A stretch of 41,559 nt of DNA from a virus. The stretch is taken from positions 1 through 41,559 of IMG/VR virus record IMGVR_UViG_3300025889_000256; one strand, given 5' to 3'. Below are positions 1 through 41,559 of the stretch, piece by piece. The position numbers were made by a program, and so were the translations under genes. Under the pieces are notes generated by a model. The model had not been told where the DNA came from and searched no databases. It saw only the letters and a list, made by a program, of their open reading frames with translations. How positions within the stretch are numbered: position 1 is the stretch's first letter; each line of letters starts with the position of its first letter.

Positions 1-369
1 TGGAAACTCCCACTGTTTTTCTTTGTCATTCCATTTACGACCATCAATCGTAGCCTTGAATCTAGCAATAAGAGACTTGTCATATGGCATATTGATTTTT
101 GCCATGTCATCTCCAATCTCACTTATTTCAATTACTGTTTTATGTTCCAGATATTTGTTTTCGTTGGTCTTGACCCGTGGTAAATTGAGATGACTTATGT
201 CTTGATTTTGGAGTGCTAAAGAAACCGCTTCTCTCCATAACGGTGAGAAGTCGGCTTTATCTTTAATCCAATATGCGTAATCTGGGCTTTCTCTTATGAT
301 GTGTGCAAGACTATATCCTTTAAATTTACCAAAAGGAAATACCACGGATTCTGCCGAATCGTGGGGCAC
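1..369 (-). CDS. N-terminal fragment of a probable SNF2/HARP-type helicase (3' end outside window)
   Basis: This frame is open from a GTG at 369 to the left edge, giving 123 residues. GTG is the only start after an in-frame stop at 388-390, and it lies one base past the stop of the upstream gene, so translation is probably coupled. Two motifs are visible. FPFGKFKGYSL (about residues 11-21) followed by PDYAYWI resembles the small DUF3820/exonuclease-X C-terminal module. MPYDKSLIARFKA followed by KWNDKEKQWEFP (about residues 99-123) resembles the HARP-like segment preceding the motor of SMARCAL1-type SNF2 helicases. From memory, phage helicases combine these two modules, but the ATPase motifs lie outside the window, so the function is inferred. 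Confidence 0.6.
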   Translation of the reverse strand, partial: MPHDSAESVVFPFGKFKGYSLAHIIRESPDYAYWIKDKADFSPLWREAVSLALQNQDISHLNLPRVKTNENKYLEHKTVIEISEIGDDMAKINMPYDKSLIARFKATIDGRKWNDKEKQWEFP

Positions 370-370
370 G

Positions 371-646
371 TTATTCGGTTGGTTGACTTATTCTTACAAA
401 ACGTAACCCTTCAATGTCTAGTAGCCAACCCTCTTCTTTTTTAAGTGATAACATATCCATAAGTTCTTGTGATGAATCTGTAATCTCGTTCATTAATCTT
501 TGTTGTGTTAGTTGCAACTCACGGTTGCTGTTTTGGATAAGGGTGACCAATGCTTTTGGCAATGGTCTTTGGTCAACAATTTGAATTTGTTGTTGTGGTA
601 GTTGAGTTTCTTGTACTTCTTGTACTTCGTCTGTTTTCTTAGGCAT
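371..646 (-). CDS. Hypothetical 91-aa Gln/Glu-rich protein
   Basis: I do not recognise a family. The first 30 residues are rich in Gln, Glu and Val (runs such as QLPQQQIQIV). Residues 35-70 look like an amphipathic helix or short coiled coil, and the C-terminus (EGWLLDIEGLRFVRI) looks like a beta hairpin. There is no signal peptide or membrane segment. An AGAGG ribosome-binding site sits a few bases before the ATG and a TACTTATA box lies 30 nt upstream, so the gene starts its own transcription unit, with the helicase-like gene following immediately. It could be a small tail or replication accessory protein; nothing in the sequence decides this. Confidence 0.7.
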   Translation of the reverse strand: MPKKTDEVQEVQETQLPQQQIQIVDQRPLPKALVTLIQNSNRELQLTQQRLMNEITDSSQELMDMLSLKKEEGWLLDIEGLRFVRISQPTE

Positions 647-676
647 ATAACCTCTCTTGAATAAATAACTGTTTAA

Positions 677-684
677 TATAAGTA
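677..684 (-). promoter_or_regulatory. Putative late promoter box TACTTATA before the 91-aa gene
   Basis: The sense (minus) strand reads AACTACTTATATTAAAC, 30 nt before the ATG at 646. The octamer matches the motif found before most other transcription units in the window. A TTGACA-like hexamer lies further upstream on the same strand. Confidence 0.6.
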
Positions 685-707
685 GTTAATTTTAAAATGT
701 CAATAGT

Positions 708-2060
708 TTAATCTAAAATAAACCCAAATGAATATCCAATAACCGCTACTGGTGTTCCTATTGTCCACCGTGGGTCTACTGTATACGTATTTAATGTTTT
801 AGAGTCAGCAACCACACGAAACTGATATATTTTTCCTGAAACGGCGTTACTAGTAGCTATAATTGACCATTCATCTTCACGATATTCGTCGACTAATATA
901 GATACTGCGTCACCGGGATTTTCATCATCTTGAATACGCCCACCACCGAAATCACCTGTAGTTTTACCACTTGGTGCAGACAATTGCGCCGTAGTATTTT
1001 CCCCACTTGATGCAATAAATGAACTGGAATATAAGGAAAATACTTTTTCTCTGGAAACTGATACGGAACGAGAGGCTTCATCAGATGTATTGGTTGTAAC
1101 TATAACATATAATGTATGACCATAATTAACAATTAGATTTTCTATACTAGTAAGTTCGGTTGTTAAGGTAGTCAAATCCAAATTAATTTGTGTATTCGAC
1201 CAACTTTGGATTGCGGCACCAATATCAACTTCTGCAACAGAAGTATTTAAATCAAACGCTTCGGCTAAATATACAGTTCCAGAACCTTGAGTAGCTCCAA
1301 ATACCAAACCATTGATATCAAGAGAGTCTTCATTTACATCAAATCTACGAGAAGCTAGACCATAATCAGAATCTACAGATGTTATTCTGGTAGACACCGG
1401 ATTTAGTGCAAATTGAACACTAACCCATCCATCATTGACATTATTTCCAATTATTAAATTATTTGTACTTCCGGCGGTAGTAATAGTTTTCGTCAACCAA
1501 CCACCAGAAGCACCCCCCGCTCCTCCGGCCGAATATAAATCTTGGTTAGTCGGAATTGATGAGGGCCATCCATTTGCAGTATTAACGCTAAAACTAGAAT
1601 CCGCACCGTCAAATGACCATGCGGCAAATGCTAACGTTTGGTCGTTAGTTGTTGTTACCGCACCGACAGTTGTAGTTGTTCCAGAACCAATAACATATGT
1701 ACCAAACACATTAATTGGGTTAATAACATCCACATCTTGTACTTCTATATACCATCCAAATGCATGGTCTGAGGCTGTACTTACTGGTACTGAAAAGTCT
1801 CCGTCCGTTCCACCACCCGTTGCAACTCTATAATATACTGCTAATTTTGAGTCGTTGGTAGAATTTCCCCCTTGACTATGTAACGTCCATCCAGTAATAG
1901 CTGGAAATGTATCGGTACTAGTACTATCGGAGTTTCCAACGATAACTACAAGTAAATTGCCAGCAACTATTGTGCTGCTAGTTGGTTCGGGTATAGTAAT
2001 AGTAGTTACTGTAACCGCGGACGTATATGTTGAAAATTGTACAACACTAGGTGCTGCCAT
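708..2060 (-). CDS. Tail-fibre/adhesin-like structural protein (450 aa)
   Basis: This is a probable virion surface protein. The N-terminal ~225 residues form a beta-rich module (SSTIVAGNLLVVIVGN, GWTLHS, YYRVATGG) common in phage and secreted adhesins. Around residues 230-330 an IPT/TIG-like stretch follows (INGLVFGATQGSGTVYLA, WSNTQINLDL). The C-terminal part, with GGGRIQDDENPGD and YREDEWSI, matches a module I know from marine phage tail proteins. I chose the ATG at 2060 over one five codons earlier because a GGAGG sits 8 nt before it and directly abuts the earlier ATG; the start also overlaps the previous stop as TAATG. It is last of a five-gene fibre unit. Confidence 0.75.
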   Translation of the reverse strand: MAAPSVVQFSTYTSAVTVTTITIPEPTSSTIVAGNLLVVIVGNSDSTSTDTFPAITGWTLHSQGGNSTNDSKLAVYYRVATGGGTDGDFSVPVSTASDHAFGWYIEVQDVDVINPINVFGTYVIGSGTTTTVGAVTTTNDQTLAFAAWSFDGADSSFSVNTANGWPSSIPTNQDLYSAGGAGGASGGWLTKTITTAGSTNNLIIGNNVNDGWVSVQFALNPVSTRITSVDSDYGLASRRFDVNEDSLDINGLVFGATQGSGTVYLAEAFDLNTSVAEVDIGAAIQSWSNTQINLDLTTLTTELTSIENLIVNYGHTLYVIVTTNTSDEASRSVSVSREKVFSLYSSSFIASSGENTTAQLSAPSGKTTGDFGGGRIQDDENPGDAVSILVDEYREDEWSIIATSNAVSGKIYQFRVVADSKTLNTYTVDPRWTIGTPVAVIGYSFGFILD

Positions 2061-3424
2061 TATACATCCCTCCACTGAGAATCTGGTTCATCCGTTCTCT
2101 TATATTGCAATGTTAATTGTTTGCTTGAAGCTACATCTATAGTATTAGTTAGAATTCTTATTCTAGTTGGTGTGGAAGTTTGTCTAGTTATGGAAACATC
2201 TTGCGATGCCAAAGAACTCGCGGCGGATTCACTACCATCATCATCTCTCCATAGAAATGCTTCTTGTTGTGTTTCTAGAACCACAGAACCCAAATTTAAA
2301 ATAACAAACCCAGCATTAATAATTTGTGCTACTTGTGGGCTAGACTCAGTGCCATAATTTATGTCATAACTATAATTTCCACTGGTCAACGCAATGGTCA
2401 TAGCCCAACCCTGTTGAAATCTATCGTCTACATCACTCGGTTCACGGAATATATCTGCACTATTAATGGGCGACCCATCATTTATTTCAGATTTCACTGA
2501 GACGGATGTGCTACCGTGGTCTGTAACCCAAGTTGCTAATAACAAATAATCAGTATTGTAATTAATTGTAGGAGATATATTTAATTTTGTTTGATATGTA
2601 GAGGAAGTGGTTGTAGATGAAGACTCATCAGTGGCACTAAATGTTTCTGCGAAATTACCTTTCTTTAATGCAATAATAGTTCTGTAATTTACGCCAAAAT
2701 TGGATGCCATTCCAGATTGTACGGTTTTTATTTGTAATTGATATGTAGTTCCGTTTGTTGAAGGTACATCAATGGCTGCCCAATACGGTGTGTAGTTAGT
2801 AGTATCTTTACTATAAAAGGCAAACCGTTCCATAAAAAAGTTTTCGGTTTCTGTGTTATAGATTCTTATGCCAATTGAAGTTGGGTCTGTACTTGTATTT
2901 GGTGTATTCATTGCAGCACTAGAAATAATAAACCAATCGCCTTGTGTCACAGTTACTTCATCTGTACCCGCGGTACTGGTTGCCGCAGTATATGCGGTAT
3001 TACTTGTTGTAAATAAATCATCACCACTTGTATATGATGGTTCGTCATCAAATAGTTGAATAATGGTCATATAAGAATCGTAAATAGAAACTGTAGTTGT
3101 TGTTTCACTTGCCCATTGAACGGCAAAAGTAATACTGTTTGCATTTGGAGCTTCAAATAATGCAACATCATTTACCATTATATTATCAGTTGTATCTTTT
3201 GATTCAATATTAAATTCTTGATATGTTGTTGCATTTGTTGTATCTTGAAGTCTTACACGGGCATCAACGGTTGTACTGTTATTATTTACTGTAGCTTGCC
3301 AGAAAATTGCATATCTTTTTCCAGAAGTTGGTGTAAAAGTTATGGTAACTTTATCCGTATATGTAGACGAAGCATTAGTATCAGTAGTAGTGCTACTATT
3401 ACTATAATATACTCTAGAAGCCAT
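2060..3424 (-). CDS. Tail-fibre-like protein (454 aa), paralogue of the 845-aa protein
   Basis: Residues 1-390 share a layout with each half of the 845-aa protein upstream: an N-terminal YTD..TITFTPTSGKRYAIF, then LQDTTNATTYQEFNIE, a central YTAATSTAGTDEVTVTQGDW, and a closing Ser/Thr-rich beta segment. The C-terminus (from about residue 385) carries the FLWRDDDGSESAAS...RIRIL...LQYKR module that recurs in marine phage tail proteins. No enzyme motif is visible. It is probably a beta-sandwich adhesin or decoration on tail fibres. The gene lies 15 nt after the 1536-aa gene and is translationally coupled to the next by TAATG. Confidence 0.75.
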   Translation of the reverse strand: MASRVYYSNSSTTTDTNASSTYTDKVTITFTPTSGKRYAIFWQATVNNNSTTVDARVRLQDTTNATTYQEFNIESKDTTDNIMVNDVALFEAPNANSITFAVQWASETTTTVSIYDSYMTIIQLFDDEPSYTSGDDLFTTSNTAYTAATSTAGTDEVTVTQGDWFIISSAAMNTPNTSTDPTSIGIRIYNTETENFFMERFAFYSKDTTNYTPYWAAIDVPSTNGTTYQLQIKTVQSGMASNFGVNYRTIIALKKGNFAETFSATDESSSTTTSSTYQTKLNISPTINYNTDYLLLATWVTDHGSTSVSVKSEINDGSPINSADIFREPSDVDDRFQQGWAMTIALTSGNYSYDINYGTESSPQVAQIINAGFVILNLGSVVLETQQEAFLWRDDDGSESAASSLASQDVSITRQTSTPTRIRILTNTIDVASSKQLTLQYKRTDEPDSQWRDV

Positions 3425-3439
3425 AAATCATCCCCATAA

Positions 3440-6400
3440 CTATGAAATTTTTCCTTTCATTCCCTTACTAATATTAAATGTTACCGCAATAGCATCATTT
3501 GGTGTTGTAAATGATGCCGCAGTTGACCCGGCTATAATTAGTTCAGTATTAGCGCCTAATATAACTCCATTCCCTATATCAGTAGCACCAGTTCCGATTT
3601 GATATTTAGTCCACGTTTTGTCATTCAAATCAAATACAGCAACAAATATATCACTACCTCCATATGAATTACCATCATCGGCGAAAATACCTGTGGTAGT
3701 TCCCACAATTGCAATTCTTCCATCTGGGATATAAACAGATGGTTTACCAATTGTATCTAGATTTTCGTTTTGTGTAGTTCCTATTTGATAAAATGTCCAC
3801 ACATCTGTGTCATAATTAAATAATGCAATCCCAATATCTGCCGCTCCTAAATTTGAACCGGCGAGGTCACCCGAAGTTTCAAATACTATAGCAAGTGTGT
3901 TTGGTATTGTATTATGAATATCATGCACATTTAATGCTCTATCTGCTAACCCAGACCCCGTAGTATAATACTCTGTTACAAATGTTTCTGGATTAATAAT
4001 CCCCAAGAACAAATCATAACCACCCACGGGAGTTCCACCCAAATCACCGGCAGTTCTACCAACAAACGCAACCTCCCCCCAATGTGAACTACCAGAAGTT
4101 GATATTTCGGTTAATGCATAAATTTCTTCATCAAATTCACCACCTCTTTGTAAAATAGTGAATGAATCTAAAGGTGTCATATTTGTTGCGGATGGGTCAT
4201 AAATTCCTAACATATAATCATATACACCCGTGTTTCCTTCATTAAGTTTAACAACATCACCGGATGTCTGGGCGGCAATCATTAATTTTCCGTAATTGCT
4301 GCCAGAGGTAAGTTCTATTATGTCATAACCAAAAATATTACCATCGTCGGCAATACCATCACCAGCAACACCCACTTGAGTCCACTGAACTAAATCATTG
4401 ATTGGGTTCAATTCTTCTATTTTATAACTTCCAGAATTTTTATATGTTTGTAAATCATTCAATTCCAATTTTCCAATAAACGCGTGGAATGTTTGACTTC
4501 CCTGATATACTTCTTTATGGAAACTACTACTAGCATATGTGTACACCACCGATGACGATATAGTAATATGATTTCCCGTGTCTGATGGGGTTGTTGATTC
4601 AGTAAATAAACCATTAGAATTCGTTGATGTTAGTGCGGAAGCGGAAGAATACCACATTGCCATTCCGGCATTTCCTTGATAATGATGATTTCCTGTTCCA
4701 AATCCATTCTTACAGAATCTAAATAATAGTGCTCTACGACCATATGTATGTGATTCTGACCATCCGGCCGCAATATAATTATCAGTAGTTACATCTATTT
4801 CTACTGCACCCAAACTTTCGGCACCCATATGACCAAGTGCGTTTATCCATTCTACATTTCCTGTGTGGTCAAGTGAAACCATAACACCGTCACCACCACC
4901 TTGATTTGAATTTCCAGAATCTGGTGTATATCCAACTGCGATTATGTGTCTGGATTCACTAGCGTATGTATATGGGGTTCCTGTTACGGCTTTTAGTAAG
5001 GACCCAGATATTGATGTTTTCCACAAATCTGATATTCCACCACTACCACTTATAACTTTCGTTACAAATCCATCATTTCCCTCTTGACCAACTACAATGT
5101 ATTCTGGTGTGGTTCCTGTATTTCTCATATCATTGGCTATAATTGAATTTGAACCACTTGTGTATGACCCCATCCAATTTAATGAGAACGAACTAGATAC
5201 ATCACCAACACCGAACGATGCAGTGCTATTATCTAAAATATTAATTGTTCCTTGCATTCCACTATGAAGAGCGCAGGCATAATATAATGTATCTGGCGTG
5301 TCCTCGCCAACAAAGAATTTTAATGGACCCGTCGTGGTGTATTGTATTACACCTTGATTCAACACATAACTTCCACTTCTGTGTAATGAATCTTCTTGAC
5401 TTCCACTATAAAGCGAACCCGTTCCTGTAGTTAGTGAGGTTTTAATATAAAATGGGTGATTAGATGTATTTACATTAAATGTATAGGTATTATTTCTATA
5501 TAATGTTAATGTTGGGTCCGTTTCATTTGTGAAACCACCTCCATTAAATACATAATTGTTTGTTCCACTATTAGTAATAGTATAAGTTACATCGTCTGTG
5601 TATTGAGTTCCTGCAAATGTAAATTTACCATCATCTGTAGTTTCTTGTTTTCTTACACGACTGACTCGTAAATTATTATATTTATGTTGTTCTGATATGT
5701 TACCATCTGTGTCCATGACCACAAATGTTGTATGACTTCCCGATAATGGTCCAGTATATACTACAGGAACCAACACCACATCGGTTTCATTATTCTTAAC
5801 AATAGCAATACTACTAGCATATTCATTATCAAATGAAGCAGACGGTGGAACTGTATTAGATAACAGAGCACTGGCCGTAACAGAATATCCCACACTTCCT
5901 ACTAACTTACTCCATCTAACCGACCCATCGGTATTTAATTTCATTACAACGGCGTTACTATAAGAATTACCAGAAATAGTTTGTCCTACTATATACGGAT
6001 ATCCAGATGAATCAATTGATATTCCATAAGCAGAACTTGTTGTATTATTTTTAATATTTCTTTGCCACTGTAAGTCAAAATTTTCGTCATATTTAGCCAC
6101 AACTATACTAGAACTTTCTATATGATTTCCCACATAATATTGTGCGCCACTAACATCAGTCACCATATCTACAAATTCAATTTTATTTGTTGTATCTAGT
6201 GTTTCTACTAATCCACGACCAATACCATGAATTAACAAGTTTTTATTTGGTGTTAAAATATCTTTTCCAAAACCAGTGAGATAAATTGAACCACTCAAAG
6301 TTGTTTCAACAACACCCGTGATATAGGTATCAAATCTCCCAGTAATTTCATAATATTCATTCTCAGAGGTTTCTCCGGGGTATACTATTGAAACTATTCC

Positions 6401-8050
6401 GTTGGTATATGATATATCTAATTCTAGGTCGACGGCGGCGGTGGTTCCTACATATAACTGTCTTCCGTCGTTTAATTCTATTACAGAATTAAATTGGTCA
6501 TTTCCATTAAATGAAATTTGTTTATTATCAAAAAATTTAGCACTATTTGGTTGGTACTGAAGAACCGGAGTATTTACATCAATTCCCGCGGGCTCGGTGT
6601 CGCTCGAACGTATAAAAGTTCCTGAATTTTTATCAAACGACACATATCCATTTTCAAGTGCATCTCTTAATATAAATGAGTTACTTCCACTTATATAGTC
6701 TAAATGTTTGTAACCATCAAACGGAATTTCTGGCGAGAATGAATATAGACCCGACCCAGAATATGACGTTCCAGAACCAGACTGTTCACCTGAAATCATT
6801 GTGTACATCTTGACCTCAGCTGCGTTAAATCCTAGTCCATGAACTCTCAAATGTGTATTCACATCATTTGTTACAACCTGTCCTCGGTCTTCCCAAGAAC
6901 CACTAACTAATTTATATAGACTAACTCCACCTCTAATAGAATCGGATACTATTGCATATAACTCATTGTTTGCAATTTCAAGATGACAGTCTGGTCTGAC
7001 CACAGACCCCGTTAATAAACTTGTTACTATTGGTTCTTCTGCCAAATTAGTTGACGAAACAAAATTCCATATATTTAAATTAAATTCAGACCCACTGTTA
7101 TAAATTACGGGGATGTAGAGATTACTCCCATCTGTTTTACCAGCACTCGCTCTAAATGGATATAAACTGGCCGAGCCGGGAGTTCTTGCTAGAAGTGGGT
7201 CGGCGAGGTCATATGTTCCGTGATGAACTTCTGCATTATATTGTTTTGTTGTATAGTTGTAAGTTCTTGAATATACATCCCAATCACTTCCATTCGCAGC
7301 TATATAGAAAAAGTGGAATCTATTAGACGCACCTGTAAGTATGCCTCCCATCATATAATTTCTATTTGTTGTGGAACCCAACTCCAAATCATTGTGGGAA
7401 TTGTGAGCGCCACCGATTGACGGTGTGTGAACTCGTCCTAAAACTGATATATAATTGGTAGCACCAGACTTAACATTGATATTAATCATATGAGCGTACT
7501 GTTCTACGCCGGACTCTCCTATTCTATCCTCAGCAGAAAAGGCTTGTCTTCCGTTATCAAATGGAAGATAAGAAGTTGGGTTGTGGGCGTGGTAATTATA
7601 ATAATCCCACTCAGTTGTTCCTTGTTCCAAATACAATCTATCCCAATAGAAGAAATCATCTGTATCTTGAGATACTGTTGCATTTTCTCCTAAATGTGCA
7701 AAGAACAACGCATCGGTTTCAGTTTGTTCTGTAATGTCATTAACACCAGAACCAATGTGAATAATATTTGAACCGTGGTATTTAACCCAATTATTTGAAC
7801 CACTTAAACTTTCAGATACAATCTGAATCGTTCCTTGAATTGTGTGAAAACCGTCGGCTCTAGACCCCGTTAATGGTGTGTCCCATTTATATGATTTAAC
7901 CAAACCAACGCCACTAGGTAGTTCATTTGTAGCGCTACTAGCAGAATAAATTAACCAATAACCAGCGTCTATAGCTCGTCCGGCCGGATTAGGTAAATAC
8001 CATTGATTATTATTTAAATCTACACTTCTGGTTAAATTAGTTATAGCCAT
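3440..8050 (-). CDS. Giant tail/fibre protein with beta-propeller repeats and an embedded cupredoxin-like domain (1536 aa)
   Basis: Long segments (about residues 610-820 and 950-1150) contain SBBP-like propeller blades, for example SAYGISIDSSGYPYIVGQT, VVMKLNTDGSVRWSKLVG and VSLDHTGNVEWINALG. More propeller-like WTKYQIGT / IVGTTAG repeats run to the C-terminus. Between blades, about residues 820-940, sits a cupredoxin-like domain: YTFNVNTSNHPFYIKT and LYYACALHSGMQGTI give His865, Cys926, His929 and Met932 in type-1 copper spacing. The N-terminal 450 residues look like a separate adhesin region (SADGFHTIQG, WDRLYLEQGTTEWDYYNYH). Only 3 nt separate it from the preceding gene. It is probably a host-contact tail protein; similar cupredoxin-like modules occur in marine phage structural proteins (from memory). 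Confidence 0.8.
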   Translation of the reverse strand: MAITNLTRSVDLNNNQWYLPNPAGRAIDAGYWLIYSASSATNELPSGVGLVKSYKWDTPLTGSRADGFHTIQGTIQIVSESLSGSNNWVKYHGSNIIHIGSGVNDITEQTETDALFFAHLGENATVSQDTDDFFYWDRLYLEQGTTEWDYYNYHAHNPTSYLPFDNGRQAFSAEDRIGESGVEQYAHMININVKSGATNYISVLGRVHTPSIGGAHNSHNDLELGSTTNRNYMMGGILTGASNRFHFFYIAANGSDWDVYSRTYNYTTKQYNAEVHHGTYDLADPLLARTPGSASLYPFRASAGKTDGSNLYIPVIYNSGSEFNLNIWNFVSSTNLAEEPIVTSLLTGSVVRPDCHLEIANNELYAIVSDSIRGGVSLYKLVSGSWEDRGQVVTNDVNTHLRVHGLGFNAAEVKMYTMISGEQSGSGTSYSGSGLYSFSPEIPFDGYKHLDYISGSNSFILRDALENGYVSFDKNSGTFIRSSDTEPAGIDVNTPVLQYQPNSAKFFDNKQISFNGNDQFNSVIELNDGRQLYVGTTAAVDLELDISYTNGIVSIVYPGETSENEYYEITGRFDTYITGVVETTLSGSIYLTGFGKDILTPNKNLLIHGIGRGLVETLDTTNKIEFVDMVTDVSGAQYYVGNHIESSSIVVAKYDENFDLQWQRNIKNNTTSSAYGISIDSSGYPYIVGQTISGNSYSNAVVMKLNTDGSVRWSKLVGSVGYSVTASALLSNTVPPSASFDNEYASSIAIVKNNETDVVLVPVVYTGPLSGSHTTFVVMDTDGNISEQHKYNNLRVSRVRKQETTDDGKFTFAGTQYTDDVTYTITNSGTNNYVFNGGGFTNETDPTLTLYRNNTYTFNVNTSNHPFYIKTSLTTGTGSLYSGSQEDSLHRSGSYVLNQGVIQYTTTGPLKFFVGEDTPDTLYYACALHSGMQGTINILDNSTASFGVGDVSSSFSLNWMGSYTSGSNSIIANDMRNTGTTPEYIVVGQEGNDGFVTKVISGSGGISDLWKTSISGSLLKAVTGTPYTYASESRHIIAVGYTPDSGNSNQGGGDGVMVSLDHTGNVEWINALGHMGAESLGAVEIDVTTDNYIAAGWSESHTYGRRALLFRFCKNGFGTGNHHYQGNAGMAMWYSSASALTSTNSNGLFTESTTPSDTGNHITISSSVVYTYASSSFHKEVYQGSQTFHAFIGKLELNDLQTYKNSGSYKIEELNPINDLVQWTQVGVAGDGIADDGNIFGYDIIELTSGSNYGKLMIAAQTSGDVVKLNEGNTGVYDYMLGIYDPSATNMTPLDSFTILQRGGEFDEEIYALTEISTSGSSHWGEVAFVGRTAGDLGGTPVGGYDLFLGIINPETFVTEYYTTGSGLADRALNVHDIHNTIPNTLAIVFETSGDLAGSNLGAADIGIALFNYDTDVWTFYQIGTTQNENLDTIGKPSVYIPDGRIAIVGTTTGIFADDGNSYGGSDIFVAVFDLNDKTWTKYQIGTGATDIGNGVILGANTELIIAGSTAASFTTPNDAIAVTFNISKGMKGKIS

Positions 8051-8053
8051 ATA

Positions 8054-8437
8054 TTATCCTGAGATTGGTATGCCTGGTCTGAATAACAAATCAGATGTAT
8101 TTAGAGCAAATCCAATATACAAAACTCTTACGGTGGATGATGGAGTTGGAGCAACAGAAGTTATATATCCTTGTTCTCCTAAGAAGTAAGAAGACCCTGC
8201 AATTAAAGAACCTATCTGCGCGACCTCGCCAACATTTGGAACAACTCCGGCGGAGTAATATATTCCATCTATCTTAAATAATACCGAATTAAGTTGAGCT
8301 GCCGTATCTGAATATGTTGTATTAGTTACTGTATTATCTCCGGTTATTCTGACTATTTTTCCATTAGTCCCTCCCGTTAGATTATCTACTGTTAATGCTA
8401 CATCAGTAATCAAATTTGTAGATTTAATAAACGCCAT
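8054..8437 (-). CDS. Small fibre-tip-like structural protein (127 aa)
   Basis: The protein reads as a compact beta-structured domain: VGEVAQIGSLIAGSSYFLG, GYITSVAP and VRVLYIGFALNTSDLLFRP. The pattern 'L..G..YYLG..G.I...P......VG.A...S.LLFRP' is a repeating ending of phage tail-fibre tips, here standing alone as a separate gene. It sits 2 nt after the tandem C1q-like protein and 3 nt before the 1536-aa protein, so all three are co-translated. It may cap one of the neighbouring fibres; the partner is not evident. No catalytic residues were recognised. Confidence 0.7.
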   Translation of the reverse strand: MAFIKSTNLITDVALTVDNLTGGTNGKIVRITGDNTVTNTTYSDTAAQLNSVLFKIDGIYYSAGVVPNVGEVAQIGSLIAGSSYFLGEQGYITSVAPTPSSTVRVLYIGFALNTSDLLFRPGIPISG

Positions 8438-8439
8438 GT

Positions 8440-9405
8440 TTATACTCCAAGTCTTGTTATTTCAAAAAATGTATCTGTTTCTTGTATTTCACCAATAGAT
8501 TCAACATTATCAACTAATATTTCAATATAATCATCGGCATCAAAATAAATAGTTTCGTCCAATTCAACAGAGGAATAAGACCCCAAACTTACTTGTTCTA
8601 CGGATTCACTTCCATTTTTTCTAATTAGTACTGTATACGAATCTTGTCCGCCCGGAGAACCTGTTAGAAAAAATGACCGTAATCTATAATACCCCGCGGT
8701 TGATATAGTAAATTTAGTGGGGTCTACGTTAGACCAATATACATTTCCAGCTGCATTAGCATTTACATTAAATTGGATATCATTTGTAGTCCAAGTTATT
8801 TCAGTTGGTGTGTCAGTGGTGTTTATTGGATTTTGTAATATTGCTTTAACACCACTAAACTCAAATCCTGGCGTAATAGCACCACCAAATGTATAACCAA
8901 CCAATTGTATTTCTAAAAATGTTTCAAAGTCGGAACTAATTGTTCCAACTCCACTATACTCCGAAGCATATAATTTAATCACATCACCAACATTCAATAA
9001 ATATATGTCATCGTATTGTCCAGATTGATATGCACTCATATTTTCTGAAAAGAAGTTGACACCAGACCTTCTTAGATTTATTGTATAAGACGCACCCCAT
9101 CCATTTTGACCAGTTGACAATGATAAATGTACACGATAATATCCAGTTCTAGGAATTACAAGTGCTGATTGGTCATTTTCATTATAAAAATTGGATGTAT
9201 CGTGTTCAACGTCTTCCCATTCAATCGCGGTCAAAGTTGAAGTTAACGCTATTTCGGATTGGATTATTGCCTTTACCCCAACAAAAGTTTTATTAGCAGA
9301 AGCGACTGCTCTCTCCCATTTTGTTCCGTCAAATTCCCACACCTTTCCATTTAAATCGGTGTATTGAGTTCCGTTGGAGGGACTAGTAGGGAAACTAAGT
9401 GTCAT
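8440..9405 (-). CDS. Tandem C1q/TNF-like receptor-binding fibre protein (321 aa)
   Basis: An N-terminal FPTSPSNGTQYTDLNGKVWE..GTKWER segment (residues 5-33) is a common virion-attachment motif of phage fibres. Two copies of a jelly-roll-like domain follow, about residues 40-172 and 183-321. Each starts GVKAI[IL]Q, passes through T.IEW / T.ITW, then G[YW]YR[VL]..., I.LRR/VLIRK.G, and a final LEI..VG / FFEITRLG. This order of strands resembles C1q/TNF-like trimer heads used by phages for glycan or protein binding. The gene opens a five-gene unit behind a TACTTATA box, 38 nt upstream. Which sugar or receptor is bound cannot be read from the sequence. Confidence 0.75.
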   Translation of the reverse strand: MTLSFPTSPSNGTQYTDLNGKVWEFDGTKWERAVASANKTFVGVKAIIQSEIALTSTLTAIEWEDVEHDTSNFYNENDQSALVIPRTGYYRVHLSLSTGQNGWGASYTINLRRSGVNFFSENMSAYQSGQYDDIYLLNVGDVIKLYASEYSGVGTISSDFETFLEIQLVGYTFGGAITPGFEFSGVKAILQNPINTTDTPTEITWTTNDIQFNVNANAAGNVYWSNVDPTKFTISTAGYYRLRSFFLTGSPGGQDSYTVLIRKNGSESVEQVSLGSYSSVELDETIYFDADDYIEILVDNVESIGEIQETDTFFEITRLGV

Positions 9406-9443
9406 GTTATTATCTCATTTAAACCAAAATGTAATTATACTAC

Positions 9444-9451
9444 TATAAGTA
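9444..9451 (-). promoter_or_regulatory. Putative late promoter box TACTTATA before the C1q-like gene
   Basis: The sense strand reads ACTACTTATAGTAGT, so the box also sits in a perfect 5-bp dyad (ACTAC/GTAGT). It lies 38 nt before the ATG at 9405 in a 57-nt intergenic gap. Confidence 0.65.
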
Positions 9452-9462
9452 GTTTTTAAATA

Positions 9463-12000
9463 TTAAATAATCACCGGGAATGTCGGTCTAATATGTACTG
9501 CTGGATAATTTGAATTTGCAAATATAATCATTCTGGTTGGGCCAGTAGGAATCGTTTCAACTGAACCTGAGATTATATATGATGGTGGACCACCAAGGGA
9601 TTCGTCTAAGTTTAGTACAACTATACTTGTATTTTTAAGTCGTGGACTATAAGAAACACCACCCCAAGTTCCATAGTATAGACCCAAAGCAATTGTACTA
9701 CCAGAATCAAATGTATTTACGCCAACATACCCATCTTTAAATGCATCATTCACATCATTTGGGTTATGCCACACATATTCAAATGACCAGCTCCCGGCGT
9801 TCTCGCGTCTCGCATAATTGTCATAAAATGTAGAACCCCCACCACCATTATCACTAATTTGTAAGTTGGAAGCAACCGACCCCAAAACATTACCTATTCC
9901 AGTTTCGTGTGTTTCTAAAATAAGATAATTTCCGTGATATCTAGGATTCATAGTTAATGATACTTCTAATACACCACTTCCTATATCTCCAATTATAGTT
10001 TCTGTTTCATCTTTTACTGCAAATACCTCGCCAAAATTAGCTTGATTCAATGCAATTATACTAGCGTGTCTTGTAGTTAATGTATTACTACCATTTTCTT
10101 GTATTTGTAAATCATATGTTGTGCTAGAAGCAACCGATGAGGTGAATGCAGCAAAATAAGGTGAATATATAGAAGTATTATTTGAAAACCATTCCCCCTG
10201 TTCTAAATATGTAGTGGTTCCATCGGTTATACTTATTCCAATAGCATCTTGAGTAGGACTTGTACTATTTACATTTAATTGTAAACTACCAACGACAATC
10301 CAATCTCCGGCAGGAACAGTTATTGATGCAACCGAGGCGTATGTAGCCGATGTTGTTGCAGAAGGGGCCGCGGTATAATCAAAATATTCATCATCTTTAA
10401 GTTCTAAAATTACCAAACTTGGATTTTCTACATATACAGTACCAGATGCGGCAGAATATTGTAATTCTATAGTAATTGGCGTTCCACTCGCGGCAGTTAA
10501 AATTCCCATACATATATGAGAATACGTGGTTCCCGCGTCTGCGCTCGAGTTAGAATTTTGTTCTGTATTAACCTCAGAATAAGTCACACCATTAGTTATA
10601 TCTCTAATTCTAAAATTAAATGTTGTATCGGCACTGTCGTGCGATATAATTGCTCTGCCAAATAAAGCATATGTTTTTCCAGAGGTGGGAGTAAAGGTTT
10701 TATCAAGTAATGTTTGATATGATGTACTTGTTACATTTGTTGCTCCTTGAAATTCTCCGAACGAATATACTCTGTTTTGACGTTTTGTGCCTTCGTCAAG
10801 ACTTAATGCAATAATATATGAACTATTTGCGTAAGACTCCACTCCATTGTTTTGATATTGTATTGCCCACGAAGTTGAACTTCCAGATGCTAAACTTCTT
10901 ACGCCTTGATAATTGTAATTAATTTCGTTGGCAGTAGTTTGGTTTTCTCTGTAAGTGTGGTCCGAATAAAATGGTTGACCGGAACCGCCAAATGATGAAT
11001 ATCTAAAATTGGTTGTTTTCAATGCCTCATCGTTTTCAGTCAATTTACTACGATATGCCACAGTAGTACTAAGACTACTACCACGCGTACCCATTAATAA
11101 CAAATATTCACCTGTATATGACGGGGTTTCTGTTAGAGTCAGATGAGTAGAGAAAGTAGTTCCCGAAGTAGTACCTTCGGTTTCATTTGTACCAGAAAAT
11201 ACTTCCGTAAAATTAGAAACTTTTAATGCAACCAAACATCTGTTTTGTAATGTTAATGTATCGGCCGATGTTTGATTTGCTTGAAGAGAATATGTTGTGG
11301 TGCTACTTGGAGAAACTGGAACTGTTGCTAAATATGGAACTACTGCTACCCCAGTATCATTATCATTAAACCAACCTCTTGCCAACATATATGGTGTAGA
11401 ACCGTCATATAATCTAACGTGGTCTGTATCCCAAGTAGGGGCACCGGCATCATCGTGTGAGGCCGCAAGAGAACCAATAAGAATCCAATCTCCTGCGGTC
11501 AATTCTAATGAATTTAGTGTAGAATATGATGAACCTACTGTAGTCGAAGCGGCGGTGTATGAATATAATTCATCCGGTTCAAGTTCAAGAATAACTAAAT
11601 TGGAATTTTTAATAAACGCACCCACACCACTAGTGGAGGTTTTATATTGTATCTCAAATGTAATTGGGGTATTACTGTCGGCTGTGAAGGCGACCACAGT
11701 GCTAAAATCAAAATCATCGGCAAAATATAAATCAGTAGTAGCATAATTTCCATCATCTGGTTCGGCATGAAATTCTTGATATGTAATGTTATTGGTGGTA
11801 TCTTGAAGTCTCCAAGATATTTCATTATTGGTTTCTGCAGAAGTGTTGACTGTAGCAAGTGAAGCTAGCCCAGACGCGAATATCGCATAACTACTACCAG
11901 ATGTTGGTGTAAATGTTAATGTAACGTGATTAAAATAAGTTGTACCCGTTGATGTAGAATCTTGTCCTTCACGACTTTTATGATAATAGGTTCTAGCCAT
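9463..12000 (-). CDS. Duplicated tail-fibre-like protein (845 aa)
   Basis: The protein consists of two related halves, about residues 1-410 and 415-800. Each begins with a TFTPTSG.[ST]YA[IL]F motif followed by an [LI][QR]DTTN..TY.E segment, then a YTAA..T...Y..[LV]..[LI]T[AV][GP][AD]GDW core and a TETP / MNPRYHGNYL region. The 454-aa protein downstream is a third, single copy. A divergent 45-residue C-terminal tail follows (YIISGSVETIPTGPTRMIIF). No enzymatic motif is seen. It is most likely a beta-rich fibre or virion decoration protein; the internal duplication probably gives two tandem adhesin-like domains. It lies 30 nt downstream of the tail assembly chaperone. Confidence 0.75.
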   Translation of the reverse strand: MARTYYHKSREGQDSTSTGTTYFNHVTLTFTPTSGSSYAIFASGLASLATVNTSAETNNEISWRLQDTTNNITYQEFHAEPDDGNYATTDLYFADDFDFSTVVAFTADSNTPITFEIQYKTSTSGVGAFIKNSNLVILELEPDELYSYTAASTTVGSSYSTLNSLELTAGDWILIGSLAASHDDAGAPTWDTDHVRLYDGSTPYMLARGWFNDNDTGVAVVPYLATVPVSPSSTTTYSLQANQTSADTLTLQNRCLVALKVSNFTEVFSGTNETEGTTSGTTFSTHLTLTETPSYTGEYLLLMGTRGSSLSTTVAYRSKLTENDEALKTTNFRYSSFGGSGQPFYSDHTYRENQTTANEINYNYQGVRSLASGSSTSWAIQYQNNGVESYANSSYIIALSLDEGTKRQNRVYSFGEFQGATNVTSTSYQTLLDKTFTPTSGKTYALFGRAIISHDSADTTFNFRIRDITNGVTYSEVNTEQNSNSSADAGTTYSHICMGILTAASGTPITIELQYSAASGTVYVENPSLVILELKDDEYFDYTAAPSATTSATYASVASITVPAGDWIVVGSLQLNVNSTSPTQDAIGISITDGTTTYLEQGEWFSNNTSIYSPYFAAFTSSVASSTTYDLQIQENGSNTLTTRHASIIALNQANFGEVFAVKDETETIIGDIGSGVLEVSLTMNPRYHGNYLILETHETGIGNVLGSVASNLQISDNGGGGSTFYDNYARRENAGSWSFEYVWHNPNDVNDAFKDGYVGVNTFDSGSTIALGLYYGTWGGVSYSPRLKNTSIVVLNLDESLGGPPSYIISGSVETIPTGPTRMIIFANSNYPAVHIRPTFPVII

Positions 12001-12030
12001 TTACTCACCTCGTAGAAGGTTGACCGACTA

Positions 12031-12396
12031 TCAAGACGGTTTGGTGGGCCAAACTACGGCATCGGGGTCAATAGCATCTCCGTTTTCATCAACTTGTTGT
12101 GGAATATCACGAAGTTGTTGTCTATAGGTAGCCCAGGCCGCAATGTTGGCCGTATCCAACGGAGAATCTGCTAATTGTGTCCAATCACATTCCAATAATA
12201 ATTTATCTCGTTGTTTTCTAGCAACATCCCAACGTAATTCTAGAGAAACTTGTTCATTATATGACCTAATTTCATCTTCAGTTGGTTTTGGTGTTGTATT
12301 TGTTTCCATCCAATTTAATGTATTATAGTCATCACCACGAATGGACCATTCTGTTCCGGGCCATTGTTTACTTAGGATTTGTGCTATTGTAGCCAT
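12031..12396 (-). CDS. Tail assembly chaperone-like protein (121 aa)
   Basis: The C-terminal half matches the Phage_tail_APC type of assembly chaperone: ARKQRDKLLLECDWTQLADS, then AAWATYRQQLRDIPQQ, ending in VVWPTKPS (about residues 68-121). In this family the 'RN.LL..SDWTQ..D.P......W..YRQ.LRDIP......P...WP..P' signature is diagnostic. The N-terminal QWPGTEWSIRGDDYNTLNW motif is also typical of proteins next to tail fibres. Its place between the giant fibres and the 845-aa protein suggests it helps fold or attach a fibre; it is probably not part of the finished virion. A variant TAATTATA box lies upstream. Confidence 0.82.
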   Translation of the reverse strand: MATIAQILSKQWPGTEWSIRGDDYNTLNWMETNTTPKPTEDEIRSYNEQVSLELRWDVARKQRDKLLLECDWTQLADSPLDTANIAAWATYRQQLRDIPQQVDENGDAIDPDAVVWPTKPS

Positions 12397-12427
12397 AAAA
12401 CTATTCCTTATATTGTTGGGTTATTAT

Positions 12428-12435
12428 TATAATTA
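12428..12435 (-). promoter_or_regulatory. Variant promoter box TAATTATA before the chaperone gene
   Basis: The sense strand reads TAGATAATTATAATAATAAC, 31 nt before the ATG at 12396. It differs from the window consensus TAYTTATA at one position, so it is a weaker call. Confidence 0.4.
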
Positions 12436-15400
12436 TCTAGTTACTTTCAAAGAAATCGTTACTCTTGTAATTGTACTCACACTATCAACATTGAATCTTA
12501 GGGTATCCCCTGCGGTTATTGATGTTGTCCAACCCGTTAATGTTGAATCAGTAGATTTTGTTGCACTACTGATTGTTGGTGTTGCTGAAGCGGTTATACT
12601 ATCGACATCGGTTGGTGGATAATTAGCATAAGTATCTTTCCATATATCGACCACGATGCTTCCAGCTTGGTCCGCTAACATAGAAACTTCTGTGATAGTA
12701 CAACCGAATGGTATTTGTAAATCACCCTTTATTCCTGTTGTTATGGCGGAACCCCCACCATCAATTACATAAATAAGTGATGATGTTATTGTAGTAGTTA
12801 TTCCACTCAACCCACTTCCATCTCCTACAAACGAACCAGAATATGTTCCACTGGAAGTTACTGACCCATCTACATATACAGACCCCGTTACGACTAATCC
12901 TTCTGGGAAATTCACATATCCATCAAAATATGAAGCTGTATCGGCGGTGGCGGAAACTCCGGTCAGTCCAGAACCATCGCCATAAAAGGAACCAGTATAT
13001 CCACCAGATGCGGTAACATTACCAGTTATTGTTAAGGCCGTTCCATCAAACTGTAAATTGGATTCACCATTAATACTATCGGCACCAGTAGATGTTATAA
13101 TATAGTTATCTGTCCCATTAGTATATGTAGCGACGGCACCACCACTACCACCGGGTGCCCAAGATGCACTTATAGCAAACGATGAAGTTGTACTATATGA
13201 CGAACTTACTACACCTGTTACTTGAGAACCGTCTATCTGAGCCGAACTTGATAATGTTCCTGCGGGTAAAATAGCACTAACATCACCCGATGTTACAGTG
13301 CCAACGGTGGTAATATTTGCTTGAGTGAAATGTTCATCGGCACTAAAGTTTGTAGTTTGGTCATGGTCTATTTGAGACGAAGCCGACACCGTTCCAAGAC
13401 TGTTGATATATGTTAGAACATTTGAGTCAAAATTAGTGACTGTATCGGCATTTACTTGAGCACTTGAACTAAATACACCAACTGTATTAATATAATCTAA
13501 AGTGTCTGTGTCGGTATAATGTGTAAGGTCACTGATTTGACTTTCTGTTATTGTAATTTGTGCGGAACTTGAGACAGTTCCACTTGGTAAGATAGCGTTT
13601 ATATTACCACTGGTTACAGTTCCTACTGTAGTAATATTTGCTTGAGTGAAATGTTCATCAGCACTAAAGTTTGTAGTTTGGTCGTGGTCTATTTGAGATG
13701 AACTACTCACCAACCCATTTGGAACATTGGAAACGGAATCAAAATCAACTTGAGCACTAGAACTAAACACGCCAACTGTATTTATATAATCTAGAGTATC
13801 AGTATCTGTGTAATGGGTTAAATCACTAATTTGGGATTCGGTTATTGTTATTTGAGAGGAACTAGAAATGGCCCCCAAAGTATTAATATATGCCAGAACA
13901 TTAGAGTCAAAGTTGGTGACGGAATCTGCATTTACTTGTGCAGAACTACTTATGACACCCACCGAATTGATATAATCTAACGTATCGGTATCGGTATAGT
14001 GGGTTAGGTCACTGATTTGACTTTCTGTTATTGTAATTTGTGTCGAACTTGAGACAGTTCCACTTGGTAAGATAGCGTTTATATTACCAGACGTTACAGT
14101 ACCAAGAGTTGTAATATTCGCTTGGGTGAAATGTTCGTCTGCACTATAATTGGTTGTTTGGTCGTGGTCTATTTGACTAGAACTCGACACGGCTCCTAAA
14201 CTATTAATATAAGTTAGTACATTAGAGTCAAAATTGGTGACCGAATCTGCGTTTACTTGAGCACTTGAACTAAATACTCCCTTTGCATTCAACGAAGTTA
14301 AGGTTATTATTTCACTTTCGGAACCAAGTAACCCACCAATCCAATAATTTTCACTTACATCCCAGAGTAATGAACCAGTTTCGTTGGTACTCGTATCATT
14401 TACATAAATACCACCATCACCAGATGCATTATTGGCATTTAATGTGATAATTTGGTCACCGATATCTACTTGGGAACTTGAAATATAAGTTGTAGTTCCA
14501 TTAACAGTCAAATTTCCTGAAAGAGTAAGATTTGTAAACTGAGGACTGTCACCAGTTTGAAGTCCTGTATCTACATCGGTTTGAACGCCATTGATTGTGG
14601 CTCTAACTGTTCCCTGTGAAGGTGAAGTAAACGAAGATGCGCTTACAATTCCAGAAGGAACATTTTGTATTGACCCATAATCAACCTGAGTTGAGCTTGA
14701 GATAGCACCAAGACTGTTGATATATGTTAGAACATTTGAGTCAAAATTAGTGACTGTATCGGCATTTACTTGAGCACTTGAACTGAACACACCGACTGAG
14801 TTAATATAGTCCAACGTATCAGTATCAGTATAGTGGGTTAGGTCACTGATTTGACTTTCTGTTATAGTTACTTGAGCACTTGAACTGAATACACCTACTG
14901 TATTAATATAATCTAAGGTATCAGTATCGGTATAGTGCGTAAGGTCACTGATTTGACTTTCTGTTATAGTTATTTGTGCGGAACTTGAAACGGTGCCAGA
15001 TGGAAGAATTGCACTAACATCACCTGACGTTACAGTACCAACGGTAGTAATGTTTGCTTGAGTGAAATGTTCGTCTGCGCTATAATTGGTTGTTTGGTCA
15101 TGGTCTATTTGAGCGGAACTTGAAACGGTTCCACTAGGTAAGATAGCGTTAATATTACCAGACGTTACAGTTCCCACCGCGGTAATGTTTGCTTGAGTGA
15201 AATGTTCGTCTGCGCTATAATTGGTTGTTTGGTCGTGGTCTATTTGAATAGAACTTGATACAGTGCCCAAACTATTAATGTATGTAAGAACATTTGAATC
15301 AAAGTTGGTGACGGAATCTGCATTTACTTGTGCAGAACTACTAAAAACACCAACTGTATTAATATAATCTAAAGTGTCTGTGTCGGTATAATGTGTAAGG

Positions 15401-15900
15401 TCACTGATTTGAGATTCGGTTATTGTTATTTGGGTTGAACTACTTACAAGTCCTGAAGGAATGTTATTAAGACCGTCCCATTCACTGGTATTACTATAAG
15501 AAGATGTTAATGAATACGATGATGATACTATACTACCAAGTAATAGAGATGCAGTTGCCGCATACGATGAACTGACTACTCCCGTCAATCCACTACCATC
15601 ACCTGTGAATGTTCCATCAAACGACCCAGTTCTATCTAATGATATAGAGGCGGTTGTGGTGCCTGATACATCTAGTCCATCAGCAAAATTAAGTATTGTA
15701 GCAGTTCCGGTAGGAGTACCATCATCTCTTATTTGAACCCCAGTATCACCTTCTGCGGTAACACCAGTTAGGCCAGACCCGTCCCCCACAAATGAACCAT
15801 TAAATGAACCAAAACTAGACCCAGTAAATGAGCCTGAGGCATTTATATTGGTTATTGTAGCTTGGGATAAACTACCGGAATCTGTATAAAATATTGCCAT
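12433..15900 (-). CDS. Repeat-rich long tail fibre (1155 aa)
   Basis: The N-terminus carries two SF.GSF.GDGSGLTGV units (about residues 28-110) shared with the 2128-aa fibre. Residues ~140-880 are tandem 30-65-residue repeats built from QISDLTHYTDTDTLDYIN, VG[VT]FSSSAQV, NFDSNVLTYINSLG and DHDQTTNYSADEHFTQANIT. About residues 395-540 form a unique block (VRATINGVQTDVDTGLQTGD) nearly identical to one in the 2128-aa fibre. The last ~115 residues (from IYVIDGGGSAITTGIKGD) form a different beta-rich tip. The repeats are likely shaft and the tip receptor-binding; this is inference. It has its own promoter box and no recognised enzyme domain. Confidence 0.82.
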   Translation of the reverse strand: MAIFYTDSGSLSQATITNINASGSFTGSSFGSFNGSFVGDGSGLTGVTAEGDTGVQIRDDGTPTGTATILNFADGLDVSGTTTASISLDRTGSFDGTFTGDGSGLTGVVSSSYAATASLLLGSIVSSSYSLTSSYSNTSEWDGLNNIPSGLVSSSTQITITESQISDLTHYTDTDTLDYINTVGVFSSSAQVNADSVTNFDSNVLTYINSLGTVSSSIQIDHDQTTNYSADEHFTQANITAVGTVTSGNINAILPSGTVSSSAQIDHDQTTNYSADEHFTQANITTVGTVTSGDVSAILPSGTVSSSAQITITESQISDLTHYTDTDTLDYINTVGVFSSSAQVTITESQISDLTHYTDTDTLDYINSVGVFSSSAQVNADTVTNFDSNVLTYINSLGAISSSTQVDYGSIQNVPSGIVSASSFTSPSQGTVRATINGVQTDVDTGLQTGDSPQFTNLTLSGNLTVNGTTTYISSSQVDIGDQIITLNANNASGDGGIYVNDTSTNETGSLLWDVSENYWIGGLLGSESEIITLTSLNAKGVFSSSAQVNADSVTNFDSNVLTYINSLGAVSSSSQIDHDQTTNYSADEHFTQANITTLGTVTSGNINAILPSGTVSSSTQITITESQISDLTHYTDTDTLDYINSVGVISSSAQVNADSVTNFDSNVLAYINTLGAISSSSQITITESQISDLTHYTDTDTLDYINTVGVFSSSAQVDFDSVSNVPNGLVSSSSQIDHDQTTNFSADEHFTQANITTVGTVTSGNINAILPSGTVSSSAQITITESQISDLTHYTDTDTLDYINTVGVFSSSAQVNADTVTNFDSNVLTYINSLGTVSASSQIDHDQTTNFSADEHFTQANITTVGTVTSGDVSAILPAGTLSSSAQIDGSQVTGVVSSSYSTTSSFAISASWAPGGSGGAVATYTNGTDNYIITSTGADSINGESNLQFDGTALTITGNVTASGGYTGSFYGDGSGLTGVSATADTASYFDGYVNFPEGLVVTGSVYVDGSVTSSGTYSGSFVGDGSGLSGITTTITSSLIYVIDGGGSAITTGIKGDLQIPFGCTITEVSMLADQAGSIVVDIWKDTYANYPPTDVDSITASATPTISSATKSTDSTLTGWTTSITAGDTLRFNVDSVSTITRVTISLKVTR
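13240..15480 (-). repeat. Tandem coding repeats of the 1155-aa fibre shaft
   Basis: Roughly 2.2 kb is tiled by imperfect in-frame repeats encoding ITITESQISDL / NFDSNVLTYIN / DHDQTTN segments. Two long stretches at 13525-13609 and 14005-14089 are almost base-identical and lie exactly 480 bp (160 codons) apart. Confidence 0.85.
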
Positions 15901-15927
15901 AATCTTTCTACATTAGATTGTTGTATA

Positions 15928-15935
15928 TATAAATA
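15928..15935 (-). promoter_or_regulatory. Putative late promoter box TATTTATA before the 1155-aa fibre
   Basis: The sense strand reads GGTTATTTATATATACAAC, 27 nt before the ATG at 15900, in the 41-nt gap between the two giant fibre genes. Confidence 0.65.
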
Positions 15936-15941
15936 ACCATT

Positions 15942-18900
15942 TTATTGTGTTTCCCCATATGCGGTTGCGGTCCAATAAGTATTACCCGATAACGCCTGAG
16001 CTGCGTTTGAATTTACAGTAAATCCACTTGTTCCTTTTGATTGAATTGTCCAAGCTCTTGAATCTTCGCCAGTTACAACAACCGCATAATTTGTATCACC
16101 AAATGCAGTTGAGAATGTAACAGTGGCGGTTCGTGGATTTCCTGTAAATGAAGTATTTGCAATTGAACCGGCTTTTGTAACCAAACCACTTCCACCAGTA
16201 GAAGCATATGATGCACTAACCACACCTGTTACTTGAGAACCATCTCCTGTAAATGAACCAGTAAACGAACCAGTGAATGGAGCGGATAAAGTTGTAAATT
16301 GTGTTGAACTGGATACTATACCAGACGGAACATTTTGGATAGTTCCATAATCAACCTGTGCACTTGAACTGAATACACCAACTGAATTAATATAGTCCAA
16401 GGTATCGGTATCAGTGTAATGTGTAAGGTCACTGATTTGACTTTCAGTTATTGTTATTTGTGAAGAACTGGAGATGGCACCAAGACTATTAATGTAAGTT
16501 AGAACATTAGAGTCAAAGTTAGTAACTGAATCTGCGTTTACTTGAGCACTTGAACTGAATACTCCCTTTGCGTTTAAAGAACTTAGAGTTATTACTTCAC
16601 TTTCAGAACCAAGTAATCCCGCAATCCAGTAATTTTCACTTACATCCCAAAGTAATGAGCCAGTTTCATTAGTGCTGGTATCATTAACGTATATACCTCC
16701 GTCTCCAGATGCATTGTTGGCATTTAGTGTGATGATTTGGTCACCAATATCTACCTGAGAACTAGAAATATAGGTTGTTGTTCCGTTGACCGTAAGATTT
16801 CCAGACAATGTAAGGTTTGTAAATTGAGGACTATCACCTGTTTGTAGTCCAGTGTCTACATCAGTTTGGACACCATTGATTGTAGCTCTGACCGTTCCTT
16901 GTGATGGTGAAGTAAATGAAGATGCACTTACAATTCCACTTGGGACATTTTGTATTGAGTCATAATCTACTTGTGTTGAACTTGAGATAGCACCTAAACT
17001 GTTAATATAAGTTAGAACATTTGAATCAAAGTTGGTGACTGTATCTGCATTTACTTGAGCACTTGAACTAAAGACGCCTACCGTATTGATATAATCTAAA
17101 GTATCCGTATCAGTATAATGTGTAAGGTCACTGATTTGGCTTTCGGTAATTGTTATTTGAGTAGAGCTACTTACTAAACCAGACGGTATATTATTTAATC
17201 CTGACCACTCGCTTGTGTTGCTATATGATGATGTTTCTGCATATGAAGATGAAGAAACATTATCTACTGTTAATTGGAATGTTCCACCACCACCCTTTAA
17301 GAAAGCAATTGTATCGTCTGTTATGGAAGCGGTGTATATTGCCATAACATCTGTAGCAAATCCAGCGGTGGAAGAATATGAAGAACTTAATGCGTATGAT
17401 GAACTGACCACACCTGTTATTTGAGAACCGTCACCATAGAACCCAGATGCAGTCACATCTCCACTCGTTACAACATCACCATAGAATTGTGCATTTCTAC
17501 TAGAGCTAACATATAGACCATAATTACCTTGACCGTCTGCAATAATGATTGTGTTACTCAATTCACTTGGAAGACCAGTTACGTTAGCACCTAAGATTGT
17601 ATTATAACTTCCTGTTACAATACCTCTACCAGAATTATAACCAAGTACGGTATTGTTAGAGTGGGTGGTTAAATCTGCAAGGTCGTAAAGTGCTTGATAA
17701 CCAATTGCGGTATTATTATTTCCCATACTGTTGAATAAAGCAGTATATGAAACTGCAACATTTCTGCTACCAGAAACATTGCGATACAACGTAAAATCAC
17801 CAATTGCGGTATTATTATTACCAATTACATTTGCGGTTAACGAATTAAGACCGACCGCCGTGTTAGCTGTTCCGGTTGTATTACTATCCAGAGCAAAAGC
17901 ACCAACAGAAATATTAACACCTGTTGTGTTACTTACTTGTGAATTATAACCAATAGCAATTCCATAACTTCCTGTTATCCTTTTTAACGTATTTGCCCCA
18001 AGTGCTACATTTCCAGAAGATGAACCACTTGCGTTTTGCATTGCGGCATAACCGATTGCCGTGTTGTATGCATTTATATTGTTTTCACAGTCCCAATTTT
18101 GAAGTGCCGCCACACCAATTGCAGTATTATAACTACCATTCCCATTTCTAAGTGCGGATGAACCAATTGCAATATTGTTAAATCCATCTGTATTATTTTG
18201 TAATGATTGGTATCCAATAGAGACGTTATTAGCACCAGTTGTATTATTTAGTAATGATTGGTAACCGACCGTGGTATTTGTGGATATATTACCACCACCC
18301 CTACCCGCGGTTAAGGAGTTGATTAAGGAATCATTAGATGAGGTTACAGAAGATGCGGTTATGTTTCCTTGAACGTGAAGTTTATCAGAGGGAGTTATAG
18401 TACCGATACCGACGTTGCCGGAACCACTGACAAAAAATGCATTTGGAGCGAAATTTGAATAGGTATGTAATAATGGTTCGGAGTCTGACCCAGAAACAGC
18501 TAAACGTGAAGTCATTGAGGTATTATTCAAGGAAACTCTAGAATTGTTATCAATTACAAATGATGGGGTTCCTTTATAAGATACAGCGAATCTATTACCC
18601 AATCCCGACACATCTTGAACAGGCATACCAACATAATATTGTGCAACTCCTCCTTGGGAGAAATTAACTGTTGTTGATTTTCCAGCATCGGTATCAATTC
18701 TTATAGTTGAACGATTATCGGGTCTATATAAATCTATTCCATAAGTTGAAGTTTGAAGAATATCTACACCACCACTGACATACAATGAACCTGTGAATTC
18801 GTGTATATCGTCAAGGGTATCACCAAACTTGGTTGACCCACTTTCGTAGATAATAGACGAAGAAACGAACTCAGTATGAAATTCTTGTGCGGTTAGAATT

Positions 18901-21900
18901 CCAGTTACAGTTAAGTCACCGTCTATATTTACAGATTGAGTTAATGGATTGACATATGAGGCAGTTTCAGAACTGACCACACCTGTGATAGAAGCGCCAT
19001 CTACATAGGATGCAGTTACAGCATATGATGAACTGACCACACCTGTTACTTGAGAACCGTCACCAATAAAGGCACTAGCGGTTACATCACCACTTGTTAC
19101 AACATCGCCATAGAATTGTGCATTTCTGCTAGAGCTAATGTATAGTCCATAGTTTCCATCACCATCAGAAATAATGATTGTATTACTCAATTCAGTTGGA
19201 AGACCAGTTACGTTAGCACCTAAGATTGTATTATAACTTCCTGTTACGATACCACCACCGGAATTCCAACCAACCACTGTATTAGCGGAAACGGTATTTA
19301 TATTTGCTAGATTTGTTAACGTTTGACTACCTATAGCGGTGTTATTACTACCAGAAACATTATTTAATAAGGCTTGATGTCCCACCACGGTATTATCATT
19401 ACCAATTGTGCTATTATAATTTGCATCTCTACCAATAGCAATATTATTATTGCCTTTTGTATTATCATAAAGTGCATTTATACCAATCGCAACATTAAAA
19501 CCTCCGGTTGTATTATATCGTAACGCGTTGAGGCCAAGTGCTGTATTATAAAATCCGGTTGTATTATTTTGTAATGCGTAACGACCAATAGCAATGTTTC
19601 CATATCCCGTTGTATTAGCGTTTAGATTGCTTGTACCAAATGATACTCCACCGGCACTTTCTTTAATATTTGTCAAAGGACCAACGTATATACCATCGGA
19701 ACCAGTTAGATATATTGAGCCAGTAATTTTTACATCTTGGACTAATGGATTGACATATGAGGCAGTTTCAGAACTGACCACACCTGTGATAGAAGCGCCA
19801 TCTACATAGGATGCAGTTACAGCATATGAGGAACTGACCACACCTGTTAAACCACTACCATCACCACTGAATGAACCTGTGAATGAACCTGTTCTATTTA
19901 ATGATATGGATGCGGTTGATGATGCAAAAGTAGCATCTATTCCATCAACAAAGTCTAGTATTTGTGCAGTACCTTGTATAGCGCCGTCATCTCTTATCTC
20001 AACACCACTACCCACACCAGTAACACCCGTCAATCCACTACCGTCGCCACTGAATGACCCACTGAATGACCCTGTATTTATTTGAACCGAACTAGATACT
20101 AGTCCAGATGGTATATTTGTAATATCATTCCAATCATTTGACCCTGCGTTTTCTGCATATGAGGCGGTAACAGCATATGAGGAACTTACTATGCCTGTTA
20201 TTTGTGTTCCGTCTCCATTAAAAGCACTAGCGGTTATATTTCCAGAGGCATCAATATTTCCTGATATGCCCAATTCGGAACCATCAAATATAAAGTTTGG
20301 TTCTGCCGTTAAAGTACCATCTGCATCAGAAGTTAAAATTCTATTAACACCATCGGTAGCAATAACTTCTGAAATGTCAAGGTTTAATGTAGTTGCATCG
20401 GCTACAGTAAGACCAGAACCGACTGTAATTTCTGTTAAATCAATAGATAATGTGTGTGATATATTTTCACCAGAAGTTGCTCCAGTAGAACTTATACCCG
20501 TTCCGGCAGTAATACTATTAACAAAATCACCCGTAGTATCGGTTGCCAATGTAACAGAATTCGCCGTAACTCCTGTTGCGGTTACATTTTGTATTTGAGA
20601 ACCGTCACCAACAAATGATATAGCGTGAACAGAACCACTAATTCCCAAACCTCCGCTAACTATTAACGCGCCAGTTGATATTGAAGTTGCACTAGTTGTA
20701 TTGGTTATGATTATTTTATTAGTAGTAGTATTACCTAAATCAGTTATGTCTTGTAAATCTTGTAATGTTGGTGCCGGTTCATATGTTGGGTCACTCTGTA
20801 GAACCCATTGACCAACACTAGCACTAACATAATAAATGTATGTTTTTCCTGTGGTATCATCATACCATAGATAATTTTCAGACGGCGTTGGAGACGAACC
20901 ACTAGATATTATATTGGAAAAACTTCCATTAAATGACCCAGTAAAAGACCCCGTATTAATTTGAACGGAACTTGACACCAATCCAGATGGTTTTCCAGAT
21001 ATATCATCCCAAGTGGCTGCGGCACCAGATACATAGGAGGCGGTAACGGCGTAAGAAGAACTGACCACACCTGTTACTTGAGAACCGTCACCAATAAAGG
21101 CACTTGCAGTAATGTCACCAACTGTGGTTAAAGAACCACTGTGTATGAACACATCACCGACCGAATCAATTGTTAGTTTTTTTGTTGCATTGGTTACAAA
21201 CTCTACTGTATCATTAGAAGGAAACCAAATTCCGGTATCAGTGTCATTCCAATGCGCTATACTTGGTAACGCCGAACCAGAGGGAGTGGTATGGCCAACA
21301 ACAATTTGTCCTGCGTTATTTAAAACTAATGTATAACTTTTATCTTGAACCCCCATCCTCAACACCGGATTAGTTATTTGTGAATTGGCATCAGCGTGTA
21401 TTACAAATTGACTATTAAATGCCGTCCCTAACCTCGTTAAAAATGGTTCATCGTCCCAAATTTTAAGCTGACTATATCCACCATAAAGTTCTAAGATTCC
21501 GTCTCCTGTCGGGCCGCCGTCAGAACTGGAAACCAGTAACGCTCCCGATATAATCATATATTGGTTGAGCGGGTTTACATATGAAGCGGTTTCGGAACTG
21601 ACCACATCAGTTAAACCACTACCATCACCAGTGAATGAACCACTAAATGAACCTGTTCTGTTCAGTGATATTGATGCGGTGGAATCGGTTACAGTCGCGT
21701 CTATGCCGTCTACAAAATCTATAATTTGTACAGCACCAAGAATACTTCCATCATCTCTAATATCAACACCAGTACCAATTGCAGTTACGCCTGTTAGACC
21801 AGAACCGTCACCAACAAATGTCCCGTCAAATAACCCACTAAAAGAACCTGTATTTATTTGCGACGAACTGGACACCAATCCAGATGGAACATTTTGTATT

Positions 21901-22328
21901 GAGTCGTAGTCAACCTGTGCACTTGAACTAAAGACACCTACTGTATTGATATAATCTAGAGTATCGGAATCCGTATAATGAGGAGTTAAATCACTGATTT
22001 GACTTTCGGTAATTGTTATTTGAGTAGAACTGGATACCAACCCGTCCGGTTTTCCAGATATGTCATCCCAAGTTGACGCGGCACCAGATACATAAGACGC
22101 TGTAGTAGCGTATGAAGAACTAACTGCACTACCAGCACTATTAGCATAACTAGCAGACTGTGCGTAATCTACAAATACACTGGTTGCTCTGGTTATTGTG
22201 GGGGTATCAAACGTTACAACGTGATATTCATCAACAGGTTGTATTTTTACTACATAATCTGACCTTGGTGTTATGGTTACTCGTAGGTCAGGTATATCTA
22301 AGGTGATACCATCGGGTAATGACGCCAT
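15942..22328 (-). CDS. Giant mosaic tail fibre with YadA-head-like repeats (2128 aa)
   Basis: The N-terminal ~60 residues (PDGITLDIPDLRVTITPRSD) are unique and probably attach to the virion. The rest is a mosaic. SYAVTASYV / GDGSGLTGV linkers recur throughout. Two blocks of YadA-head-like repeats (about residues 895-1065 and 1330-1610) carry NNT.G..N.AIG..AL. units. A GNVGIGT..PSDKLHV motif (about 1310) is typical of marine fibre shafts. A QISDLTHYTDTDTLDYIN block near residues 1720-2000 is shared with the 1155-aa fibre. The final ~85 residues (GNPRTATVTFSTAF, NYAVVVTGED, GFTVNSNAAQ) form a known fibre-tip fold. GAGG precedes the ATG; the gene follows the 111-aa gene after 5 nt. It is a probable main host-range determinant. 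Confidence 0.85.
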   Translation of the reverse strand: MASLPDGITLDIPDLRVTITPRSDYVVKIQPVDEYHVVTFDTPTITRATSVFVDYAQSASYANSAGSAVSSSYATTASYVSGAASTWDDISGKPDGLVSSSTQITITESQISDLTPHYTDSDTLDYINTVGVFSSSAQVDYDSIQNVPSGLVSSSSQINTGSFSGLFDGTFVGDGSGLTGVTAIGTGVDIRDDGSILGAVQIIDFVDGIDATVTDSTASISLNRTGSFSGSFTGDGSGLTDVVSSETASYVNPLNQYMIISGALLVSSSDGGPTGDGILELYGGYSQLKIWDDEPFLTRLGTAFNSQFVIHADANSQITNPVLRMGVQDKSYTLVLNNAGQIVVGHTTPSGSALPSIAHWNDTDTGIWFPSNDTVEFVTNATKKLTIDSVGDVFIHSGSLTTVGDITASAFIGDGSQVTGVVSSSYAVTASYVSGAAATWDDISGKPSGLVSSSVQINTGSFTGSFNGSFSNIISSGSSPTPSENYLWYDDTTGKTYIYYVSASVGQWVLQSDPTYEPAPTLQDLQDITDLGNTTTNKIIITNTTSATSISTGALIVSGGLGISGSVHAISFVGDGSQIQNVTATGVTANSVTLATDTTGDFVNSITAGTGISSTGATSGENISHTLSIDLTEITVGSGLTVADATTLNLDISEVIATDGVNRILTSDADGTLTAEPNFIFDGSELGISGNIDASGNITASAFNGDGTQITGIVSSSYAVTASYAENAGSNDWNDITNIPSGLVSSSVQINTGSFSGSFSGDGSGLTGVTGVGSGVEIRDDGAIQGTAQILDFVDGIDATFASSTASISLNRTGSFTGSFSGDGSGLTGVVSSSYAVTASYVDGASITGVVSSETASYVNPLVQDVKITGSIYLTGSDGIYVGPLTNIKESAGGVSFGTSNLNANTTGYGNIAIGRYALQNNTTGFYNTALGLNALRYNTTGGFNVAIGINALYDNTKGNNNIAIGRDANYNSTIGNDNTVVGHQALLNNVSGSNNTAIGSQTLTNLANINTVSANTVVGWNSGGGIVTGSYNTILGANVTGLPTELSNTIIISDGDGNYGLYISSSRNAQFYGDVVTSGDVTASAFIGDGSQVTGVVSSSYAVTASYVDGASITGVVSSETASYVNPLTQSVNIDGDLTVTGILTAQEFHTEFVSSSIIYESGSTKFGDTLDDIHEFTGSLYVSGGVDILQTSTYGIDLYRPDNRSTIRIDTDAGKSTTVNFSQGGVAQYYVGMPVQDVSGLGNRFAVSYKGTPSFVIDNNSRVSLNNTSMTSRLAVSGSDSEPLLHTYSNFAPNAFFVSGSGNVGIGTITPSDKLHVQGNITASSVTSSNDSLINSLTAGRGGGNISTNTTVGYQSLLNNTTGANNVSIGYQSLQNNTDGFNNIAIGSSALRNGNGSYNTAIGVAALQNWDCENNINAYNTAIGYAAMQNASGSSSGNVALGANTLKRITGSYGIAIGYNSQVSNTTGVNISVGAFALDSNTTGTANTAVGLNSLTANVIGNNNTAIGDFTLYRNVSGSRNVAVSYTALFNSMGNNNTAIGYQALYDLADLTTHSNNTVLGYNSGRGIVTGSYNTILGANVTGLPSELSNTIIIADGQGNYGLYVSSSRNAQFYGDVVTSGDVTASGFYGDGSQITGVVSSSYALSSSYSSTAGFATDVMAIYTASITDDTIAFLKGGGGTFQLTVDNVSSSSYAETSSYSNTSEWSGLNNIPSGLVSSSTQITITESQISDLTHYTDTDTLDYINTVGVFSSSAQVNADTVTNFDSNVLTYINSLGAISSSTQVDYDSIQNVPSGIVSASSFTSPSQGTVRATINGVQTDVDTGLQTGDSPQFTNLTLSGNLTVNGTTTYISSSQVDIGDQIITLNANNASGDGGIYVNDTSTNETGSLLWDVSENYWIAGLLGSESEVITLSSLNAKGVFSSSAQVNADSVTNFDSNVLTYINSLGAISSSSQITITESQISDLTHYTDTDTLDYINSVGVFSSSAQVDYGTIQNVPSGIVSSSTQFTTLSAPFTGSFTGSFTGDGSQVTGVVSASYASTGGSGLVTKAGSIANTSFTGNPRTATVTFSTAFGDTNYAVVVTGEDSRAWTIQSKGTSGFTVNSNAAQALSGNTYWTATAYGETQ
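16260..17170 (-). repeat. Fibre module shared with the 1155-aa fibre
   Basis: This part of the 2128-aa gene encodes nearly the same protein as about 14278-14710 and flanking repeats of the 1155-aa gene. The best-aligned segment is 16561-16990. In a 100-base stretch compared by eye I counted about 15 mismatches, mostly at third codon positions, while the encoded protein is almost unchanged. Confidence 0.75.
17450..18330 (-). repeat. YadA-head-like repeat block 2 of the giant fibre
   Basis: Repeats of about 14-16 codons encode the consensus N.T.IG..AL.N..G. In trimeric autotransporter heads such repeats make a left-handed beta-roll. A 48-bp segment at 17571-17618 is base-identical to 19200-19247 in block 1, 1629 bp (543 codons) away. 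Confidence 0.8.
18942..19047 (-). repeat. 106-bp direct repeat, copy A, within the giant fibre
   Basis: It matches 19743-19848 with a single mismatch by eye. The copies are 801 bp apart, exactly 267 codons, so recombination between them would keep the reading frame. Confidence 0.88.
19130..19640 (-). repeat. YadA-head-like repeat block 1 of the giant fibre
   Basis: The encoded units include GYGNIAIGRYALQNNTTG and FNVAIGINALYDNTKG, with the same 14-16-residue spacing as block 2. The sequence at the left end (19200-19247) is identical in DNA to part of block 2. Confidence 0.8.
19743..19848 (-). repeat. 106-bp direct repeat, copy B, within the giant fibre
   Basis: This is the partner of 18942-19047, with one mismatch. 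It encodes the linker ETASYVNP / VDGASITGVVSS segment that separates modules. Confidence 0.88.
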
Positions 22329-22333
22329 TTATT

Positions 22334-22669
22334 TTACCTCGTAACAGACGGACGGACAATAAATTTTCCTTCTATAATTCTACGAGTAACCGATTCACTA
22401 GTCATTAGAATGTCATACACATAATCTTGTGCAGTTAATGTCGCCGTTGTTACGGGCGCCATACTGATATAAAGAGAACCAGAACTATTTGGACTTATCT
22501 TTTCAAATGAAAAATTAGCGGAAACATTTTCTGAACTATATGTTTCTCTGACCGACCCACTAAAGTTTTGGTCTGTGATGTCTATTGAGGCACCTGTCTG
22601 GTCTGATACTGATACGAGAATCTTAAAAGTTTCACCTTGTCCTACGGTTAGATTTGTGCTTTGTGCCAT
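22334..22669 (-). CDS. Small beta-sandwich connector-like protein upstream of the fibres (111 aa)
   Basis: The sequence is beta-rich: GQGETFKILVSVSDQTGASIDITD, SGSVRETY, LYISMAPVTTATLTAQDYVYDI and RRIIEGKFIVRPSVTR. This 'G.T..F...V.D..G..IDLT' pattern followed by YDI...... G.f.V.P resembles the N-terminal domain of BppU/DUF2479-type baseplate proteins and small cyanophage proteins encoded before fibre genes. It may link the giant fibre to the baseplate; this is inference from pattern and neighbourhood. The gene opens a new unit after the gp19 terminator with a TACTTATA box, and the 2128-aa fibre follows after 5 nt. Confidence 0.7.
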   Translation of the reverse strand: MAQSTNLTVGQGETFKILVSVSDQTGASIDITDQNFSGSVRETYSSENVSANFSFEKISPNSSGSLYISMAPVTTATLTAQDYVYDILMTSESVTRRIIEGKFIVRPSVTR

Positions 22670-22695
22670 AATGATACTCTGATTAAATGTCTTAC

Positions 22696-22703
22696 TATAA
22701 GTA
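22696..22703 (-). promoter_or_regulatory. Putative late promoter box TACTTATA before the fibre operon
   Basis: The sense strand reads AAATACTTATAGTAAGAC, 26 nt before the ATG at 22669 and immediately downstream of the gp19 terminator. A promoter is therefore required here if the terminator is efficient. Confidence 0.7.
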
Positions 22704-22717
22704 TTTTTGAATATAAC

Positions 22718-22749
22718 AAAAAACCTCCCCGAATTAGTCCGGGGAGGTT
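22718..22749 (-). terminator. Strong intrinsic terminator after gp19
   Basis: A perfect 10-bp GC-rich stem (22722-22731 with 22740-22749, AACCTCCCCG/CGGGGAGGTT) with an 8-nt loop is followed on the minus strand by a T tract. It closes the sheath-tube region. Confidence 0.93.
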
Positions 22750-22781
22750 GCTCAAATAGAGCATTTTATATTTTGTTTGTA

Positions 22782-23270
22782 TTAGTAGTTTAAGATACAA
22801 TAATCTGGTTGGATTGTTAGTGTAATATTCATTGGTTGGTCTTCGTCCCAATTCATATCACCAAAATTGGCTTCGGTAATCTGACAACCCTTAAGAATCC
22901 ATTCTTCAACTTTATCTCCAACTGGTCCAAGAACATTGAATGTCAAATCTTTCTTATAGAAATCTGCATATCCATCACGACCAGTTACAGATTCGTGGTG
23001 GAGACGGACCCACTCCATAACAGATTGTGCGGCAGATGGAACGATTGGGTCATGCAATGTCATCTGGACGGCTCCCCATACAGTACGACCCTTTACATAT
23101 CTTTGAACATTGATATGATTTAAAGCTCTTGCCTCTTGTGTTAATCTTGGTCTTTGCATCCCCTTAATAACATAAGCTGGTAGTCCATCCATATACATGA
23201 TGAATCTATTTTGCATCTTAGGCTCAAACGCCTTAAAGAATAGTTCCTGTTCCTGAACCAAGTTTGCCAT
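22782..23270 (-). CDS. 19: Tail tube protein gp19
   Basis: At 162 aa it matches T4 gp19 (163 aa). It forms the inner tube of the contractile tail, through which DNA passes. Family features include the N-terminal NRFIMYMDGLPAYVIKGMQRP segment (the strand pair that starts the tube beta-barrel), VWGAVQMTLHDPIVPSAAQ, and the C-terminal GCQITEANFGDMNWDEDQPMN followed by ITLTIQPDYC. It sits directly downstream of the sheath gene, as in T4, but here has its own TATTTATA box and GGAG site. It ends at the strong terminator, which would give high, discrete expression for a protein needed in over a hundred copies. Confidence 0.92.
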   Translation of the reverse strand: MANLVQEQELFFKAFEPKMQNRFIMYMDGLPAYVIKGMQRPRLTQEARALNHINVQRYVKGRTVWGAVQMTLHDPIVPSAAQSVMEWVRLHHESVTGRDGYADFYKKDLTFNVLGPVGDKVEEWILKGCQITEANFGDMNWDEDQPMNITLTIQPDYCILNY

Positions 23271-23297
23271 ATTTTGTCTCCAAAAATTATACTTTTA

Positions 23298-23305
23298 TAT
23301 AAATA
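23298..23305 (-). promoter_or_regulatory. Putative late promoter box TATTTATA before gp19
   Basis: The sense strand reads GTGATATTTATATAAAAG, 27 nt before the ATG at 23270, in a 72-nt gap after the sheath gene. GGAG lies 8-11 nt before the ATG. Confidence 0.68.
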
Positions 23306-23342
23306 TCACTTACCACCAATTTACATAACCTTTTAATTTATC

Positions 23343-25727
23343 TTATTCAGGGAATGTTGCGCCTGTTGGTAAGATGTTGAAGTCAAGGATAATGAACTCA
23401 GCAGTTCTGGTTGGTTGTAGATAAATCTGTCCGACCAACTGGTTTCTATCAATGACATCTGGTGTATTGTTACTTTCGTCCATGACCACACGGAAGGCGT
23501 ATAGCCCTTGTCTTTCCTGCACACTTGAAAGGTAAGGATTGACCAAGTTTAGGAATCTGTTACGAGTTGCTTCTGTGTTTTGTTCAAACAGTAGGTATCT
23601 TGAACTTGATGCGATATACTTCTTAAGTGCGATTAAGAGACGACGAACATTGATTCTGTCAAGAGCACTTGGTCTTGTCTGTAGAGTCTTCTGTCCGAAG
23701 GCAACGATACCTTGACCGGGGAACTGTGCGATTGGGTTAACTTTGTTCTCGTATAGTTCGTCACGGTTTGTTCTATTAAGTCTTGTCTTAACACCACTGG
23801 CTCCTGCAATACCACCTCTGTTTAGACCAGCGGGAGCGAACCACTCAGCAGACACACTATCACTGTAAGCGAATGTCTCTGGTAGAACGACAGAGGGTGG
23901 TGCCCAGATAAACTTGTTTGTATTGGTATTTAGAACTCTTACCCAAGGGAACCAACCGGCTGCATAACTTGTATCAAGTAGTGCGGCAGTTGATGTAGCA
24001 GTTGCGATACTAGCACCGTAACTTGCTAAGTCCATGATGTAGAAACAATCTTGTCTGTCTTCACAGATGTCAATTGCGTATTGGGTAATGTATGGATGTT
24101 GTTCGTGGTTAACACCGGGGATGACCAGTAGGTTCATATCATAGGCTTCTGGATTCTTGAGTGAGTCAAGAGCTTTCTTGAACGCTCTTGCACCTTCTGC
24201 GGCAGAAGTACTAATGTCAAATCCTTGGGTGTTTGTTGAAACAATGTCAGCACCCATTGCTCTTAGTCGGTTTGGTTCGAATCCATCGAATCCACCTTGC
24301 ATTGGGACTGTAAATTTACGATATGTGATGTGTGCAGAGGAACTGATACTCAAGTTAGCACTCGAAACTTCTCCACTGGCAACATCCTCTAATGAGAATT
24401 CTGTTGAATTTGTATTTGAACCACTGGTTGCGACATATCCCACTGTGGCCGCTCCATCTGGTAGTGGGTTTAAGAAACTCCAGTTTGTATGATTTGTTTC
24501 GGTATAATCAAATCCGTAGAACTTCTTAGAATCTCTGACAGCTCCCGTCTTGTATCCACTGATAACTGAACCAGATGTCCAAGCTGTGGTTACAACTTGT
24601 GCTCTGACGGATGTTTCATCCCCTTCAATCTTGAATGGTGCGTATAGAGCGGCGAATCCATATGGTAATGTTGTTTCTGGAACAGTTCCGGCAACAAGGT
24701 CATCACTTAGTTCAACTCTGATGAATTGGCTCTTGTTTGGGAAATCACCGACATATAGGTATTCTTCAGAAACAGAATCATATGTTGAAACACTGTTACC
24801 AATTCTTCTACCGATATAGTCAGAACTATTTGGGTCTAATGTTAGGTTATCCCATTGTTCAAGAATTTCCGATTTTGTATCTGTATCGGTTGCCTTTCTC
24901 ACCAACAATGAGAATGTTCCAAATTGACCTTCGACTGTTCTATACTTAATACCTTGAATTGAAATCTTGATATCACGGTTACTATTTGACCCATCAGCGA
25001 GAGTATGGACTTTAAATAGGTCATATTTTGAACCACCGATTGTTTGTGAACGAATCCAAGGAGTTGACGCATTTGAATATTCTTTAGTGGCAGAAGTACT
25101 AAAATCTAAGAATCCAGAGGAAGTTACTAATGAAACTTCAGTTAAGCTCACACCACCCTTGTCTGGGTCAATAGCTGATGGGAAATAGGCGTAGGTATAT
25201 GCCGGAGCAGACCCACTTGTCAATGGTGAAACTCCGATACTATTAATAATATTATCACTACTAGATCCACTTGGTGAAACAGCTGAATATTCAATTGAAC
25301 CATTAGATCCTGTCAATCCAATTGTTAATGAATTTGTTCCACTAGCATTGGCACCAGTTAATTTAACACCTGCGATAGTTGGGTGGAAAATAGCAAGAAC
25401 TTTTTCACCACCAGAACCACTAGCAATTAATCTAGCAGAGGTGAAGGTCCCACCACTATATCCATCTAAACCAAGAACACGAACAACTGTTGCTGAACCA
25501 GCTTCTTGTAAGTAATTCTGGACTGTATATCCTAAATAGCTATATTCGTCCGCGGTTCCAAATCTATTCTCAAACTCTTGTTGACTGTTAACCACCACTG
25601 GAACGAATGCTGGTCCCTTTTGGGATACACCAACAAACGCACCACCAATGTCAGCCACACCCTGAGCTAAGAAAGATTGATCTCTCTCGCGGGTAAATAC
25701 GCCTGGGCTAACTACGCGCTCTGCCAT
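23343..25727 (-). CDS. 18: Tail sheath protein gp18
   Basis: This contractile sheath subunit is 794 aa against 659 in T4. The N-terminus VVSPGVFTRERDQSFLAQGV followed by GGAFVGVSQKGPAF is the conserved sheath start. The middle (about residues 100-460) is a Ser/Gly-rich beta region that probably forms the exposed protrusion domains and accounts for the extra length. The C-terminal ~300 residues hold the conserved core: MNLLVIPGV, GWFPWVRVLNTN, WFAPAGLNRGG, RPSALDRINVRRLLIALKKY, and a last strand region FIILDFNILPTGATFPE. It follows the 80-aa gene by 13 nt and probably shares its promoter. G/C-ending codons look more frequent here than in the fibre genes. Confidence 0.95.
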   Translation of the reverse strand: MAERVVSPGVFTRERDQSFLAQGVADIGGAFVGVSQKGPAFVPVVVNSQQEFENRFGTADEYSYLGYTVQNYLQEAGSATVVRVLGLDGYSGGTFTSARLIASGSGGEKVLAIFHPTIAGVKLTGANASGTNSLTIGLTGSNGSIEYSAVSPSGSSSDNIINSIGVSPLTSGSAPAYTYAYFPSAIDPDKGGVSLTEVSLVTSSGFLDFSTSATKEYSNASTPWIRSQTIGGSKYDLFKVHTLADGSNSNRDIKISIQGIKYRTVEGQFGTFSLLVRKATDTDTKSEILEQWDNLTLDPNSSDYIGRRIGNSVSTYDSVSEEYLYVGDFPNKSQFIRVELSDDLVAGTVPETTLPYGFAALYAPFKIEGDETSVRAQVVTTAWTSGSVISGYKTGAVRDSKKFYGFDYTETNHTNWSFLNPLPDGAATVGYVATSGSNTNSTEFSLEDVASGEVSSANLSISSSAHITYRKFTVPMQGGFDGFEPNRLRAMGADIVSTNTQGFDISTSAAEGARAFKKALDSLKNPEAYDMNLLVIPGVNHEQHPYITQYAIDICEDRQDCFYIMDLASYGASIATATSTAALLDTSYAAGWFPWVRVLNTNTNKFIWAPPSVVLPETFAYSDSVSAEWFAPAGLNRGGIAGASGVKTRLNRTNRDELYENKVNPIAQFPGQGIVAFGQKTLQTRPSALDRINVRRLLIALKKYIASSSRYLLFEQNTEATRNRFLNLVNPYLSSVQERQGLYAFRVVMDESNNTPDVIDRNQLVGQIYLQPTRTAEFIILDFNILPTGATFPE

Positions 25728-25740
25728 ACTCTATTCTCCA

Positions 25741-25983
25741 TTAGGTAGTTTTTATTTCACCTGTTTCAATGTCAAGTAACCCTTCGCCATATTTTGCGTT
25801 CAAACTTTGTAAGTAGTTTGATTCATTATTTACCGACTCTAAAAATATTTTTTTAGCGTCACCAACCAAATTTTCTAAAATAGTTTGTTGTAAAACCAAA
25901 TCACTTAATTGTTGTGAATTTATGATGACTTGTTCACGATTTTGTTTTACTTTTTGTAATTCTTCGTCACTAATTTTTGTCAT
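25741..25983 (-). CDS. Small helical protein before the sheath gene (80 aa)
   Basis: Residues 1-60 are almost continuously helical with heptad-like hydrophobics (LSDLVLQQTILENLVGDAKK), suggesting a coiled coil somewhat like prefoldin-type hairpins. The tail, YGEGLLDIETGEIKT, is short and acidic. I recall similar small proteins between gp15 and gp18 in marine T4-like phages, without known function. It may be a chaperone or assembly factor for the sheath; that rests only on position. It has its own TATTTATA box 31 nt upstream. Confidence 0.75.
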   Translation of the reverse strand: MTKISDEELQKVKQNREQVIINSQQLSDLVLQQTILENLVGDAKKIFLESVNNESNYLQSLNAKYGEGLLDIETGEIKTT

Positions 25984-26014
25984 AACCTAACCTATATACT
26001 AAAGTCCTTTGTAT

Positions 26015-26022
26015 TATAAATA
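26015..26022 (-). promoter_or_regulatory. Putative late promoter box TATTTATA before the 80-aa/sheath unit
   Basis: The sense strand reads CATATATTTATAATACAAAGG, 31 nt before the ATG at 25983, in a 64-nt gap after gp15. Confidence 0.65.
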
Positions 26023-26047
26023 TATGATAAATTTCTCAAAATGATTT

Positions 26048-26827
26048 CTATTCAATGAATTTTTCTTGGATAACCAACTTTCTATTTGTAAATCTAGTTT
26101 GATTCATATTCATTGGTCTTCCGTGTTTATCTACTGTATTTTCTGGCAATAGATAAGCCTTCACGGTCATTGTAAATTCTGACCTGACCAATCTGTCTTT
26201 TCTTTCTGGCAATTCTACTGTATTTTTATATTCTTTTATTGATGTCTTAAACTTATACTTGTCTCGTTCACCCCAATAATTTTCAGCTTCAAATGAAATT
26301 TGTTCAATCAAATGATTCATTTGTGCCATATATTCGGTCCAAACTACACAATTATATGTTAAATCATAATAGTCTGGATACATTACCGAGACATATTTTT
26401 TACTTTCTTGAATACCATTTAATAGAGCGAATCTATCATATTTGTTTCTTGGATTCCATTGAGTGGAATAAAAATCCATTTCGTGGAATTTATTAACCGG
26501 ACTATTCATTGTATTTTTAATTAATCCAGTTCTGGTAACAACTAATAATGGAATTTGTAATTTTCCACGAACATCCCTTAAAACGCCGTCTTGTCTTATA
26601 TTTTTCCATCGTTCTGGATTGCCGTACATAATAGGGACTTCTATTCTATCACCATCTTGAACAACATAGGGTTTTATTATCTGTTGCATATACTGAATAA
26701 TGGTAGTATCAATATCAATAAGACCGACTGAGATTTCATTTGTCTCTTCGGTTTTAGTATCAAAACCACGATTTTGATATTCACCGTCGTTTTGTGAATT
26801 TTTAATTAAATCGGTTACCTTACTCAT
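26048..26827 (-). CDS. 15: Tail completion / sheath terminator protein gp15
   Basis: The 259 residues compare with 272 in T4 gp15, which caps the tail tube and sheath and joins the head-neck. Supporting features are an N-terminal IIQYMQQIIKPYVVQDGDRIEVPI block (T4 has an equivalent 'ESGDKFIRVPITY' strand), GKLQIPLLVVTRTGL, a central TQWNPRN..... YPDYYDLTYNCVVWTEYM that parallels the T4 YELSIFTRYEDD region, and C-terminal RKDRLVRSEFTMTVKAYLL. Gene order supports the call: gp13, gp14 and this gene are joined with 1-nt spacing and a 4-nt overlap. The remaining doubt concerns numbering, because the similarity is structural rather than strong. Confidence 0.82.
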   Translation of the reverse strand: MSKVTDLIKNSQNDGEYQNRGFDTKTEETNEISVGLIDIDTTIIQYMQQIIKPYVVQDGDRIEVPIMYGNPERWKNIRQDGVLRDVRGKLQIPLLVVTRTGLIKNTMNSPVNKFHEMDFYSTQWNPRNKYDRFALLNGIQESKKYVSVMYPDYYDLTYNCVVWTEYMAQMNHLIEQISFEAENYWGERDKYKFKTSIKEYKNTVELPERKDRLVRSEFTMTVKAYLLPENTVDKHGRPMNMNQTRFTNRKLVIQEKFIE

Positions 26828-27282
26828 ACTTGTCTAGACTCAATTTGAATATTACTACGTCTTGTTAGGTGTGTAGAACATATGATTGATTGATTGTAAC
26901 CCACTCTTCCTGCTATAAGTTGAACTTCTTGGGTATTATCAATTTCAAAGAACGCATTGTCGTATCCTATGACATCACCAATTTCTGGATATACATGACG
27001 TTCTTGTAGTATTCTACGAACAAATCTGAATTCAACTTCTTGTGTGGAATCAATACCAAATCCACTATCAGTGATGACATCATTTCCTTTATAATCCACA
27101 AAGGCGGGCAATTCTACTCCATCATATGCGATTTTCTCTACAGATTCACCATAAATGTTTGTATTCACATAATTTAAATTAAGTTTATACAAAATTACGG
27201 GCGTATCTACGATTTCCGCACTTAATTCACGATTTACGTGTTGAAAAAATTCAAAATCACGGTTTCCTACGAACTTTGCCAT
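26824..27282 (-). CDS. 14: Neck protein gp14-like (152 aa, short form)
   Basis: This is probably the neck/head-closure partner of gp13. The best local match to T4 gp14 is RRILQERHVYPEIGDVIGYDNAFFEIDNTQEV (about residues 89-119), which parallels the T4 'PKEGDLIYFPMDNSLFEI' region. T4 gp14 is about 256 aa, so this is a shortened version lacking much of the periphery. An N-terminal NRDFEFFQHVNRELSAEIVD helix and a central beta segment precede it. It starts 1 nt after gp13 and overlaps gp15 by 4 nt. The assignment combines a modest motif with conserved gene order. Confidence 0.72.
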   Translation of the reverse strand: MAKFVGNRDFEFFQHVNRELSAEIVDTPVILYKLNLNYVNTNIYGESVEKIAYDGVELPAFVDYKGNDVITDSGFGIDSTQEVEFRFVRRILQERHVYPEIGDVIGYDNAFFEIDNTQEVQLIAGRVGYNQSIICSTHLTRRSNIQIESRQV

Positions 27283-27283
27283 A

Positions 27284-28447
27284 TTACTTTACATATATTG
27301 GAAGGGGAACCTTATTCATTATTGTTACTTGGTGTTCTACTGACTCTGCTTGCAGTTTCATTTGTTCGTGATAACCGGCTTTGGTCAATGTTTCTTGTAA
27401 TTCTTTGACCAACATTTCTTTTTCTTGTTGTGCTTCTCGTCTTAAGACCTCACCATCCATCTTAATATCACTATTTGGGATTGGCACTCTCTCATACTTG
27501 GAACGAATGGTTCCTAATAACTCTTTGGCAAGTGCTAATGTATATTTATAAATCCAGACCTTACCAATTGAGTTAATATTATTGTATGGTAGATGTTCTA
27601 ATGGAACATTTGACAAGTCACTCACAAATTGATTACGACTGCCTGATTGGATTAATGTTGCCGATTTCTCACTAGTAACATAATAATCAAAGTATAAGTT
27701 AAATGATGTTTGTGGAACGGGCGATAATCTTAAAATATTATTAGAGATAGTAAATGTGTGAATACTCTTTCTAATTTGGTCGTTAATTTCAATGGCTTGA
27801 ACTCTCAACATATCCTCATAAGCAGGCATCATAACAAATGTGATGGCCGGTGAGTATCCGTCAAACCCAAACTCTGCAAATAGATTGGTAATACCAAGTC
27901 CAGTAGCGGCAAATGGGTCGTAATATCTAGCAAGAGCAGGTGTTCCTTCGTGGTAAATTTTTCTAATTTCTAAACTTTCTCCACTTTCACTAACATCACC
28001 CCATAATGATTTAAGGTCATAGGTTGCAACATTACCAGTAGTTGTGATGTATCCTCTTTTTAATTCAACATCACCACCGGCAAGAGCTTCAGTTCCGTAG
28101 TCTTTTGCTAATTTTACGATTTGTGTTAGTGGAGCGCCAATTATATTCTTTTGTGTAATATCAGTAGATGTAGAACTTCCAAGAATATTATACATATAAT
28201 CTCTAGCTCTAAATTGATTTACCTGTTTTCCATATTCAATTGTAGCTTCTTCAAAACAAGCATAGATTTGTAGGTCTTGAAGTTCTACATCAAGAATTGG
28301 ATACCCCAATCTGGTAGCAACAAAGTTAGCTACTTTTGGTCCATCGGTCTGAAAGGTTGATTCCAAGTCAAAAATACCGAACGGAGTGAGTCCATTTGGA
28401 TTTGAGGGGTTACCATCGTAGGAAAAATATTCGGGTGTTGTTGCCAT
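27284..28447 (-). CDS. 13: Neck protein gp13
   Basis: The protein is 387 aa against 309 in T4. gp13 closes the filled head and forms the upper neck onto which the tail docks. The conserved N-terminal half includes PKVANFVATRLGYPILDVEL, CFEEATIEYGKQVNQF and ARDYMYNILG; the central region has MLRVQAIEINDQIRKSIHTF. The C-terminal half is helical and charged (KMDGEVLRREAQQEKEMLVK). Two TATTTAT boxes precede it, the nearer one 28 nt from the ATG, in a divergent intergenic region shared with the plus-strand nuclease. Together with gp14 and gp15 it forms a tightly packed neck/tail-completion operon. Confidence 0.85.
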   Translation of the reverse strand: MATTPEYFSYDGNPSNPNGLTPFGIFDLESTFQTDGPKVANFVATRLGYPILDVELQDLQIYACFEEATIEYGKQVNQFRARDYMYNILGSSTSTDITQKNIIGAPLTQIVKLAKDYGTEALAGGDVELKRGYITTTGNVATYDLKSLWGDVSESGESLEIRKIYHEGTPALARYYDPFAATGLGITNLFAEFGFDGYSPAITFVMMPAYEDMLRVQAIEINDQIRKSIHTFTISNNILRLSPVPQTSFNLYFDYYVTSEKSATLIQSGSRNQFVSDLSNVPLEHLPYNNINSIGKVWIYKYTLALAKELLGTIRSKYERVPIPNSDIKMDGEVLRREAQQEKEMLVKELQETLTKAGYHEQMKLQAESVEHQVTIMNKVPLPIYVK

Positions 28448-28475
28448 TAATATTCTCAGTAGAGTTTATCCTGAA

Positions 28476-28483
28476 TATAAATA
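28476..28483 (-). promoter_or_regulatory. Putative late promoter box TATTTATA before gp13
   Basis: The sense strand reads TACTATTTATATTCAGG, 28 nt before the ATG at 28447. A second copy ending in C (TATTTATC) lies at 28489-28496, making a tandem pair. Confidence 0.65.
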
Positions 28484-28506
28484 GTAAAGATAAATAGTAG
28501 ACCACC

Positions 28507-28514
28507 TATTTATT
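28507..28514 (+). promoter_or_regulatory. Putative late promoter box TATTTATT for the plus-strand nuclease
   Basis: Plus-strand ACCTATTTATTAGTATAAT lies 27 nt before the ATG at 28542. This is the same box in the same orientation relative to its gene, although the gene faces the other way. A GGAG ribosome-binding site follows. Confidence 0.55.
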
Positions 28515-28541
28515 AGTATAATTTCAACCGGAGAATATATA

Positions 28542-28964
28542 ATGTATCAGTATCGTGCAACAATCATAAAGGTTATTGATGGAGATACTGTTGATGTTGA
28601 CCTAGATTTAGGTTTTGACGTTTGGTTAAGAAATCAACGCATTAGATTATATGGAATAGACACACCAGAAAGTAGAACCAGAGACGAAGAAGAAAAAAAG
28701 TTTGGTTTATTAGCAAAACATTTTGTAGAAGAACATTGTCCAGTAGGAGAAAAAATTATATTAAAAACTCACAAAGATGATGACCGTGGCAAATTTGGTC
28801 GTATTCTTGGTGAATTAATAGTTGCTAACGGTGAATTAAATCTTAACGAAATGATGATTCATAAACACCTAGCCGTTCGTTATTTTGGACAAAGTAAAGA
28901 TGATATCCAAGAAGAACATCTTAAGAATCGTCAAATTTTATTACAAGAAGGAATTATTCTTTAA
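28542..28964 (+). CDS. Staphylococcal-nuclease-like endonuclease (SNase fold, 140 aa)
   Basis: This is a Ca2+-dependent nuclease homologue. The whole OB-fold domain is present and all the canonical catalytic positions are kept: VIDGDTVDVDLDLG (Asp13, Asp15), RIRLYGIDTPES (Arg35, Asp40, Glu43) and GKFGRILGEL (Arg87). Arg35, Asp40, Glu43 and Arg87 even fall at the same numbers as in staphylococcal nuclease. There is no signal peptide, so it acts inside the cell or inside the virion. It is the only plus-strand gene in the window, sits divergently from gp13, and its stop overlaps the end of a minus-strand gene by 11 bp. It looks like an inserted cargo gene. Its role could be host or competitor nucleic acid degradation; that is inference. 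Confidence 0.93.
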   Translation: MYQYRATIIKVIDGDTVDVDLDLGFDVWLRNQRIRLYGIDTPESRTRDEEEKKFGLLAKHFVEEHCPVGEKIILKTHKDDDRGKFGRILGELIVANGELNLNEMMIHKHLAVRYFGQSKDDIQEEHLKNRQILLQEGIIL

Positions 28965-29454
28965 CAACGTGTGTGTGGTCATCAATAGTTTGAATTAATC
29001 TATCAATTAATCTGGAAACGGCTTCTGGTTTTTCGTCAGCCTTAAATACAACACGTATTTTAGCCATTCCATTGGAATCTTTACTAACGGTGCCTGAATC
29101 AATTTGTAAATTTTTGATAGTATGTTCTTTTATTTCTTCACCTTTTGCTTCTTTTTTTCTGAAAAGAGCTAGTAAACCCCGTTTTAATTTAGACGGTTCA
29201 TTGTCACCGATTGCTAGTTTGGTTTTAAATTCCATCTCCAATTCTGATAGACCGATTGATGAATGGTCTGCTAGAACAAATAATGGGACGACCATTTCAT
29301 TACCATTAATATTAAATGTGGTAGTGAATGGCGTCCCATTATTATCAAAATAACTAGATAAGTTATTAATGTGTTGTCTTTCTGATATTCCTTTTGCAAT
29401 CAACGCCGCTTCTTGAATACCGCCAAGTAATTCTTCTAAATTAAATTTTGCCAT
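28954..29454 (-). CDS. DUF2589-like protein B (166 aa)
   Basis: Residues 1-35 form a helix (NLEELLGGIQEAALIAKGI), followed by the family-like beta core EMVVPLFVLADHSSIGLSELEMEFK (about 53-77), a charged linker (KRGLLALFRKKEAKGEEI) and a C-terminal strand-helix KIRVVFKADEKPEAVSRLID. This matches the DUF2589 layout 'helix, VPL..L..... L.I.E..I.F, ... I.V.A....P....RL'. The 195-aa protein two genes upstream has the same plan. It starts by a TAATG overlap with the zinc-ribbon gene. Function is unknown; its neighbours suggest it is made late, together with the capsid and neck proteins. Confidence 0.75.
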   Translation of the reverse strand: MAKFNLEELLGGIQEAALIAKGISERQHINNLSSYFDNNGTPFTTTFNINGNEMVVPLFVLADHSSIGLSELEMEFKTKLAIGDNEPSKLKRGLLALFRKKEAKGEEIKEHTIKNLQIDSGTVSKDSNGMAKIRVVFKADEKPEAVSRLIDRLIQTIDDHTHVVKE

Positions 29455-29645
29455 TATCGTAACCCATATTTTTTCTTAATGTTGTCTATCTGATTAGAAA
29501 CTTTTATGTATTCTTTTTTCAATTCAGGATTTACATTAAAGCTCATAATAACTTTACAATGTGGACATTGTGATGTTGGATTTTTTACAATAAATTCTAA
29601 ATCCAATCCAATATCTGTACCACATGATAAACAAGGCATTGCCAT
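29454..29645 (-). CDS. Zinc-ribbon mini-protein (63 aa)
   Basis: Two CxxC knuckles, Cys5-Cys8 (PCLSCG) and Cys27-Cys30 (QCPHCK), lie 18 residues apart and should bind one zinc ion in a ribbon fold. The C-terminal half (NPELKKEYIKVSNQIDNIKKKYG) is a basic helix. Nothing marks an enzyme. It lies between two DUF2589-like genes, 28 nt after the first and overlapping the second by one base, so the three are probably made together. It may be a nucleic-acid- or protein-binding adaptor; the sequence does not decide. Confidence 0.78.
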   Translation of the reverse strand: MAMPCLSCGTDIGLDLEFIVKNPTSQCPHCKVIMSFNVNPELKKEYIKVSNQIDNIKKKYGLR

Positions 29646-29673
29646 ATTAATGTAACCCCTTTGTTAAATTATG

Positions 29674-30261
29674 TCAACTAACTGGTGTTGGAACTATTGC
29701 CGGTTCCATCATCATTTGCATCATATCACACAATTTCAACATCCCTTCTGTTGGTGGTAGTTGTTCTGCATGAACCTTGACATCGTATTTAGCAGAGTTG
29801 TCTGTGCTACGGGTGTTTTCTTTGTGTGTAGAAACTTTACCAGACATCTTAACCGAATACTTAGCTCCCCAGAATCCACCCGAAACTGAAGCGTCTACTT
29901 GCGTGGCGGTATCAACCGAACTCTTAGACATTTCAGAACTCTTAACTTCCATAGTAAACTGAATATCAGCTGATGTAATGGATAGAGCCGGAATTGGAAC
30001 CAGTGGTAAAAGCGGAACCATAGAATTGATTTGTTGTAATTCAAGTTCTTGTGTTTCGGGATTTTGAACGTATCTGTTTAATTGAACGTCAATTTTTCTA
30101 GCCGAACTCTTATCACCTTCTTTTGGTTCAAAAGCAACCTCTTGAATGTACTTCCAAGTAATATCATTTAATTGTGCTTGACCTTTAGCCATACCGACCA
30201 ATGGTTGTACAATCAAATCTTCAATAGGAAGTCCTGCAAACTGTTCTGCAACATTTGGCAT
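29674..30261 (-). CDS. DUF2589-like protein A (195 aa)
   Basis: I recognise the DUF2589 pattern: an N-terminal helical region (LPIEDLIVQPLVGMAKGQAQ), a core SMVPLLPLVPIPALSITSAD followed by IQFTMEV (about residues 80-106), a Ser/Thr/Lys-rich beta stretch, and a closing YDVKVHAEQLPPTEGMLKLC segment. No catalytic motif is seen. The family occurs in bacteria, often as adjacent paralogues, with no established function that I can name. Here it opens a three-gene cassette that has its own TATTTATA promoter box right behind the gp23 terminator, and a GGAG site. Confidence 0.78.
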   Translation of the reverse strand: MPNVAEQFAGLPIEDLIVQPLVGMAKGQAQLNDITWKYIQEVAFEPKEGDKSSARKIDVQLNRYVQNPETQELELQQINSMVPLLPLVPIPALSITSADIQFTMEVKSSEMSKSSVDTATQVDASVSGGFWGAKYSVKMSGKVSTHKENTRSTDNSAKYDVKVHAEQLPPTEGMLKLCDMMQMMMEPAIVPTPVS

Positions 30262-30285
30262 AACTATTCTCCGTTAATGTGTTTT

Positions 30286-30293
30286 TATAAATA
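30286..30293 (-). promoter_or_regulatory. Putative late promoter box TATTTATA before the DUF2589 cassette
   Basis: The sense strand reads AACCTATTTATAAAAACAC, 24 nt before the ATG at 30261 and just past the gp23 terminator. GGAG follows 8-11 nt before the start. Confidence 0.7.
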
Positions 30294-30317
30294 GGTTATA
30301 TAGTAGTTAAAAAAATC

Positions 30318-30341
30318 GGGGTGGGTCCGAAGACCCACCCC
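30318..30341 (-). terminator. Intrinsic terminator after gp23 with cUUCGg tetraloop
   Basis: A perfect 10-bp stem (GGGGTGGGTC/GACCCACCCC) closes, on the transcribed minus strand, a UUCG loop flanked by C and G, the most stable RNA tetraloop. A run of seven T follows (opposite 30309-30315). The other side also has five T, so it could work in both directions. Confidence 0.95.
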
Positions 30342-30375
30342 TCTTTTTATCCATCAACTTCAGATGTTATTGAGA

Positions 30376-31911
30376 TTAGATTAATTCTAGTCCGTCAATA
30401 ACGATCTTACCGAAGAACTCTGGACGGACAACCTTCTTAGCATATCTGGTCATCACGCCTCTTCTTGGTGTGAAGTTATCTGGGTCATACACTAGAGGTG
30501 TCATTAGGAGCGGAATGTATGGAGCATACACAGCACCTGTCTCTAGGAAGTTAGAACCACGGAATCCCATAAGGACAACGTTCTCTGTCATATATGGGTT
30601 CTTGTAGATCTGGAAGCGGTTCTGGAAGGAACCAACTTGTGTAACACCAGCGGCGAACTCCATCTTGTCACCGTTTGTTCCGGCCATGAAGCCTGGGATG
30701 GTTTCAAGAATTGTAGCAACTGTTGGGGAAACAACTGCGAAGTTAGCACCACCACGAAGAGTTAACTGATGAATCTTGTTTGAAACTCTTTGCATCTTCT
30801 GACCAAGAGTTTGGAACCATGTCATGTTGGTCCAAGCTGTTCCGGTCTGTTGTGCTGAGAAGGAAGATCCGTTCCAGACCTTACCAATTTCAGCTGACCA
30901 GTAGTCAGTTGTTGTTGCGTTGACAATTAACATATCAAGGATCTCAAGGTCAATTTCAAGAGAAATGTGATCACTTAACATTGCGGTCAATTCAGCCTCA
31001 GCATCAATACTGTGATAAGCATTAAGATCCTGAGCAAGTTCTGGTGACCAAACAGCCTTCAACTTACGAGTCTTGGCTGCAATTGTCTCACTACGTAGTT
31101 GGATGTTGATCTCTGGGATGTTGAGGTTTGTTGAACCATCTTGATCCTCGAAATCACCACGGTTTTCTTGAACTGGTTGTGTTGTGTACTCTACACCAGC
31201 TAAGGTAGAACCAAGTGGTGCGACGAATGTAACATTAGCACCATCTAACTTTGTGAATTGTGGTAGGTAACTAGTCATTCCTGAACCAGATGGAACCCAT
31301 GAACGAACAGCACTCAAATCTGGTCTTGTTAGACCGGCGTGTGCGAATGTAAATGTTCCAAATGTTGTTCCAGAAGCAGTTACTTCGAAATCCAAGTCGG
31401 TAGCAGAAGCGGTTCCTGCAGTAACAGTACTAATAGCAGCTGCATTACCAGTACTTGGGTTTGAAGAATATGCGAAACGACCAGCGCCGTAGAAACCACC
31501 AGCTGGAGCAGAACTACTTGTGGTGTCACCATAGATGGAATCTCCTGCGGAACGACCAGCTTGTGCTGTTCCGTACTGGAAGTCCATGAAGAAGACTAGA
31601 CCAGCTGGAAGATTCATTGGTTGAACTGAAACGAAGTTCTTGGAAGCAATTTGACCAAGAACCTTTCTTACTAATGGAAGAGCAACGCCAGCCCAGCTTT
31701 CAAGACCAGCGGTTGTTTGTGTTGCGGAAACTTCGTTAAGAAGTTGTCCTGCCTGATTCTCAAGAAGAACGGCCATACCGTTTCTCTCATGACCAGAAAG
31801 ACCCTCTAGAAGACCACTCTTTTCCCACTTATCGGCCAACTTACGAGCTTGTGAAGTTAGCTGTTGGTGAGCAGTAGCAGCTTCGTTTAGAAAACTTGTT
31901 ACATCACTCAT
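30376..31911 (-). CDS. 23: Major capsid protein gp23
   Basis: The length (511 aa) is close to T4 gp23 (521). It forms the hexameric shell. Diagnostic stretches are ASKNFVSVQPMNLPAGLVFF followed by DFQYGT (about residues 93-118), WSPELAQDLNAYHSIDAEAE, LTAMLSDHISLEIDLEILD and, near the end, RGVMTRYAKKVVRPEFFGKI. A processing site for gp21 is likely at Leu58-Asn59-Glu60 (LLNE|VSAT), close to the T4 cleavage after residue 65, which would remove the N-terminal 60 residues. No separate vertex protein (gp24) is seen in the window. It lies 28 nt after gp22 without an obvious promoter of its own. Confidence 0.97.
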   Translation of the reverse strand: MSDVTSFLNEAATAHQQLTSQARKLADKWEKSGLLEGLSGHERNGMAVLLENQAGQLLNEVSATQTTAGLESWAGVALPLVRKVLGQIASKNFVSVQPMNLPAGLVFFMDFQYGTAQAGRSAGDSIYGDTTSSSAPAGGFYGAGRFAYSSNPSTGNAAAISTVTAGTASATDLDFEVTASGTTFGTFTFAHAGLTRPDLSAVRSWVPSGSGMTSYLPQFTKLDGANVTFVAPLGSTLAGVEYTTQPVQENRGDFEDQDGSTNLNIPEINIQLRSETIAAKTRKLKAVWSPELAQDLNAYHSIDAEAELTAMLSDHISLEIDLEILDMLIVNATTTDYWSAEIGKVWNGSSFSAQQTGTAWTNMTWFQTLGQKMQRVSNKIHQLTLRGGANFAVVSPTVATILETIPGFMAGTNGDKMEFAAGVTQVGSFQNRFQIYKNPYMTENVVLMGFRGSNFLETGAVYAPYIPLLMTPLVYDPDNFTPRRGVMTRYAKKVVRPEFFGKIVIDGLELI

Positions 31912-31939
31912 GTTTCAATCTCCGAAATAAAATGTTAAA

Positions 31940-33052
31940 TTAAAGTACTTTGACACCAGCAAGCTGTTGCATTCTCTTACGGAATCCAGCATTGGTGTCT
32001 TCTGTGATAACTTCTTTTGTTGGAGCAGTAGAACCAACTACGCCAGATGCGATACTTTCAGTAACGACCTGTTGTGTTGAAACTTGCTTCCTAGTTGTCT
32101 TGCCAGGAATTGTTGCTTCACTTAGTGTAGCATAAAGCAACTTGACCTCACGAAGAGTGGTAGCAAGATCAAATGTCTCAACGACATGAATCTTCTGTTC
32201 TTTTGTGAGTTCTCTGTTCTTGAACAACTTGTTTGTAAAGAGCAACTTAGCATTAAGAAGATTGACTTCATTGAGCTTGCCACGAAGTATTTCTACAGCC
32301 TTACGATATTCGGCTAGCTCAGATTGTAGTCTTGCATTTTCCTCAGCCATTTCATCATTATCCTCTTCTTCATCGGACAATTCGGCTTCGATCTCGCGAA
32401 GAATTTCCTCAATATCAAGGTCATCTTCTTCGTCCTCTTCATCACCCATCTCTGACTCTTCTTCATCTTCTGATTCGTCGCCTAGATCTAGGTCTTCTTC
32501 ACCTTCACCACCCATATCCATATCTAGTTCATCCTCTTCTTCCTCTTCGGAAAGAGCGCCACCGGCAAGTTCTTCAACTTCGGCTTGTAGTTCGCGGATG
32601 ATAGCTTCTAGATCAAGGATACCTTCGTTGACTTCTTCTGCGTCCTCGTCAACTTGTTCTTCTTCTGGCATTAGTTGTGGTGTTTCACCTTCACCATTGC
32701 CAGACTCACCACCAGAACCAACACCAGAAGACTTACTGGATGCTGGAGATGGTGTCTTGTTGTCACTGCCACCGATTCCAGATGTAGCGTCATTGGCCAT
32801 CTCGTCTACAGGCTCACCATCGGCCTCGACTGACTCTCCGACTTCACCAAAACCATTAGCTTGTGCACCACGATGTGGGTTTGCAGCTTCTTCAACCTCA
32901 TCCACTTCCATAAGAGCTCTTGTCAACTCTTTCTTGATAGCGGGTGCGATTGACTCCTCAAGTTGTAGCTTTGCATTTGCGATAGCGGTTTCACGAACAC
33001 GCTCTGCATCAGCAATAGCTTCCTTAAGAAGATCATTAGTAATTCTAGCCAT
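31940..33052 (-). CDS. 22: Prohead scaffolding protein gp22
   Basis: This is the internal core protein of the prohead, degraded by gp21 during maturation. It is 370 aa, longer than T4 gp22 (269). The N-terminus (TNDLLKEAIADAERVRETAI) is helical. Residues ~60-130 form a low-complexity Gly/Ser/Pro region. Residues ~150-235 are an extreme acidic tract (EEEEEDELDMDMGG, DEEDEEDDLDIEEILREIEA). The C-terminal third (LNEVNLLNAKLLFTNKLF...KNRELTKEQK) is the part best conserved in scaffolds of this type. Many L/I-x-E triplets would be gp21 sites. It begins its own unit after a hairpin following bS21 and is co-transcribed with gp23. Confidence 0.9.
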   Translation of the reverse strand: MARITNDLLKEAIADAERVRETAIANAKLQLEESIAPAIKKELTRALMEVDEVEEAANPHRGAQANGFGEVGESVEADGEPVDEMANDATSGIGGSDNKTPSPASSKSSGVGSGGESGNGEGETPQLMPEEEQVDEDAEEVNEGILDLEAIIRELQAEVEELAGGALSEEEEEDELDMDMGGEGEEDLDLGDESEDEEESEMGDEEDEEDDLDIEEILREIEAELSDEEEDNDEMAEENARLQSELAEYRKAVEILRGKLNEVNLLNAKLLFTNKLFKNRELTKEQKIHVVETFDLATTLREVKLLYATLSEATIPGKTTRKQVSTQQVVTESIASGVVGSTAPTKEVITEDTNAGFRKRMQQLAGVKVL

Positions 33053-33069
33053 ATCGACCTCTCGTTACT

Positions 33070-33093
33070 TTAAAGATTATTCTGAATCTTTAA
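33070..33093 (-). other. Leader hairpin upstream of gp22
   Basis: A perfect 9-bp inverted repeat (TTAAAGATT/AATCTTTAA) with a 6-nt loop lies between the promoter box at 33101-33108 and the gp22 ATG. Its edge is about 17 nt from the start, just upstream of the AGAGG site. It could stabilise the mRNA or modulate translation; it is AT-rich and has no following T tract, so it is not a terminator. Confidence 0.55.
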
Positions 33094-33100
33094 TGGGGTA

Positions 33101-33108
33101 TATAAATG
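33101..33108 (-). promoter_or_regulatory. Putative late promoter box CATTTATA before gp22-gp23
   Basis: The sense strand reads TTTGCATTTATATACCCC, 48 nt before the ATG at 33052, after the bS21 hairpin. A second, partial box (TACTTATT) lies at 33143-33150, upstream of the hairpin. Confidence 0.5.
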
Positions 33109-33109
33109 C

Positions 33110-33133
33110 AAAAATATCACCTTAAAAAAGGTG
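33110..33133 (-). terminator. Weak intrinsic terminator after bS21
   Basis: A 6-bp stem CACCTT/AAGGTG (33118-33123 with 33128-33133) with a 4-nt loop is followed on the minus strand by ATATTTTTG. It is short and may be leaky, allowing read-through into gp22. Confidence 0.55.
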
Positions 33134-33170
33134 TAATCTTATAATAAGTAGTATTCAATTTGTGAAAAAC

Positions 33171-33392
33171 TTAATTATTATTGTATTTTTTTCGGTTTTG
33201 TTCTTTCCTATCATCACGAATACGACGGCGGATTGCCTCTTCCTTCTTTAACTTCTTTTTGACCGAAGGTTTCACATATTCGCGGCGGTCATAGATTTCT
33301 TGAATGATTCCCGCCTCTTTTACTTTTTTGTTAAAAATGCGGAGTGCTCTCTGAAGATCGGCCTCTGTGTTTCCTGTAACTTTTACGTACAT
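33171..33392 (-). CDS. rpsU: Ribosomal protein bS21 homologue (73 aa)
   Basis: This is a phage copy of the small-subunit protein that contacts the anti-Shine-Dalgarno end of 16S rRNA and assists initiation. The family core is intact: VKVTGNTEADLQRALRIFNK, then KVKEAGIIQEIYDRREYVKP (about residues 3-43), followed by a very basic helix (KKKLKKEEAIRRRIRDDRKE). The length matches bacterial bS21 (about 70 aa). An AAAGGA site precedes the ATG. It lies 11 nt after a virion-like gene and just upstream of scaffold and capsid genes, so it should be made late. Replacement of host bS21 to bias ribosomes toward phage mRNA is the likely purpose; that is inference from the family. Confidence 0.94.
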   Translation of the reverse strand: MYVKVTGNTEADLQRALRIFNKKVKEAGIIQEIYDRREYVKPSVKKKLKKEEAIRRRIRDDRKEQNRKKYNNN

Positions 33393-33403
33393 AACTTATT
33401 CCT

Positions 33404-33754
33404 TTACCAAGGTGGATTCATTTTTCCAGTTGTGGGTTTTAATTGATTGTATAATGAACTACTCAAATTTGTAATAATACTATCATATTGTTCCTGACCC
33501 ATAGATTCGGTTACCCAACCAAATACTTGGTCGTGTGTTAGACTGTCATATTCTGTAAAGGAAGCAGAATCCGCTGGTCCCAATCTTTGTGTTCCAATGT
33601 TTCTTGCACTCCAAGAACCACCATCACCAAGACTTGATGTAGCTTCTGTTATAGCACTTACTTGCCAGTGAACATTGTGTACGACATTTTGTAAACTTGC
33701 CGATTCATAGGTCACCTCTAGTGGACTAAACGTCCAAGTATATGTAATTGACAT
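33404..33754 (-). CDS. Small virion-associated-like protein (116 aa, DUF7936-like)
   Basis: The sequence follows a pattern I know from marine phage genomes: ITYTWTFSPLEV at the start, QNVVHNVHWQVSAITEAT (residues 22-39), a Gly/Ser-rich loop, then FTEYDSLTHDQVFGWVTESMGQEQYDSI and an ending in NPPW. That family is seen near structural genes and has no defined activity. I am fairly sure of the resemblance but not of the function. It follows the nucleotidyltransferase gene by 38 nt, an interval holding a 16-bp palindrome, and precedes bS21 by 11 nt. Confidence 0.7.
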   Translation of the reverse strand: MSITYTWTFSPLEVTYESASLQNVVHNVHWQVSAITEATSSLGDGGSWSARNIGTQRLGPADSASFTEYDSLTHDQVFGWVTESMGQEQYDSIITNLSSSLYNQLKPTTGKMNPPW

Positions 33755-33765
33755 AATTTTTCCTT

Positions 33766-33781
33766 GTGATTAACTAATCAC
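33766..33781. promoter_or_regulatory. 16-bp palindrome upstream of the 116-aa/bS21 unit
   Basis: GTGATTA-AC-TAATCAC is a perfect 7-bp inverted repeat with a 2-bp centre, about 11 nt before the ATG at 33754. The tiny loop makes an RNA hairpin unlikely, so a protein-binding operator is conceivable. A TAAGTA element lies next to it. Confidence 0.4.
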
Positions 33782-33792
33782 TACTTATCCCC

Positions 33793-34533
33793 TCAGCCGC
33801 CTTGTTTCTTTTTGGCTTCACCGAGTTGTTTGTCTGTTGATTTTATAAGTAAGTCATTCATTTTGTCTAATAACTCCGTTCTACGTAGAACTTTGAATGC
33901 TAAATTTTCTGTTGAGAATTCACCATCTTTTTGCAATCCACTGGTTCTCATCTTTTGTATTTTTTCTTTTGTTTTTTCTATACCTTGGATGACCTCACTA
34001 TACTCACCCTTATTAAATTTATCTTGTAAGATATTATATAAATCAAAAAAGTATTTAGCCTTGACCATAATATCTTTTTCGTCATAGTCGGCATCAGTTG
34101 GTTGTGGTTCTTTTAACCACTTGTTGTCCTTCACGGAATAAAGACCAGTTGTTGTGTGGTCTTCCTTTTCGTCTTCTACATATACTTCTATTTCGTATGG
34201 ACCAATTTTAATATCGTGTTGTTTGTTCCAATTATATTTGGCAAACGAAAAAAACCTATCTACTAAATTTGTATCTTTATTCACTTCACCAAAATCTACA
34301 ATAACATGAAGGTCAACATCTGAGAATTTTGACCAGTTATAGTTAGCAAGACTTCCTGTAAATCTTATGTCTTTGATTTTTGGCGTATTTTTAAGTTTCC
34401 AACCCTTTATGAAATTGTCTGCAACCTGCATTAACACCTTTCTAATCTTTGGGTCTAACTTATCGTTTTTCCATATCTTGGGTTCAAGTGTCTTTTGTGG
34501 TTTAAAAGACTTGATGACCTGTCCGGCGTCCAA
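33793..34533 (-). CDS. Pol-beta-type nucleotidyltransferase (246 aa)
   Basis: The catalytic signature of the DNA polymerase beta superfamily is visible: FTGSLANYNWSKFSDVDLHV, giving Gly60-Ser61 and the two metal ligands Asp72 and Asp74. A third carboxylate is probably in the following strand YEIEVYVED (Glu114, Glu116 or nearby). The C-terminal part (EVIQGIEKTKEKIQKMRTSG ... RRTELLDKMNDLL) is helical. Such enzymes transfer a nucleotide to RNA, protein or a small molecule; the substrate cannot be read here. Similar genes occur in T4-like marine phages (from memory). The context is unusual, between protease and scaffold, with 1-nt spacing to the 127-aa gene. Confidence 0.82.
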   Translation of the reverse strand: MDAGQVIKSFKPQKTLEPKIWKNDKLDPKIRKVLMQVADNFIKGWKLKNTPKIKDIRFTGSLANYNWSKFSDVDLHVIVDFGEVNKDTNLVDRFFSFAKYNWNKQHDIKIGPYEIEVYVEDEKEDHTTTGLYSVKDNKWLKEPQPTDADYDEKDIMVKAKYFFDLYNILQDKFNKGEYSEVIQGIEKTKEKIQKMRTSGLQKDGEFSTENLAFKVLRRTELLDKMNDLLIKSTDKQLGEAKKKQGG

Positions 34534-34534
34534 C

Positions 34535-34918
34535 TTAAAACTCCGAACGAGATGCTAATTTGTAAGCGATTGCTACAATTTCGTTAGTGGGTCTAGACAA
34601 AAGAGATTTCTTTTGGTTATAATCTAACTTTTCTAATACTTTTGATACCATATAAGCAGAGAACCCATCAATTTGTTGACCATTGATTTCGCCAGATGTT
34701 CTGGTTTCGGCCATTTGGTATAGTTGTTGTTCTAATACTTCGAATTCTTGAAGTTGTTTGTGGGTATCAAAAAAAGTCTTAACATTGAAGTCAGGATTAC
34801 TAGCAATGTATTCTGCTAAGGCATCCATTACCCTATCACCAAGTTTATCTAAAACTTGTCGTGTGTATGAACCTTCATTTAAGGTTCCTAGGCGAGAGAG
34901 GACTTCTTTTTTGGTCAT
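34535..34918 (-). CDS. Hypothetical helical protein (127 aa) after gp21
   Basis: I do not recognise a family. Most of the sequence reads as helices: SYTRQVLDKLGDRVMDALAE, HKQLQEFEVLEQQLYQMAET, FSAYMVSKVLEKLDYNQKKS. No metal or catalytic motif is visible, and there is no signal or membrane segment. The start overlaps the gp21 stop by 4 nt (ATGA), and the nucleotidyltransferase starts 1 nt after its end, so it should be translated in fixed ratio to both. It could be a prohead-core component, since T4 also has small helical core proteins near gp21. Confidence 0.7.
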   Translation of the reverse strand: MTKKEVLSRLGTLNEGSYTRQVLDKLGDRVMDALAEYIASNPDFNVKTFFDTHKQLQEFEVLEQQLYQMAETRTSGEINGQQIDGFSAYMVSKVLEKLDYNQKKSLLSRPTNEIVAIAYKLASRSEF

Positions 34919-35502
34919 CTTACTTCTGATAAGAAATCGTGAATAAGGGAATCAATATTCATAAGAACTTGAACTTGGCCGGGGGTTACTGACTCGTTAA
35001 TGAACGCCCCATGTGTAGATGGATTGGAAACAACATCAAAACAAATAAGGTTAAAATCATCTTGAACTTCTAATGTGTTCTCGTCCATATTCTTGACCGA
35101 ACCAACACCACGACTACTAACACCAAGACGGATATTGTTCTTTACCAACTCACGAACAATGTTTCCTGCCGGTGTTGAGAGAATCTGCATATCACCAACC
35201 ACATCATCACCTCTGGTGTCAATACGGGTAATATTAGCACAAACATTTCTTAAGTTTACTACCGGGCTCTCAGGGTGGTCTAGTTCGCCAAGTGCTCTGT
35301 TTTGTTCAACAAATTCTTGTCTATAACGAGCAACTTCTTTCATTAAAATTTCTCTTGGATAAACGCGGCCATTTTGGTTTTTAGCATTGGCCCTTTGTAA
35401 AACCACATTACGCAAAACAAGAGGCTTTGATACATCATGGGCCTCTTTAATGACACCACTGTCATAATGAATAAAATTTCTTTCTACTAAAAGTTGGCTC
35501 AT
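34915..35502 (-). CDS. 21: Prohead maturation protease gp21
   Basis: This serine protease of the T4 gp21 type (MEROPS S80/herpesvirus-assemblin-like fold) is 195 aa, T4 212. It is built into the prohead core, cleaves scaffold and capsid proteins after L/I-x-E, and destroys itself. The catalytic pair is clear: His76 in ALGELDHPES and Ser129/Ser130 in RLGVSSRGVGS. The N-terminal KPLVLRNVVLQRANAKNQNG segment and the YPREIL motif are conserved in the family. Late NLICFDVVSNPSTHGAFINE also fits. It overlaps its neighbours by 4 nt on both sides. An exact TATTTATA on the sense strand at 35556-35563 lies in the preceding gene and might be a promoter. Confidence 0.93.
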   Translation of the reverse strand: MSQLLVERNFIHYDSGVIKEAHDVSKPLVLRNVVLQRANAKNQNGRVYPREILMKEVARYRQEFVEQNRALGELDHPESPVVNLRNVCANITRIDTRGDDVVGDMQILSTPAGNIVRELVKNNIRLGVSSRGVGSVKNMDENTLEVQDDFNLICFDVVSNPSTHGAFINESVTPGQVQVLMNIDSLIHDFLSEVR

Positions 35503-35936
35503 GATTTTAGCTCCCTGAGGCGTTGAGAAATTTTTAATATTTTTCTCTCAATAGTATAAATATCCTTTAAAGTACGTTTCCAATAATGGTCTGTACTATA
35601 TCGGAACTCATTTTTATATCTTGTTAATATTTTTAATTGTCTGTCTATTTCACGAATAGCTTTTTTAGCTTCTCTGACTGACAGTCCGATTTTTTGACGA
35701 GATGTTTTTTCTTGGTCATTTTTAAATGTATTATATCTAGAAACGGCCTCGTCAAGTTTATTTACAGATTGTATTAACTTATATCCACTTTTTTCTGCTG
35801 TCTTTTTTTGTCTTTCTTTATTCTTTTTCTTATTTCCTGTGAACGCAAACGGAGTGGAATAACCAGCTATTCCACCCGTTGTGCTAATTTCATCTAGTAT
35901 TTCTCTTACTAATTTCCTAAATTCTTCCTCAGTCAT
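35499..35936 (-). CDS. Basic helical protein before gp21 (145 aa)
   Basis: The N-terminus has an acidic helix (TEEEFRKLVREILDEISTT) followed by GGIAGYSTPFAFTGNKKKNK, a motif I recall in proteins at this place in marine T4-like phages. The remainder (about residues 50-145) is strongly basic and helical (REAKKAIREIDRQLKILTRY, IERKILKISQRLRELKS). No enzyme signature is seen. It occupies the T4 gp67/gp68 position between portal and protease, so a prohead-core or DNA-binding role is plausible but unproven. It overlaps the 291-aa gene by 8 nt. Confidence 0.72.
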   Translation of the reverse strand: MTEEEFRKLVREILDEISTTGGIAGYSTPFAFTGNKKKNKERQKKTAEKSGYKLIQSVNKLDEAVSRYNTFKNDQEKTSRQKIGLSVREAKKAIREIDRQLKILTRYKNEFRYSTDHYWKRTLKDIYTIERKILKISQRLRELKS

Positions 35937-36804
35937 GACTTTGAAAATTGTCTAATTGACTGTTTAGTTCATAACCAATCATTAGAGCCGTTAAATGGTT
36001 ATTTTTAATGTGGTTGAGAGTCTGGAAGCCGTCTAATTGTTTTACAACTTCTTGTAATTTAATTTGTTCCACTTCACTGTGGACATTTTTAATTTTTGAC
36101 TTTAACTCTTTTGATAAAATAATAGATTCTGTTTTGACCAAGTTTAATAAATACTTGAGGTCAGAAGCATTATTTAAATATTCTCTTAATAATTTGGTTT
36201 GGTTGTCATTTAAGTTCTTATACTTTTTATTGAACTTTTCTAAAATGATTTTATAAGTTAATAATCTTAGGTCTTCTTCTTGTTCTCTTAAAGTATTGAC
36301 CACCTCGCTCTCAACCACAATTTGTTTATTTTCAACTTCACCACAAAGATATTCAACTAGTGTGTATTTTGACTCACTTAGTTCTTGAACATTTTCATAT
36401 GTATATCCTTGTTGAGAACATTCAAAAATCTTATATACAGATGCATAAATTTTATAAGATGGAACACGATTTGACAAAAATTTATTTAAATCATAATTGT
36501 CTTTGATTTCTTTTACTAAATTATATTTTTCTTCTCTTAACTTTCTTGTATCTAATTTCTTTCTTTGTTCTGTTAATGCGGCAATATAATCTAAAGCCTT
36601 AGTTTCGGATAACTTTTTACCATTAAAAAACGAACGATAAAGAATTAATTCTTTGCCTAATTCTCTGTTTTTATTAAAATATCGTTCTACAACAGGAATA
36701 GCTTTAGAGTTTTTGACGCCTGCTAAAATATCAGAGGCAATTTGTCTGGTCAATAATTCAAAAAGAATTCCTGTATTCTTATATTTGCTGTGTTTTATAC
36801 TCAT
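35929..36804 (-). CDS. Helical protein in the prohead-core position (291 aa)
   Basis: The protein is nearly all alpha-helical and Lys-rich, starting with SKYKNTGILFELLTRQIASD, a segment that I recall from proteins following the portal gene in marine T4-like phages. Later helices include RELGKELILYRSFFNGKKLS, VNTLREQEEDLRLLTYKIIL and LKYLLNLVKTESIILSKELK. There is no catalytic motif or membrane segment. T4 has two small core proteins (gp67, gp68) here; this single larger gene may replace them. The gap to the portal gene (53 nt) holds only a weak promoter-like AATATTTA at 36831-36838. Confidence 0.72.
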   Translation of the reverse strand: MSIKHSKYKNTGILFELLTRQIASDILAGVKNSKAIPVVERYFNKNRELGKELILYRSFFNGKKLSETKALDYIAALTEQRKKLDTRKLREEKYNLVKEIKDNYDLNKFLSNRVPSYKIYASVYKIFECSQQGYTYENVQELSESKYTLVEYLCGEVENKQIVVESEVVNTLREQEEDLRLLTYKIILEKFNKKYKNLNDNQTKLLREYLNNASDLKYLLNLVKTESIILSKELKSKIKNVHSEVEQIKLQEVVKQLDGFQTLNHIKNNHLTALMIGYELNSQLDNFQSHD

Positions 36805-36857
36805 AGTCTTCCTACACTAAGTCTATATATTAAATATTGTCTATCATTACCAAAACA

Positions 36858-38663
36858 TTAATCTTTCAATAAACCAGTATCATTAACATCTAGGTTTAAA
36901 TCTAAATCTTTTAACGCTTCTCGTAATCTTGGGTCTACAAATGACTTACCACTTTCTCTATTTTTGGGTAATACATCCATAGCCGCTAATATTTCTTTAT
37001 ATCCAAGTGGGTCACGACCTAACTTATCTTTGTCGGTTCCATACTTATGACCTTCAGGCGGTCTACCCATCTTTTTGGTGGTTAACTGTTCAATATCGTC
37101 TAAACTTTTTTCTGCATCATAAATATCATCACCAGGCAATTCATCATTTTCTGCAACAGGAGTGCCGCCTTCAGGAACAGCTTGTGGTGGAGGTGGAGGA
37201 TTAATTGTATCTTGTGTTGTCTTTTGAACCTGTCCTTCAAATTTAGCATCATCAATAATATTAGCTTGTTCAATGATAATGTCTTCTTCTGTGACACCAA
37301 GAACATTCTTATAAATCCACTCACGCGAAACAAATCTTCCACCAACCAATTGGTCAGCGAGTGCGGCTTTCTCTTTCCATAAATTGATTTTTTCTAACTC
37401 ATAAACCATTGATGGATTTGTTAATGAAAGACTGAAATTTACTAACTCTTCGTCACGATATCCAAGTGTGTAAAGATGGACAATAGCAATCTTGTTAAGT
37501 TCACTGACCAAGATTCTTTGGATTCTTTCAATTGTTCTTGCGAAACGAACATCTTGTGCGGCCAATGTAGCTTTTCCACTTGTGTCTTCTTCATATCCAA
37601 TGAATGACTTTGGAACTTTGAAAGCGGCCATCAATTTTTGTAGTAGATATTCAACATCTTCAATTGCATTAAACTGAAGACCGCTCAGATTTTCCACTGT
37701 TGTTCCACTATCTTTACCACGAACTGGGAAATAAAAGTCTTCTAATATGTTTTGCATATTATACTTCATGTTATATTCACCAGTTTGGTTGTCAACCAAT
37801 GGTTGTCTCTTGACACTGTTTATAATTCTTTCCATGAATGTGTCAATTTCGCCTGGTGGAATATTACCCACATCTACTTTGAATATTCTTTTATCGGGAG
37901 CGCGTGTAACACGATGAATAAGCATCGCATCTTCCATCAACTTAAGTTGTTTGTGAATTCTACGCCCACCTTCTAACATGGACTTTCCGTATGGTAGGAA
38001 ATTTGAATCCGAAAGAAGACGGAAGTGTGCAATTTCATAATTTTCAAACTCTTTTTTGTGAACTATAGAATGTTCACCGTCAAGTTTAAAGGTTACTGAG
38101 AATGGGTTACCCGTTTCTAAATCACCCTCAATTCTGTTAGTCTCATACACAGAAAGGGGAAGAACATTCATAATACCATGTTCTGGGTGTATCATTAGAT
38201 ACAAATAAAAATCTCCATACTTGCACATATTTCTTGTCCAAGGCCAGAGATTGAATTCAATATTCAATATATCATAAAATAAATTAGTTAATAATTCATG
38301 TATTTGGTCATTATCGGATTTAATCGTTAAGACTTCATTAAATGGATTTTTAACCGTTGATTCGTCGGCATATATATCTAGAACTGATGAGATAATAGGG
38401 TCATTATCCATCAAGTCATAATCACGAAATAGTTGTAATCTAGCCTGTTGAAAGCTAGAATACATATCGTAATTGCTCTGAGCACTATATCCATATTGAC
38501 CTGCGTTATGAATTCTATGATAACGGTCAATAAGATTTCTACTACCATATGACTGCATTTGTGAAGTATCGGAAACTTTTAGTTTTTTACCACCGACATT
38601 TCTAATTACAGCCTGCGTAGAAAATAAGCGTTGAAGTCGTTTAAATACAGATGTATCTGCCAT
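36858..38663 (-). CDS. 20: Portal vertex protein gp20
   Basis: The dodecameric portal initiates head assembly and is the DNA channel. It is 601 aa against 524 in T4. Conserved regions: DYDLMDNDPIISSVLDIYAD (about residues 80-99), NLWPWTRNMCKYGDFYLYL, LSVYETNRIEGDLETGNPF, SMLEGGRRIHKQLKLMEDAM, RVTRAPDKRIFKVDVGNIPP and FIGYEEDTSGKATLAAQDVR. A long C-terminal extension begins at a PPPPPQ run (about residue 489) and includes KKMGRPPEG (about 530-538), which resembles an AT-hook core. It follows the 135-aa gene by 17 nt. Confidence 0.96.
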   Translation of the reverse strand: MADTSVFKRLQRLFSTQAVIRNVGGKKLKVSDTSQMQSYGSRNLIDRYHRIHNAGQYGYSAQSNYDMYSSFQQARLQLFRDYDLMDNDPIISSVLDIYADESTVKNPFNEVLTIKSDNDQIHELLTNLFYDILNIEFNLWPWTRNMCKYGDFYLYLMIHPEHGIMNVLPLSVYETNRIEGDLETGNPFSVTFKLDGEHSIVHKKEFENYEIAHFRLLSDSNFLPYGKSMLEGGRRIHKQLKLMEDAMLIHRVTRAPDKRIFKVDVGNIPPGEIDTFMERIINSVKRQPLVDNQTGEYNMKYNMQNILEDFYFPVRGKDSGTTVENLSGLQFNAIEDVEYLLQKLMAAFKVPKSFIGYEEDTSGKATLAAQDVRFARTIERIQRILVSELNKIAIVHLYTLGYRDEELVNFSLSLTNPSMVYELEKINLWKEKAALADQLVGGRFVSREWIYKNVLGVTEEDIIIEQANIIDDAKFEGQVQKTTQDTINPPPPPQAVPEGGTPVAENDELPGDDIYDAEKSLDDIEQLTTKKMGRPPEGHKYGTDKDKLGRDPLGYKEILAAMDVLPKNRESGKSFVDPRLREALKDLDLNLDVNDTGLLKD

Positions 38664-38680
38664 GTATCAAATCCTTGTGG

Positions 38681-39088
38681 TTACCAGCCTCTTTCTCTTA
38701 CCTGTCCACTAACTTCCCTATCTAATTCAGAAACTCTATCCTTATCTTTAGCATAGGAAATGTGGCCGTGAATAGCATGAAGCATACTATCACATTGTTT
38801 TGCTTTTTCCATTACCCATTCTTCTGGGTCATCGGTGTCTTCCAAAACATTATAGAGTTCGGTTGCCATCCTGTGTATGGATTTAATATACCCTTTTAGC
38901 TTCCGTTCGTCAATACCCTCACCCTCATACATTTCAACCAAATCTTCGGTTTCAAGTGTATTTTCTAACTTAGATAAGTCTTCTTCGGGATTATTCTTAT
39001 CGGCGTCCCAATCTAGACCTGACTTTGACTTTCCCTTGTGAAGAATCTCCTTATGGTCTTCACTTAATAAGTCACTTAGTTTAATCAT
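38681..39088 (-). CDS. Hypothetical acidic helical protein (135 aa) before the portal
   Basis: No family is recognised. The protein is acidic and helical: the start ([15 protein letters not shown]) and the centre ([20 protein letters not shown]) look like amphipathic helices, and the C-terminus ([20 protein letters not shown]) may be a short coiled coil. The motif [16 protein letters not shown] could place Cys and His residues near one another, but there is no clear metal site. It overlaps the EF-hand-like protein by 4 nt (ATGA) and precedes the portal by 17 nt, so it is probably an assembly or virion protein of the packaging-head region. Confidence 0.7.
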
Positions 39089-39582
39089 TGTTCTTCTCCA
39101 GTATCACCACTCATTGCTAATTTGGTGGCGGTAGCATATAATACACTTTCCCAATCATCACCATAACGCTTTTTGAAATCTGCCTTCTTTTTCATTAAAC
39201 GGTTGGCAATTTTTTCTCTATTGTCAACTTCTCTGTCAGTCATTTCTTCTGACTCTTTTATAGCTTTATTAATAGTTTGTCTTCTATTCTTTAAATACTT
39301 GTCGGAACTATCTGTATCTCCGTCATTATCAATGTCATCATCTTCTTGACCAACTGGGTCTAGTGCTTCACCCATTGCAGTCTTTGTAGCGATAGCGTAC
39401 ATGACCGATTTCCAACGGTCACCATACTTCTTCTTAAGATAAGGAACTTTCTTCTTTAAATCTTTTACAATTCGTTCCTTTTTAGATTCTTCTCCAGAAG
39501 TCATCTCACGTTCTTTCATGACCTCTTCAATTTCCTCTTGAATGATAGAGATTAAAGTATTTCTGTCCATTTTGCTTACCAT
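39085..39582 (-). CDS. Duplicated KYG-motif protein with EF-hand/dockerin-like calcium loop (165 aa)
   Basis: Two copies of a ~36-residue module flank a calcium-loop-like linker. Copy 1 (about 36-71) has [20 protein letters not shown]; copy 2 (about 123-158) has [20 protein letters not shown]; both continue T[AK]T.LAM or ATKTAM. Between them, Asp83-Asp94 ([12 protein letters not shown]) has Asp at positions 1, 3, 5, 9 and 12 and Gly at 6, the dockerin/EF-hand loop spacing. I recall these motifs in structural proteins of marine T4-like phages. A second ATG four codons on (MDRN) is an alternative start; neither has a strong ribosome-binding site. The unit is headed by a TACTTATA box. Confidence 0.75.
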
Positions 39583-39611
39583 TAAATTAAGTTGAAATAA
39601 CTGTTGTTTTA

Positions 39612-39619
39612 TATAAGTA
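39612..39619 (-). promoter_or_regulatory. Putative late promoter box TACTTATA before the 165-aa/135-aa/portal unit
   Basis: The sense strand reads TGAATACTTATATAAAACAAC, 29 nt before the ATG at 39582, in the 42-nt gap after the terminase gene. Confidence 0.65.
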
Positions 39620-39624
39620 TTCAG

Positions 39625-41211
39625 TTATCGGAGTAACCAACGTAAATCTTCTTCTTGATTATTGCCTACTTTAACTTTCCATTCATTTTCTGGTTGGTAG
39701 TCCCTGGCAGTAAAGACTGCTTTTGTTTGATGACCAGAAATACTACCCAACATTTGCTTGTTTAACTCAATTCCTTCTTGTCGTAAGCGTAATGCGGTGT
39801 CTCTAACCCACAAACCAATAGAAAGAGCGAGGGTTAAGTCATCATTGTATCCATCTAACGCTTCGGCCTTACTATTTTTCCAGATAAATGTTTCCAATTC
39901 GGTCAATAATCTACTAGAATGTATGGTAATTGACTGTTCTCTTAAATAAGACTCCAATTTTGCGATTAAAAGAGGTCGTGTTCGTTGTGAAATGGTAAAG
40001 CCTGGGACCATTTTCTTTTCTTCGGCGTAATAACGACCATGAACTTGATGCATGGTGTCTACATACTTCATATCATTACTCATATAGAAGAGATTTTGAT
40101 ACCCACGGTCAATAATCTGTTGTATAGCGGCCCAACCAATGTTTGCATTGTCTGGAATAATGATTGCATCATTATATTCGGTAGCAATAGCGACCAAAAG
40201 GTTACCAAAATCTTTTGGAGTTATTTTGCCTTTGTATTCTGCGACCTGTTCTGACGCCTCAACATCAATAACATGAAAGGTGGAATAGTCAGAACCATCA
40301 CCACGAGCAACGTCAGCTGCTACAATATAAAATCTGTTATAGTCTGGTTGTTGCCAGACCCATATATTGTCATCAAACCCACGTTTCTGTATAGGTGGTT
40401 GTTGATAAGTCTGTTTATAGAACTCAATAATCTCTGGTGATATGACTGTATTACCCGAAAAGATGAACGAGGCACCGTGCTCTTGAGCAAATCTCATCTC
40501 ACCCATCTGTCTTAACTGGTCATCGGCCCATTCTTGGTCGCGGTCAGGGTGAACTTGCCAATCTAATAGGGTTCTTTGGAAGTCGTTTTCACCTGCCTCA
40601 GAGTCAATCCATACCTTATGAAAGAAATTACCCATACCATTAGGAGTAGAAATCAACACGGCGGAACCACCTGTGGTAGATAGAGTGGCTTGTGCAGCGG
40701 TCCACAGTTCATCTGCACCATCAATGAACGCCGCCTCATCAAGAATAAGAAGAGAAAGAGCTTCGGAACGACCAGCACTCTCTCTTGTAGCGGTTGCCTT
40801 CATTGCAGAACCATTAGCAAAACGAATTGCTAACTTATTATCTTCCACTAAAGAACCCTTTAACCAAGTTGGTAACAAGTCGTGCATGAACTTTACCTTG
40901 GTTACCAAGTTTTTAGCGACTTCCTGTTTAATAGCAATGACCAATATTTGTTCATCTTTCTTAAATAACATTCTCCAGAGAGCATAACCAGCAATTAATG
41001 TGGAAATACCAATCTGGCGTCCCTTCAAAACAATGTTATATCTGTGGTCTTGGAACTTTTTTAAGGTATCTGCCTGATAATGGTGTAAATCAAAGAGTTG
41101 TCTACCCCTATTTGGAACCTGAATATAGACATATTTTCTTAAAAAGTATTCACAATCAAGAGCACATTTAGTATACTCTCGTTTAATAATTGCTTTTAAG
41201 TCAGTAGACAT
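39625..41211 (-). CDS. 17: Large terminase (DNA packaging ATPase/nuclease) gp17
   Basis: This motor protein pumps DNA into the prohead and cuts concatemers. It is 528 aa against 610 in T4, with a shorter N-terminus. The ATPase has a deviant Walker A KGRQIGIST (Gly64-Thr71), in which the usual Lys before Ser/Thr is Ile69; Arg65 fits the arginine found at the start of terminase P-loops. Walker B is LLILDEAA (Asp158, catalytic Glu159), and a coupling-like VLISTPNG follows. The RNase-H-like nuclease has VAADVARGDGSD (Asp300), IIPDNANIG (Asp354) and GYNDDLTLALS (Asp457/458). An AGGATAA site lies 6 nt before the ATG. Confidence 0.96.
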   Translation of the reverse strand: MSTDLKAIIKREYTKCALDCEYFLRKYVYIQVPNRGRQLFDLHHYQADTLKKFQDHRYNIVLKGRQIGISTLIAGYALWRMLFKKDEQILVIAIKQEVAKNLVTKVKFMHDLLPTWLKGSLVEDNKLAIRFANGSAMKATATRESAGRSEALSLLILDEAAFIDGADELWTAAQATLSTTGGSAVLISTPNGMGNFFHKVWIDSEAGENDFQRTLLDWQVHPDRDQEWADDQLRQMGEMRFAQEHGASFIFSGNTVISPEIIEFYKQTYQQPPIQKRGFDDNIWVWQQPDYNRFYIVAADVARGDGSDYSTFHVIDVEASEQVAEYKGKITPKDFGNLLVAIATEYNDAIIIPDNANIGWAAIQQIIDRGYQNLFYMSNDMKYVDTMHQVHGRYYAEEKKMVPGFTISQRTRPLLIAKLESYLREQSITIHSSRLLTELETFIWKNSKAEALDGYNDDLTLALSIGLWVRDTALRLRQEGIELNKQMLGSISGHQTKAVFTARDYQPENEWKVKVGNNQEEDLRWLLR

Positions 41212-41214
41212 AGA

Positions 41215-41559
41215 TTATCCTATAAGTTTCCACACAGCAACACCACCAACGACTGTTCCTAATATAAATGTTTGTGTTCGTGATGGTTTAGGAATGAAAC
41301 CCAATATCTTATTTGGGTTCTTTGGTGGTTCTGGAATAGCCGCTACAACGGCCGCGAGTGAATCAGCTCTTGTGGTTTGAAGAGCTAGTGATGTACTTAA
41401 TAAATCGTTCTGAGATTGGAGAGTGAAAATCAATGTATTAGAGGCAGTTACATTATCTTTTAATGCTATATTCTCTTCTTCCAATCCATCAATATATGCT
41501 ACTACTGGTTCTGGAACATGAGACATCAAAGAATCGTTTAATTGTTCTCTTAAATTAGC
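41215..41559 (-). CDS. 5'-truncated coiled-coil protein with C-terminal membrane segment
   Basis: The frame is open from the right edge to the stop at 41215, so at least 114 residues are coded here. An internal TTG/ATG at 41524-41529 could be a start, but no ribosome-binding site precedes it and the upstream codons (ANLREQLNDS) read naturally into the protein. The middle (IDGLEEENIALKDNVTASNT ... LSTSLALQTTRADS) looks like a coiled coil, then a PEPPKNPNK hinge, and a C-terminal hydrophobic segment TFILGTVVGGVAVWKLIG that may anchor in the membrane. It stands in the place of the small terminase gp16 but does not resemble it clearly. The function is unknown. Confidence 0.65.
   Translation of the reverse strand, partial: ANLREQLNDSLMSHVPEPVVAYIDGLEEENIALKDNVTASNTLIFTLQSQNDLLSTSLALQTTRADSLAAVVAAIPEPPKNPNKILGFIPKPSRTQTFILGTVVGGVAVWKLIG

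Follow-up and report, generated by a model that had tools for sequence, protein, structure and literature searches.

The locus and its tail-region protein

The window, by which we mean the whole stretch of DNA that was analysed, is a virus record of 41,559 bases (IMG/VR class) from an uncultured phage, and its gene order and PHROG matches place it in the head and tail region of a T4-like genome. The genes assigned in this way are followed in the list below by the gene under study, an intact open reading frame for which orthologues exist.

39625-41211: terminase
36858-38663: portal
30376-31911: major capsid protein
23343-25727: sheath
22782-23270: tube
3440-8050, minus strand: gene for a 1536-residue tail-region protein bearing a cupredoxin domain

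PHROG matches place long fibre-type genes and fibre-assembly proteins after the tube gene, and the gene for the 1536-residue protein lies downstream of the fibre genes. Full-length or nearly full-length orthologues of this protein were found in the loci L001, L002, L006, L147 and L148, and as judged from gene position, gene order and relatives the protein is probably located on the virion. Note that the capsid protein shares 52% identity with its counterpart in Flavobacterium phage immuto and 47% with the one in Microcystis phage Mel-JY01. Two very long fibre-type proteins of 1155 and 2128 residues, encoded at 12433-22328, contain recurring SSSTQITITESQISDL and GSFTGDGSGLTGV stretches. Neither RNA families nor tRNAs were detected in the window.

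The features of the 1536-residue protein are given below, where copies with the complete H-C-H-M set are called intact and copies lacking both histidines ligand-less.

5636-6181, minus strand: blade-like repeats before the cassette, residues ~624-805 (four-stranded repeats in the model, moderate pLDDT)
5228-5590, minus strand: cupredoxin-like cassette, residues 821-941 (profile match 6.7e-36; AlphaFold2 with Foldseek and VIA; missing in orthologue L147)
5456-5458, minus strand: His865, first predicted metal ligand (H in 83/83 intact and 0/27 ligand-less copies)
5273-5275, minus strand: Cys926, predicted thiolate ligand and only Cys of the domain
5264-5266, minus strand: His929, predicted ligand (position; ligand counts across copies)
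5255-5257, minus strand: Met932, predicted axial ligand
4715-5143, minus strand: blade-like repeats after the cassette, residues ~970-1112 (model, low confidence)
3455-4663, minus strand: C-terminal beta-propeller, residues ~1130-1532 (VIA match to CylK with Z 28.2 and rmsd 2.8 over 304 residues)

Fold and predicted metal ligands of the domain

The initial annotation had proposed a cupredoxin-like domain at 5230-5590, residues ~820-940, in nearly exact agreement with the extent found here, and the profile search returned a single copy in the window. Its four ligand positions are confirmed by the codons of the open reading frame: NHPFYIKT starts at residue 864, which makes the histidine residue 865, and CALHSGM starts at residue 926. 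The ligand order of a type-1 copper site, His865 followed by Cys926-x2-His929-x2-Met932, is thus complete. Amicyanin, rusticyanin and plastocyanin share with the domain the fold and the order His, Cys-His-Met, and the exact C-x2-H-x2-M spacing is that of amicyanin, as the annotation had noted. A chance motif is ruled out, since the surrounding 120 or so residues belong to a widespread family with members in phages, viral contigs and bacteria or archaea. The GC content, inspected for signs of a recent foreign insertion, is 0.33 in the domain and 0.37 across the gene.

AlphaFold2, supplied with residues 805-950 and 55 relatives, yielded a confident beta-sandwich with a mean pLDDT of 77.5, values of 92-96 in the blocks that hold strands and ligands, and more than 90 for the ligands and almost every strand. 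Low values occur only at the two termini and in a single loop, which most relatives have in a shorter form than the window copy. The first histidine directly follows one strand and C-x2-H-x2-M lies in the loop preceding the last strand (in model numbering, strand E117-121, ligands 122, 125 and 128, strand E129-135), a predicted ligand topology that fits a cupredoxin site. In the PDB, Foldseek ranked cupredoxins first, namely nitrite reductase, rusticyanin, AcoP and plastocyanin, with multicopper oxidases next. With VIA, a DALI-like structure aligner, the domain superimposed on residues 24-137 of 2dv6, the N-terminal domain of Hyphomicrobium nitrite reductase, with a Z score of 11.6 and an rmsd of 2.8 over 98 residues, and on rusticyanin with a Z score of 10.6 and an rmsd of 2.3 over 95 residues. 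The predicted fold is therefore the one that the annotation had called for.

By sequence alone the link to cupredoxins is marginal, but it points in the same direction as the structure. A profile of 19 relatives matched mostly copper proteins in the PDB, with a best single-domain i-Evalue of 0.012, and in the nitrite reductase chain 2vmj the C-x2-H-x2-M of the enzyme was aligned to that of the domain. A five-sequence profile gave weak matches, and a broader one (A4) had none at E 0.01. The window copy did not match PF00127 (Copper-bind) at E 1, and eight of the 19 relatives did so weakly (best 2e-4). Counted by matching relatives, the nearest Pfam model is PF25489 (At5g54830-like; 9/19, best 1.1e-6), whose curated cut-off is not reached, the window copy scoring E 0.012 and 16 bits against 27. 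PHROG_677, annotated as 'baseplate wedge tail fiber connector', aligns to the whole domain with E 1.1e-23 at profile positions 307-410 of 412, so that its C-terminal 105 positions correspond to the domain of the window. As the N-terminal part of PHROG_677 was left unmatched, the 1536-residue protein (P0001) does not qualify as a gp9 protein. Among giant viruses, the small 'beta-sandwich' proteins A0A481Z6J5 of Pithovirus LCPAC302 (E ~1e-8) and A0A481YVH3 of Marseillevirus LCMAC201 (E ~1e-7) in BFVD also match the domain model.

The best match among solved folds, the N-terminal cupredoxin of the three-domain copper nitrite reductase from Hyphomicrobium denitrificans (2dv6, 6tfd, 6tfo), differs in being part of an enzyme with catalytic copper; the identity is 22%, and the phage domain has a proline after its first histidine. 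This His-Pro pair occurs in 83/83 intact copies and in 74% of the ligand-less ones. Many blue-copper proteins have an asparagine at this place. Amicyanin, rusticyanin and plastocyanin are free periplasmic electron carriers, whereas the present domain belongs to a viral tail-region protein and has natural ligand-less branches. In cellular proteins, type-1 sites whose loop is of the short amicyanin type serve electron transfer, and by this likeness the site might, in the course of infection, pass electrons or handle reactive oxygen at the cell surface. We consider such a redox role very improbable, as the window holds no partner protein, second copper centre or catalytic copper site, the neighbouring propeller resembles CylK in fold only, and homologous modules occupy unrelated places in tails. 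Cyanophages also carry plastocyanin (petE), a separate soluble electron carrier derived from the host and encoded by a metabolic gene (PMC3037559). It shares with the domain the cupredoxin superfamily and carriage by cyanophages, but is no domain of a structural protein, and a host-derived soluble plastocyanin is ruled out for the window because the domain belongs to a large protein of structural type.

A mobile cassette in tail proteins

The annotation had the domain inserted between SBBP-like propeller blades. The propeller setting holds, while SBBP repeats as such are undetectable in the window protein, where none exceeds the Pfam cut-off and the best Pfam matches have E 0.024 and 0.15; in the flank of orthologues the repeat does exceed it, with 23.7 bits in L147 against a cut-off of 20.5 and 25 bits in L001. 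The part flanking the cassette is poorly modelled (overall pTM 0.41), yet four-stranded repeats are visible. Insertion of the cassette into a propeller protein is thus well supported, and the exact insertion loop is probable.

Orthologues had to be aligned piecewise, since the position of the cassette differs between them. In L147, which is 60% identical over 616 aligned residues, the site is empty: its residues 1-282 and 284-890 align to window residues 511-816 and 939-1535, respectively, and no cassette was found elsewhere in the part of the gene on its contig (window residue 511 onward). L001, L002 and L006 are also without a cassette at the window site and carry it in another loop, after window residue ~1160. 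The identical proteins L148 and L149, from two assemblies, have one cassette between window residues 328 and 345 and a second, circularly permuted one near window residues 1316-1325 (residues 1413-1534 of their own). In the latter, the C-terminal half with C-x2-H-x2-M stands ahead of the N-terminal half with HPFWIQT, all four ligands are kept, and plain propeller sequence follows on both sides. The empty site in a close orthologue and the movement from loop to loop speak against the cassette being indispensable to the propeller. As these sequence comparisons indicate, the domain is a mobile cassette that has changed places, both from one tail protein to another and among the loops of a single protein. 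A separate arrangement was seen in L061, L067, L073, L101 and some 30 similar loci, where at residues ~160-365 one cupredoxin domain is nested in another, inserted just before the position of the first ligand histidine, and neither has the full ligand set.

Members of the family were found in 301 phage records, nearly all of cyanophages, as well as in 41 loci of bacteria or archaea and in viral contigs, where they account for at least 326 stretches. All six isolated phages that were examined, P-SSM5, P-SSM2, P-SCSP2, P-TIM68, MA01 and S-SSM5, have H-C-H-M. The domain follows a collagen-like stretch in P-SSM5, and in S-SSM5 it forms the end of the fibre connector gp9, which starts with the T4 gp9/10 N-domain (T4_gp9_10_N) and retains all four ligands in its cupredoxin part. 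Note that in PHROG_677 and the cyanophage gp9 proteins the domain is terminal, after that N-domain, while in the window it interrupts a propeller protein. In Flavobacteria and other bacteria the proteins that carry it are secreted or are lipoproteins, and some also have a CHRD domain. The bacterial and archaeal contigs L106-L146 encode such secreted or lipoprotein relatives, several with the CHRD domain upstream, from which the phage module may have originated.

Ig-like domains likewise serve phages as surface modules that are mobile and dispensable and that occur in structural proteins of various kinds. The present module resembles them in mobility and differs in being a cupredoxin; we know of no metal site in an Ig-like domain of phages. 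While cupredoxins as such are well known, the module sits unlabelled within PHROG_677. In the open-licence literature we found no published description of a blue-copper-type site in a tail protein, and no paper that brings cupredoxin and tail fibre together, or cupredoxin, virion and bacteriophage.

Ligand conservation and possible role of the module

Since the patterns of the first scan and of the genome scan contain ligand residues, we relied on a profile with masked ligand columns and on a second viral scan whose patterns hold no ligand residue. Among the 111 non-redundant copies recovered with the masked profile, both histidines are kept in 84 and both are lost in 27, and single loss does not occur. 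The copies with histidines comprise 83 with H-C-H-M and one with H-C-H-G. Where the histidines are gone, the cysteine is also absent in 19 copies and kept in eight (F-C-Q-M), while the methionine is present in 22 of the 27. As it is often kept where the other ligands are gone, the methionine may also serve the fold. Residues G31, F36, Y87 and G97 of the profile are conserved to 100% in the ligand-less copies, in which both histidines fall to 0 and the cysteine to 30%. In 76 of the 83 intact copies the cysteine is the only one of the domain, and for this reason a disulfide is ruled out as the cause of its conservation. The annotation had asked whether homologues freely lose their ligands, and they do not, the histidine pair being kept or lost together in 111/111 copies. 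One exception, outside this filtered set, is a short partial copy with H-C-N-M (L023, residues 809-866). Extra partial copies in L019 and L021 (residues ~160-240) have HPLMFST followed by C-x2-H-x2-Q and, on sequence, could be sites with a glutamine in place of the axial methionine.

In a tree calculated with the ligand columns left out, which has many weak forks and in which the clade of 22 copies is counted as one event, the ligand state changed at least four times, with losses in at least three places. The lineages without histidines are this one whole clade and two others, and as they persist in this state the module can do without the metal. The cleanest case of paired loss is L026 (1557 residues), where H-C-H-M stands at the same place as S-S-Y-M or S-S-Y-Q in orthologues of 65-68% identity over that length, so that the changes H to S, C to S and H to Y occur jointly. 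In the ligand-less orthologue L044 (residues 502-605) the methionine is a glutamine as well (S-S-Y-Q).

Loss of the ligands as a set with retention of the fold is the pattern expected of a metal site that is selected as a unit. Because the ligands are lost in pairs while the fold is kept, we propose that the intact copies are likely to bind metal, for which copper is the most likely candidate. The conserved residues might alternatively serve only the fold or a protein contact, in a metal-free, Ig-like beta-sandwich decoration. The many ligand-less copies that persist with an intact fold, the behaviour of the domain as a promiscuous Ig-like module and the frequent retention of methionine without the histidines are all in line with this explanation. 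We nevertheless hold it to be rather unlikely, as no non-redundant copy changes one histidine without the other, fold residues at other positions are retained, and a lone cysteine beside two histidines and a methionine would be costly to keep without metal. In addition, 39/39 non-redundant cellular copies retain the ligand set, a count biased to intact sites by scan patterns that included ligand residues.

Metal binding might also serve as bait or key, if the loaded domain were recognised by a copper or metal-chelate receptor in the host outer membrane. There is precedent for metal in phage tails, in that the text of PMC11705849 on tail-fibre iron describes, citing Bartual 2010 and Bonnain 2016, iron on HxH motifs at the tip of T4 gp37 and an iron-receptor hypothesis, the 'Ferrojan horse', of which this would be the copper version. 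The cassette also resides in adhesin-type proteins, where it varies in place and presence. That text deals with iron and HxH motifs, however, and we found no copper proposal in the open-licence literature; no receptor is known, and the ligand-less branches retain the domain at the same place. By analogy with iron, then, a bait function is conceivable but unlikely.

The reading that we favour, and regard as reasonably probable when its parts are taken jointly, is that of a cupredoxin with a complete type-1 ligand set, carried as a mobile cassette and acting as a copper-binding accessory surface module. The domain would take up copper after the virion exits the reducing cytoplasm, and the metal would lock the exposed loops of the beta-sandwich. 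As a dispensable accessory it could stabilise or decorate the adhesin, and contact with the surface of the host is possible; aquatic phages would shuffle the cassette between tail proteins much as other phages use Ig-like domains. The initial annotation had regarded the site as a single odd survivor. Its ligands are indeed retained, but that view was too narrow for a widespread mobile module with predicted metal-competent and metal-less branches. A more far-reaching version is possible, if doubtful: a dedicated transposable copper domain spread across adhesins, fibre connectors and propeller loops, in permuted and nested form too, would make virions copper proteins, its occupancy would tune adhesin stability or host recognition, and lineages would switch between metal-bound and metal-free states.

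The conservation pattern suggests that some phage tails hold a bound metal ion, most likely copper. If copper is bound, some abundant ocean phages would hold this trace metal in a high-affinity site of the tail. This would matter for the stability of virions, for their attachment to hosts and for the copper chemistry of the sea, and copper would join iron in the debate over metals in phage tails. Orthologues with and without the ligands occur naturally and provide ready-made pairs for comparison, and the hopping, permutation and nesting of the cassette offer a model of how adhesins are built from mobile domains.
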